Position numbers and translations under genes: made by a program
Part shown: piece after piece, positions 1 through 64,000 of the stretch
Layout of the letters: each line of letters begins with the position of its first letter
Numbering within the stretch: position 1 is the stretch's first letter
Notes under the pieces: generated by a model
The model's input: the letters and a program-made list of their open reading frames with translations, nothing else
What the model was told of the DNA's origin: nothing
Database searches by the model: none
Assembly (NCBI GenBank): GCA_963969345.1
Contig: OZ017767.1
Span: 2,666,001-2,730,000 of the forward strand
DNA: 64,000 nt
DNA from: Turbatrix aceti
Taxonomy: Eukaryota > Nematoda > Chromadorea > Rhabditida > Panagrolaimidae
Reading direction: 5' to 3'

Positions 1-1619
1 CTTGACTTTGACTTTGAAAAGAAAAGAGCTTTTACTTTCTCAATTTTAATTGCAAATTTTAACGACGATGCCACTGGGCAAATCCAAAGTTGTCACAAAA
101 AAGCTGAAATGAGCGCCAGATACTGTGAGATTTTACGAACAGTTATTATTAGTTTGTAGAGGAGTTTGGTGGGGGGTTGGAGGGAGGAGATGAGACCGAT
201 GAGAAGCGCAGGCAATTCTGATTGTGTCAATAGCAAGCTGCGCGCGCGCGACTTTGACCACCGGAGTCATTCGTGTTTGGAATTAATCTTTTGTGGAAAA
301 AATGCGGGATGCTATCAGGGTTGGGAGAAGGATGATACTGCTCACCTGTTGCTTCCTTCTTGGTTAGTTACCTGGAGAACGGGAAGGATCACTGCGCGGT
401 AGTTGAGGCTTAAATTGGGTTGGGTTGCGCGGAAAAAGATTTGAAACTCCATAGGTGAGTACAGTGATCTGAATGAAATGGAAAAGGGGTTTGAAGTCGG
501 GTTTGAATACTTCGGAATATTTTATAATTATGTTTTTAATTTTGCTTGAGCTTACAAATCTTCAGTTTTTTTTATTTCAAGAAACACACAATTTTTGGTG
601 TAGTAAAATTAGTTTTAAGCATAATATCTATTTATTTTAAGGATCTCAGTGAATTTTAAAAAACAAAAATGAAAAAGGGTTAAATAGCAGTCAGTTAAAA
701 AACCTAAATTTTGTTGAAATAAAAAAAATATTTTTGTTAATTATAAAACGCACATTTTTGTGTGCCAAGAATAATTTGTGTGAGCTAAAAAAGCTCACCA
801 TACATAAATCACTCCTCAGTTTTTACTTCTAAATATTTCCTGATCTTGAATTTTGTTCAAAATTTTTAAATGTATTTTTTTTCTTTACATAAAAAACTAC
901 GTCAGTTTTTTTTTAAATTCTGAAGATGAAATATTTATTACAATAAAATGTTAGTTATTTCTTGTTTACCGTTATTAAAAATTCCGTTTCTAATCACTAC
1001 ACTCCTCACCTGTGGCGCCAAAAAAAGATCCAACTTCCTTCTTCCTCGTATAATACCAAGTATAATCCCTTGAGACAACACGCCATTTTTGTTCATGAAG
1101 AAAAAAAATATTATGGTCATCTAAAAACTGCCAAATGGTCACGTATATATTTTTTTGGACGAGATGGTCAAGCATTATCTGTTTTTCTTCTTGGGTTTTC
1201 TATTTCTTTATCTATGTTGTCAGTGGTCAGTCAGTCGTCCATCTGCGAAGGCGCTTGGTAACTGATAACCAAACCTGTGAACGTAGTACCTTTTTTTTAT
1301 TTATAGCACGCGGTGTGGCCTGACTGAAAAAAAAGAGACAGTTTTTTTGTGTTTAGTTGTTTTTTTTCAAAAATCTTAAGATGCCGCAGTTTTTTCAAAC
1401 AATCTGTTTTTTTGCAAAGCTATTTTTTGCAGTGTCCAGTGTATTTTTTTTAAACTGTGCGAACAAACAGTTATTGGTGCCTTTTTTTAAATATTTAACA
1501 AATCCGCATTAAGCACAGTTTATTTTGCTTGCGCAATATCTCCTTTTCCCGTGATGCAGTTACACCGGCCTCGACAAATGACAACCAAAAGCGTAATTAA
1601 AATGTTATTTTTATTTCAG
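1..1619. other. AT-rich stretch upstream of first recognised exon; no gene seen
   Basis: T-rich sequence with many runs of T. I find no reading frame resembling the N-terminal half of the HOOK domain that should precede the exon at 1620, so those exons probably lie outside the window. It is most likely intron of the Girdin-like gene. A small perfect inverted repeat, GTGAGCT/AGCTCAC, lies at 780-798. Confidence 0.5.
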
Positions 1620-1692
1620 GAGCACCTCAACAAAGTTATAGCCATGACTGCTTCCCCGGAACTCATATGCATCGTCAAGCATCCTGTTCCCG
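1620..1692 (+). CDS. grdn-1: HOOK-domain exon of the Girdin-like gene
   Basis: The exon follows TTATTTCAG and reads EHLNKVIAMTASPELICIV, which lines up with the vertebrate Girdin stretch around LQQLIMMSLPNVLIIGKNPF. It ends in phase 1 at GTGGGT. Splicing directly to 8771 restores an uninterrupted HOOK domain (…VKHPVPEVSAHELNKVLLLL…), with a junction spacing close to the vertebrate proteins. Confidence 0.75.
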
Positions 1693-4600
1693 GTGGGTTT
1701 TCATTATCTTACTTTTCACATACTCACCAACAGTTTTGTCCCCATTTGCCCCCTAATTCTTTCACTTCTTTCTTTTTTTGTCGTAAAATCATTCTCTCCG
1801 TTCAATCTGTTCATTTGAACGTCTAAAATTCCTCGCTATCAGCTCTGTGGGATCTTTTATGGCCCCCGGTGCGTGCGTGCGATAAGCGGCGCCGGATAGT
1901 GTGAAGCGACTTGTACTGGTCGGGGTCAGGCGAAGAGCACCGATCGACGCGTGCCTGGTCACACGGGAATGAGACGAGACCGGGGCAAAAAAATGAGAGG
2001 GGACAGGTGGTGGAATCGAGTTGAGAGGTCGTGGTCGTGGTCGTGGTCGCGGCGGCGGCGGCTGCTTCTTCGCCGACAACAGTTCCGTCATCATCAGTCA
2101 TCATTGGCTGCGTGCGACGATGATCGTGGCATCAACCAGCTGCAGGCAAAAAAAGGAGAGCATCATGGCTTCTTTCTTGTCCTTGGTATTCGCTTTTTGG
2201 ATCGGTTTACAATGTTCAGTTTTTGAATCCACGATATCAGTTTTTTTGTACATCGAGAACGTTTTTTTCTGGATTTTCTTGGTTTACGAATTTTTGAAAA
2301 CGATTTTTTTTATCAAGTTTGAAAAATAGACACCTTTAAAAATTGATTTAGGGTATTTTGTCGTGCAAAATCTGTAAAACCATTGGAACGGATTTTTGTT
2401 TAAATTTCTGAAATTTACCTTTTTACTACATTCGCAATTTTTCCAACACAGTTCAATATTTTTGCGAATAAATAAAAAAAAATGCAAACAACAAAAATTT
2501 ATTAAGTAAAATTTTTCCAACACCTGGAAGCTATTTATTTAAAAACTCCCCTTTGACAAAAAATTCTCATAATTTGCTAACCCTAATTCTCCGACATTTC
2601 TATCAATCATCTCCCGTCAGCGGCGTTGGTTGCATTGCAAGATTTTGAACTTCAGTTTATCAATTTAGCCCTCTCTCCCGTCCTCTTTGCCTGTGGCTGC
2701 CAGGCACGAACCCAAACGTTGTTCGCCAATTAATCTCGCCTGGTTTCGTTGCGTTTACCTCTCATTTTCAACTATTTTGCCCGTCAGCGATCATTCTTTG
2801 TTGAGTTGAGTTGTGTCCTTTGCACTGGCTGGCTTGCAAACTTATGTATCTTTGACGTTTTCTTTCTTGGAACGGAGTGCATTTTTTCTGATTTTTTCTG
2901 TATTTTGTTGTACGTTTGACCAGAAACAGTTATTTTCTTGATTTTTTCCAATTTTAAATACTCGATTTGACAGTTACAATACTTTTTAAACCTGCCTGAA
3001 AACATTTGCGTCAATATCAATGCCAGTTACTTTTACCTGTAGAATGCCTATGTATTTCATGTTTACCCATCTCCAAAGTTCGACGGGGGTCCGAAAGGCA
3101 ATGAACCACTTCCAATGATACTTTTTATGACTCTGTTTGCCTTACCAAACAAGTTTTTTTTCAGTTTCACCTGCGATCAGAAGAAAATGTATACGGCATG
3201 TTTTTGCGATACAATGTTTTTTCAAAAAATTTTTTTTTTGAAAACGCAAGTCACCCGTTCAGTTAAACCAATTTACCCTTCTTGAACGTCATTGAGTGGA
3301 CTAAAATTAAATTAAACCATTTTTAATTTTCCATTGTTTCTGGACGGTCATGCAACCATAATAAATAGCTAAAACGTTCGTTTATAGCTTTCTTTAATTT
3401 TTTAAAAAGAACTATGCTCAGTTTTTATAACCCAATATTGCTTCATAAAATCCAGAATAAAGCGTATTTAGCTGAGAGTGTTTCCTCTGAGACCGACCAC
3501 GGAATGGGTCTCGCTGGCTGGCTGGACGGCGGTCAGTTCCTTTGGGCAGTGGATGGATAAAGTGGATAGCCTGAATGCATTTCGGCATGAATTGTCTGTC
3601 TGCCTCTTTTGATTGCCGCATTGTGCTCTCTCCGGTCCCGGGGCACGCAGGAGACTACTTTCCCTTCTTTTCTCGCCCTTCTTTTTCCAAAACAGAATTG
3701 AAAGGCGGAGGAGGCACCTCTTCCTGAAAGCCGTGCCGTGCCGGATGGCCTGGTTGCGGATTAACTCTCGGTCATGGTCATGGTCATCGGCACGCATCCA
3801 TACATATTTATTTTCCTCCGCGCTGTGCCTTTTTTGAAAGAAGATACCGCTACTTGGATTTTTTGAAGAGTTCGTTTATGACAGATTCGGCGCCACCTTT
3901 TTTTCTGTATGCTCGGATTACGCTTGCTATAATACCTACTTTCTACTACTGCTGACATGCCACTTTCTTCTCGCACTGCTTTTGTTGTTGTTTGCATACG
4001 AAAAGACAGCCGACCTATAAAATATGTCAACAGGGGCCATCCGGGTTTGGCAACACTGCCTTCCTGCCGACTGACTGGGCTGGTTGTTAAAAAAACTACT
4101 CAAATTGATCTTCTTTTTTTTCTCATTTCATTTTTCTTTGTCAGTCACACTTTGTAGAAAGATTCAAAAAAAACTGCTATTCCAGTGATGTCGGAAGAAA
4201 ATGGAAAATATGATGGGGGTTGGGCAATGGCGCGACAAACATTGCCTTGTTTTGGTTACGATTGGACAAGTTTTACGATTTTTTTTCGGATGATTTGCGC
4301 AACGCTTTGTTCTTTTATTTTTTGTGGCAGATTTTTTTTGCAGTGTACGTATGAGCAGTTTATTTTATTTTTGGCCAAAGGCTTTGTAGAAAGTGTCGTA
4401 GGAAAAATGGTGTGAAATATTGTGTAGTTTATAACCAAAAAAATGTTTTGTAATAGGTCACAGTTTTTGCCGCCCGGCGCCAAAAAAAATTCAGACTCCC
4501 CTTCGATCGCAGTTTACCGATCCAAAATGGAACGAAAGAGGGAGAAAAAAGGATGCTCAAACGCACGATTGACAGAATCGTTCAGTTTTTTGTACCTGCC

Positions 4601-7600
4601 ACAAAAAAAGGATGATACATACCTGCCCCCTTAGGTGATATGCATATTGTCCGATAAACAAAATACATATCATTTTTTTTGTGCTTTACTGGCTTAAAAA
4701 ACAGCATCCAAAAAGATCGGGAAACCGGATTCAAATATTGCATGCAAGAAACGAATTTTTGACAGCTCCGGCTTTCACCTCGTTTTTTTTCTCTCTTCAA
4801 ATTTCTGTTTGTTGTATTTTGTGGATCGTGAAAGCCATCGTCGTTACATACGATGGACGACGTATGTCGCGCGGAGAAGATACAGCTAATAGTATGACGC
4901 CGGCGGCCTACTGCATGCGAAATGTAAATGGTCACCTGGTCACCTGCGCAAGGCGAAAATTTGTATGCGGTTTGCGAACGAACGGATTTTGGGATTTCTA
5001 ACTTGTCATGGTACATACACAAAGCAAAACTTGGTTTTTCGTTTTTTTTTCTGGCAAATAAATATTTAACGGATTTTTTGATTGCGTTCCAGTTTTTTTA
5101 GGGGGCCTACAATTTGGGACAATAGTTTCTGCATGCTTGGATTTTGGATCTGGGATTTATGTAATTTGTGAAAACAATCTATCCTGCTGCTCACCTGGCC
5201 GCTGTCCCGTCTTGTCCGCCCGCGCACGCCACTCACACAGCGCGGCCGTCGAGAGTGGCCGCGGCGGTGGCGGTGCGGCGGGAGCAGGGGCGGTCACCTC
5301 TCTCGCGTGTCAATCGATGAGCCATCCATCCCAGGGCACGAACGAGGACGAGAGATGACCCACCGCAGCGATGGCTCGTTCGCTCGCTCGTTCGCTCGCG
5401 CCTGTCAATAAACCGTGTCGTGGACATTGTCTCAATTGAATTCCGCCGTGTTATTTCTCCCTTGCTTCCAGTTTTATCGGAGGCGATTGTGGCAGTGTTG
5501 TTGATGTTGTTGTCCTTGTTATACTACTTTGGTACAATTAGTCGGTCAGTGAGTTGTCAGGATGGATGCCGTTAGGTGTCCACCGGGGAGAGTGTCGCCG
5601 GTGCGATTGTTGATTGTTCTCTTCTCGGGCCAGCAGGCAGGATAGACAGGTGCACCTGCAGGTGGTTGATTAACTGATCTTGGCATGTTCTTTTATTAAT
5701 AACGCTAATGAATTTGAATCGGCTTCATGCAGTTTATATTTACTTTAATTTTTAATTTTTTTGTTAAAATGAACAGAATGTACTATTATAAATTTTGCTC
5801 GCGTCAGTTAAAAAAATGACATTTGCAAAACATTTTGTATTCACATTGCAATTTTTTTTTTGTTAAAAAAACATGGTAGCTGGCAGTGATTTTGTAATTT
5901 TTTATAAACTGTAAAACAACTTTTTGATTTTTTATCATAAAACTCCATTTCACATGAACCATGTAATATTGATGGGTCCCCCTCAGTTTCCTTATCACTC
6001 TGCTATTTTTTATGCTCACTCAGACAGCTTTTTACGTGAACAGTGGGACACGTCAACCATCCTGGCTACCGATCGCTCCATAAAACAGAATTCCCAAAGA
6101 AGTGGGTGAGGCAGTGACGCATCCATCTCATTCCGTCCATGTACATATGCGTTTGACATGGTTTTGACTACCTAGAGTCGTAAATAAATGCTCATCTGAC
6201 TATCCTCTTTTTTTTATGCGTTCTGGTATAGTTTTGAGTGATTTTCAAAGACCCAGGATACATACATACGCCGAGACGATGAATGTGGATGCGTGAATCC
6301 TTGGGCTCGAGGCTGCACCCATATTTTTTGGGGGAAAACTCATTCTTCTCCTCCCCCGCGTTCGTCTTCCAGTAACGCCTCGGATTGGGGTGCTGTCTGT
6401 TGCGTCTTGGTCGGTGTTCGGTGTTTTTACGGGAATGATTGCCAGTTATGTAGTCTTGATGGTTCGTCGCCACTTCTATCACCACAGAACTTTGAGCGGC
6501 GCCGGCGCGTGTTGGGGTTTGTGAGAATGTTTTATTTGGAATTTTTTGGTGCTCCAAAAAAAGAATAAATTGTTTTTTTCCCAGTTATTAGAAAAAATAT
6601 TTTATCGCATCAAACTATTTACCAGTTTTTTGCAAAGTTTCAAAGTTATGCTTCAAAGTATCAAAGACTTAAAGCATCAGATCAGTTTCCAATCGTCGTC
6701 CCGACCCCCTGGCCCCCGAAAAACCACCGAACACGCAATTAAATGGTGTTGATTGTGTGATTTGATTGCCAAATGGAATCCTAACACTTGTTGCATGTTC
6801 GTGTTCGTTTGTTTCGACAATACAAAACATACATATGTAGTAGAGCTGATTGGTAGTCACTTGAACACGGAATTTTTATTATTCCTTGTTCCATGTTGTA
6901 TCCATCCGTGTTACTACTTACGCCTTTCCTTGCCCTTGCATCAGTCAGACAGAAAAATGGCCCATCCACCCTTCCATCTATCCATCGAGCTAGCCAGCAA
7001 TCTAGTTTGCCGACCAGCCAGCCAGCGTCCACCACTGGGCCTGCAGGGCGTTAGTCATCTTCGTTCGTGTCATGACATGACATACGCGCGTTGTATTTTA
7101 TATTTTATACGAACACTTGGAATAATCATCCTAAAATCTTTTTGTTCCTCTCATGATTTCGTCATTTCCATAAATTGTAATGGCACTTAAGAACAGTTTT
7201 GAGGTTGTTTCTGGAATGTCTAGCATTTTATATTTTGTTTTTATCATCATAAGAAACGGATAGCATCAAACCAGTGATTTTATCATTCCTTCCCCAATCA
7301 GGTGTTTTCCACCTAATATTTTACACCCCATTCCACAATTTCATTCATGAACCCCAATTCAATCCAAAATCAATTCTCCCATTTTTTGTTCCTTTTTTAC
7401 CGCAACCATGCTTTTTTGCTCTCTTTTGTCGTGGTCGCCGCTTAATTTGCACCGTTACCGTTCTTTCTTTCCAAGTGAGTCAATTAATCGTCGTTCATCG
7501 GCTATCGGCTGCCCAGAGGGGTATGTATGTAGTTGCGACGATACGGGGTCTTGCGGAGGAGGGGAAGCGGCTTACGTCGGCCCGTAACCCGTTTCAAGAC

Positions 7601-10600
7601 TCCATTTCTGAACGAACTCGGGAGTACATCAAGAGCAGAACAATTGGCTCCGGGGGGACCTGCATAGGTGAGTCACACCTGTCTCGCTGAACTGTTTTTG
7701 AATACATTCTCGGATAAGGTTACTAATCGCTTTCCGATAGTGATGCTGGTCGCCAGTCAACTAACAGGGCAAGAAGGAGGATTTAAAAGTTTTGGGGAGC
7801 GGGAAGCAATCGAAGTGTGCGCGATGCAATCTCATCTGATTGACTGCAAGTTACCGGGCTTTGATACCGGCTTTTTGTCACTCTTTGATCGATGAAGCTT
7901 TTTTTATTCACAAAGAATATAGCGTCTTCAGTTTACTTTTTTGCGTTTAAAAAAAAGGTGCCCAATTTTAAAAAATTTCCTTTTTTTTAATTTCTTTAAA
8001 AAAACTTTCTTTTCCTACAGTGATTTTGAATTTGAGTTGATAAATACTATAGCATTTATATTTATTCACTGCGCAGTTTCACTTTGGCACCATTTTTTGA
8101 ATTTTTAGAAACAAAATGCGAAACTATTATAGTACATTTCGAATTTAGTTAAACAAAAAATACTCTCGAACAAAAAGCTTGACATACTCAGTTTCTAAAT
8201 ATTTGTCTCCATGCCTCCGTCTTCCTCTCTCCCCCGGACATTCATCCACAATGCATTAGTATTTATTGTGAATTGTTGAGTGCGCATTGTGACACGTTCG
8301 ACTTTGATTTCCTTTGTTTTGACAGGCTGAAACCGTCAAAATTTTTGACTTTGAAGGTTGCGACCGCGTCCAGGAGTATTAGGGATTTGCTGGCCCGTAG
8401 AGGTCTCAGTGATCATCCAGATGGTGTAGTCACCTCACCTCACCTCGCTTCTGCAGCCGCAGCCGCAGCCGGAGCAGCAGCAAAGGTGCAAGCTGCTGCC
8501 TGCAGAAGTGAGGAATTTGTCACCACACCCCTTGCATTCATTGTTTTGTTTTTGATTAATTCCGGAATGACTTGTTTTTCTGCGAATTTGATTTTGATCT
8601 GGGAATACTATGCATTTATTTGTTTTGGGTTTCTGATGCTTTAATTTTTTTAGTTTTTTTGGCGGCAGTTAACATTTTGTCTTTTTTTGTACATGCTTGA
8701 AAATGATCAATTATGTATCGTTAATTCAAGATCAGTTATCATAACCTAATTTTATTTATTTATTTTCCAGAGGTATCAGCGCATGAGCTGAACAAAGTCT
8801 TGCTCCTACTTCTGGGCTGTGCAGTACAGAGCGATCAGAAGGAACACTTCATCGAGCGTATCCATTGCATGCGAACAAGCCTCCAGGCTTCCCTCGTCGA
8901 TCAAATCCAGAAAGTCACATCTGATAACAATAACACAACTGGCGGCGCCTTCTCCCACCACCACCACCAGCGTCGTCGACGTCACAGCAGCAATTCGGCA
9001 TCGTCGTCCTCTTCCCTGTCAGCGTCGTCCTCCATCGGGTCCCACCACGAACTGCATGTGCAGGCACTAGACCTGCTGCCAGACGACAACCGTATCCTCG
9101 GATTCCTCGAGTACCTCGAACGCATCATGAAGGAACGCGACGATCACGCCATGGCTTTTCTCGAGATGGCGGCCAGAGTCGAACTCGACGAGGCTGAGCA
9201 TGGATCGACAGGCACGGCTACGTCGTCTTCCAGCTGCAGTGGGGATTACGTGAATCCGATCAATGCGGACAGGAGAATGCCGACTGAGCTGGCGTCACTC
9301 AGGGCAGAGTTACGTAATGTTAGATCTGAAAAGTGAGTTTTTTTTTATTTTGTAAACACAAAATGGTAACATTTTTTATAAATTTATTTTTTCAAGAGAT
9401 TTGGACAGTTTACAGCAAGAATTTTGATAAAGATTATTTGCACCCTAAAAAAAGGTTAACAAATTTTTAAACAATTTTTCTGCAGTATTTTTTCCTATTT
9501 TTTTCTGTTGAGAAATGTCACATACAGTTAATAATTTTTTAAACAAAATTCAAATTTCTTAAAAAAGAAATGGAAACATAATGTAAAAGTTTGGACAGTT
9601 TACAAATTTTTAACTCACAATAAGTCTAATTGTCTTTCAAAAAATTTTTTTTATACATATTTTTTAATTAAATATATTTTTGCGCAATAAATTGTTCTTA
9701 AAACATATTTGCGGTTGTTAAAATAATTTTAGGTTTCCATAGATTGAACAAAACGCAGTTACTAATTTTTCAAATAATCAAACATGAAATTTTCAACTTT
9801 GAAAAATATCCCAGTTAATAATTTTTAAACAATTTCTCTTCCAGAGAATCCCTCGACAACGAAGTCACCCACCTCGATAACGAACTCCGAGAACGCGAAC
9901 GCGAGATCGCTGAACTCCGCCAAAAACAGCAGGAACTCGTCAAGGAAAACAACAAAATCCAGCAGTACAAAGATCGGATAGAAGGCTACAAAGCCGACCT
10001 CCAGAAAAGTCAAAAGATAGAAGTGCAGTACGAAGCTCTCAAAAAAAAGCTGGTGGATCTCGAGCACTACAAAAACCTGGTCGCTTCCCGAGACTCTGAC
10101 ATCGAAGTTCTCCAGAACTACAAAAACTTACAAGATATAGAGCTCGATGAACTCACAAAGAAAATGGGTGAGATGGAGAGCACGAAGCTGAAGTTACGGG
10201 AAAGCATGGCCAACGAGAGCAAGGCCAGGGAAGCACTCGAAAAAGAACAGCAGAAGTACACCAAACTCTTCAGCGAGAACGCAAATCTCGAAGAACAACT
10301 CGTGGAGATGAAATCCAAATGCGCGAACCTGGAACGACGACTAGAGACCCAGAATTTCATGGACGTATCAGAGCTGTCCAACAACTCGCTCCACTCCCAG
10401 ATGGAAATGTCAAATAATTCGACTGTTCTCGAACTCCAACTTGAAATCAAACAGCTCAAAAAACAGCTGCACGATCGTAGTAGTTTTGCGGAGCCGGCTG
10501 AAGTCGAACAACTCCGACAGAAACTGGAAACCACCCAGCTCCACGCCGAACAGAAGACCGGAGAGATTGAGAACCTTCAAAGTCAACTTCGAACCATGGA

Positions 10601-13600
10601 AGAGAAAAAAGCGGCCGCTGAAGCTCAAATTGCCGAGGTCGAAGCTGATCGTTCAAAGTTGGCATCCACGCTCAACGAAACCAGGTTGGAACTCGTCAAG
10701 ACACAAAAGGAAGAACGCGTCAGCTCGCAGACAATGCTAAAAATCCGGGAAGCTGAAAACAAAGCTGACAGTCTAGAAGAACGAGTTCGAACACTCGCCG
10801 ATGAATGTTCGCAGTCAAAGATGGTCCTGGAAAGGTCAAAACAGTCCGAGAAAGCCACTAACGTCGAACTTGAAAACGCCAGGGAAAAACTCATCGATCT
10901 GGAAGCTGCTCTGAGCGCCGCCGAACGTGCCAGAAAATCTCTCGAAACCGAACGAAATTCTTTGAAGACCAAAATGGAGACCCTCGAAGACGAATGTGAC
11001 CAGCTCAACGCCCGCGTCGTCAATCTTTCCACTCTCGAGCGCCGTCTCGCAAATATTGAATCAGCTCTTGTTGAAAAGACCAATTTCATTGCCGATCTCG
11101 AAGCTGACCAACGAGCCGCTCGCCAGCATCTTGACCTTGAAACCAAGAAAGCTCAAAGACTCCGAGAAGACTTGGTCACCGAAAAAGTCCGTCTGGGTGA
11201 CCTCCTAGCCCGTCTACGATCCGTGTGCAGCGCCATCACTGCCAACGGCGGAAAAGTAGCCGCCGACAACGAAGCTCTCCAGTGCGATGATAAACTCATC
11301 GAAATCATCGATGACGTCATCATGAAGGCTTTGAACGCTGCGAGGAGAGAAGCCGATGCCCTCAGACTCCAGCAGCAGCTTCAGATTGCCGAACTGGACG
11401 ACCTCAAGCGAGATGTCGAAAATCTGCGTCGCGCTGAGATGGAACTTGTTGGATCAGACGACAAGGTTTCTGAACTCGTCGTTGAGAACAAAAACGTCAA
11501 AGAACAGGTCGCGATTCTTCAAGAACGTCTCCGGAAAGCTCAAATCGAGGAAACAACCCGATCTACCGAGCTCCAAGCTGCCAGGCGAGAAATCGAGGAA
11601 CTCCAGGCAAAGAGCATGACTTCGAGCCGCAACTCAGCCGAAGTCGCCAAGCTGCAGGTCCAGCTTCGGAATGCCCAGCTCCAGGAAGACTTCCTCCGGG
11701 ACGAAAACACAGAATTGAGGAGACAGATTGAAGAAGCTCTCCGAGAAAAACTAGACATCACGAAACGTCTCTCTGCCATCGAAGCCACGCAGGCAGCTTT
11801 GGTCACGGATTACGACCGGCTCCAGAATCTCCACCAACTTCTCGGACAGGATTACGATCGTGCCAAGTTCGAACTTGCCCAGGCGAAACAACGGCTGAAG
11901 CACGAGAAGGCCATGAACGAGCGCAACGAAGCGTCCGCTGTCAAATCTGGCAAGGCCGACGACGTCCACCGAGTCGCCCTCCGCGAAGCTGAACACGAAA
12001 TTGCCAGGCTGCAAAACGAGCTTGACAACTTCCGTCGGGAGAACTCAGCGATGCTTCGGAGCACGGATGAGCGCTCCGATGAACTCAGGCGTCTGAGAGT
12101 CGCAGAGTGTTCGCAGAAGTCGACCATCGCTTCGCTCAACGGAACCATCCAGGAAATGAACCACATCCTCGCCGGCAAAGACCACGAACTGGCGATCCTG
12201 AGAAGAAATCTTGACACCTTCAAACAGTTCAACGGCGACGAGAACCAGTCCCTCATCAAGCAAATCGAGTTGCTTCTACTTAAGAATCAGGAACTTCACG
12301 AGCGGTCCCTCAACGACAAGGACACGTTCCACGCCGTGCAGAGGGACCTCCTCGAGCAGATGGCCACGCTCCGACGAAACAAGGAGAAGCTCGAAGAAAA
12401 GATCATGGACCAGTACAAATCAATGGACAACAAAAAGGTTCCAAAAGAGAAGCAGACTTTTGTGAAACGAGCAGCAAAAGCTCTAATGCCCAAGGTAAGA
12501 TTGAAAAAAGAAAAAAATTTGATCCCTGACGAGAGTGGGATTCGAACCCACGCCTCCGAAGAGACTGGTGCCTTAAACCAGCGCCTTAGACCGCTCGGCC
12601 ATCTCGCCACAATTTTTGCGAGTTCGCGGGTTTTGACAAATGCACTTTCAGCACTCGACTCGTAAAACACTCAAAGCACTCCCGGCTCCTTTGTCTGGTA
12701 CAGGATCGACGACAGAGGATAGCAGTGTCGATGAAAACCACCCCGCATCCAGTCCACCGCCGCCAATCGCGTTGTCGTCGTCAAACGGTCAGTTGTCCTC
12801 TTCCGCTTCCACTTCCATCACGAATCTCGCATCTGCGTACAACGACTCCACAGCACAGACAGGTCGTTCGCGATGGCCAGGCTCGGGTTCGGTCTGTAGC
12901 AGTGGCTCGAGTCAGCAGGCTACCACGCAGCAGCAGCAGCAGCAGCACAGCAGCCACTCACCGATTCTGCAGTGCACCGATTTTTCCGTCGTAATAGCAT
13001 GCTGAGGCGTACTAACCCGGAGAGCACTAACCACACCACCACCACCTCTCCCACACCCACTTCCACCCCTGTCATCACCACGATCACAACGCTTACAACC
13101 CCCCAGCACCAGTCCGATACCAGTGCACTCACCACCCTGCCCCCACCGGCTCCGCTCCAGCGGAACGGATTTTTTTCTTCCCTCCGAGGACCAAAATCCT
13201 CCTCGACGAGGGCTTCGCCGGTCGTGCACCTCTACGAACAGCAGTCCCCCGTGCTGAAAGGATGCTGCGGAGTGCCCCGGAAAAGAGCGCCGATCGCGAC
13301 TTTTGAAGACGACATCGCCGGCACTGTCATCGTCGGGAGGCCTGCCAGCAATTATGAAAATGCCTAATTTTCATAATTTTTTCAAATTAAGTCAAAAAAA
13401 ATTAAATACGATAGAAAAAATTTTTGAGCACAATTTTTGTTAAAATCTCGGGTTGAAGAATCTCTTATTAGAACATTTTTGGAATCTCGCAGAAAAAGAG
13501 ATTTTTTGATTTTTTTAGAAACGTTGCCAAAAGGTACGAATTTTTTTTTCACGGGCCGTGAGAAGACCAAAGTGCTTGGAATTTACGCTTTTTACCTGTC

Positions 13601-15073
13601 ATTTTTTGCTTTTTTTGTGTGTGCGTGTGACAAACCTTACCTACCTGTTTTATTTTTTTTAACAACCAAAATCTGTCTTTCTTTAACCCCAGCCTAAAAA
13701 AATACATACATACCTAAACCTGAGTGAGAAGAAAAACCCAACTCATTGATGATGTGTCCCGTGAGATCTATGTACACGTATTTTTTATAAATATATCTTA
13801 TCCAAAGATGATAAAACAGACAAATATCAAAAATTAATAAATGTGAATTATTCATTGTTTGGTGGCTAAAAAGTGCAACACTGTCTTCTTTGGCTGGCGT
13901 GGATTGCAACACACACACACACACGCACACACATGCTTACATTAGACTGGGTCGCTGCTGCACCCCACGACGGAAACGATCGTGCCATCCCGAATGACAC
14001 GGCACTGCTTTTCTTCCTTCGTGGATTTTCCAAGGTTCACGGTGCTACTTCGTCTTCTGTGCATACTGTAGATGTCTTGACACGCTCACGTTCACGCACA
14101 CATGCACACAACACACTTTGAGCACACAGGTGAAGAGTCCACAGTCCACAGAACAGAAAACACAACGGAAGTAGATTTGAAGCACTCAATGAGCACTTTT
14201 AGATTCCTCAAGTCATGGCTTGGTCGTTCGACAAACCCAAACGACAATTCAGCATCACAGACAGACGCATAAGATCCTCGAACAACTGAGGTGCAGCTCA
14301 CCTGGACCCAGCGTGCCTTCAACGCCTCATTCAACCTGCGAGCCTTTTCCACTGGCCAAATGTAATTTTTCTCAGACAAAAAACCCCAAAAAATATGTCA
14401 AATTTTTAGCAAACTCAGTGGCAACGGACAACGCGAACCTGAACCGTGTGAGAATGCGCAACGGATTCGTCGGAGGCTCTATGCGGATCGTAAACCGTTC
14501 CATGACCCCTACAGGAGGCATCACCAACGGGGGCTTTGCCGCTCAGGCTGCAAACCGGATGCTGAGATCGTCAATTCGGATAACACCCCGGTCACGGATC
14601 GAAGCCATCGGTGAAGACGCATTTTCACTCTGCGGATCAGAACGAGCAGTGGACGCATCTTCGCCCAAACCATTCGGCATCCATCATTCCAAGTCAATGT
14701 CTGCCGCTTTCACCCCGCCAAAGCCAAATTCGAATGTGGATTCTCGGATTGGCATTCATCTACGACCTCCGCCACCGTATAAGATGCCCGTAAGCGCATT
14801 ACATACTTTTCTGAGTATCTCAAATTCACCAAAATATTTTTTCAGTCTCCTGCCCCTCTGCCCCACGAATTCCGTCCTCAGGACAGCTCTACTCCCACAC
14901 CGAAGGATTCCGGTCCCCCAACATCTTCTTCGCCATCGTCAACCCTGAGCTCACGTCGAGTATCCAGTCAGTATGAAAATGTGGATTTACCCCAGCAATC
15001 TTCGAGCAACTCCGATCCAATCACGCATTCCCGAGGAGGCTCTGCTGTCTGGCTCGAGTACGGCTGCGTTTAA
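1620..15073 (+). CDS. grdn-1: Girdin/Daple (CCDC88) family protein, 5'-partial
   Basis: Large cytoplasmic scaffold of the Girdin/Daple family; relatives link actin, cilia and basal bodies, polarity and Dishevelled signalling, and the C. elegans member is GRDN-1. Exons joined with matching phases: 1620-1692, 8771-9332, 9845-12494, 12652-12862, 14410-14789, 14846-15073; the sum is 1368 codons with the stop. Part of a HOOK domain comes first (LLLLLGCAVQ and EHFIERI, family signatures), then about 880 residues of heptad-rich coiled coil, then a Ser/Pro-rich tail ending EYGCV. The GCV end is the Dishevelled PDZ-binding motif known from vertebrate Daple. The start lies outside the window. An alternative end uses 12973-13367. 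The symbol is given by homology; identity with the worm gene is inferred. The first intron is 7 kb; the others are 0.05 to 1.5 kb. Confidence 0.88.
1850..2110. other. GC-rich intronic island with GGTCGT repeats
   Basis: A short GC-rich patch inside a strongly AT-rich intron, with a tandem GGTCGT run turning into GGCGGC near 2025-2065. All reading frames through it are low complexity, so I do not call a gene. It could be an internal promoter or enhancer, but nothing in the sequence proves this. Confidence 0.4.
5190..5430. other. GC-rich intronic island
   Basis: GC-rich patch with a GGCGGTGGCGG run and a TTCGCTCG tandem repeat (about 5368-5400) inside the 7 kb intron. The open frames are Gly/Ala/Arg-rich and look like composition effects. 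A regulatory role is possible but unproven. Confidence 0.35.
7476..7667 (+). other. Possible alternative or cryptic exon in the long intron
   Basis: An open stretch between TTTCCAAG and a good donor (ATAG/GTGAGT). It can accept the phase-1 junction of the exon at 1620-1692 and would add about 64 residues, but it leaves in phase 1 and would insert unrelated sequence into the HOOK domain before the next conserved exon. It may be a cassette exon (phase-compatible with 8771) or chance. Confidence 0.25.
8326..8507 (+). other. Possible exon upstream of the conserved HOOK exon
   Basis: Open between TTTTGACAG and AGAA/GTGAGG, encoding an Arg/Leu-rich segment followed by an Ala run. It exits in phase 1, which matches the exon at 8771, but needs a phase-2 donor upstream that I cannot identify. 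It could be joined to an alternative first exon giving a shorter isoform. Confidence 0.3.
8771..9332 (+). CDS. grdn-1: HOOK-domain and linker exon of the Girdin-like gene
   Basis: Starts after TTTTCCAG and ends at AA/GTGAGT (phase 2). It carries the family hallmark LLLLLGCAVQSDQKEHFIER followed by a helix like vertebrate Girdin IQEVTHN. A His-, Arg- and Ser-rich insert (about residues 45-95 of the exon) has no vertebrate counterpart that I recognise. The exon ends with the LERIMKERDDHA helix that leads into the coiled coil. Confidence 0.85.
9845..12494 (+). CDS. grdn-1: Long coiled-coil exon of the Girdin-like gene
   Basis: One 2650-nt exon encoding about 883 residues of nearly unbroken Glu/Lys/Arg/Leu heptads with no stops, from KESLDNEV to ALMPK. 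The acceptor is CTTCCAG (phase 2, AA plus A) and the donor is AAG/GTAAGA (phase 0). The open frame runs on through the next intron, including an antisense tRNA, to 12665; that extension is not coding. Its higher GC content and uniform codon use fit a single conserved rod-like domain that dimerises in this family. Confidence 0.9.
12527..12608 (-). tRNA. tRNA-Leu, anticodon AAG
   Basis: On the minus strand the acceptor stem GGCGAGA pairs with TCTCGTC (one G-T wobble), with discriminator A. The anticodon stem CTGGT/ACCAG encloses the loop TTAAGGC, giving anticodon AAG. There is a long variable arm as expected for type II leucine tRNA, and the T-loop box GGTTCGAATCC is perfect. A T-run just downstream on the minus strand fits a Pol III terminator. 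It lies antisense inside an intron of the Girdin-like gene (12495-12651). CCA is not encoded. Confidence 0.95.
12652..13367 (+). CDS. grdn-1: C-terminal exons with an alternative stop, Girdin-like gene
   Basis: Exon 12652-12862 starts after CACTTTCAG in phase 0 and encodes a Ser/Thr/Pro-rich linker. At 12863 a CAG/GTCGTT donor leaves phase 1. It fits two acceptors: TCTGCAG at 12972, giving exon 12973-13367 that ends YENA and a stop at 13365-13367, or the acceptor near 14409 leading to the GCV end. Without splicing at 12863 the frame passes a Gln run and stops at 13003. All three ends are open in frame; which are used is inference. Confidence 0.6.
13368..14409 (+). other. Non-coding interval between alternative 3' exons
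   Basis: Probable 3' UTR of the shorter form followed by intron. It contains a short CA dinucleotide repeat at about 13909-13934 and AT-rich sequence. No independent gene recognised. Confidence 0.5.
14410..15073 (+). CDS. grdn-1: Terminal exons with PDZ-binding C-terminus, Girdin-like gene
   Basis: Exon 14410-14789 (acceptor ATTTTTAG; a second phase-equivalent acceptor ends at 14418) is Arg/Ser/Pro-rich and includes PRSRIEAIGEDAFSL, then a PPPPYKMP stretch. A 56-nt intron leads to 14846-15073, ending VWLEYGCV and TAA. A free GCV terminus is the Dishevelled PDZ-domain ligand of Daple, so this tail argues that the worm protein combines the Girdin rod with the Daple end. The short intron size is typical of nematodes. 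Confidence 0.8.
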
Positions 15074-15836
15074 CTCAACTCAAATAATAGTGCCAGAATG
15101 CTTTGTTCTGAAAAATCTTTAGAATCCTGAATCCGTGTTGATCAACTGGTGCTCGCTGTTTTTTCTTTTTTCTCAACTTAAATCCTACCACTACCGTCCT
15201 TTCCTTTCGACCGTCCCGTCATCAAATATATCCAAATTTGTGTGACAAAAAAACAGAAAATATACTAGTTCGTGCTATGCCTTGTATCGTTACAAAGTAA
15301 TGTCTACCGTATGATTCGTATTTGATAAAGACAAATTGCTGCAAAACTTTTATGTACACGTGATATTTTCTGTTTTTCACAACTCTGTTTTTGTTGACGC
15401 TAACAAAAACAAGCGCGACAACAAAAACAATGCCTTCTTCTTTCCCGAAAAAAACTATTTACTAATTTATTAACCCCTCCTTATCTGTGCCGTGCCATGT
15501 GCGCGACGTCGGCCGGCGCCGACAAAAAATATTATCCTCAAATGCGCATATTTGATTTCTTCATTCTTTATTATTTCTCTGCTCTGCACTTCATTTAAAT
15601 ACATCGGCAATTCATGCAACAAAAAATTAATACAATTGAATCAAAGAACAACGACATCTTTCATAAGAAAAAAAATGGAAGAAGTCTCAAAGTCGTGATA
15701 CGTGTATGGCAAGTGTGTTTGATGATGCCGAACCAGCCGTAATAGCGTATCGTTGCACGGTAACGGGTGAGCATTGCAACTCGACAACCAATAAAAAAAT
15801 TTACAGGTTGCTAATTAATAATTAATTAGTGATTAA
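15074..15836. other. Intergenic region between convergent genes
   Basis: AT-rich sequence between the stop of the plus-strand Girdin-like gene and the stop of the minus-strand globin. It presumably holds both 3' UTRs. No further gene seen. Confidence 0.6.
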
Positions 15837-16801
15837 TTAGTCATCGAAGAAGCGCTGGGGTTGGAGGGACGCAGCCCGTCGTCTAGAGGTAGGTACCGAC
15901 ATTGCGTAAGCATTGTGATCGTTGTAGTAAGCGCCATTTGCTACCGGACATGCCCGGACGCAGGTTACAGGGGGCGGTACATTGTGATAACCGTTGTACA
16001 GCGGAGCAGGAGCTGCGACAGGACAATAACCGCTGTTGTAGCCGTTTGTGTACGCTGGCACAGCCCCGTTACCTCCGCAAACCGCTGCTGGGGTAGGCGG
16101 GACACTGGGTATGGAATCTGGTGAGGAATTTTCGACAGAAGTTTTGCGAACACGACGTTCTTTGATGAATGCCGAACGCATTTCTGCGATGATGAAGGAT
16201 ATGAGTTTGCGCCAGGCGACGAGGATATCCCGGCACCGGACGCCGCCTTCCCAGTTGATGGCACACTCGGTCATGCTTTCGGCAAAGATATCCCAGTAGT
16301 CGAGTTTGAATCCGCGAACGATGAAATCAACGTGCTGGGCGCCAAGGCGTCGGCAGAATGCCCGAATTTTGGGTACGTCGTCCAGGTTGTTGACAATGAA
16401 GTCGAGAGATCGGGTGAACGTCATGGCATGCGACTGAAATTATTTAGTATTTTTAAAATGAATATGACATCAAGAATCATGTTTTGGTATGCATTTTAAA
16501 TTTATTATCCTGGCCTTCAAAAAATGCTTACCTGGAAAAATTTCTGATATTTCAAATTCTCGATTGCCACATTCTGGAGCCCGAACATGCGTCCAACGGA
16601 CCTGTCCGATTGATAGATTTTCATGAATATCAGCGCTCCAACATTGTCCAGCCCAGTTCGGGGTGATTTCTTCCAGGATTTCTGAAGCATCAGCCTTTGT
16701 CGAGGAGAAAAGAGTTCTCCGCTTCGAGGCTGATCCGAAATCTTCCGTGTCAGAGCTGGCGTCGTTGGAGTCGACGAAGGCAGAGATTCGTGCTGACCCA
16801 T
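15837..16801 (-). CDS. Nematode globin, possibly N-myristoylated
   Basis: Haem protein of the diverse nematode globin family; such proteins often act in neurons in oxygen or redox sensing rather than bulk oxygen transport. Exons 16801-16532 and 16433-15837 join in phase 0 (donor GTAAGC, acceptor ATTTCAG) to give 288 residues. The globin fold starts at FSPRQRLMLQKSW; RMFGL supplies the CD1 Phe; the distal region is FQSHAMTF; RRLGAQHVDF supplies the proximal F8 His; DIFAESMTECA forms the G helix. A Tyr/Pro/Gly-rich tail of about 110 residues follows the fold. I chose the Met at 16801 because MGQHES fits the MGxxxS myristoylation pattern; an in-frame Met 27 codons upstream (16882) is also possible. 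Paralogue identity cannot be fixed. Confidence 0.9.
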
Positions 16802-16899
16802 TGCGAGAAAATTTGGAATTTGATGTCTGGTGACTGATGACTGGTTACGGTCGGTTGGTATTCGTTGGCGAGAAGAAATCAAAAAAGAACTGAAATAGA

Positions 16900-19800
16900 C
16901 GTCTTTAAATACTGAACAGTGTCGCGAAGAAATTTATGACAGCATTTTTGAAGCAGACACGCTACGCGGCAGGCGAAGGAGGAGTCCACGGCAGAAGAGG
17001 GGAAGAGAGGGACCATGTTCGCGCGCATGCATGTACACGTACTAATTTACAAATGCATGATGAAGCAGCGAAGATGCTTCACTCGACGCTTACGACCGGT
17101 CGACCGCAAGGTCACACGGTGCCGCGGCATTTTTAATACAAAATTCAAAATGAAACAAATTTCGTAAGGCCCTGCCCCTTATGTTAATGGCACTGTATAT
17201 CACCTCGGGACCGGGAACGCCATTAGAAGAGGGGCTCTGCTACGTGCAAGCGTGTGAAAAGACATGAAAAAGTGAGATTTGAAAATAGACTAAGTTGAGG
17301 AGCTTCCTCAAGTTCCTCAAGTTTGTGACGAGAGACGACTAATAGAGGGTAATAACAAAATTCTGTCTGATGACGAAGACACTGATAATGATGATGAGCG
17401 CTCCGGGTTTTTTTTTCTGGATACAGACGGTGAGTGGGAGCCTAACTCGGTCACATCAGTCGTCGTCTGATATGTTTGTTGCTCCGAAGGTCAACAGAAA
17501 AAAAAGACGAAAGAAAAACAAAACAGACTGGGACTTTTTTATTTTTTTGTGCTATAGATGAAACTTGACCTAGAGAAACACCGACAAAAGCAACCAGCTT
17601 GCTGGAGAATGGCAGCAGATTGTTTTGCAGGTTTTGGCATCACGTGGGACAAATAACTCCTCGGAGGGCCTGGATGGCAGGCCCTTGGAACTTTTTCCGG
17701 TTGTTCTGACAAAAACAAGTGAACTTCACTTGACTCATGCTCATGTCAGCTGTATATGTACGTACGAAGAACAATCAAGCAAAGCATAGTCAAAGTTCGC
17801 GAAACACTCAACTTTTTTACACTATCGTAATTGAAAAAAAGACTCTTGTTTCAATTATATTCTGTCAAAAAAAGAAACAAACTCTGGAGTCGTTCTAATT
17901 TCCTTAAAAGGACCAGCTTGCTTTTTTTACAGCTTGGAACCCTTGTTTTTTAGTCAAAAATTAAATAGCCTCAGGCTGTTCCGACTGTCAGGTACCATTT
18001 TATTCAGAAGTTGTTTTCAGTTCAACCAAAAAATAAAATTTTTTTGAACTTGTTTATTTGCATTCTCACGGCACTGTTTGATTTTAGAATTACGGGCAGA
18101 TTTGTTCATTGCGTTGAAACCAGAAACGAAAATAAATCTAACGTCAGTGCACAGAAAGTATACATAAATACGGTAACAAAAAAAAGACGTCTGAAAAAAA
18201 CATTGCATGGTTTTTTTTATGAACTTTCAAGATTTCTGGCACGAACAAAAATCAAAATAATAAATCAAACCATTGCATGACGTTATTTGTGCATTAATGG
18301 AGCTATAAATGCAACTGATGATTTCTGGACTCCTTGCCGAAAAAAAGGCTCAAAATGGGATTATGTACATATTTTTTATTCGGCACGGATGAAAGTGTTT
18401 TTGCAGAGATTGACCGATTTTTGGCAACATTGAAAAAATCCAGAACATCAATTTTTTATACAATTACCAAACTTGGTAAAAATTTATTAAAAAATTCAAA
18501 AACACTGAACGATCGTTTTACATAAATTGCAAATTAGACGCAGTTTTTAATTAAATCGTACTTTGTGGCAGCTCAGGTGAAGGATCAAAAATGCCTTCAA
18601 AAATTATTTAAAACAACGTTTTTTTTCATTAATGTAAAAAATTTTATTTCAAAGTAATTTATTGAAAACAATTTTATTCCAGTGCAAACAAAAAACAGGA
18701 AAAGTCACATTGAAAGAATATCGTAAAGCTTTGCAGAGTAACGATAGATTTCCGTAATTATCCATTGCTGCGTCACGCGACAAATTGCAATCAGATGGCA
18801 AAAAAAACTGCACTTCAGTTTTTTTTATTCTAAATGGGAGTATTTTTAGAAATATACTTACACTTGAGTTCGAACTTATGTACAAAAATGTGTATGTATG
18901 TATTTTCGATGTACTGCATAAGTGCTTCTTTTTTTAAGCCTAACTAAATTATAACAATCTGCTGTCACTAACAAACCTTGTTTTACATAGTTTTAGGCTA
19001 CGTGCAGGACTCCCAATCCAGGCAATCCAGTTGATAGGCGTTCAGCTGACGTCAAAAAAATGAGTGACTCGATGTGCAAAAACCTCCCCAGACGTGCTTT
19101 TTGGTTATCTTATCTTGCTAGTTGGACGCTGCGCCTACTCTAAAAATGGACCTTTGTTTTGTAATCATTGATCAGGCTCATCAGAGTGAAAAAAAGAACG
19201 TTTTCCGGAGGGAATCGGCGTAGCACATTTTTACACACACACAAGCTTTTAAAAGTTGGAAGCAAAGTAAATTAGGGTAAAAGAAAGGCATTCATGGGAG
19301 AAAAAAACAAATTGAATCTTGACCTGGGCATGGGTCTGTGACGTGAAATGTGAGTCTAAACCGGAATTTGGACCATCTGGTTTGTTTGGATGAAGCTAAA
19401 AACAAGCAGGAAATCTATCTTCAAGGATTTTTGGTCCTTGTTTGTTTGCAAATATCGTTGCAGATTTCCTAAATAAAATATAATATTTTTCAAAAAAAAG
19501 ACTTTTTTATTTATCACACAGAACAATGGAAAGCAATGTCGTAATAATCCTTCCTCATTCAACAGATATTATAAATATAATTTGTGGAAATGTACCATGA
19601 AAAAAGGAAAAAAAGCTCCTTTGACTGTTGACCGTACATAAAAGACGAACAAAAAAAAATAAAACCCATAGCAACCGACGTCAGAACACATTCTAAAGAC
19701 TTCTTTCTATTTTTATCTTCTATTGCTCATTTTCGGTCTTTTTTTACCGGACTCTTTAGAACTCCTTTTTCGGTCATCTATAGTCGCATAATATTACACA

Positions 19801-22794
19801 TGTAATTTTTGAACTCTTTATGGGAGAGCGGACATCGCTTTTCATGCATTATTATGACGACCACGTGCATTTGACATTCTGTCAATCATATAAATTTCAT
19901 TTTTTTCGTCGGGGGTCGACCAACATTATCATCATGGGAGGTCATGCAAACATCCCCACTCGAGTGAAATTGAACTAATCGTTTGCCTACGCAAAGTGGC
20001 ACTTTCTTTGCTTAATCGAAGTCAAAAAAAAAAGTGTGCAGCTTTGCTAAAAAAATTCTTTGGCACACGACTTATGAATTTGAATTTCTTTTGTATGTAA
20101 GTCCCATGGGATTTCCGCAAGAGTCTGACGTAAGAACAAGAAGTACCTCATTCCCAAGCGAACCCATGTTAGCCGCTGGCGGGGGATGGGAAGGCTTAGC
20201 TGGGAAATGGCATTATTATCGTATGCCAAAACTTTTTTTGCTGTTAAATCCCTCCTATTGGAGAGATAATAGGGGATTTTGGATGTTGGTGACGCAACAA
20301 ATAAAATTTCAGAAAACAGGTAATTTTAATCAAAAATAAATATATTCGGTGAGGTAACCCAAGTTCTTAATTTTACCTGAAATACGTATGACTTCCTCTT
20401 TCTCCCACGCAGTCTACTAATATTTATGTATTAAATGTATCGTACACATATAAATTAAAAACTCACCAAAATAGGCACATGTCATCAATCAGCATCGCAT
20501 GGATAAAAAAAACTTACGATCATTTACTCCGTCATGAATAAATACTAAATTACGGTAGTATCTTGTTGTGCGTAATAACTATGCGACTTACCTCATCAGA
20601 GATTTGTATAAATATTACAAAAACAATTAATTACAAACAAATCTTTCATCGAAAAATTATTTCGCCTCACGGACTTCTGAATGAAAAAAAAAAGTTTCTA
20701 TAAATATCTATAATTTGGTCAACAGAGGCAGGAAAGGCAAAAAAAGTGATGAACGGACTTTGCAGACTAATTTTTTTCTTTTTTTCTTTAACAACATAAA
20801 AATTGCGATAGAGTCAAGTTTCATTTCTTACTTGGTGTTTTGTCATTAAATAAATAAAATGAAAAATGTTAAAGCAGAAAAAGCAAAAGAGGAACAAGTT
20901 ACATACCCCAGCTCATCAGATAAGGAAGCCGAACTGAAATGTGGCTCAGACAAGGGCAAATAAAATTGTATGCAAGTGCATAGATTAGGCATCTTCAAGT
21001 GATGTGTCATGGCGTCACCATTGTAAACAATAGTAAATAGTTTAGGCAAAAACATCCTCTTATTTGGAAATTTAGACCGGATTTTATTTAATGAAATGTG
21101 AAAATAAAATTTTTAGGCTTTTTTGGCAGCTCTGCCAGACCTTGTTGACAACGGTAAAAAAAATAATCATCCGGTATAAATAAATAATTGAAAAAAGACG
21201 ATTCTGAAGGATGCTAGTCCAGTCTAAAAAATATTTTAAATCCTTTAAAAATCCATTGCTTAAGCACACTTCCTCTTGGCTTTGTTTGAGACGTCGGTGC
21301 ATACCAAAACAAGAGGTTTCAAATTTTTACTACGTGAGAATACAAAATACAAAGGATCCGCTTTCACACGAGCCCTTTGAACTCTTCCGTCTTTCAAAAA
21401 ATTTCAAACCTATGTAAAATGCATGCGTTGGTTTACTTTGGTACTCTGATTCAACATGTGAAAATTTCTTAAAATTTAGGTTTTAAAAAATTCATTCCGG
21501 AACGTCATTGGGAAGCATCAAGCATTTTTGTTGCAAATAAACACAGCCATACAAAATCAGCAGTGAATAACAAATCAAAAGTGATATCAACTGGATGCAA
21601 ATTTTATAAACTCTCGAAATAGGCAGATTTAGAAAAACAACAACTAACAAAAAATTATAATACATATTTAGTTTATTTTGGTTTAACCAGCCAACAGACC
21701 AAAAACGAGCAGAGCGTTAAAGCCAACGATAAAAAACCTTTTTAGATAAAACTACAATTTTTGTTCATTCTTGAAATGGTAACCTTCTTGGAAAAAGCCA
21801 CAGCGGTTTCAGGGGGGTGTCAATCGGTATGTTGTATGTTAAAACGTGCGTGTTCCATGCCAACTTAACACCTGGTATTTGAAAAATTAAAATATATTAG
21901 TGACTTTATGGGGGGCCTCTTGACACGTTGAAAACACACAACTCACATTTTACACGCGACTAATGTTTTAAAAAAAAAATATACCGTAGGACAAATTAAT
22001 CTGAAGCCATTTGCAAGCTACAAAAGAAAGTAACAGCTCAAGGTCACGTCAGCTAATAAATTTTTAAACGCCCCTTTTTTTATTTTCACCCAAACAACCG
22101 TCGTTAAAAATATCCACGGGTAAGTACGAGTATATCGTTCTCTGGAACAACCAAATACCCCATCCGTGGAACGAAGCACGCGTTAGTTCAAAACACGAAG
22201 TTCCGCTTTCCATGCTTGACCAGAGATAAATTAGGTGCCAACAAGTTGAATGCGATGGAAACTCGTTCATTCTACCCATTTTTACTCAGAAAATAGATAC
22301 ATAAACACGTTCCATTGAATAATGAATAATAGAAGAGTAAGTACAACGGGGCGTCAAGATGCTTGTTAGATTCATGCTTCTCACTGATACTCATGTGAGT
22401 AATCCGCCGACCTTTCGGTATGCATAAAATCATGTACTTAGGCACATAATGAAGACAACGACAACGAATGCATAAGAGGATAAGCATAAGCCCGTGCCAA
22501 ACAGGATGATGATGGCATGCGTATTGCAGAAGCTACCGTAACTTGTTTACCCGAATGAAGATTAGATTAATAAATCCGAATGTTACTTTTTTTGAAGAAG
22601 TAATCCCAAACCGGCACTTATTTTTTGTAGGGGTGCTGACTGATAATAAGCGTGTGTTCGGATAAAATATTATATGTAAGTGCAAAGTTGCAAAACAAAC
22701 ATCAAACACAGTTGGTTTCTAAGAAATCCAAATTCGACAGATAAAATCATAACCAAGGTGTCATTATCAGAATTTATTTACTTTATCGCACCGT
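16900..22794. other. Gene-poor AT-rich region
   Basis: No gene supported. Reading frames are short and lack recognisable motifs. A-runs dominate the plus strand, unlike the T-runs of 1-15 kb. A possible 27-nt minus-strand microexon (20907-20933) has a strong acceptor and donor. This may be intron of a long minus-strand gene together with 22.8-25.7 kb. Confidence 0.5.
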
Positions 22795-25658
22795 CTAATC
22801 ATCTTCAAAAAAAGCCAACTTCCGTGCACGTACCCCAACTAATGGTATCTTAACCGCCGGCAATTTTATGATTAGGTAATCCCCCTCGTCCGACAGTGCA
22901 ACGATGCAGAAAAAAATTTTTTTTAAATAATAATCGTCTTTGAAAAGAGCTTTGTCAATTTTTTTGGAGAAAAAAATGTACATAAAGGATTTAGCACCTA
23001 ACAAGGAAATAATTCATATTTAAATGTACTTTTGTGTGTTTCAAGTTAAACCGAGTTTTGCTCATTCAGCTGGCACGAAAAACATTTACTACACTTACGT
23101 AGTGTCCTAAAAGCCCGGTTGAGGTTCCTTATGTCCATCTGGATGACACTTTGACACGCAACGTCAACCAGGAGAGTGCAAAGAGTAACAGGATTATTCA
23201 CTGGGCCAAAGACTGCACACATGAGTACCGAGGAGCAAATGAATAAACATTCATTCGAATTTTCCTGCAAGAGTTGAAAAAACTAATAATCTACGTCACA
23301 AACCCATAAAGCGAAAAAAAAGTGTTGAAACACGGTATCAAAAAGTTTAGATACCGTTTATGCATAAGGTATAGAGTCCCATGCTTTTACGATGTCTTCA
23401 GACGTCTGAAGTCATAGAAAATTTTTTTGCCATTATTTGAACTGTTACGCGAGTACGAGTTGGTGCAACGCGTGCGCATTCGTATCTCGCGTAGAATAAT
23501 TGTTTCCTGTATTTCCCTTTCCTATTGTCTCAGTTGTTGTTTTGTCTGTCGCCGCGAGCGGTCGTGTTCGTTGGCTGCGTGATCGACGCCCGGCCGAAGG
23601 CAAGCCCAGAGCAACCCAAAGACCTCAACCCGACGGAACTCCACCCTTGTTGAGGTAATGATTGGACCTGTGTATATTGTATTATATGTATTGGTTACAG
23701 GTCTTTGTTTGTGAGTAAAGTATCTATCGCGAGTGGCATAGAGAACTAATACATTGGTGACGAGAGGATTCGGCGACCTACAGAGGTGACGAGAAGCCGA
23801 TCCAAGCCATGCCCGCAACTCCGAACAAGACAGATCTCACGACCGAGCCCGAGAAGGATGCGAAGAAGAGCAAACCGCTTGCCGCGAAAGCTGCAGGGCC
23901 AGCAATCGGAGCGGTTGCAGTCTCAAAGCGATCATCGATCCAGGAGGCCAGGGTCAATCAGCAGAAAACCCGATGGTCGTGTCTATATGTCAAGGAGTGC
24001 ACGTGCCATCAATTCGACGACTTCGCAGGATCCCAGGATCACATCGGTGCAGCGACCATTCATGAACGGAAGGGTGACCAGGCCGGTCGGACCCTTGCCG
24101 TGCGGATCGCAGAAGCAGCCAACGATGACCAGCTCTCGAAAGTCAAGTTTGAAGGACGAGCAGAAGCGGTACCCCAGACGATTGCAAGCCAGTGCAATGT
24201 CAAAAAGGAGGGGAAAGTGGTGATAGCGAGTGTTCCTGTTATCACCGAAGGCAAGTGCGTGCCACGTGCGAAGGCAGCACACCCAGCACTATTGCCTACG
24301 ATTGAAGATGTTCAAAGCATCCAGCATTGTCCGTCCCTGCCGTATCCAGCCGAGCGATACGTGCACATGCTCACGGATGGATTGAAGATGAACGCCGACG
24401 TGGTGGACCTGCAGGAAGCAGTCCGCCTGATGCTGCTCAGCATCCGAACCAGTCCCAGCAAGATGGTTCCCGGTAACATCAGTCCTGCCGAAGCACTCTT
24501 GGACGACAACCGAAACCGACGCCGGATTTCGAGAAGCCGCAGACGCAGAGTGTTTGCAAGAAAACGTGTCCCGACGACTACCCGTCGCAGGGTGAATCCG
24601 ACGACGACGTCTCAGGAAGGAGATTTGCCCCTGTCCCATGATTCAGCCCTTATTGTCCGTTTCTGTTGAGAGAGGGAAGTGTTACGCGAGTACGAGTTGG
24701 TGCAACGCGTGCGCATTCGTATCTCGCGTAGAATAATTGTTTCCTGTATTTCCCTTTCCTATTGTCTCAGTTGTTGTTTTGTCTGTCGCCGCGAGCGGTC
24801 GTGTTCGTTGGCTGCGTGATCGACGCCCGGCCGAAGGCAAGCCCAGAGCAACCCAAAGACCTCAACCCGACGGAACTCCACCCTTGTTGAGGTAATGATT
24901 GGACCTGTGTATATTGTATTATATGTATTGGTTACAGGTCTTTGTTTGTGAGTAAAGTATCTATCGCGAGTGGCATAGAGAACTACTACAGAACAAAAAA
25001 AGAAAGCTCGTCATCGCGCTATTATTCATAACACAATAGCAAAAAAAAGAGAATGAAAAGTCTATAGATGATTCGAAACATGAATTTTTTTGTCATCCAT
25101 AAATTTGAAAATTTTGAAACAAAAAAAAGCGTGGAAAAGTTGGAATTTTCAACACAAAAAATTTCTGCAGTTAATGAATTTATAGAAAACTTGTTTTGAT
25201 GAATTACTACGTGCAATCCATGAAATAAATTTTATTTGCAAGTGCTAATGTTGTTTTTCAGATTTTTTTCGGAAAACTTATTTCGGGTAAAAAACCGCAC
25301 ACGCAGCGCATAGTAGTAAGTAGCATCATTTCGACAGATGAGTCCAGCTCCTAGAACCTATCTCGGAATGTCCATTTTAGCGTTTCACTGAAAACGCAAA
25401 AGCACAAAACTATAGTATAAATTGTGGTACGTATTAGCCTTTGTACTGTTTTCTGTAGGCACATAATTATAAAAAACCGCGTCATACGGTATATAAAAAA
25501 ATATACGCCACCTCACCTGTCTGAACGAACGAATTGTAGGATCTAAAAATAATCCAACCAAACACGCAAATAAAAAATATGCAAAATGACGGCATAATTC
25601 GAGAGTACCAGAAATATCAAACAAAAAACATGTTTCAACGTTTTTTACGTCAAACAAA
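22795..25658 (-). CDS. Candidate membrane protein, 3' exons, with an LTR element in its intron
   Basis: Three minus-strand open segments fit together by phase: 25658-25517 (acceptor ATTTTAG, donor CAG/GTGAGG, phase 0), 23264-23099 (acceptor CTTGCAG, donor GTAAGTG, phase 1) and 22937-22795 (weak acceptor TTTCAAAG, stop). The first encodes a hydrophobic segment (HFAYFLFACLVGLFL), the second another (ECLFICSSVLMCAVFGPV) followed by Asn/Pro and charged residues, the third a short charged end. They suggest membrane helices, perhaps of a receptor or channel, but I recognise no family. The 5' part is not found. The LTR element at 23443-24990 lies wholly within the intron between the first two. No longer conserved domain supports this model, so it could be coincidental. 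Confidence 0.35.
23443..23753 (+). repeat. Left LTR
   Basis: 311 bp, TGTTACGCG at the start and AACTAATACA at the end. Identical to the right LTR except A at 23749 where the right copy has C (24986). Confidence 0.95.
23754..23778 (+). promoter_or_regulatory. Probable primer-binding site
   Basis: TTGGTGACGAGAGGATTCGG and following bases begin immediately after the left LTR. TGGTGAC is typical of the primer site of Ty3/gypsy elements; the priming tRNA is not identified. Confidence 0.6.
23809..24669 (+). CDS. Residual polyprotein ORF of the LTR element
   Basis: 286 codons from ATG to TGA. The N-terminal part (about 1-190) is Lys/Ala-rich and unrecognised, perhaps the start of gag or unrelated filler. 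Residues from about 180 (AERYVHMLTDGLK) through EAVRLMLLSIRTSP and NISPAEALL resemble the end of the integrase core and the following segment of Ty3/gypsy integrases (compare the usual RTTPH…SPAELLF). The Arg-rich end is consistent with an integrase tail. The frame is intact, so the shortened protein could be made, but it lacks the DDE catalytic core as far as I can see. Confidence 0.7.
   Translation: MPATPNKTDLTTEPEKDAKKSKPLAAKAAGPAIGAVAVSKRSSIQEARVNQQKTRWSCLYVKECTCHQFDDFAGSQDHIGAATIHERKGDQAGRTLAVRIAEAANDDQLSKVKFEGRAEAVPQTIASQCNVKKEGKVVIASVPVITEGKCVPRAKAAHPALLPTIEDVQSIQHCPSLPYPAERYVHMLTDGLKMNADVVDLQEAVRLMLLSIRTSPSKMVPGNISPAEALLDDNRNRRRISRSRRRRVFARKRVPTTTRRRVNPTTTSQEGDLPLSHDSALIVRFC
24669..24679 (+). 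promoter_or_regulatory. Polypurine tract of the LTR element
   Basis: GAGAGAGGGAAG-like purine run directly before the TG of the right LTR; expected plus-strand priming site. Confidence 0.7.
24680..24990 (+). repeat. Right LTR
   Basis: 311 bp, nearly identical to the left LTR (one mismatch seen by eye), followed by the target duplication GAAC. Confidence 0.95.
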
Positions 25659-28600
25659 CTAAAATAAGTCTATTTAATTTCACGTTAATTCCACTTTGTG
25701 AGCATTTTTGCAAGAAAAAAACAGTCAACTACGGCAGAAAATTATGGTACCCCGAACAGAGAAAAAAACATTTGTGAACCAGAAAAAAAATTGTTCAAGA
25801 AAGTGGAAACTTTTCCCGCTCTGATTTACCTTTTCCTCGGTCCAAAAAGTCAAAATTGGTAACAAAAAAAATCATAGTATGGAACTTCGGTTTGCACACA
25901 AAAATGGAAAACCGAAATGTTATTCAAAGAAAAAAAACCGGAAATCATAAAAAAAATGGTAAGTGATATAAATTCAGCTTTTCCAGACAAAAACACAGTA
26001 ACAAAAATTGCAACAACAAGCATGGATGAACGCAGCGGTCAAACCTATTGGGAGTCGTTCATGCATTCAGTGCTTCTCGATAACAGGCTTTTTATATCGC
26101 AGAGAGAAGAGATCTCTGAACCTACATAACCTTTTTATTCACTGCCCTGCAAGACACCAGCAAACGTAATCCAGAGATAGTACACATCATTTTTTATATA
26201 ATAATTTAAAATGTACCCGTAAGACAAAAAAAAGAGTAAGCCAGTACCGGAAAGGGAAGAAAGAAACCATAGAAGTGTGCTGGAAAAAAACGTGTCCCTG
26301 GAAAACAGAAGAAATTTCTAATAAAATAATTGTTTCAAGTAATTCAAACCAGAAACCGGACAGAAATTTTTTCGACACTTTTTCCAGGAACAAAAATTTA
26401 TTTAAAAAAATGCAATTTTCATAACCACAGTATTCGATTTGCTGTCGGATGAGTTATCGCGCAGTCAACAGTAAGTTCAAAATCTTTGATGAATGCTACT
26501 ACAAATGCCTAATTTTTTTCAAAATTTTTTATAATCTGTAGGAAATGAGTAATTTTCAAATAATAAAGGCACCGTTGTCTGGCTTGAATGAAAAAAAATA
26601 TTACAAATCTCAAGAGAATCTTCAAGCCAGCAGATTACTAACAAAGAAAAAAGAATGCCGACTAAGTAAGTAAGAGGAACTGGATCAGCTGAAGCCATTT
26701 CACTGTTCCAAGAAAAAGGGTACTAAAACTGTTATGCACGCTCCAAATGTGTCAAATTCGAAAACAAACTGCTGTACCTCAAATAAAGAGACGAAAATAA
26801 AACATCCTTATTTCTATCTACTTCCAAGAATTCTTCAAAGAGTAAAATACCCTCTTTCATGTGTTGTACACAACATTTTTCCCTGTCAAACATAATGTAT
26901 TTTAAAAATACTATTTTTAGATGACAGCAAAGACAAAAATAAAATAAACTACTCTCATCCCTAAAATATGTTTTTATTTATGTCCGTGCGAATGCTTTGC
27001 AAAAACGATGGGTAATCCGAAAAAAATGAGTCCGAAAAAAAACAAGTGCCATGATATCATTTTTTGCAGGATTGGAAAGGTCGTGACATTCAAACGGACG
27101 TTTTTGGACACTTTGTGGCCCGTTGCTTTTTTCGAGGGGCAAGCAAGCGTTCCGTCTACAAACATACCTCGCTGAATGTCTGTCTACAATTTGACAGAAA
27201 ACATTTTTTGTGTTAAAAGTGTTAAAAAAATCCGGTGTGGTCGGCTTGGTCCCCGGAATGACACTCACTCAGTCACCCACAAAGAACGGAATTGAAATCA
27301 TTGTCAAGCTTTGCTTCTCAGATGACAACATTCGGAATGTATAATTACTCCAGAACTCACATCGGCAAAAAGCACGTATGAAACTTTTTTTTGTTCTAAA
27401 AAAATAAATACCGAAAAGAACAGGAGAGTTAAGTTTACCGGAAACGGTGACATTTTAAGTATGATACCATATTTCTTAACAACCGACAGCTACGGAGAAC
27501 AATTGAAGTGTCAAAGTACAAATGACACGTTGAAAGACGTTTCAATCGACCACAGATGCAATCGAAGCCGCCACCGTCTCAAAGCTTCGTGGGTTGGTGA
27601 GCAGTTGAATGAATGCTCAAAGAAGACAGACACGTTAATTAAAGCACAAAATTTAGTCACACTGTCCAAGTTATTTAAAAAAAAATGACGAAAAAAGCAC
27701 CATTTTTAAAGACTCAAAATCGTATACATACTTAGATACTATTTTTTTTCTAATTACATGTTCTTTGTTTCACCAATTATTTTCCATTCTTGATGACTGC
27801 ATGAGTTTCCATAATCACACACAACACAAATCTATCTGCTTTCTGCAACAAAATCTATCAATGTGACAAATGAGCAAAAAGTTTCTTTCTAATTCGTATG
27901 CGTGGGCCCCGAAAGAAGAGATTACGGTAGCTTATGTTAGTATCTGACTTCAACAGCTAAAAATGAAAAGAACAAAAAGCGGCGTGTGAATGAAATAATT
28001 CAGACAAAAAATAAAGAAGGGTGTCTCATAAGAGAATTATTTAATTAGAACGTCGCGCAAAAAAATAAAATTTGGTTCTATGATTTTGAGAACAAAAAAA
28101 CGATAAAATTCAGAAAACTCAAAATTTTATTGTAAAAAAATGCAGCACATTTTTGGGTCAAGAATAACTAAAAATAATCTTTTCTTTATTTTTAGGAATT
28201 GAAAAATTTTGTTTTTTGTATCAAAAAAATTCTATTATAATATGTATCTATATGGTTTTGAGTAAAAAAATTTACAACAGACAAAAAAAGACAAATAACC
28301 TTACATTTCAACAAAAATTATGAATTCCACAAAAAAATAAGCACGCCATCTAAAAACCTTCCTGGAATTCTACAAAATACCCAAAATCAAACTGACAACA
28401 AAACTGATAATTTAAATATTTTTGGAAAAGTGCCATCAAAAAACCTGCCCCGGGCTAAAAAATCCGTCGTAGCGACAAAACTTAATTAAAGCCAAAAAAG
28501 GATACTCAGGTCGGTCAAAAGTCGATCGACCAATGACAAAATTTTTGAAGAGGGCACAAACCAAAAAAAGCCTGCGTTTTCAATTCGATAGCATGCAGGC

Positions 28601-29358
28601 CGCACCGGCGGCACTGTCTCAAATTACGTCAAGGCCAAAGAAAACGCTCGCCCGCCCGCCGCCTCCAGCTGGATTATCAAATTTTGGTTATTGTGTTAAA
28701 AAAATTGGGTTGAACAATCAAACATCAAAAAAGTCCAGTGCAGCAGCGTCTGCAACAAATGAAACCTAATTGACCAAAAATTATTTTCATATATGAAAAA
28801 AAAAATTTACGTACATATTCAACGCCCTCGGTTATTCGAAATTGAATTACGTGCTCAACTTGAGCTCTAGTCAAACACGAGTACCCCAAAAAGTCAGTCA
28901 GGCGAAAAATCAGGGTACAAGCGGTCCGATTTAGGGAACCAAAAATCGTTGGACTGGTGGTGAACTTTTTGGAAACACATCTAATTTTTTTTTATGCTGA
29001 ATTTTTAAAGCATGGTGATCAGAGTATACCCCAGGCGCACACCATTGTTCGCCATTGTTCTGCACACAAAAAAATCCTTTTATTTTTGCAACCAGAAGCA
29101 AGCAAGCAACTTTGAGTCCTAATAAATATCAGCAATACTAGAAACATTTCAGCAGGAAAAAGTCACATTCAAATGACCGAAAAAATGAATATTCAATTGA
29201 ATTATTTTTGTTATCATTCCCGCCTCTGGCACAACCCAAATGCAAGCAAGTTTTTTCTGACACACAAGATTTCCGGGTAGATTTACTAATTATGCGAAAA
29301 AAGTGAAGCCAGAATTATTAGTCAGGACGAAAAGGAATAGTATAGAAAAGGCAAAATG
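25659..29358. other. AT-rich region without supported genes
   Basis: Dominated by A-runs on the plus strand. Short open frames (for example 28533-28769, Lys/Ala/Pro-rich, and a hydrophobic minus-strand one at 26974-27060) have no family resemblance and no clear exon partners. It could be intron of a minus-strand gene or intergenic. Confidence 0.5.
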
Positions 29359-29581
29359 GTCATCGGACGCGTCCGCCAGGCCACCCTCCGAGGCGATGGA
29401 CCGACGACTTTGCGGCCTTCCAGAACGCTCCTGCTAAGGACTACGACGTGACGCAGGTAGCTACGATTGACGGCGCCCTCTTCGTGCAATCTCGATACTC
29501 ATCACTGTCTCTTTAATTTTGTAATGAGTAATTATGCACGAGTAAGAGTAATAAAGTAAAGTAAAGTAAAAGTCATCGGAC
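29359..29581 (+). mobile_element. 5'-truncated LINE 3' end with target-site duplication
   Basis: The direct repeat GTCATCGGAC flanks the insert at 29359-29368 and 29572-29581. The 203-bp insert encodes the last residues of a LINE ORF2 (RPPGHPPRRWTDDFAAFQ, the conserved C-terminal W/DD region of many non-LTR elements), a stop at 29514-29516, a short 3' UTR and a TAAAG tandem tail (about 29552-29571). Severe 5' truncation, a short tandem tail and a target duplication are the standard result of target-primed insertion. An RTE- or CR1-like origin is inferred. Confidence 0.8.
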
Positions 29582-29984
29582 AGAACGTCCAAGAACTTGA
29601 CGATGCTAATAGGTGTGATGTTCTGGTAACACTTGCAGTTTTGGACGAACGCAGTTTGCAGCGCACAGCTGCAGAAATTGGTTTTTCAGGAATTCTAGCG
29701 TCAGAGCATAAAATACCAATTTTAAAAATAATGACTCTAACAAATACAAAAAAAACATCTATGAGGGTAAAAAAACAAAAAAAAATATTATGTTTGCTCA
29801 GATCATTGAAAATGTTAGCTTGTTTTTTTTAAACAAAAATTATACAAACTTTCACGAACAATTCGAATCGATAAAAAACATTGGTCAAAAAATGGCAAAG
29901 ATCAAAGTTCAAAGTATTTGGCAAAGAAACGCGAGCTCAATTTTTTGAGAGAAAAAAATGAGCACACCTACATAGATCGATGGC

Positions 29985-30361
29985 GGCACGCGCACAACAT
30001 TCCCAGACTGCGCAGGGCAACCGTCGCAGTGATCGGACAAATAACGCCAAAAAAGGATCTTTGCTACCTTGCTTTGTGCTTCCGAGGAGAATGCTCCAGA
30101 AGCGGACGACGACTTCGGGGCGAAGAGGTAATTATAGAACCCGAATTTGACCTTCAATCGGATTTATAAAATCAGATTTCAGAAAAGCCGGTGGTTTCGA
30201 CACCAGTTCAGCTGGCAGTGAGTCAGTCGTTTCCCGCCGTAGCTTGCATGCACGTTCACACCTTTGGTGTTCGCCGGCTGGTGCATCATGATGGTCATTT
30301 ACCGGCTTTGGTAGTGCATGCAATGGTTGCGTCAAACGAGGTATTTATTTACGTTTTGTGA
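29985..30361 (+). pseudogene. Partial paralogue of the membrane-anchored gene at 59.9 kb
   Basis: The frame reading VLPRRMLQKRTTTSGRR matches VLLRSLLQKRTTTSRWR of the gene at 59862-61304, and the upstream non-coding DNA (CACACCTACATAGATCGATG and following) also matches 59.65-59.75 kb. The intron 30128-30182 is at the same codon position and phase (donor GTAATT, acceptor ATTTCAG). The second exon stays open for about 58 codons and stops at 30359-30361, without the acidic repeats of the other copy. Either a truncated paralogue or a decaying copy. The start codon is unclear. Confidence 0.5.
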
Positions 30362-30948
30362 TTAAGTTGCTCCCTATTTACTTAGTTTTGCACTAGCGAT
30401 ATGGTTCGTATTTCGAAGTTGATCGTTGTCTTGCATGTTTGGCACCGACGATGTCGAGAACAATTGACGCGTCGAAAAATTATAATACTTCAAAGAGAAA
30501 AGCATCATTGCCCGACTCCGAAGCGACCGAAGTCTAAAATCATGAATTGCCTGAAGAAACGGAGTAAAACGAAAAATAGACTACGCCCAGAATGCCACGA
30601 AGCTTGGACCTGTTCAAATGCTCCCGAAGATCACCTACGCCCATCGATACCTGTCACCGATCGGGGTCGTCAAATTCACTGATATTTCCAACTTCATCAT
30701 CTCAGCTTTCTACTTGATCAGGCTTGAGTACTGATGTGAGTACACAGCTTCTCTCCCCTGCCGCAGCGAGCCGTGTGTCGCTGTGGCACACGGCGCACAT
30801 CACATACTCACACAACGATAGCAATTGTTCTTTTTTTGGCGTCCACGCGATTGCGAGTGATTTTTTTTCGTGACGCTGTTTTTTCTCTTCATCTTTCAGT
30901 TTTTCTATCGTCAACGATTTGTTTTCTGTTTCAGGCGCTGCACCAAGC

Positions 30949-31719
30949 ATGGAGAAGTGTACCGACGAGTCCGACGACGACAAGGGCCCGCCTCCGGTTT
31001 CGAACAAGCCCGACGAGCAAGTCCAGTCTCAGGAGTCCGATCAAGTGCCGCGTATCAGTAAGTCATTTTTTTAACAATTTAAAACGTTTTATGAAGGCTA
31101 GGAATCATTTTTTGTGAGCCGTTTTTTACTTTTGTACTAAACTACACTGTAATGAGCAGCTTTTGTTGACCGTGGCAATTTTTTAGTAACCGACCCTCGA
31201 AAGCTGGGAGAAGAGCTTTACATGCTCAAAATGACTGTCAATACCATTTATTGGAATTCCAAGCGTCAATCCAGCAGCCTTGATGAAATCGAAAGTCTGA
31301 AGCGTATCATTGAGTCGCAGGAGCGTCGAATTTTGTCGCTCGAGAACGACGTAGCCGTGCTCACCATGAGAGAAAATTCCTGGTTAGCACACTCGCCTAC
31401 GTATTCTCTTGCAGCCACGCCTGTCGCTTCTCCGACAACTTCGGCAACGCGCCCGCCGTCGTGTTTTTCTGCACCGACTCCTGCCGCTTCTCCGACAACT
31501 TCGGCATACTCGTCAAATCGGACGACTCCTTCCTACACGCCGCCGTCGACGCCGCCCGCAACACCGACGATAAACTCCACTCCGACGACGACAGTTGCCC
31601 CAAACGACGCGAATCACCGGCAGCCACGGAACCACACTCCTCTCCTTCAAGCGTCTGAAATTCTGCCGGACGGCCAAACTCGCTCACGTCATGCTCCTCG
31701 GCGCTGGTCGCCGTCGTGA
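30949..31719 (+). CDS. Unrecognised protein with a coiled coil and Ser/Thr/Pro-rich tail
   Basis: Two exons, 30949-31057 and 31187-31719, joined in phase 1 (CA/GTAAGT; TTTTTTAG), 213 residues. The acceptor TGTTTCAG lies 14 nt before the ATG, fitting trans-splicing or a 5' UTR intron. An acidic N-terminus (about residues 1-36) leads to a helix with heptads (LGEELYMLKMTVNTIYW; EIESLKRIIESQERRILSLE; about 42-95), then a Thr/Ser/Pro-rich tail with two near-repeats of SPTTSA. It could be a nuclear or cytoplasmic adaptor; no family is recognised. It converges on the minus-strand gene at 31837. Confidence 0.65.
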
Positions 31720-31836
31720 GGCATCTGGAGCCTCGAAGTTGCATGTTTTTGAACAGCTTTTTCAATTTTTTTACAATTAACAGGGATTTTGTTGGTTTTA
31801 TTTTGAATAAAAATCAAAACAAAAATGCCTTTTTTT

Positions 31837-32121
31837 TCATTTTGTCACCAATGAACGTAAGCCGGCCGGATGTGAAACGGAAGATTCCGGATTTATGCCG
31901 TTGTTGCGGCCCAGTTCGAAACAGCCAGCGAGCAGGGAAAACGGTGTTTGACGAACCCAGAAGGCAGCGCGTCCGAGGTTGACGTCGTGCCTCATGAGAC
32001 GCATGCGGGCGTCTCGGAACCAGCACTGCTTGTTGTTGTAGCCGGCGACGTTCTCATTATCGGGGTGATCGACTACGCCGCGCTGGATGAGGTCTCGGGT
32101 TTTCTCGCATTCAAATTTCAT
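31837..32121 (-). CDS. Small unrecognised protein, 94 aa
   Basis: One exon from ATG at 32121 to TGA at 31837. TTTTTTTCAG ends 13 nt upstream of the ATG, and AATAAA-like sequence lies shortly after the stop on the minus strand. The region is GC-rich compared with its flanks. Sequence features: [18 protein letters not shown] near the start, then [17 protein letters not shown], which could be a short helical DNA- or protein-binding fold; no family recognised. The plus-strand frames over the same DNA lack such signals. Confidence 0.6.
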
Positions 32122-32485
32122 AAACAGTCAGATCCTGAAAAAAATGTACATAAAAAATGTTTTAAAAAAAGTTTTGTCAAATTTCTCAAAAAAAACCTCG
32201 GCAAAAAAATCTTCTCCGTGTCGACATCCCAGAACGAAACAAAATCATTCAGGCGCTCACTCGGGAATCGCAGCAAAGTTGACTCGTGCATTCAATTCGC
32301 CCGGAGAATGCAAATTCATTCGCCCTGTTGTGGTAGTTTGCACACGGGAAATAAAAAGAAATGCACTCAAGAAAAACGTGTCATGCAAATTACAAAAAAA
32401 GCAACCCACAAAGCAAAGTTTGGAAGAAAAAACCTTACAGAATTTCTGTGCCATCGTTTATCGATTTTCTACTCCATCTTCTATC

Positions 32486-34745
32486 ATGTCTGGCTACCTT
32501 CATCCCAGCACCCAGCCAATCCGAACCAAGTCAGTCAGGGCGCTCACCGGACTCCAGACTCCTGAGCAGGCGGCTCACTACCTGCAGAGTCTGGAGTCGA
32601 TCGTCTGGGAGCCGATCGATGTCGCCGGTGTCCGGGCCCTGCTCGTCGACCAGCACGCCCGGCGAGAGGATCGCGAGGCGGTCCTCAACGGCCTCCTCAA
32701 CATCCTGGAGGCGACGGAGCAGGAGCGCAGCGATCGCTACCTGCACGATCGCTTCCTGGCGCGGGAGTCAGGCGGACCGGGTATGTTTCTGAAAACACAT
32801 TTTTTTTCATATAGAAAAACTTTTTAGAGCCGCTGTACACGGTGCCGCACAAGATGCACACGCTGCTTGTGCTGGACGAGGTAGAGATGGCGGAGCTCTA
32901 CCTCGACACGGTGAACGGGGCGGTGTTTGACCGCATCGCGATCGACAAGGTCAGGCGCCTCCTGTTCGCCCCGTCCGCCTGTCCGGAGTTGCAGGGAAGG
33001 GCCACTCATGGCCTCCTCAACATCCTGACCGTCCTCGAGCGCAAGCGAGAGGTTCGGTCGCGGATAGCGCGGGCGAAGGTCGTCCTCAAGCTGGAAGGAC
33101 GTAAGTTATTTTTTAAAATTATGAAAACATTTTTTATACGACAAAATTTTTAGTGAGGAAGCACGCGCTGCGTCACGGGCACGTCGACGCGGACTCGTCG
33201 ATGCCGCCCAACGACGACACCCTGCAGGGCAGCGCCGTGATGCCGGAGGTCTGCTACAGCCCTCCTGCCCGCCCGCCTCCGACCAACACCCAGGAGGTCC
33301 AGGAGGGTCCTGTAGCAGCGCCCGAGGCAGAGGCGCCGGCTCCCGAAGCAGCGGTGGACAGCAAGAACGTCCCGCTGTCTTCCGGAGCCGAGTCCGACGA
33401 TCCCATCGGCCCGCCACCAGCCGAGGATTTCTTTGGCGAAGAAAACTGGGACTCGTCGGACGGAGCTGAAGAACCCGCTGCGCCTCTGCTTCTCTTCCGG
33501 CCGGCGGAAATCCACAGCCCGTCCTCGGACTCGTCGCTGCTGGCGCCCAATCCGGGTGCCTGGATCACCACCGCCCGCTCAACGTCACCTGCAGCAGCCG
33601 CGCCCCAACCAACGAACGCGGCGTCCAGCAGCGGCAGCTCGGTGCCAACACGGCCTGTCGCGATCCCGGCTGCTCCCCAAGACCTGAAGCGCCGTGGATC
33701 AGCCGTCGCCGAGGGTGCACCCGCTGCTCGTCGTCGTCGCACATCGTCGCCTTCCGCTCTGGTTGCTGCTTCGACGACTGCTCCGGTTCCTGTCACGCCT
33801 GCCGTCACCGCTTCGACTCAGTCCAGTGCCACGCCCGTTTTGACCACTCCTGCCGCTACTCCGACTTCCGCTTCGCGTGCTCCAACACCTGCCTCGCTTG
33901 CTCCGTCTGCAGCTCCGATTCCGGCCTCGCATGCTCCTACTCCGGCCTCGCAGGCTCCGGCTCCGACTGCTCCCTCCGCTCCGGCTGTCCGCAGAGCCCC
34001 GACTCCGACTTCCACCTCGTCTCGCTCTCGCAACTCCGCCTCTCAACTCCGTCATCCGACTCCCGCGGCCAATTCTCCGGCGTCGCCCGCTGCGAGCTTC
34101 TCGGCATCCACTTCTCCGGCATTCCAGCGCTCGCTGTCGTCTCTGGTCAACGCCCCGGCAACCGATTCGGCAGAAGAGGCCAGCTCTCCATCGCAGGCCG
34201 CGCTCTGGTTCGGCGCTTCGGCGTCGGATTTCGGATCGGGTCCGTCAAGCCTGATCGGATCGGCGCCAGCCACTCCCGCCCCCGCAGCTCTCTCGTCTCT
34301 CATCCACACGTCCCAGGCACCGTCGTTTCCCGAACTGGAAGCCACCCAGTCCTCCACCACGTCGCATGCGGCGAACGAGCCTGGCCATCCTCGACGCTAC
34401 GGACTTCGTGACCGCCAGCCGACGCGGCGTCTCGAAGTCGGCCAGCTCCGGGTCGTCGGTGGAAAGAAAGTCCCGACGTACGTCGAGGAATCGACGGTAC
34501 GCGTCGATCCTCCCCGCCGGCCAAGAGGTTTGTTTTTTTTTCAAATAAAAGAAATATCCAGAATACCAGATTTTTTTATAAAAACCGGATTTTTTACTTT
34601 TCAAAAACTGTCTATTTTTTTATAAACAATAAGAAATATTTTTTGGCCAAACCAGCAACTTGTTGTAAATAAAACAATTACGCATTTTTGTAATTCACTT
34701 TAATTTATCTTTTTTTATTTTTAAGCACCCCGAGGCGGTCAGTAA
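32486..34745 (+). CDS. Protein with two tandem helical repeats and a long Ala/Pro/Ser/Thr tail
   Basis: Exons 32486-32780, 32828-33100, 33154-34527 and 34726-34745 join with matching phases to 653 residues; the introns are 47, 53 and 198 bp. Exons 1 and 2 each encode one copy of a helical unit of about 65 residues: HYLQSLESIVWEPIDVAGVR…GLLNILEATEQER and LYLDTVNGAVFDRIAIDKVR…GLLNILTVLERKR. Exon 3 is low-complexity, with acidic and PTS-rich stretches and a basic KRRG/RRRRTSS patch near residue 370 that could be a nuclear signal. Near the end RRYGLRDRQPTRRLEVGQLR recalls the RYNLR motif of the gene at 36022. The last exon codes only for APRGGQ. No known family; nuclear or chromatin association is a guess. 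Confidence 0.7.
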
Positions 34746-35310
34746 TCATGCCAGGCCACCGGCTGATCCACTGTTCCGCGATTCTGGCTCTTCCTATTTT
34801 CTTCGTTTTTTTTCTACATGTTCTTCTTTTTTTTCTCTTCGATGTCCTCGTCCAACGCATGGTGCTCCGTTCTCCGGTGTTTCCATCAATCTCAAGGTGC
34901 TCCTGGATTTTATCATCTTCTGGGCCTTCCCGCACCTCAATTTCCCTGACAGTACCACACCACTGCTTCTCCTGCAGATCCTATGTCATGTCTCGTGGCA
35001 AAACAGGTCAACCAGTCGTCTTCGAGATGTTCGCCAGTTCAATCGACGGTACGCGTCGATCCTTCCTCGCCGGCCAAGAGGTTTGTATTTTTTTCAAATA
35101 AAAAAATAAAAAAATATCCAGCACACCAGATTTTTTTTATAAAAACCGGATTTTTTACTTCTCAAAAACTGTATTTTTATAACCAATAAAATTTTTTTTT
35201 TGGCCAAATCAGCAACTTGTATATAAAACAATTTTGTAATTCACGTTAATTAATGTTTTTTTTTATTTTCAAGCACCCCGAGGCGGACAGTAAGCATGCC
35301 AGACCACCGG
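34485..35310 (+). repeat. Tandem duplication of the 3' exon and intron of the preceding gene
   Basis: The segment from CGACGGTACGCGTCGATCC (34491), through CGGCCAAGAG, the intron and GCACCCCGAGGCGG (34725) recurs at 35046-35290 with the same donor GTTTGT and acceptor context. Both copies would end the frame in APRGGQ and TAA. The second copy sits in sequence without a long frame, so it may provide alternative 3' exons or be a relic. Confidence 0.75.
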
Positions 35311-35394
35311 CTTGCCTACTGATCTGCGACTCCTGGCTCCTATCTTCTCGTCTCCTGGTTTTTTTTCTTTTTTCTCGCCTTCCTTCCACCACCT

Positions 35395-36021
35395 CGAATT
35401 TCTTTCGGTTAGTTTTTTTTTTATTTTGTATTTCATTTTCGTGTTTTTATCAATATAATTTTTTTCCAATTTTTTTTCGCAATTTAAAAAATTATTCTTT
35501 TTGAATATCGTTCGGCAAAAAAAATAGTTCGGCACAAAAAACTATTTTGTTGTAAACATTTTTTTCACTGTAACTTATAAAGTACTGTAAAAATTATGAA
35601 AAAAATTATGAACGTCCCATTTATTTTCGTGTTTTCATCAATATAATTTTTTTCCATTTTTTTGCAATAAAAAAAATATTTTTTATAAAAATCGTTAAAT
35701 TAGATCGGCAAAAAAAAAATATTTTTGTTGCAAACATTTTTTTCGCTGTAACTTATAAATTACTGTAACATTGTTGTTAGAAGTCGTAAAAACGTAAATT
35801 CAAAAATCCTGGATAACAACAATGGCCAAAAAAAAGTTGGCAGCAGCAGCAGCGCAGTGACAAGAAAAGCAGTGGTTGATTGTGCGGGAGAACTGCGCGC
35901 ACACACAACCATCATGCCAACAAGGGAAAGCGGGGGTATCAAAAAAAGCCTGATCAGGGTTCTCGGCACGAAAATAAAGTTGATGGCAAGAAAAATTTTT
36001 TATTAAAGTTATCTTTTCAAG
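35395..36021 (+). other. AT-rich spacer with repeated TCAATATAATTTTTTTCC motif
   Basis: Contains two copies of a TTTTCGTG…CATCAATATAA stretch (about 35435 and 35620) that recurs near 39795 and 40845. This looks like intron sequence spread by local duplication. No gene seen. Confidence 0.5.
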
Positions 36022-39000
36022 ATGCCATCGAAGAACGACCAAACTTCGAGCGACGCGGCGAATGCCTCCGGGCACCGTCGCACTCCACCCCGCTCGCCAT
36101 CGCCACCTCCTCCAACTGCATCGGCGCGAGCGGGGATGTCGCCTCGGCGACAGGAGTCACCTGGGGCTGAAGATGCCCGTCGGTTTCTGGGTAACCGGAT
36201 GCAGGCGGTGCACTCCGAAGTCCAGGGACTTCAACAAGCAGAAGCCGTCGAAGGTGAGTAACATTTAACTTGTTGTTTTTTTATAAAATCTTGTACAACC
36301 GTTCACGGATGACTTTTTTTTGCTTCATCTTCTGGGAATGGGAAAAAATCCTCAACTATTTTTTTGATCATGATTTTTTTAATAAAAAAATTAATGAAAA
36401 GAAATTTGAAACAACTACGCACCCAGTTTCTGGAATCTAAAAAAAATCAAAAAGTTCGAACTACGGTAGCTTGCGTCACCACAGGCATTTCAACAGTCTG
36501 AAATTACTGCATCCAAAATAATTATCCTCACATCTGTCTGCTACACGCTAATTTTAATTTCTGGAGGCTGTTGCTATCGGAATTTCTTTTTTTTAGATTT
36601 TTTCTTTTTTCCTGTCTTTTTTTTTTAACTTTTTTGAATTTTGCTTGTTCTCAAAGGGGTTGTTCGGAATATTTTTTTGTTTTTTTTATAATCTCTGTTC
36701 TCATCCCCAGCTAACATGATTTTTTTGTTCAATATGTACATCCTGTTTTTTTATTACCTGATTTTTGCTAAATTGATTCCTATTCATGACATTCTCTTGA
36801 CTGAATTTTTTCACTTTCGATTTTCAGTAAAATTCTAATATTTGTTACTCTGCATGTTGTAATGAATTTTTATGCCCGGAGGCTGTTGCTATCCAAATTC
36901 TTTTTTTTTCGATTTTTTACTGTCTTTTTTTTTAAACTTTTTTGAATTTTGCTTGTCTTCAAAAAAGTTGTTCGGAATATTTTTTTTGTTTTTTTTTATA
37001 ATCCCTGTTCTACCATGATTTTTTTGTTCAATGTGCACATCATGTTTTTTTATCACCTGAATTCGAATATTTGTAAATTTATCGTGAATTTTGTCCCCAT
37101 CCGGTCAAAAACAGGCTGTAACTGAACAACATCTCTCCCGTAAAACATTTTTTCATCCAGGACGTTTCTTTTTTTTTGCCAAGTTTTTAGCAATAAGTCT
37201 CGCATTTTGTTTCAAAAAAATTCTGTGATTGTAATTTTTATATAAATTTTACAAAAAAAAATTAGAAAATTTTGTATGAAAAAAATCCTCTGGTCAAAAT
37301 TTTGTAAAAATTAAAGATTATAAAAAATGATTTTGACTTTTTTATGATGAATTTTTTTTTTCAGACGTCGACATGGAGTCGGTCAACGGCGACACCGACG
37401 TCGAGATGGCCGATCTGCAAGGGGACGGCGACGTCGACATGCAATCAGTCGACGGCAACGACGACAACGACGAACACCACCACGAGGAGGGCCATGGCGG
37501 AGCGAGCCGATCGTCCCCGGTAGCGCGCATCTTTCGTGCTGCTGCCGGATCGAGGCTCCGCATCCCGCTTCGGAACCGGCCGGCCTTCAAACCGGTACGA
37601 CCGATGGGGTGCGGGGGCACCTTCGCGGCAGCTCGGGCGTGGCAGGACACGCTCAGGTCCTACCCCGACCCGCGAGGTGCTCCGCCGCCGGCTGCTAGAC
37701 GTACGCGGCCCATCCAACCACGGCATGCTGCCGCTGCGGCCGTTGCTGGCATCCCAGCCAGCTCGGCCAAAGCGAAAGCTGCCGCCGCCGTCGAAGCAGC
37801 GCCTGGCCCCTCCTCATCCGTCGTCGTCCCCCCTGCCACAACGGTCGTTTCCGGCGACCACGTCTACCTCCGCCGGCCTCGCTCCTCCTCCACGGAGCCC
37901 CCGGCAAAGAGGCGGCGTGTGTCTGCCGACGTCGACAACGACATCATCGAGCCCCTCCGCTTGCTGAATCTTGGCAGCGGAGTCAACACCGGCGGCTCGA
38001 ACGACGGAGAGGTCCTGCGTGTGGCACCGCAGGTCCCGGCGGAGCAGGCCTCTTCCGTCATCCCGGCTGTGGCAGAAGAGCCAACATCGTCCGAATCGGG
38101 CCACGACGACGACGATGCAGCCGGAGATGACGAAGCCGAAGACGATGAGAATGCCAGCGTCGACGCGGAGGATGATGCCGAAGCTGGTGGCGCCGACCAC
38201 AACGAGGAACTCTTCTACGTTCCACCGCCGCCAGCTGACGCGTCGAGCCGACTTCCTGAGGCTCTCCTTCGGGGTCCGTTCATCCCGCCGTACGTCCCGT
38301 CCGCGTACAACTGGAACATTCTCCAGTACGCGTGGACGCGGTTGTACGATGACAACGGCGACCTCATCGTCAACTCGCCAGTCAGAGCCCAGGTGATTCT
38401 TCACCGCAGCGAGGAAACGGGCGATGACTATGACGAGAACGGCGACGTCATCCCGCCAGAGGTCGAAGCACCGGCCGTCCTCGCCTCACCCCGCCCGTCC
38501 GAATCTCAGGGTGGCGAACCGGTGGCCGACGTTCTGTTCGCGGCTCCCGACAATGTCGTGGTAGCCTACGACGCCATCGTGGAAGACGTCGGTCACTGGG
38601 AGGACGGAGCCGGCTTCGACGGCGAAGCATCCCTCGGCGACGTCAACGAAGCTGTCAACGACGGCGACGACAACGGCAGCGACGAAGACGACGACGAGGA
38701 AGACGACGACGCCCACCCGTTCCCGATGGACGACGCTTGGGTACTCGACGTCGAAGCCATGGAGAACCCCTTTCTCATTGGCGGAGACGTTGAGCCCATC
38801 GTCGTCGACGCCGCTCCTCCCAGCCCCGCGCCCCCGAGTCCCACACCACCACCTCCTCCACAGCCGCGCTACAACTTGCGGCAGGCTCGGCGGGCGCCTG
38901 AACGGCTCAATGTCGTTCACGGCGGGCGGAATCAGCGGTATTCCACGACGGGTGGCGTCTTCGTTGATCGACAGGGCAGGCGACTATGGTATGTTTTTAT

Positions 39001-39188
39001 TTACGCATATTTTTATATTTTTTATATAAATTATTTTTATTTTTTTAATTATTTATAAATTGTATTCGTTTCAAATTGTTTTTATTTTAAAAAATACGCA
39101 AAAAATGCAAAAAAGTAATTTTTCTGAGCCTATAAAATTTTATTACAGTAATTATTAGTACCTTGTTTTATAAAAAGGAATTTTCAGA
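36022..39188 (+). CDS. Large acidic low-complexity protein with RYNLR motif
   Basis: Exons 36022-36253 and 37365-38988, with the stop TGA split across a third exon beginning at 39188, give 618 residues. The ATG follows TTTTCAAG directly. The N-terminus is Ser/Pro-rich; exon 2 opens with three VDM/VEM-type repeats (DVDMESVNGD, DVEMADLQGD, DVDMQSVDGN). Strongly acidic runs lie around residues 320-355 and 500-525, with a compact PFIPPYVPSAYNWNILQYAW segment between. A KRRRVS patch suggests nuclear location. Near the end PRYNLRQARRAPERLNV resembles the gene at 32486, so the two may be distant paralogues. No family recognised; the position of the stop depends on the 38989 donor, otherwise the frame ends at 39058. 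Confidence 0.7.
36565..37065 (+). repeat. Tandem duplication inside the first intron
   Basis: About 200 bp beginning GGAGGCTGTTGCTATC occur at 36565-36765 and again at 36880-37062, about 315 bp apart, with scattered changes. Purely intronic. Confidence 0.75.
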
Positions 39189-39981
39189 AGCAAGAATTCC
39201 GCCCACCTCTGCTCATTTGGCTTCTCCGCTGTCCGAGCATGTGGCAAGTTCTCTTCATCAAGCCTTTCATCCGGTTGCCTGTCCTGTCATCCACTCTTTC
39301 GACCATGGCAAGTCCCCGACTGAACACACCTGCACCGTCCATCCACTCAAGCAGGAACAACATCAGCGGACGACTTTCTTGCCAGGTTTCTTTTCCCACT
39401 CATTCCTTTCCACGATCTCGAAAAGCTCAACTGTGCATCCCGACTGCAAATCCAATGGCCTCCGAACAAGCGAATCGACTCGGATCTGCCTCCTCAACGC
39501 CAGCAGTCCGACAACGGTCAATTTCACCCCGGATTTGCGCAGTCATCGAAACGCAGTTTTTGCACTGACGAAACGAAACTCCCGTGCTGACATCTCATTT
39601 TTGCATCTGACAAACCGACGTTGAATCCTGATACATCTTCCTCGACATCGGGAACTCAAAACGACGCCAAGCACTCCGACAATGGGCACTCAGACGCCAA
39701 CAGTCCGACAATGGTCCATTTCGGAAGCCCAGATGCCAAGGAGAACACCCAAATTTTTTTTCGGTTAGTTTTTTTCTCATTTGATTTTTTATTTTCGTGT
39801 TTTCATCAATATAATTTTTTTTCCATTATTTTTGCAATTAAAAAAAATTATTTTTCATAAAAAAGGTTCAATTATTTCGGCAAAAAAAACTATTTTTGTT
39901 GCAATATTTTTTTCTACTAAAAAAATTGTGAAACCGAGTATAAGAAGATTTTATATACATTTTTTTATGATTTTTTTTCAG

Positions 39982-41405
39982 AAGCGAACCAAGCCAAAGC
40001 TGTCTACCCCGACTGGAAGCCGCCAGGTACCGATGGAGCCTCGATCGATGACAACGACACGCTCCGCTTCCTTCCAAACACCTGATCTGCGGTTTTGCCA
40101 GAAATTCTGTGGCCGATCCATTCGGGAGACCAGAACCAAGCCTTGCAGCCTACGATACCGACTCTGGGTTTTTTGAAGACGCACTCGCTCGAGAAGTTCG
40201 CGTGCCATCCCAGTCACTCATGAACAAGCACATCCAAGCAATCGTTTCACGCCAATGAAGCCAAATGCAGATGAAATGTGTACCATGGCGCGGTCGTTGT
40301 GCTGCCAGGAATCATTTTTTTCCCTCAAAAGTGAGTTTTTTTCAGATTTTTTTTATAAAAACTTTTTTGGGAGCTAAAATACAATTTTACATGGGTTCAA
40401 AAATCAGTAAAAAAATTATAACGCGAAAAAAAACGTTTTTTATGTTTTAGGAGCTGGATCGAACGAAGCCAGAAGGCAATTCTTGATTTTTCCGTGACAA
40501 CCCAATTCCGTGCTACAATCCCGATATTCTCGCCTCAAGATGGGAAACAGTGATACCGGATCAAGCCTGTCCAGAAAAAGCTCCTCAAACAAGATCGATT
40601 TGACGCGATTTGAGGCCTCCAGGAAGCCACTGGGTTTTTTGAACACAAATGCACCCGCTCGAAATTCGCTGAGGAATTCCACACGCCAACGACAGTCTCG
40701 CATACCACCTAGCCAAGATTTGAACCGGTGTCAGCGATTTTGGGCAGAGGCTCTGCTCATCCTCAAGCTCGTTTCCGGATGCCCAGATGCCAAGGGGGAA
40801 ACGAAAAATTTTTTTGGTTGGTTTTTTTCTCATTTTGTATTTTATTCATCAATATAATTTTTTTCTAATTTTTTTTGCAATTAAAAAAAATTATTTTTTA
40901 TAAAAATTGTTAAATTAGTTCCGCAAAAAAAACTAATTTTGTTGCAACATTTTTTTCATGCTAAAAAATTTTTATTTTTCGTACTAAAAAAAATGTGAAA
41001 CCGAGTGTAAAAGTGTTTTATACAAAATAATGCGCTGTTACATTTTTTTTTCATTTTTATGATTTCTTTTCAGAAGCGAACCAAGCCAAAGCTGTCTACC
41101 CCGACTGGAAGCCGCCAGGTACCGATGGAGCCTCGATCGATGACAACGACACGCTCCGCTTCCTTCCAAACACCTGATCTGCGGTTTTGCCAGAAATTCT
41201 GTTGCCGATCCATTCGGGAGACCAGAAGCAAGCCTCGCAGCCTACGATACCGAATCTGGGTTTTTTTGAAGCCGCACCGACTCGAGAAGTTTGCACGCCA
41301 CCCCAGTTACCCATGAACATGCACATCATCCAAGCAATCGTTTCACGCCATTGAAACCGATGAAATGTGCCCATGGCGCGGTCGTTGTGCTGCCAGGAAT
41401 CAAAA
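39982..41405 (+). repeat. Duplicated exon-like islands, about 1.09 kb apart
   Basis: 39982-40330 and 41074-41405 begin with the same AAGCGAACCAAGCC after TTTTCAG and stay nearly identical for about 180 bp, then diverge with small gaps and end at the same CAAAA/GTGAG donor. The island between them (40451-40817) is different. Confidence 0.85.
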
Positions 41406-41519
41406 GTGAGTTTTTTTGCACACAAATTAGAATTTTTTTATAAAAAATTTTTTTGGAAACCAAAATTCGATGTTGCAAAAAAATGGTAAAAAAAATATTA
41501 TGTGAAAAAAAACGTTTTT

Positions 41520-43035
41520 ATTTGGTTTCCTATCAAAACAAATGGTTTTCAAAATTTTATTTGTTGTTTTTTTAAAAGTGGATTTTGTTTTAGGGTATTT
41601 GTGGCGACCAACCTGCATTCCATGTGCCCGATTTGAAAATCCAGCACTCTGTCAGACGATACGGTGTCATGAGCGCAAATTCCACCACGACGTCAGCATG
41701 CCATGATGTCACCCCGATTATTCCGCTCCACCATCGCGAAAAACTGACAAGCAGCCGCCCGAAGCACCCCAGCAACCACTCGCTCGAGAAGCTCGCTGCC
41801 GCTCATTTCTCAGGCCATTTGACGTTCGGGAAGAAAGGTCTGCTCCCCCTCAAGCCCCTGAACAACGAGAACATTGCTCGCTTATTTCGATGCCGACGAC
41901 GCTCAGCGATTCCGGCAAGATATCAGATTTGACATGGCTCGCACTGCCTCGCTCAACAGCACGACGTGAAGTCGATTTAATCAATTTTTGGCCATTTTCT
42001 GACACCACCTGCCGATTTTATATTACAACGCCTGCCGAAGCAGTTCACACTGCGATACTGCAACAATTGCAGCCTCGAAATCCAGGCATACTCGGCCAGG
42101 AGTTGTTGGTGTATTTTTTTGTGAGTTTTTTTCGGACACATTTTTTGAAAAAAAAAGTCATTAGAATTTATTTTCGCACGTTAATTTTTTTTTACGTCCA
42201 AACCAAAAAAAAGTTGTACATACCACAAAATTTAAAATGTTGGGCACATATTTGAATTTTTTAATAACAATGTTTTTTTGGAAACCAAAATTCAATTTTG
42301 CAAAAAAGGGTAAAAAAATTTTTTTGCGAAAAATACGTTTTTATTTGGTTTCCTACCAAAACAAATAAATAATTTTCAAAATTTTATTTGTTGTTTTTTA
42401 AAAGTGGATTTTGTTTTAGGGTATTTGTGGCGACCAACCTGCATTCCATGTGCCGATTTGAAAATCCAGCACTCTGTCAGACGACACGGTATAAAGAGCG
42501 CAAATTGTTACCCAGCGCTTCTACCAGGACATCAGCACGCCAAAAAACTCGCCGGAATGACACCCCGATTGCACCTCATTACTTTCGAATGAAACAGACA
42601 AGCAGCCGCCAGATGCACGTGGCTAGCTCAGCAAGCACTCGCTCGAGAAGCTCACACTGCAGTCCCCGTGATCCACAGATTTCTCATGCCATTGGACGTT
42701 CGGGAAGGAAGGAAGGTCTGCTCACCCTCAATCAAGCCCCTGAACAACGAGAACATTGCTCCGCTCATGTCGAGTTGCATTTGATGCCGACGACGCCGGC
42801 GATTCCAGAGGACATCGGATTTGACACGTTTCGTCTCCGTGCAAGAATTTCGCTCCCCACACTGCCTCACAGTCCGACATGAAGTCGATTCAAGCAAATT
42901 TTGGCCATTTCCTGACACCACCTGCCGTTCCTGGATTACAAACCCTGTCGAAGCAGTTTACACTACCATACTGCGCCCATTGCGGCCTCGAAATCCATAA
43001 CATATCCGGCCAGGCGTTGTTGGTGAATTTTTCAT
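41520..43035 (+). repeat. Duplicated exon-like islands, about 0.83 kb apart
   Basis: 41594-42120 and 42420-43035 start GGTATTTGTGGCGACCAACC after TTTTGTTTTAG, share much of their length (for example CCCTGAACAACGAGAACATT) and end near the same donor. The preceding introns are also duplicated. Insertions and deletions not in threes argue against coding selection. Confidence 0.85.
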
Positions 43036-45959
43036 GTGAGTTTTTTTTCGGACACATTTCTTGGAAAAAAAAATTTGGAATTTTTTCGCATGTTTAATTT
43101 TTTTACGTCCTGAATTTAAAAATTAATTAATTTAAAAATTACAAAAAAAACAAATTAAAAAAATTGTAAATAAATACCACAAATTTTAAATTCGTAATAA
43201 CAGCAAAAATTTTTTTATATAAAGACATTTTTTATTACCTATATTTTTTTTCAAATTTTCACCCAGGATGTTTTTCAGAGCCTGTCAATAGCTTGCTCCG
43301 CATCCCGTTTGCCGTGCCAGATTTGCAAGTTGTCAGCAGACGATACGGCACAACTTGTGGACCAATCGCGTGCTTCTACCAGGATGTTAGCATGCTGCTA
43401 GCATTCGTTCAAGTACGAATGTCACCCGGTTTTCCCGCTGCAACAATTTTTTTCGCCAAAAAAAGCAGCTACGCGGATACCTCAGCAACCACCCGCTCGA
43501 GAAGAACCGTTGGCATATTATTTGTGTAAGTTTTTTTCGACGTATTTCTTGAAAAAAAGTTAAAAAAATTTTTCGCAAGTAAAAATTTTTTTCTGTCCTG
43601 ATCGTTAAATAATTTGCACAAAACAAAACCCAAAAACGTACCACACATTTTAATTTAGCAATCAAAGAAAATTTTTTTTAATAAAAAAATATTTTATTAA
43701 AACCTATATTTTTTCTATTTACCTGTATTTTTCAGAATCGATATTGGGAACCATGCAGCTGTCCACACCGGCAACATTTTCTAACCCGGCAGAAAGCTAG
43801 CAACTACTGGTGTCACCCCGTGCAACGACACATTCATGACGACGACTTTGAATGCCCAATTTTTGGTGGGCCTTGTCGCGACGACCATTCCAATCACTCG
43901 AACACCTGAGTTGAATGGCGTCACCGGATTTTGTCAGCAACATGCAGACTGACAACTAATACGAAAATTCACAGGCATTAGGTTGGTTTTCAAGAATTTT
44001 TTTTCATTTCATAAAATTTTTTCACACCAAAAAAATTAAAAAAATTGAAAAAAAATTTTGGAAATTTTTTTTTTGGAAAAAGAAATTTTAAAACTACGTA
44101 ATTATTTTTTTATTTTGATTCGCAAAAAATCTCAAACAGCAATGAGTTTGTATTTAAAAAATGGATGTAAACAAAAACACACATTTTTAATTATACAAAA
44201 ATTATTTTTCAAAAAACGCTTTCATTTTTTTTTAATGTTATCCTTTTTTAGCAGATACGAAAGGAGATCTTGACTGCTCCAAAAAAAAAACTCACAACGG
44301 CAACCGATGGCCAAATCACACCAAGTTCACACTCCAAGGCTTAAAATGCGGATGCTCATCCATCACCCAAGTTACGACGTTTTATCGTTTCAAGCCAAGA
44401 TGGCGTTTTGGTACAACGGCAGAAATCCTTTTCAACATAGCCGATACCAAAAACGAGCACCGCGACTGACACCTGATTTTGTCACTGCCGAAACCTGTCA
44501 ACAGCTAACGACAGCAAATTTGAGGTACGTTTTCAGCAAAAAAAATTATAAAAAATAAATTGAACCGTTTTTTATGAAAAAAGTTTTTCTTCAAATTTTT
44601 ATAATTTTTTTTCAAAATGCAGAACAAAAAAAATTCTCATAAAATTTTTAAATAAATATTTTTTTTTTATTTATTTACTGATTTTATAAAAATATCAATG
44701 AACATAAAAAAACTAATTTCGGACAAAAACATTTAACTAAAATTATTCTCAGATTTTTTTCAAAATAAGCTTTTTTAGTGAATACCGACGAGGTGAAGAC
44801 AATTCTATGGCCAAACTACCACCTACGCTGAACACTGCAGTCAAGCCACACAACGCTGCCCGGACAATTTACCTTTTACGCGATTTACACCCGACTTGGA
44901 GCCCCGTCAACTCCAGAAATCGCAAAATCAATTGTGAGCGAGCAAAAACCGGCACTAGCAGATAAGAAGCAGCGCAAAGACAAACCGAAATGCATGGGCA
45001 TGTGATTTGGGGTATTGCCGAATCCTGTCAACTCTGAGGCAACCCCACGCACGGAAACTCATACCCAGACCGTCAAAATCGCTGCCCATGCCAAGAATTT
45101 CCTCTCACGCGATACAAGTTCGACTTGGAGTCCGCTGAGCTCCAGAACATCGCAAATCAAAGCAGTCAGGTGCAGTGATCGCGAGTCCGACATGACCCAT
45201 CACGTAAGAACGCCCTGCTAGCTACGACGACAACTACCGTAGTCAGAGTATCAAGGAAGCAGATGACCGAAACCACGATGGCATCGTGAGTGGCCTGCCC
45301 GATACTCAAGCGAACACGCCTGCGTCCAGTCATCGCAATACCATGACTACGGTGACACCGAACAATCCAGTTCGTCACCAGAGGCAACAACACCCCCTTC
45401 ACAGGTTGTTGCCTCGGACCAGGCGTCGCAGATACGTCCACGATTTTTCCTCGAGGTTCGTTTTTTTTTACAAAAAAAGTTTTATAATATAATTTATTGG
45501 AAAACTAAATTCTTTATTTAAAAAAAAATTTGGAAAACTAAATTCTTTATTTAAAAAAAATTTTTGAAAAACTAAATTATTTTATTAAAAGAATATTTCA
45601 TATACTATAAAATGCTTTTTTTTAAAAAAATTATTTTGATACCTTTTTTATAGTTCAAATTTGTTAAATAAAAATTGATTGTTGAACAAAAATTTTTTTC
45701 ATCCATTTTAATTGAATATTTTTTTTCAGATCGGCTGTCCGTTCATGGACATCCCATTCCCGTCCGCCAGGCAAGCACGCGACGGGAGTCCACGTCAGCC
45801 GATCCATCCAAGCCGTCAGCAGCGATCAAGTGACTCTGATCCGCGACGCACGGGCCGAGGCACCTAAGCCAGCCCCGAGGTAGGCTCGTATCGGTTTTTC
45901 TCAAAGTGGGAGGGTCGTGCTCATATAGGAGGGGGTTCTTGCTAACAGCTTATATAGGT

Positions 45960-46029
45960 GCCCGGATGCGCATTTGTGACTGGCTCAACCCTGGGTCAGT
46001 CACCGCCCCTGCGACGTCGGGCTTTTTTT
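45960..46029 (+). terminator. Nested hairpin followed by seven T
   Basis: GCCCG (45960) pairs with CGGGC (46018-46022); inside, GTGACTG (45976) pairs with CAGTCAC (45997-46003), and GCGCA faces TGCG. TTTTTTT follows at 46023-46029. The shape is that of an intrinsic or Pol III-like terminator; in a nuclear genome the function is unknown. Confidence 0.5.
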
Positions 46030-46079
46030 ATTTATTGAACGTGCATTTATTAGTATCTTATGATTATTTGTAAAAAAAC

Positions 46080-46118
<39 letters not shown>

Positions 46119-46160
46119 AAAAAAAAAAAAAAAAAACCAAAAAAAAACAGAAAAAAAAGA
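46080..46160. repeat. Poly(A)-rich simple sequence
   Basis: Nearly pure A with a few C, about 65 bp, between two structured segments. Could be a retroposition tail or assembly-sensitive simple repeat. Confidence 0.9.
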
Positions 46161-46278
46161 GCCTATAATGCCACCAGAAAAAAAAGTGCAAAAATGCCAA
46201 AAAAAAAAGAGCCATAACAAGGGCCAATTTTCTGTCTAGCAAATAGACAAAGAACGGCGGTGGATGGTAGTCAGCCAT

Positions 46279-46542
46279 GGTCGAAAGACCGACCACCGGA
46301 GCATATTAGCCGTGCATTGTTAACGGACGCTCCGGTGGTTCCACCGGGCCCCCCATGGATGACGGGGGCCCAGGCAATTTCTTCGGAAGTTGCCAGCCGT
46401 TAGATGATCGCTGTCCTTCCCGGGCGGCGTCGCCATTCCCGCCCGGTCGACTAGCGGGCTGCCTCGTGGCCCGCTGCTCTCGGAGACGTCCAATAATTTT
46501 GGCCGCCTCCGAGGGCAATCCGTGCAGCGACATCGACTAATG
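46279..46542 (+). ncRNA. Run of seven consecutive hairpins
   Basis: Successive stems: GGTC/GACC with GAAA loop (46279-46290); ACCACCGGAGC/GCTCCGGTGGT (46292-46339) with CCGT/ACGG inside; GGGCCCCC/GGGGGCCC (46346-46371); GGCAATTTC/GAAGTTGCC closing a TTCG loop (46373-46394); CCGGGCGG/CCGCCCGG (46420-46446); AGCGGGC/GCCCGCT (46453-46475); CTCGGAG/CTCCGAG (46479-46513) with CCAA/TTGG inside. GNRA and cUUCGg tetraloops are classic RNA folds. The segment ends at a donor ATG/GTAAGT (46543), so it appears to be part of a spliced transcript. No protein frame is convincing. Confidence 0.6.
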
Positions 46543-46596
46543 GTAAGTTATCTGGGAACATTTTGGAACGACTAATCCGCATTTTGTCTTTTGCAG

Positions 46597-47035
46597 ACAA
46601 CCGCCTGACCAGCGAAGAGGCTTAGGCTGCTAGTCAGCCTTCCTGCCTGCCCGACGCGGTTTCAACTGCCGCACAGGGCCGCCACCACACGAGGCATTGG
46701 ACCTGAAGAGAATCGGTCCAATGCGTGGTAGTATTTTTCTATCTTTTTTGAAGGTATGTTTCTTTGAATTTTTCAAAATCAGAAAATAAAAGTTGTTGTT
46801 TTTTCAGACGCAAGGTCACTAGATCAACATCATTCTTCACTTATTCATCATCATCTTCAACAAAAATCACTCAATCATCCATCATCATGAATCAAAATTG
46901 GAGCGACATAGTCGCTCCAATTAGCGGGCCCAGTCATCCCAGACTGCCCCCGCCGATGCGCCAGCGTCTTCACTTCAAAACAGCAAGAATCCAAACTTGC
47001 AGCGCATCTCGGAAACGAAGTGCCATCCAAAATGG
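46597..47035 (+). ncRNA. Spliced exons each with a long hairpin
   Basis: Exon-like 46597-46753 (after TTTTGCAG, before GTATGT) holds GCATTGGACC/GGTCCAATGC (46694-46724, 10 bp). Exon-like 46808-47035 holds AATTGGAGCGAC/GTCGCTCCAATT with a three-base loop ATA (46896-46922, 12 bp). No sustained frame. Confidence 0.55.
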
Positions 47036-47092
47036 GTAAGTAAAAAATTGGGGTCGGTGTCCAGAGCTTCTAATCAGAAATTTTACTTTCAG

Positions 47093-47746
47093 ATGTAAGT
47101 CGCTTCTCCCTTCCACGTCTGGTTTGGGATCCTTCAACTCTCTTCAACTCAACATCGTCGCAAAACCCACCGCAGCCAGCGCCGATGATCTTCGGATCAT
47201 ACAGGGGCCACCGAGTGTCCCACAAATGGCACGTCGGCCGGCGCTGGCTGTCCGTCTATGGTGGCAATTTCCCTTTGTTTCCCCCTATCTGTATAATTTT
47301 CCCTTTTGTGTCTGCTAACAATCAGGCACTCCCGGCGTCGCGCGCTTTCCTGGGCACCACTTAGAGCACCTAGCATTACCTCCCTCCTGAGCATGACCCA
47401 AACACACCCGATACGAGCTGAGTCCCCAAAATTATGAGAGGAGAGGAAAAATGTGGAAGCATGATTGATATCAGCGATATGCGCCGATCTACGCCTCCGT
47501 CGACCATTGGCAATCCTGCCTCCGGAGCAGCAGTAGTGGCGTCTCGGTGGTTGCAACCTTCTCTGCAGCCACCGAGCAATCTATGGGCCTCGCCAGCCCA
47601 CCAACTACGAACGAGGTGATGGCACCCAGAAGAATAAGCCCATCACCTCACGTAGACGATTCCGGCGGCACCTTCTAGGCGACGAGCAGGCACTTTTTGC
47701 CGTCAATCGCTCCAAAGTCGCCAGCTGCACCGTAGAAGGGTTACAG
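47093..47746 (+). ncRNA. Structured exon-like island, family copy 1
   Basis: Starts after TTACTTTCAG and ends at GGTTACAG/GTAGGT. It includes hairpin CTCGGTGGTTGCA/TGCAGCCACCGAG (47543-47576, 13 bp with one G-T) and GAGGTGATGG/CCATCACCTC (47613-47649, 10 bp). These correspond to hairpins of the islands at 47931 and 48538, with paired substitutions. A second part (CCTTCTAGGCGACGAGCAGG) recurs at 48410. Confidence 0.6.
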
Positions 47747-47930
47747 GTAGGTAAAATATTTTTTATTTCAAATACAAAGTAAAAAATTGACATTTTATTT
47801 TTCGGTAAAAAATCCATTTTTCTACTAATTTTGTTGAAAACATTTTTATCTACGAAAATCAATTTTTTAATAAATTTTTATTCAAATGTTTCATTCCGTC
47901 CACAAACTAATCGTTGCCATTCTTTTCCAG

Positions 47931-48167
47931 GAAACGAAACATACCTGCACCCCGTGCCGACCGATGAAAAGACCCCGGCGGCAACCCATGCTGCCGCTCA
48001 AATGGCACAACGCCGGGGCAGCAACGGCGTCTTGGTGGCTTCAACACTGCTCAGCCACCAAGAATCCATGGGCCTCGCCAGCCCGATCGACTACAAAAGA
48101 GGCGATGGCATCTGAATAAGCCCATCGCCTCGTGTAGAACACGCGGCGACCAGATAAGCGCACTAAG
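47931..48167 (+). ncRNA. Structured exon-like island, family copy 2
   Basis: Starts GAAACGAAAC after TTTTCCAG and ends at CTAAG/GTAATT. Three stems: CCCCGGCG/CGCCGGGG (47973-48018), TCTTGGTGGCT/AGCCACCAAGA (48030-48063) and GAGGCGATGG/CCATCGCCTC (48099-48131). Against copy 1, C-G becomes T-A in the second stem and T-A becomes C-G in the third, both preserving pairing. Confidence 0.65.
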
Positions 48168-48537
48168 GTAATTTTTTTTTATCGGTGCCAAAATCGAATT
48201 TTTTTAAAAACTATATTTTTCAAATAAAAAATTTGCCTATTCTAAATTTTTAAATCTTTTTTAATTTTTTTATCCATTCCTCAAATCCTAAAAAAATTTT
48301 ACTAAAAATGTGAAAACAAAAAAAAATTAAATTCTGACTTTTATAATTTTTTGTAGGTGCCTGATGACCAAGTCATCCAACGCCCACCGTAGGCGACGTT
48401 TCCGGCGGCCCCTTCTAGGCGACGAGCAGGCACTTTTGCCACCAATTGCTCTCAACTCGCCCATAACACCTTAGAAGGATAACAGGTTGGTCAATTTTTT
48501 TATTTCCACACAAACTGACCCCTCTTATTTTTTGTAG

Positions 48538-48768
48538 GCTACGAAACGTCCCTGTTCAAGCGCCGACCGACGAAAAGACCCCGGCGGCCATCAGCTTCGA
48601 GCGGAATTAAAGTGCAGTACCCTATGCTGCCGCTCGAACGATGGCCTCCTATGCCGGGGCAACAACGGCGTCTTGGTGGCTTCAACTTTGCCACCAAGAA
48701 ACCATTTATGGGCCTCGCCAGCCCGATCGACTACAAACGAACTCAGGATGACCTGTAAATGCACTGAG
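48538..48768 (+). ncRNA. Structured exon-like island, family copy 3
   Basis: Starts after TTTTTGTAG, ends at CTGAG/GTAATT. Its first hairpin is a long nested one: CCCCGGC/GCCGGGG (48579 and 48653), GGCCATC/GATGGCC (48586 and 48640), TTCGAGCGG/CCGCTCGAA (48596 and 48630), together 23 pairs. The second is TCTTGGTGGC/GCCACCAAGA (48671-48699). It is longer than copy 2 because of an insertion that itself pairs. A smaller island 48357-48485 lies before it. Confidence 0.65.
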
Positions 48769-48967
48769 GTAATTTTTTTATCAGTTTAGTGAGTTTTGAG
48801 CAAAAATCGAGTTTAATTAGTTCGTGGATTTCTTTACTTGTTTTCAAAAAAGATCTACAAATTTATCTGTTCCAATTTCGGTTGCATTTATCGTTCTGAC
48901 CGCAAACTAATCACTGCTATTTTTTTCAGGAAACGAACGTACCTCACTGCAGCGGTCAACTTCGACT

Positions 48968-49140
48968 TCAAAAAAAAAAAAAGTAAAACCAAAAAAAAAA
49001 AAAAAAAAGTAAAACCAAAAAAAAAAAGTAAAACCAAAAAAAAAAAAAGTAAAACAAAAAAAAAAAAAAGTAAAACAAAAAAAAAAAAAAGTAAAACCAA
49101 AAAAAAAATGCCTAAAAAAAAAAAAAAGAAAAAAAAATTT
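48968..49140. repeat. AGTAAAACC / poly(A) simple repeat
   Basis: Repeats of GTAAAACC separated by A-runs of 8-15. Frames through it give only Lys-rich junk. It interrupts the island that begins at 48930. Confidence 0.9.
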
Positions 49141-50040
49141 TAAAAGATAAAAAAAAGAAAAAAAGTAAAAAAAAAGAGCCATACAGGCCACCCCTTCTTC
49201 GACACCGCACTTTACTACACCGACTACTATCATCGTCACGTGCTTCCAGTCCAGTCCTTCGAAACACTACTGGACTGGACTCCCATTCAATCAAGCGCTA
49301 CCTTCCATGAACTCGATCTGCATCATCCAGTGATCCAGTTCCTCTTCATGCAACAGCCCTTTTTTCGAACTTGAAGGTTGGTTTTTTATACAAAAAAGTT
49401 CAAGATTTTTGAAAAAAAAGTGAAACTGAAAAGTAAAATCCTTTTTCAATTTTTTACTTTGCCTACATGATCATATTCCGATCGCTTTTGTTCACAAAAA
49501 CAAAACCACCCAAAATTTTATAATAAATGCAGAAAGCAATTTTTTGCTTAATTTTTTGTTCCTTTTTTTATGTAAATAAAAATTTTGCAGGTCTGAAAAT
49601 CCGACATCTTTCTTCCAAATTCCCGAAAAACTGAACACACCCGTATCCAATGAAGATCTTCATCAACTCGCTTCCTTCAACTTTTCTCTACATTGGCAAC
49701 AAGTTTATCCAGCGTATCACCGAACAGCAAATCGGAACATTGCTGCATCTCATGTCATCTACCTCAGCTGCGACACCTGTACTCGTTCCTGTAGAGTCGG
49801 CACTCGTTCCTGCATCTCATGGCCAAACGGCTTCACTCGGTACGAAACTTGTACCGCTCAACCGACGTTTCTCGCTCTCTGGCACGCTGCAGTTCCCGGA
49901 TAGTTGGTTTAAAGTTCATATTTTGTGTTGAAGAAAATTTTAAAAACTTGAAAACTAAAACTTTTTATCAAAGCTGCCTGCCAGCGTCCAAAACTATTTT
50001 TTAAAATTATTTTATAAAATCACGAAAAATCCGGAAAAAC
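49141..50040 (+). other. Further exon-like islands, no coding frame
   Basis: An island ends at GAAG/GTTGGT (49376) and another starts after TTTTGCAG (49591). No frame is sustained and no strong hairpins were noticed. Probably part of the same transcript. Confidence 0.4.
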
Positions 50041-51440
50041 ACCCGGTCTGGCGCAGCCAGTTTTTCGAGATACCTGTGCGACACCGCTGCGAGACTACCA
50101 CGGCGGCTACCTATTCCGGATCCTCATCAACCGAACCGACCGACTACAACAAAACACGTCCGCGCTATCCGTTGAATAGGACGTACTCATCCCAGTCCTC
50201 GGCGACGACTCAGACTGCTGTCAGGATGGTTTTTATTTATTTTTCCACCTCGTTTTTCTATTTTTTTCCATCTACTCACCTCGACACGCAGAAAACACGT
50301 GTGTACGATTTTTTATTACGATTTTCAAATCATTTTTAATTGCGACTACCAAAACAATACTTTTTCTGAAATTGTTTTTCTAATTTTGGATTATTATTTT
50401 TTTCACGTAACCAAAAAATCCGGAAAATGCCCGGTCTGGCATGGCCAGTCTTTTTAGGCACTTTTAACTGACTTTCTTAATTCCCTGATTCCAAACATGA
50501 CATTTGACACACACCGGCGCCACGAGCCGATCAGATCAGGCTGCTGCGACTCCGGATGCCGTTGGCCCTTGTTTGGCTACTCACTCACGTTTACTACTTC
50601 CTTGCCACTGCAATTCAGGAGGCGTGTTGGTTCGTACACATACTTACAAAAGATTTTTATTAAAACTACTTTTTTCATTTTATTTTTTAATTGCGACAAA
50701 CAAAAACGAGATTTTTTTTGAAATAGTTTTTCTAATCCTGAATTAAAATTATTTTCCACGTAACCAAAAAATCCGGAAAATGCCCGGTCTGGCGTAGCCA
50801 GTCTTTTGAGATACGATAACTATGCCAACCTCATTCACCGGGACACCCTCATGACAACACCATCAACAGTTCGATGACGCTGCCGGCATGTTCCCAATGA
50901 TCTACTTCCTACATCTACTCCTCTTAGCCGCCTACTGCAACTCACTGCTGGTTGGCAAATTTACAAAAGATTTTTTCTTAAAACTAGTTTTTTCAAATTA
51001 TTTCATTTTTTTTAAATTAACTAACACACACATTTTTTTTCGAAATAATTTCTTTTCACATTTGATTAAAATTATTTTTCACGTAATCCCAAAATCCGGA
51101 ATTGTCCGGTCTGACATAGTCAGTCTTTTGAGGCAGATTTATCACCTGTACAACACTCACTACGACCCATTACGGCACCGCTTCCAGCATGCCGGGACAA
51201 CTAATATCGGCAGAGTCAATCACCGAGGACACGTCCTTGAAGCCGCTGAACAGGACGTGCCCTGCAATTTTCCTCGACACACTCACTACTAGTTGGTTTC
51301 ACGCAAGTGCTTAGTTAGACAAAAAAAAATTTTATTTGCCACTTGGAAAACAATTTTTCTCGTAAAAATATTTTTGGCGTAATCACAAAAATCCGGAAAA
51401 CGTCCGGTCTGGCGTGCCCAGTCTTTTGAGGTCTTTTTGC
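50020..51440 (+). ncRNA. Five tandem copies of a CCGG/hairpin motif
   Basis: The motif ATCCGGAAAATGCCCGGTCTGGC with a short hairpin and AGTCTTTTGAG occurs near 50045, 50418, 50770, 51092 and 51390, spaced about 300-370 bp. The hairpin is CTGGC/GCCAG with loops GCA, ATG and GTA in copies 1-3; copy 4 has CTGAC/GTCAG with ATA; copy 5 has only CTGG/CCAG. The loop varies, the stem co-varies, and flanking single-stranded bases are conserved. Between copies the sequence is diverged and AT-rich. No coding frame. Confidence 0.6.
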
Positions 51441-51657
51441 TCACTATCATCCACAAGTCACAGCTATGAATCTGCAACAACATCTACGCACCCGAATCAC
51501 CTTCTCATGTCTGCGACGGCCCCCGACAACTCATCAGAAGCAGCACACCTGTCAACACGTTGCCAGGGCACCAACAGATGCCACCCTGGATCAGCAAGAT
51601 CGACAACGAAGTCGACGTTCATCAAGAAAATGATTTTTTAAAAATAAAAAAAAAGAT

Positions 51658-52070
51658 CCGGCTCTGCCACACGTGCTGAAAAATAAAAAGCTCTGCACGT
51701 GTGGCATCCGGCGGGGTTGATTGGGTGGGCAAGGGGAAGGGGCGTGGGGGGCCCTCCGCCGAAGGAGGGCCCAACAGGGGTTCTCCGGTGATGGAGAACC
51801 TCTCCCTGTTCCCGGTGATGGGGACAGGGATTTTTTGGGGGAGGTGGGGAGAGGGGACGGGGGCGGGTACGGGGGAGGGGGGTGCGGGTGGGGTTGGGTG
51901 CGCGGGGTAGGGTTGGGAGCGCGGGTACGGGTGCGAGTAGAGCTGGGGGCGCGGGCGAGACAGAAAAGCGGCGCAACCTGGCATCTGGGGTGCCCCGTGT
52001 GCTCCAGATGTCGGGTGGGGTGCGCAAAGGAGCAGGGGAGCCCTGAAAAGCCCCCCTGCTCCGTTTTTTT
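51658..52070 (+). ncRNA. Hairpin cluster ending in a terminator-like stem
   Basis: In order: GCCACACGTGC/GCACGTGTGGC (51666-51705) inside CCGG/CCGG; GGGCCCTCC/GGAGGGCCC (51749-51772); GGTTCTCC/GGAGAACC (51779-51800); TCCCTGTTCCC/GGGGACAGGGA (51803-51830), then six T; a G-rich tract (51837-51960); CATCTGG/CCAGATG (51982-52010) inside GCGCA/TGCGC; GGAGCAGGGG/CCCCTGCTCC (52029-52062), then seven T after one G. The third and fourth hairpins share the loop GGTGAT on unrelated stems. GC content is far above the neighbourhood. No open frame explains it. Confidence 0.65.
52053..52070 (+). terminator. T-run after the last GC-rich stem
   Basis: A 10-bp perfect stem (52029-52062) is followed by GTTTTTTT (52063-52070). 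The layout matches an intrinsic terminator and could also end a Pol III transcript. It marks the right edge of the structured region. Confidence 0.45.
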
Positions 52071-52149
52071 ATGTTGAACAAACGAGGAGGAAAACTAGGC
52101 GCGCCGATTTTTTTGAGACATTTGTTGCGTTATAAAGCAGAAATGATGC

Positions 52150-52245
52150 GCTACAACTGTGTTACAATAGCGGCATGGTTGCGTTTTCTTTTTCCCCAAC
52201 TTTAGGCTGTGGTTCAATTCCCCGTCCAGCCAACCTTTTTTTCAA
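52150..52245 (+). other. Possible tRNA-derived remnant
   Basis: GGTTCAATTCC (from 52213) looks like a Pol III B box, followed by a 7-nt tail, CCA-like AGCCA and a T-run. No matching acceptor 5' half (GGCTGGA) is found upstream, so this is at most a fragment. Confidence 0.25.
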
Positions 52246-52542
52246 CTACGAACTTATCTTTTTCAAAGTTTTCCCTCGAATTACTATGTTTTGATTGTTA
52301 TTATTTCGTAAATTCATTTTTCTTTTAATATGTGTCCACACAAACACTCCCGCAAGGTTTTGGCCTACTCCATCGAACTAAAATGTTGATTTTATGTAGT
52401 TGACAAAATTTTCCCCAATTATGCCCTTGATTTGATTGTTAACAAAAAACCGGAACAATTTTAGTAATTTTTTGTCAGTTTAAATTGTCCCTCGAAAATT
52501 GTCGTTTTTTGACTTCCCACTTTTTTTAATAAAAATACTCAC

Positions 52543-52701
52543 ATTTACTGTCGTTCTGCTGGGCTCGTCATCGTAATCATCTTCCACCACCACCACCTCC
52601 TCCACCTCCACCACCACCTCCTCCTCCACCACCACCTCCTCCACCTCCACCAACCACCTCCTCCTCGCCATCGTCATCATCATCGCTGGCGTGTTGAATC
52701 C
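52543..52701 (-). other. Splice-flanked CCACCT microsatellite, possible minus-strand exon
   Basis: On the minus strand this is bounded by TTTTTTTCAG and AAT/GTGAGT. One frame is open throughout and gives Val/Glu repeats ending DDYDDEPSRTTVN; another gives an acidic run and poly-Gly before a stop. An upstream minus segment (ATG at about 52775, donor TTG/GTGAGT) does not join it in an open frame. Could be a short coding exon or expanded repeat. Confidence 0.25.
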
Positions 52702-53446
52702 CTGAAAAAAAATTCACGTACATAAAAACGTTTTTTCAGGAAAAAAACTCACCAATTACCTAAAAATGAAACCATTTGCGTGTTCCAGCGATGAGCCATC
52801 GGTGCCGGTGTGATTTGAAAGTGCCTAAATCCCCCCATCCCTCCCCTCCCCCTACACAAATATCATAAAAATACCCCACAGCACAAAGTTAACAGTATCT
52901 CAACGTGTCAGACGTCTGGCAACAAAAATGCAGCCTAATTCATTAATTTATTTACTTTCGGTACAAAAACGCAATCAAACGTTTAAAAAATGACATAAAA
53001 ACGGAAATTCAAAAAAAAAGGAAACAGAAATGGAAGAAAATGAACGAAAAAACAAAAAGCAGACCGAAAGTGGGATGCACGACACCGCAATACTGTACCC
53101 GCCAAAACTGGCAAAACACGCGGTCGTTCAAAATCGCTGCAGGAGCCCGGCAAAAAATCGTTCTTTCACTTTTATTTGGCAGTACAGTTACTTTTCGTTT
53201 TGTGTGTTTAGTCATTGTTGCATTATTTCACATCCAGTCAAATTATTTATTCACGTCCGGACCCAAAAATATCCGAAAATCATGCTTTTGGTCGAAAAAA
53301 TGACCTGAAAATTTTTTCCGGCTTTTCCGGCCGGCCTAAAAAACAGGCCGGCCGCGTGGCTTTTGTGATCAGCCGGACGGATTTTATGCCTTGGTTATAA
53401 TATTCCAAACGAAAAGGTATAAACAAACTCAACGCGTAAAAAAACT
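52702..53446. other. Non-coding sequence before the assembly gap
   Basis: AT-rich with a C-rich patch near 52830-52855 and a perfect GC hairpin, GGCCGGCCT/AGGCCGGCC, at 53329-53353. No gene supported. Confidence 0.5.
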
Positions 53447-53646
53447 NNNNNNNNNNNNNNNNNNNNNNNNNNNNNNNNNNNNNNNNNNNNNNNNNNNNNN
53501 NNNNNNNNNNNNNNNNNNNNNNNNNNNNNNNNNNNNNNNNNNNNNNNNNNNNNNNNNNNNNNNNNNNNNNNNNNNNNNNNNNNNNNNNNNNNNNNNNNNN
53601 NNNNNNNNNNNNNNNNNNNNNNNNNNNNNNNNNNNNNNNNNNNNNN
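53447..53646. other. Assembly gap (200 N)
   Basis: Exactly 200 N, the usual placeholder for a gap of unknown length. Sequence on the two sides may not be contiguous at this distance. Confidence 0.98.
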
Positions 53647-53739
53647 CATAAAATCCAGGATGTGAAAATCGGTAAAATGTTTGCTGTCATCTTGTAAAGC
53701 ATCAAAAAAGCACTCGAAATCGGTTTCGTGACACTACTC

Positions 53740-53840
53740 CGAAAAATTCCTCTCCGATTTTTTCCTCTCCGATTCTTTCCCAAGTTTTCAAACTCCGATT
53801 TTTTCACATTTTTGCATTTACTCCGATTTTTTCACACTTC
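53740..53840 (+). repeat. Degenerate tandem CTCCGATTTTTTC
   Basis: Five imperfect copies of CTCCGATTTTTTC or CTCCGATTCTTTC lie just after the gap, so the gap probably falls in or near a tandem repeat. Confidence 0.7.
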
Positions 53841-54494
53841 AATGAAAAAACGATTTAGGGGGTTTTCGTGCGCACTGAAGCTAACAGTGGCGTTGCCTAA
53901 GGGTACTGATCACTGTATCACGAGATATTATCACTTATGACTGATAAAAATTTTTTTTTCAATTTTTGTCAACTGCTTGATTTTATGTTTTTGAGAATGC
54001 TAATCACGAATATGACATCACCTGAGGGTAATTTACAACAAAAAAATTTAATTCTTTTTAAAATCGAGTAAGGTGTACTATAAAAATCATTACTAATTCA
54101 AAAAAAAAGTTCAAAAAGCAGTTCAAGAGGCACTCGAAGCAGAACTATGTTTCATATATAATTCAGAAAAAATATAAAAACATTGCCGGTATTTGTTTAC
54201 AGTTAACAAAACATTTAAAAAAATATCAAACTGTATCAAAATATTTTTAGATGCTGCATTTTTAAAGGTTGTCGATCTAAAAATGCAGACTCTTGCCCCG
54301 CAAACAAAGTTTGTAACGCAGGACGGCACAGTCCAATCAAAGTGCAATAATGTTCTGACAGAGTGGCGTCCGTATTAATCTATATTAATCTATAAATATC
54401 AAAAAAGGCATACTTGGCGGGATTCATTTATAGTTGAAATGTTAAAATTATCAGCTGTAAAAACTTTTATTTTTTTTCTGTGGTATTCTGGTAA

Positions 54495-54840
54495 CTTTAT
54501 GTGCTTCCGGTACTAAAAACATTTGTATTTTGTTCTAATTTTGAATCCAAATTGATTCCGCAGCCAATTGCGTTTTGTATTGAAAAAGAATGCCGCAATC
54601 ATACTGAATGCGCATCGACGTGCGAACTTACCTTACAGGTGCACCTTACATCTTGGAAGCATAAAACATGGTTTGAAAACTGATTTTGTCATACAGACAA
54701 GTTTGAAAAATATTCGACGACACCTTGTCAAGCACTCTTTTTGTGACAATGTCGTAAATAACACAAAACATGTAAGCCTGTCAAAAAGTAAAACACGGTA
54801 AAATTTATAAACGACACACTTTCGTCAATTCGTATTTATT
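54495..54840 (+). repeat. Dispersed module X, copy 1 (internally deleted)
   Basis: Shares with copies at 57300, 61120 and 63260 the strings CGCATCGACGTGCGAAC, CTTACAGGTG, GATTTTGT, ATACAGACAAG and GACACCTTGTCAAGCACTC. This copy lacks about 120 bp between the two GTGCGAAC motifs. Located just 3' of the minus-strand family gene. Confidence 0.8.
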
Positions 54841-54924
54841 ACAAACATTGAATAGTTGAAACAGCACATCGTGTCTGAATAAAATCAACGTCATCGACGT
54901 GAAAATGATAAAAACGAGAAAACT

Positions 54925-55353
54925 TCAGAGTTCGGCCTGCTTCGCGGTCCAGGTGCGAGGCTTGTCCAAAGACGTTCTCGGTCGACGATCCGCCTTGGGG
55001 GCCCAAGTGACGTGGATAGGGCAGACTTTTTCTTCCGAGGGAGAAGTGGATGGCGGATGCTCGGGTTTCACGGGGGCGGGGCGGCCCATCGCGGCGTTGC
55101 AATGGATGCAAGTCGTCGGCTCCAGGCTCAGCCGCTGTAGCTTGGCAGGTGGCGCCGATGACGACGCCGTCGGCATGGAGTACCGCCGGTCGGTTTTGTT
55201 GATTTCTCGGACGAGCGTCACCCGCTTGGGGGCCCACGTGATACGGTCCTTGTCCAGGACGACGTCCGATAGACGGGGGGCGTACTCCGGGGTGATGTTT
55301 GAGAGGCGAGAGGGGCGGCGAGGTGTGTCGACGGCAGCGGCAGGAGTTGACAT
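54925..55353 (-). CDS. TWAPK family protein, copy 1
   Basis: 142 residues, single coding exon. TTTTTTCAG ends 23 nt before the ATG. Hallmarks of the family in this window: ITWAPKRVTLVREI (first WAPK), TTCIHCNAAMG (Cys pair), KVCPIHVTWAPKADRRPRTS (second WAPK) and the end TWTAKQAEL. Compared with the 56382 and 62452 copies it has a longer N-terminus and lacks the PAKRLRLEP basic patch (here PAKLQRLSLEP). It lies head to head with the copy at 56382. Function unknown; CxxC might bind a metal but only one pair is present. Confidence 0.75.
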   Translation of the reverse strand: MSTPAAAVDTPRRPSRLSNITPEYAPRLSDVVLDKDRITWAPKRVTLVREINKTDRRYSMPTASSSAPPAKLQRLSLEPTTCIHCNAAMGRPAPVKPEHPPSTSPSEEKVCPIHVTWAPKADRRPRTSLDKPRTWTAKQAEL

Positions 55354-55887
55354 GTTTTGAAGTTAAGTAGATTATCTGAAAAAACTGACAATTGAAAAAA
55401 AATAGAAGCAAAAAGCGCAAAGTTGTGCAGAACCGCAAACACTAATTACAAACAATATTAGACTGGTAAACGCGCGCGATTGCCCTTTCCAGAAAACTTA
55501 GTAAGCACGACTCAACACAACCGGCCAGAAGAATACGCACATGCGAACAGCCGATTTCAAAGAGGTATCCGATAAACTTGTTGTTCCAAAATAGAGCGAT
55601 AAGCGCATGGAAAAGAAAAAAAGCGATTGAGCGGTGCGGTGCCAAATCGCTTTCATCTCCGCCAGACGGCACCGCTGCTTTAGGAAGTGGAAGTGCCCTC
55701 TAGAGCTCGCACCGCCACTGCCGGCCGCAAAAGAAAAACCGAAAGCATTTTGCCGATCATACTTTTTAGTGACAGTGTTATAAATGGCCCAAAAATGCAA
55801 CTGGCTGCCAAAAAGTAGAGCTAGGTAAAATTTATGAATGCTAATGCTGTAAGTCTATGATTAGGAAGGACAGATTCACGATGGTGG

Positions 55888-56200
55888 TCAAGACATTATT
55901 AAACCGAAGAATGACCGGTGAGACGACGCTAAACAATGTAAATATTTAACGGTTGTCGGAAGGGCACCTGGCAGTCGCATTGGCATGCTGTGCATTTTTC
56001 CGCCAAAATTATCCAAGAAGGGGGCTTTCCCAGCGCGCGCACCACTGCGAGTATGTCCATGAGTAGGCTCTGGATGTGCAACTCTTCGCGCCGCCCCCTC
56101 GTTTATCCCCGATAAGTTTAAGTTAACCATTTAGTATACTACTTCGACCAACCGTCTGCGCGGTGACTTTTCCGTTCCGCTCCCTACCTTTGCCATTGAA
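55888..56200. repeat. Spacer between divergent copies, duplicated at 61950-62220
   Basis: GGTGGTCAAGACATTA, AACGGTTGTCGGAAGGGCAC and GCATGCTGTGCATTTT occur in the same order in both places. It sits between two oppositely oriented family genes and may carry their shared promoter, but no core promoter element is certain. Confidence 0.75.
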
Positions 56201-56381
56201 TAATTTTTTATCCATTGGCTTAGCTTGCGTTGCATGGCATCGCTTAGCAAGTTCAGTTTGATTGAGCTTTCTGGAGGAATCAATCGATTGTTATAATTCG
56301 TGTTTGCGACTCCGCGCTTATTTTTGCTGTTCATTTTTTAATGGACTATTTTTTTTCAGATTATCAACTTCACTTCACAAC

Positions 56382-56756
56382 ATGTCCACCCCTGCCAATG
56401 ACACACCTAACCGCCCCCCTCGCTACTCGAGCACTGTTACGTGGGCTCCCAAGCGGGTGTCGCTTAGCCGAGAAATCAAGGAAGAACGGCGCTGCTCCAT
56501 GCCAGCGGCGTTGTCGTTGTCACCGACTACGGCGCCACCTGCCAAGCGGCTGCGCCTGGAGCCGACGACCTGCATCCATTGCAACGCCGCGATGGGCCTC
56601 CCCGCCCCCGTGAAACCCGAGCATCCGCCATCCACTTCTCCTTCGGAAGAAAAAGTCTGCCCTATCCACGTCACTTGGGCCCCCAAGGCGGATCGTCGAC
56701 CGAGAACGTCTTTGGACAAGACTCGCACCTGGACCGCGAAACAGGCCGAACTCTAA
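56382..56756 (+). CDS. TWAPK family protein, copy 2
   Basis: 124 residues. The ATG lies 22 nt after TTTTTTTTCAG, consistent with trans-splicing or a spliced leader exon. Domains: N-terminal disordered stretch (1-18), TWAPKRVSLSREI (20-32), possible nuclear signal PAKRLRLEP (53-61), CIHC (64-67), a Pro/Ser-rich linker, then C93 and HVTWAPKADRRPRTSLDK (97-113). Small, basic and rich in SP/TP sites, so probably regulated by proline-directed kinases. No known family recognised. Almost identical to the copy at 62452. Confidence 0.8.
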   Translation: MSTPANDTPNRPPRYSSTVTWAPKRVSLSREIKEERRCSMPAALSLSPTTAPPAKRLRLEPTTCIHCNAAMGLPAPVKPEHPPSTSPSEEKVCPIHVTWAPKADRRPRTSLDKTRTWTAKQAEL

Positions 56757-57299
56757 CGCTTCTCCGATCGTCATCTCTCATTTTCACGTCGATGTTTCCG
56801 CCTTCTTGCTTCTGACGACTGATCAACGTCCACAAAATGCTATGCCTTGAATAGCGCCAAAAAAATACGGTTCAATTGTCGAGATTTTTTTTCAATGTTT
56901 GCGTGATTAATTTTGATCCCGCATAATTGTGCCATTATTATGTATTATAAAAATGTTTGTTCAGTTGTGGATTGATTTTTTGGGCATGCGCACTTTTTTT
57001 GGGGCGGAAATAGTTGTGATCGTAGTTGCCAATTAATTTTTATTCAGTTGGCAGGACATTGTTTTTTTGTCAACGACAGCGGTTGTTGACGACGCCTTGT
57101 CGCACATCCACTGGATACATTTTTTACCAGTGGTACATTTTTTTGAGGAATTTATTATGCATACTTGTGATCAAAGTTGGAATAAATTTATATTTCGATA
57201 ACACAACTATGTTTTTTTTGCGCAGTTGCCGCGCTCTGCCGAGACATGCTATTTTTGAAAATATTGGCAGACGTGATGAAAAAAAAGTATGACGCCAAT

Positions 57300-57850
57300 T
57301 TTTTGGCCGTTTCGCTTTAAAATGTCAAAACTTTTATTCTTCTTTCTGGAATATGCTGGTAATTTTCTGTGCTTACGGTGCTAAAAAAGATTTGTATTCT
57401 GTTAAGTTTTTAATCCAAATTTTTAATTCAATTCGAATTGTTTCCGCAGCCAATTGCTTTTTTGTTTTAAAAAAGAATGCCGCAATCATACTGGATGCGC
57501 ATCGACGTGCGAACATACCTTTTGGGCCGCAACCTGAGTTTTTCCGTCCACTCATCACAAAATTTTTGGAACAGGCTGACAGGTCTGACGTCTCGAACGA
57601 CTTGTGCGCGAGAACATTTGAGACGCGTCCAAGTGCGAACGTACCTTACAGGTGTCATCGCAGTTCCTTGCATCTTGGATGGTTTGAAAACAGATTTTGT
57701 TATACAGACATGTTTGAAAAATAGTCGACGACACCTTGTCAAGCACTCTTTTTGTGACAGTGCCGTAAAAAACACAAAACATGTCAACCTGTCAAAAAGT
57801 AATACACGGTAAAATTTATAAACGCTGCACTTTCATCAATTCGTATTTAT
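57300..57850 (+). repeat. Dispersed module X, copy 2
   Basis: About 550 bp starting CCAATTTTTTGGCCGTTTCG. It has two internal GTGCGAAC(A/G)TACCTT motifs about 120 bp apart. All three frames have 60-120 codon open stretches in this and the other full copy, which may be coincidental. Copy 3 of the module supplies the C-terminus of the gene ending at 61304. Confidence 0.85.
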
Positions 57851-58054
57851 TATTTTTTTATCCATTGGCTTAGCTTGCTTTGCATGGCATCGCTTTGCAT
57901 GTTGAGTTGTGCCTCAGCTTTCTGGAAGAGTGATCTTATCTCTTCTGTTGATTGCCGTTTGAATAATTCGTGTATACAACCCCACGTTTATTTTTTCTGG
58001 TCATTTTTTAATTGACAACTTTTTTCAGATTATCAATTTTGCTTACACAAAAAC

Positions 58055-58525
58055 ATGTCTCCTCAAGCCGCCGACACTCCTCGCCGCCTTCCTCGATTCT
58101 CGAACGGCCGTGTCAGCAAGGTCGCCTCTCCGGCAGACACCGCTCCAGAAGAAAACAACGTAATATGGGCTCCGAAGAAACAAATTGTCCGGGAGATCAA
58201 AATTGCCGTTCGGCGCTGCTCCGTGCCAACGGCGCCCGCATCGGTGGTGTCGGAGTCCACTCCCATCACCAAGCGACCCAGCACCGATCAGAACACCCCG
58301 CCGCCAACTCTCGAGAATGAATTCGAGAAACTCGATCTGGGTGACAAACGCTCGCAGTCACCCCCGTCCGACGAAGAAGTACCTTCTACGCCTGTTGCCA
58401 ACACGCAGAAATCAGTCGACATTGTCTTCAGCAACATCAAAAGGGCTCCCAAGGTGGGCCCTCCCCCGAAGAAAAAGATCAACTGGGGTGGTATCCACCC
58501 CGTTGCTCTCAATTTCGAGGACTGA
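58055..58525 (+). CDS. TWAPK family protein, divergent copy 3
   Basis: 156 residues; ATG 27 nt after TTTTTTCAG. The N-terminus MSPQAADTPRRLPRFS and VIWAPKKQIVREIK clearly match the family, but the Cys pair is gone and the second WAPK is reduced to IKRAPKVGPP. It has an acidic middle (NEFEKLDLGD) and several SPPSDEE/STP sites, and ends INWGGIHPVALNFED. The 5' leader and 3' flank resemble the other copies, so it arose by duplication and then diverged, perhaps the oldest copy here. Confidence 0.75.
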   Translation: MSPQAADTPRRLPRFSNGRVSKVASPADTAPEENNVIWAPKKQIVREIKIAVRRCSVPTAPASVVSESTPITKRPSTDQNTPPPTLENEFEKLDLGDKRSQSPPSDEEVPSTPVANTQKSVDIVFSNIKRAPKVGPPPKKKINWGGIHPVALNFED

Positions 58526-58559
58526 TAAAATTTTATCTGTTCTCTCCATTTTTTTAAAA

Positions 58560-59861
58560 ATTCTGTTTCGCTCCCCAAAATTATAGAAGTGCCAAAAAAT
58601 ACGCTCGTTTGAGTTTTCTTTTTTTTATGATCCAAAAAATAGGTACTATTTTGCTGAATCTTCTAATTTTGTTACCACATGTTTGTGATTTCTTTGTTAT
58701 TCGTATTATTATATAAAAAATGTTTGTTCAGTTGTCGATTGATTTTTTGGGAATTTGCACTTTTTTGGGGAGGAAATAGTTGTGATCGAAGTTGCCAGTA
58801 AATTTTGATTTAGTTGGCACAACATTGTTTTTTGCGGGTGGTCCACGACTTTATCTCTCGGCAGCAGTAGATTGCAGCATTTTGTATCGATTTCATGCCC
58901 TTGATACTGGAGTGCATTATGACCAGTGTTGGCTTGTTACGGATGGCGGGGATTTGTTAGCTGCCATTCAGTTGGTGGTTCAGACACCAGACCAGCTGTC
59001 GATGCGCCAGAGACGACTGTTTACCGCAGAATCTGGCATGTATACAAGATGTGAACATTGAATTTTGAGACCCAGAAAGCGGCAGATCGGACGGCAACTT
59101 TTTCACAACTAATGTGAGCCGAGATTCAGAAGATCACCTTGTTCAGCGGTGACAATTGGCAAATATGATAAATGATTTATATTTTGCTTTCACGGATAAA
59201 TTATTTTTGTATTCCTTTGCTTCCAATGTTTTTTCCATGCTGTTTCGGTCATAAAATCGGTTGCCATTATGTGTCATCTGCTTTTTACACATTTGTATGT
59301 CGTGCCACAGTCAGCCACGGAGGCTCAGAGTTTGGAAGATCGATGCAGACAAGCATCTAAAAAGGCGCAACGCAGGTAGTGGCATGCGATTGACTGTCGT
59401 CGCCAGTCATTGGCAGCAGAAAATACCAGATCGCTGGTAAAACACACAGACAGTCGCAGACAACACGGGGCAATCGCGGTCATCTACGGCGCGGCAATCA
59501 CGGAGGGGAAGCAGGGAGAGGGGGACGGTGACCTATAGCTGCATGCAGACGAGCTCCGCCTACGCCAGGAAGCCAGTCGGAGAGAAAGCGCGAACTTGGG
59601 CAAACATTGAAGAAAAAACGCAGAGTTCAAGGTTCAAAAATATCTGGGAGAAAAACAGTTCGCGCAGAAAAAAAAGCAAGCACACTTACATCGACGGCGG
59701 CACGGGCACGACATTCCCAGAGAGCAGAGCGCAGTGATCGGACGAAGAGCGCCAAAAAGGGCTTTTCGCTGGGAAGCATGTCGACAAGCTCCGCCCGAGA
59801 TAAAACGCATGTCGGAAGAAAAGCGCCCCAACTAGTCATTTTTTACAACAAGATAGCAAGC
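58560..59861 (+). other. Non-coding spacer with sequence shared with 29.9 kb
   Basis: 58700-58830 repeats the 3' flank of the family genes (ATGTTTGTTCAGTTG and following). 59650-59760 matches 29955-30055, upstream of the partial paralogue there. No separate gene supported. Confidence 0.5.
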
Positions 59862-61304
59862 ATGATGTGCATCAACCCTGCTTTTACCCTCGCTATCTTC
59901 TTTGAAATCTTTGTGTTCTGTGTGCTTCTGAGGAGCCTCCTCCAGAAGCGTACAACGACTTCGAGGTGGCGAGGTAAGTATAGAATCCAAATTTAGCCTT
60001 CGATCAATATCAAAAAATCAAATTTTAGAAAAACGCTCTGCCCGCAAGTCCAAGACGCCCAAAGTCCCCTGCTCAACAGCAAAGGGACAGCTCACCGACC
60101 TGATTGCACGGTGCTGGACCAGTGTTTGGAAGCGATCGCGCGACGCCGAATCGCCCGTCACTGAAGTGAAGCCGACTCGCGGCACAGACAATGACGCTGA
60201 CGAACTCGAAGTCGGTCACAGGCGTCCAAGCGTTGGCGTGCCTGTCGCAGTGACCACAAACGATCAGACAGTCACGAAAACCTCTGACAACTCGTCAATG
60301 GATCCACAAGACCAGTCCTCCACGGCACACCCTGACGAGGAAGACGCATTGGACAAGATTGAACGTAAGCTGAAATTGAAACAATATTTTTGTAAAATTC
60401 AAATTATTTTTCAGCCAGCTCGAACGTATCCCTGAACAGCTTTGTCGCCCCGGAAGATTTGATCAGCACCGACGACAAACCAAAACAGGTACCCGAACCC
60501 AAGTTGATGGTGTCAGCGAACCTCGAACACGCACCTTCTCCCGTCCACGGCGCTCAGGGAACAGCACAACCCTTCTCCGGCAAGGCCAAGATCGAAGTCG
60601 ACATCGACACCGAAGAGCAAGTCGAGCGCGAAGCCAGCATCGTTGTCGCAGCTGCCATCTCGAGCAACGGCACGTTCGAACATTGTTGCCCTGTCAAAAG
60701 TCAGCGGCGGCCAAGATCCATGTTCGAACCTGTCACGTCGACCTCGGATAACTCGTCGATCGTATCACAAGACCACTCCTCTCTGGCATGCACCGACGAG
60801 GATGAAGCATCGGCTAACATCGAACGTAAGCTAAAATTGAAACATCATTTTCACAAAACCGAATATTATGTTTTAGCTCACTTCGGTATGGCATTGGACG
60901 ACGTCTCCGTTCCGGAAGATCCACTCCGTCTGGGGGAGAAAGAAGCGCCCGCGAAGCTCGTCAACCCCGAATCTGACCAGGCTCCGGCGATCTTCATGGC
61001 CCGTAACGACGATAATGTCAAGCCGGCCTCTGTGCCAGTCGTTGAAGGTGAACTGAAACAGCAGATCATCGTCCCGCAATCTTGGGTGATCCATGTCCCG
61101 GCGCCCACCGATCCAGCCACCTCTGACAGGTCGGACGTCTCGAACGAATTGTGCGCGACAACATTTGAGACGCGTCCAAGTGCGAACATACCTTACAGGT
61201 GGCATCGCAGTACCTTACATCTTGGATGGTTTGAAAACAGATTTTGTTATACAGACAAGTTTGAAAAATATTCGACGACCCCTCGTCGAGCACTTCTTTC
61301 GTGA
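59862..61304 (+). CDS. Membrane-anchored acidic protein with duplicated exon end
   Basis: Four exons, 59862-59973, 60029-60364, 60415-60825 and 60877-61304, all joined in phase 1; introns are 55, 50 and 51 bp; 428 residues. Residues 7-29 (FTLAIFFEIFVFCVLLRSLL) form a single membrane anchor followed by basic residues, suggesting a type II protein with the long acidic tail on the far side. Exons 2 and 3 end in two copies of one unit: TSDNSSMDPQDQSSTAHPDE…IER and TSDNSSIVSQDHSSLACTDE…IER, and the introns after them also resemble each other. The last about 60 residues come from module X, so the original C-terminus has been replaced. Intron 3 has no stop and could be retained. Upstream Met codons exist. 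Function unknown. Confidence 0.65.
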
Positions 61305-61390
61305 CAATGCCGTAAATAGCACAAAACATGTAAGCCTGTCAAAAAGTAAAACATTGTAAAACTTTTAAACGCTACACTTTCGTCAATTCG
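61120..61390 (+). repeat. Dispersed module X, copy 3 (partial, exonised)
   Basis: Starts inside the last exon of the preceding gene at GACAGGTCGGACGTCTCGAA and continues past its stop to the CGTATTTATTACAAAC end shared with the other copies. The first half of the module is missing. Confidence 0.85.
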
Positions 61391-61482
61391 TATTTATTAC
61401 AAACATTGAATAGTTGAAACAGCACATCGTGTCTGAATAAAATCAACGTCATCGATGTGAAAATGATAAAAACGAGAAAACA

Positions 61483-61584
61483 TCAGAGTTCGGCCTGCTT
61501 CGCGGTCCAGGTGCGAGGCTTGTCCATCGACGTTCTCGGTCGACGATCCGCCATGGGGGCCCAAGTGACGTGGATAGGGCAGAC
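61483..61584 (-). pseudogene. TWAPK family, deleted copy
   Basis: Only the last about 33 codons remain (VCPIHVTWAPMADRRPRTSM to TAKQAEL, with K changed to M in WAPK). At 61584 it is joined directly to sequence that in the intact copy at 55565 lies upstream of the gene (GATCCGATAAACTTG), so the start and about two thirds of the coding sequence were lost in one deletion. Confidence 0.85.
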
Positions 61585-62451
61585 AAGGATCCGATAAACT
61601 TGTAATGCCAAAATAGAGCGATAAGTGCAAAGGAAGAGAGAAGCGATTGAGCGGTGCCATCTCCGGCAGACGACACCGCTGTACAAGGGAGTGGCAGGGC
61701 TTGTCCACCTGTTGAACTACCAGATAAAGCATGTTTTATGACTTTTGTCAGAAATGGCGCCGCAAAACGGGAAAAAACAGTATCGAACACACCCTTTATT
61801 GTTACTGTCAGTGTCATAAATGGCATAAGAAATTGTAACTGACTGCCAAGCGAAATTTATAAAAGCTAAAGCAAAAAAATCCCGCTAGTTTTTTTGATCG
61901 CAATATTTTTTTATACACGTAAGAAAGTAAGATTCACCTAACTAGAGGGTGGTCAAGACATTACTAAACCGGGGGATCGCCGGTGAAAAGACTTTAAACA
62001 ATGTAAATAATTAACGGTTGTCGGAAGGGCACCTGGTAGTGGCCGTGGCATGCTGTGCATTTTCCCGCCAAAATTATCCAGGAAGAGGGCGTTCCCAGTG
62101 CGCGCAATACGGTGAGTATGTGCATGTAAAGTCTGGATGTCCATCCTTCCGCGCAACTAACTTTGCTTATCCGCGATTGCCTCCTCGTTAGTTTGAGTTA
62201 ACCATTTATTACTTCAACCAACCTTCAGAGCGGTGACTTGTCCATTCGCTCTCTCCCTTTGCCATGGAGCAGCGGCTTGCTCCGCATGGCATCGCTTAGC
62301 AAGTTCAGTTTGATTGAGTTTTCTGGAGGAATCCGCTTGTGCGCTTCCTTCAATCGATTGTTGTAATTCGTGTTTGCGACTCCGCGTTTATTTTTGCTGT
62401 TCATTTTTTAATGGACTATTTTTTTTCAGATAATCAACTTCACTTCACAAC

Positions 62452-62826
62452 ATGTCCACCCCTGCCAATGACACACCTGACCGCCCCCCTCGCTACTCGA
62501 GCACTGTTACGTGGGCTCCCAAGCGGGTGTCGCTTAGCCGAGAAATCAAGGAAGAACGGCGCTGCTCCATGCCAGCGGCGTTGTCGTTGGCGCCGACTAC
62601 GGCACCACCTGCCAAGCGGCTGCGCCTGGAGCCGACGACCTGCATCCATTGCAACGCCGCTATGGGCCTCCCCGCTCCCGTGAAACCCGAGAATCCGCCG
62701 TCCACTTCTCCTTCGGAAGAAAAAGTCTGCCCTATCCACGTCACTTGGGCCCCCAAAGCGGATCGTCGACCGAGAACGTCTTTGGACAAGATTCGCACCT
62801 GGACCGCGAAACAGGCCGAACTCTAA
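62452..62826 (+). CDS. TWAPK family protein, copy 4
   Basis: 124 residues, differing from the copy at 56382 by only a few amino acids (for example D for N at position 10, A for S at 47, N for H at 81, I for T at 114). The same leader and TTTTTTTTCAG acceptor precede it, and about 200 bp of 3' flank are alike. The high identity of coding and non-coding DNA points to a recent segmental duplication covering gene, flanks and module X. Confidence 0.8.
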   Translation: MSTPANDTPDRPPRYSSTVTWAPKRVSLSREIKEERRCSMPAALSLAPTTAPPAKRLRLEPTTCIHCNAAMGLPAPVKPENPPSTSPSEEKVCPIHVTWAPKADRRPRTSLDKIRTWTAKQAEL

Positions 62827-63259
62827 CGCTTCTCCGATCGTCATCTCTCATTTTCACGTCCATGTTTTTGCCTTCATGCTTCTGACGACTGACCAACGTC
62901 TACAAAATGCTATGCCTTGAATAGCGCCAAAAAAATACGGTCCAATTGTCGAGATTTTTTGTCAATGTTTGCGTGATTAATTTTGATCCCGCATAATTGT
63001 GCCATTATTATGTATTATAAAAATGTTTGTTCAGTTGTGGATTGATTTTTTGGGCATTTGCGCTTTCTTGGGGTGAAAATAGTTGTGATCGTAGTTGCCA
63101 ATTAATTTTTATTCAGTGCATACTTGTGATCAAAGTTGGAATAAATTTATATTTCGGTAACACAACTTTGTTTTTTTTGCGCAGTTACCGCGCTTGGACG
63201 AGACATGCTATTTTTGAAAATGTTGGCAGACGAAGTGAAATAAGTATGACGCCAATTTT

Positions 63260-63800
63260 TTGGCCGTTTCGCTTTAAAATGTCAAAACTTTTATTCTTCT
63301 TTCTGGAATATGCTGGTAATTTTCTGTGCTTACGGTGCTAAAAAAGATTTGTAATCTGTTAAATTTTTCATCCATATTTTTTATTCAATTCGAATTGTTT
63401 CCGCAGCCAATTGCCGTTTGTTTTAAAAAAGAATGCCGCAATCATACTGGATGCGCATCGACGTGCGAACATACCTTTTGGGCCGCAACCTGAGTTTTTC
63501 CGTCCACTCATCACAATATTTTTGGCACATTCTGACAGGTCTGACGTCTCGAACGACTTGTACGCGAGAACATTTGAGACGCGTCCAAGTGCGAACATAC
63601 CTTACAGGTGCCATCGCAGTACCTTACATCTTGGATGGTTTGAAAACAGATTTTGTTGTACAGACAAGTTTGAAAAATATGCGACGACACCTTGTCAAGC
63701 ACTCTTTTTGTGACAGTACCGTAAAAAACACAAAACAAGTAAGCCTGTCAAAAAGTAAAACAAGGTAAAATTTATAAACGCCACACTTTCATCAATTCGT
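63260..63800 (+). repeat. Dispersed module X, copy 4
   Basis: Nearly identical to copy 2 over about 540 bp, including both GTGCGAACATACCTT motifs. It again lies between a plus-strand family gene and a minus-strand one. Confidence 0.9.
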
Positions 63801-63891
63801 AATTATTACAAACATTGAATAGTTGAAACAGCACATCGTGTCTGAATAAAATCAACGTCATCGATGTGAAAATGATAAAAGCGAGAAAACT

Positions 63892-64000
63892 TCAGAGTTC
63901 GGCCTGCTTCGCGGTCCGGGTGCGAGGCTTGTCCAAAGACGTTCTCGGTCGACGATCCGCCTTGGGGGCCCAAGTGACGTGGATAGGGCAGACTTTTTCT
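63892..64000 (-). CDS. TWAPK family protein, cut by window end
   Basis: The last 35 codons on the minus strand (ending in stop at 63892-63894) match the C-terminus of the copy at 54925, including HVTWAPKADRRPRTSLDK and TAKQAEL. Its 3' flank (63800-63890) matches 54830-54920. The rest lies beyond the window. Confidence 0.8.
   Translation of the reverse strand, partial: EKVCPIHVTWAPKADRRPRTSLDKPRTRTAKQAEL

What the first reader, a model, noticed from the sequence alone, without database searches (positions are those of the whole stretch)
47543..48699. Paralogous exons with compensatory base-pair changes
Three exon-like islands carry matching hairpins. In one stem CTCGGTGG/CCACCGAG becomes CTTGGTGG/CCACCAAG (C-G to T-A); in another GAGGTGATGG/CCATCACCTC becomes GAGGCGATGG/CCATCGCCTC (T-A to C-G). 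Paired substitutions between duplicates are the standard sign that RNA pairing is kept by selection, and they speak against a decayed protein gene.
Basis: partly seen in the sequence, partly recalled or inferred. Interest (0 to 1): 0.92.

Follow-up and report, generated by a model that had tools for sequence, protein, structure and literature searches.

The report
Amplified, spliced, hairpin-built nematode RNA family
A stretch of a nematode-like genome that looks like broken gene exons is better read as a repeated non-coding RNA gene whose exons fold into hairpins that selection seems to keep, and it matches no RNA family in the public library searched.

Summary
The hairpins and both paired substitutions are present at the stated coordinates. 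The first stem occurs in three islands, the second in two of the three in this window. They belong to a repeat unit of about 20 kb whose 3' half (about 45.4-52.1 kb) is a chain of exon-like, frame-free, mostly strongly folded islands. The best exon (46230-46541) folds at z -9.9, and the one divergent paralogue that I could read (L046) folds alone into much the same layout. Fifteen core copies were found: nine of class 1 and six of class 2 (76-78% identity), 14 of them in one 3-Mb stretch of one contig. Against L046, 7 pairs are doubly substituted and kept, versus 1.26 expected (P 5e-5). Stems change three times less than loops. Of 53 indels 12 are multiples of three, versus 22 of 24 in the neighbouring coding exon. 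A two-hairpin tail motif occurs 80 times in the genome, all at copies or fragments of this unit. No Rfam family matches. Broken pairs exist, RNAalifold gives no covariation bonus on two of three alignments, and there is no RNA data. I read it as a new multicopy structured non-coding RNA family; its scaffold function is inferred.

The parts
46165..46542 (+). core structured exon; 5' end approximate, 3' end at donor GTAAGT
   Evidence: z -8.3 sense, -6.1 antisense; donor kept in 9 of 9 aligned rows as GTAAGT, GTAGGT or GTGAGT
46233..46249 (+). hairpin GTCTA/TAGAC
   Evidence: invariant in 9 of 9 rows
46253..46401 (+). domain I: closing stem AACGGC/GCCGTT around a nested junction with a GAAA-loop hairpin, a 12-bp stem, GGGCCCCC/GGGGGCCC and a C(UUCG)G-loop hairpin
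   Evidence: MFE and centroid agree; same domain in L046 folded alone; compensated pairs 46299-46332 and 46381-46386
46403..46534 (+). domain II: closing stem GATG-TCGCTG/CAGCGA-CATC around three hairpins
   Evidence: in L046 the closing stem and the middle hairpin are kept, the first hairpin is paired differently in MFE and centroid and the third is shorter; compensated pair 46425-46441
46597..46753 (+). structured exon with hairpin CATTGGACC/GGTCCAATG (46695-46723)
   Evidence: z -3.6; splice sites, aligned; no two-sided change in the sequence-only alignment
46808..47035 (+). structured exon with 12-bp hairpin 46896-46922
   Evidence: z -6.8 sense, -3.0 antisense; four compensated pairs against L046 in this one hairpin
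47093..47746 (+). exon holding island A (stems 47543-47576, 47585-47599, 47613-47649)
   Evidence: 47441-47746 z -4.6, 47093-47440 z -0.7
47931..48167 (+). exon, island B (stems 47973-48018, 48030-48063, 48070-48084, 48099-48131); acceptor read by eye
   Evidence: z -4.8
48357..48485 (+). exon, duplicate of the 3' part of island A's exon
   Evidence: blast of islands; z -3.1
48538..48768 (+). exon, island D (stems 48579-48659 with nested inner stems, 48671-48699, 48710-48724)
   Evidence: z -5.0
44778..45455 (+). upstream exon with hairpin GAGGCAACAAC (45381-45415); acceptor read by eye
   Evidence: z -4.5 sense, -3.6 antisense
45730..46040 (+). conserved island, weakly folded overall
   Evidence: 45751-46000 is 94-99% identical in 7 of 7 copies; z -1.1
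50028..51431 (+). tail: five tandem units with the two-hairpin motif AATCCGGAA..CCGGTCTGGC..GCCAGTCTTTTGAG starting at 50028, 50417, 50770, 51093, 51390
   Evidence: 51 units in 8 copies; 80 genome matches of its first part, control 0
51674..52092 (+). G-rich 3' block with four perfect stems
   Evidence: 51640-51860 z -5.4 sense but -6.6 antisense, 51860-52080 z -1.9; 51751-52000 94-98% identical
32306..53445 (+). whole amplified unit as seen in the longest copies (not a claim of transposon ends)

Best explanation
The islands are exons of a multicopy, spliced, non-coding RNA transcribed from the + strand. Shown from sequence: GT-AG-bounded islands; no long open frame and frame-free indels; exons that fold far better than shuffles; stems that change less than loops; compensated pair changes between divergent copies; a tandem two-hairpin motif confined to this unit. 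Inferred: that the RNA is transcribed and spliced as drawn, that each exon is an independent folding module, and that the modules (multi-branched domains I and II, the A/B/D hairpin exons, the tail motif in 5-10 units per class-1 copy read) are docking sites for proteins, so that the RNA acts as a scaffold, with gene amplification raising its dose.
For: Fold of 46230-46541: -168.3 against -116.5 +- 5.3 kcal/mol, z -9.9. L046 folded alone gives the same domain I and the frame of domain II, z -6.2. 99.5% of 934 cells paired in A1 against 31-47% when partners are slid; two-sided pairs 3 against 0.6 (2 of 500 shuffles reach it) (the structure comes from one of the rows, which favours it). 7 compensated pairs against L046, P 5e-5. 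Stems 1.4%, loops 4.4%, introns 6.6% divergence in class 1; 12%, 28%, 24% against L046. Indels that are multiples of three: 12 of 53 in seven RNA-exon regions, 22 of 24 in the coding control. 46251-46750 is 96-98% identical in the divergent copy c5051, while the 250-base stretches at 46001, 46751 and 47751 are 81-87%. Sense z lower than antisense in 8 of the 10 segments downstream of 44.7 kb with sense z below -3. Tail motif 80 matches, control 0.
Against: No expression data. The junction-closing stems never vary, so they carry no covariation. RNAalifold's covariation term is unfavourable on A1 (+0.89) and A2 (+0.5) and near zero on A3 (-0.08); A2 has no two-sided pair of 51. In class 1 there are 28 distinct broken-pair events against 20 kept ones; many are in long-range closing pairs of island D and at 45766-46022, but some are in local stems (48588-48644 and 48589-48643, C-A). 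In L046 14 events are broken, 16 kept. In A4, of 5 two-sided pairs only three (30-96, 127-156, 203-236) are sound, and 5 is not above shuffles. One-sided kept changes against A-C are 26:14 and G-U against A-C 6:6. Low folding energy is not special to these exons: the coding exon from 37365 has z -6.2 in its first 700 bases. Only one of six class-2 copies could be read.
Confidence: 0.63

Rival explanations
1. Structured untranslated or intronic part of a protein-coding transcript: the folded exons belong to the 3' part of the coding gene at 36-39 kb, or the tail hairpins sit just before 3' splice sites (TCTTTTGAG) and steer splicing.
For: The coding gene (37365-38988, frame kept in 22 of 24 indels) lies upstream on the same strand and is co-amplified. 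In the 51 tail units the motif is followed within about ten bases by an acceptor-like T-rich stretch ending in GAG, TAG or AAG (the pattern used asks for that ending).
Against: About 6 kb with eight exon-like segments of ordinary folding (z -1.7 to +2.0, 39982-44524) lie between the coding gene and the folded exons. Tail donors look weak (read, not scored). The strongest structure is in the core exons.
Confidence: 0.16
2. Functional RNA of a mobile or selfish 20-kb element (packaging, priming or maintenance signal) rather than a host RNA.
For: Dispersed copies in both orientations, one on another contig; a 328-bp satellite beside the 3' end in two other copies and as a fragment here.
Against: No significant Pfam match in the 13 open frames of 31-59 kb that I scanned (short exons were not all scanned); copy ends differ between pairs, as in segmental duplication; 14 of 15 cores are in one 3-Mb stretch.
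Confidence: 0.11
3. DNA-level effect: hairpin-templated repair or cruciform-forming DNA makes and re-makes inverted repeats, without a selected RNA.
For: Perfect stems, both arms changing together, and a 6:6 ratio of new G-U to A-C in one comparison.
Against: Templated repair is expected at simple short-loop palindromes (recalled); here nested junctions whose closing arms lie more than 100 bases apart are kept in both classes. Sense strand folds better than antisense in 8 of 10 segments. Conservation follows stems and exon-like islands.
Confidence: 0.07
4. Decayed protein-coding exons with chance hairpins.
For: GT-AG exons; an open stretch from an ATG at 46888 in this copy (read by eye).
Against: 28 stems against 5.6 expected; no stop-free stretch over 151 codons in the three + frames of a 3847-base splice model; that ATG is absent in seven of the nine rows; 41 of 53 indels are not multiples of three.
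Confidence: 0.03

Closest known systems
roX RNAs of Drosophila (recalled, not searched)
   Same: Spliced non-coding RNA with repeated stem-loops, redundant gene copies, copies concentrated on one chromosome.
   Different: No roX box was looked for; families recalled as X-linked in C. elegans (COE and APP) fall on contig C6 and glypican on C4, not on C2, so this cluster is probably not on an X.
Long RNAs tested for conserved structure by covariation (PMC13228351 on HOTAIR, PMC10370758 on the R-scape test: listing and start of abstract seen only)
   Same: The question whether long RNAs keep a fold by selection; covariation is the test.
   Different: Here the fold signal is strong in single exons and seen between paralogues of one genome, without cross-species alignment and without R-scape.
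Rfam families (release 15)
   Same: Compact multi-branched fold with GAAA and C(UUCG)G loops, loop types common in structured RNAs (recalled).
   Different: No family reaches its gathering score in this region; the four matches at E up to 5 are far under their thresholds.

Membership tests
Structured non-coding RNA gene (general kind) | Folding better than composition-matched shuffles | tested here: met
   z -9.9 for 46230-46541; 9 of 11 segments from 44778 to 49376 below -3; the coding exon is also low there
Structured non-coding RNA gene (general kind) | Covariation beyond chance between homologues | tested here: met
   7 against 1.26, P 5e-5; A1 controls passed for paired cells, two-sided pairs and score; not met for the count of two-sided pairs in A4 nor by RNAalifold's term on A1 and A2; one divergent homologue read
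Structured non-coding RNA gene (general kind) | No protein-coding constraint | tested here: met
   12 of 53 indels multiples of three, against 22 of 24 in control
Structured non-coding RNA gene (general kind) | Transcribed and processed | not testable with these tools
   no expression data; splice signals only
Any Rfam family | Score over the gathering threshold | tested here: not met
miRNA or Dicer-type hairpin | Long stem of about 20 or more pairs (recalled) | tested here: not met
   perfect stems found are 8-12 bp
Autonomous transposon | Transposase or reverse transcriptase | tested here: inconclusive
   none in the frames scanned; not all short exons were scanned
Dosage-compensation RNA (roX-like) | Located on and acting on the X | tested here: inconclusive

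The most novel reading that the evidence does not exclude
A previously undescribed class of long RNA built like a modular protein: each exon is an autonomous folded domain, domains are duplicated and reshuffled as exons, and the gene is amplified into a chromosomal cluster beside satellite DNA, where the RNA acts on that chromosomal region as an RNP platform.
Probability: 0.2. Interest if true: 0.87.

Novelty: new variant of a known kind. Interest (0 to 1): 0.65.

Why it matters
Whether long non-coding RNAs keep a fold by selection is disputed for want of strong cases (recalled; cf. listings). Here one compact genome holds at least 15 natural variants of one RNA, in two divergent classes, with exon-sized domains and a frame-keeping coding exon next door as control, so the question can be put to a direct test. 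It would also be a multicopy RNA family absent from the RNA library searched.

Tried and rejected
Protein search with the neighbouring 537-residue reading frame (37373-38983): the 7992 candidates sharing most words were scored, none at E <= 0.001. Pfam on 19 frames of the window: ATG16, HOOK_N and Globin matches only, all upstream of the unit, the first two under the curated cut-off. Rfam at gathering over the window and at E up to 5 over 45700-52300: nothing credible. Telomerase RNA: one CCTAAGCC at 45863 and one GGCTTAGG at 46619 in the window; no longer template was looked for; not pursued. Dosage compensation: made unlikely by markers. A covariance model was built from A2 but could not be run on this genome, and I did not run it on the held loci. 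Papers: passages of PMC8022731 and its section 18; passages of PMC12629237; all others seen as search listings and abstract starts only.

Full report
What was checked. The stems and the two paired substitutions are in the sequence at the stated places. In 43 GC-rich islands of 31.9-53.4 kb there are 28 perfect stems of at least 8 pairs with loops of 3-40, against 5.6 +- 1.8 in 20 dinucleotide-preserving shuffles; 20 of the 28 lie between 45.3 and 52.1 kb. The first stem is in three islands; the second is in islands A and B, and in island D its left arm appears in two of eight copies.

Where it lies. The window is part of a 59.9-Mb, 28-contig genome. T-rich acceptors ending in CAG and 43 matches to the SL1 RNA model, all under its cut-off, a dozen or so of them in a regular array with a 1644-base step, point to a nematode; the name is not known. 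The 1157 bases occur nine times, this one included, at 84-100% identity, eight on contig C2 and one on C5. They are part of a unit of about 20 kb (32.3-53.4 kb here) whose ends differ between pairs of copies.

Two classes. The core exons (45736-47283) find the same nine copies and six further ones at 76-78% over 46144-47141, all six on C2. A search with one of the six finds these 15 and otherwise only four 29-base pieces. Fourteen of 15 lie between 2.1 and 5.1 Mb of C2.

Structure. 46225-46760 folds at -247 against -186 +- 6.7 kcal/mol, z -9.1; 46230-46541 at z -9.9, with MFE and centroid alike: a small hairpin, then two multi-branched domains closed by AACGGC/GCCGTT and by GATG-TCGCTG/CAGCGA-CATC. 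L046, folded by itself, gives the same domain I and the same closing stem and middle hairpin of domain II, z -6.2; its first domain-II hairpin differs between MFE and centroid, and the third is shorter. Islands A, B and D have z -3.2, -3.8 and -4.8. In a table of 30 segments the eight between 39982 and 44524 are not clearly better than shuffles (z -1.7 to +2.0); of the 11 from 44778 to 49376 nine are below -3, the exceptions being 45730-46040 (-1.1) and 47093-47440 (-0.7). The coding gene also folds well on the sense strand (36022-36253 z -3.6; first 700 bases from 37365 z -6.2), so low energy alone is not special. Downstream of 44.7 kb ten segments have sense z below -3; in eight the sense strand is lower than the antisense, and 49180-49376 and 51640-51860 go the other way.

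Covariation. On A1 (9 rows, aligned without structure) 99.5% of 934 cells are paired and three pairs have two-sided changes (shuffles 0.6, 2 of 500 reach three); slid controls give 31-47% and 0-1 pair. The number of further pair types is not above shuffles there. On A4 (24 rows, 23 distinct) 97.0% of 707 cells are paired; five pairs show two-sided changes, which 178 of 500 shuffles reach, while the 25 cells and the score are reached by none. RNAalifold's own covariation term is +0.89, +0.5 and -0.08 on A1, A2 and A3, with 3, 0 and 3 two-sided pairs. Window against L046 over three exons: 7 compensated pairs against a null of 1.26 (P 5e-5), 146 of 157 pairs kept against 139.3 +- 1.5; four of the seven are in the hairpin 46896-46922. 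Against this: 11 of 157 pairs are broken there; the class-1 comparison has 28 distinct broken events and 20 kept ones, L046 14 and 16; one-sided kept changes against A-C mismatches are 17:8 (class 1) and 9:6 (L046), and G-U against A-C 6:6, so the wobble test does not settle the strand.

Constraint. In class 1 stems differ at 92 of 6506 cells, loops at 409 of 9238, introns at 339 of 5125; against L046 42 of 345, 99 of 359 and 39 of 161. The copy at C2:5.05 Mb is 96-98% identical over 46251-46750 but 81-87% in the stretches at 46001, 46751 and 47751. Splice sites at 46542/46597, 46753/46808 and 47035/47093 are kept between the two classes. Among copies 12 of 53 distinct indels in seven RNA-exon regions are multiples of three, against 22 of 24 in the coding exon 37365-38988 used as control (a second intended control gave no usable alignment). 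No stop-free stretch exceeds 151 codons in the three + frames of a 3847-base splice model.

Tail motif. Between 50.0 and 51.5 kb five units, 297-389 bases apart, carry AATCCGGAA-N(4-6)-CCGGT-CTGGC-N3-GCCAG-TCTTTTGAG. In eight copies a blast list and a pattern each gave 51 units, 5-10 per copy; the pattern demands the CTG and CAG arms, so it cannot show a broken one, but the blast list, which does not, is no longer. One unit, in three copies, has CTGAC/GTCAG, a compensated change. The genome holds 80 exact matches of the first part (39 and 41 by strand), none of the reversed control, at copies or fragments of this unit on C2 and C5, including one about 1 kb downstream of five of the six class-2 cores. 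The motif may precede weak 3' splice sites.

Reading. The most economical account is a multicopy, spliced, structured RNA with no Rfam match. A scaffold role is inferred from modular domains and repeated motifs. An X-chromosome role is not favoured: markers recalled as X-linked in C. elegans lie on C6 and C4. DNA-level repair does not easily explain nested junctions and exon-shaped conservation, but without RNA data it is not excluded.

Noticed in passing
window 53447-53721: A 200-base N gap sits where the unit ends, followed by 75 bases of a 328-bp satellite that forms arrays beside the 3' end of two other copies (C2:5.06 Mb, C5:9.41 Mb), and elsewhere on C2 and C1.
   Followed up: partly
G000:C2 5.05 and 5.07 Mb: Two copies face each other in opposite orientation and give identical scores in four searches, with satellite beside at least one of them: probably an inverted duplication.
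   Followed up: no
window 36022-38988: Co-amplified coding gene with an acidic low-complexity protein, frame kept among copies, no Pfam match and no homologue found.
   Followed up: partly
window 39802-43035: Tandemly duplicated exon-like islands and flanks (213 nt at 98%, 126 nt at 87%) without unusual folding.
   Followed up: no
window 52132-52240: tRNA-like B box GGTTCAATTCC followed by a T run inside the conserved 3' part; ARAGORN does not call it.
   Followed up: no
window 46080-46220 and 48970-49190: A-rich low-complexity stretches, both ending in AAAAGAGCCATA and soon GGCC, inside the exon-rich part.
   Followed up: no
window 53261-53400: Dispersed repeat with matches on several contigs, four of them within 55-141 kb of contig starts.
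   Followed up: no
window 54920-56761: 217-base inverted repeat, 96% complementary, in a family of small open frames without Pfam match.
   Followed up: no
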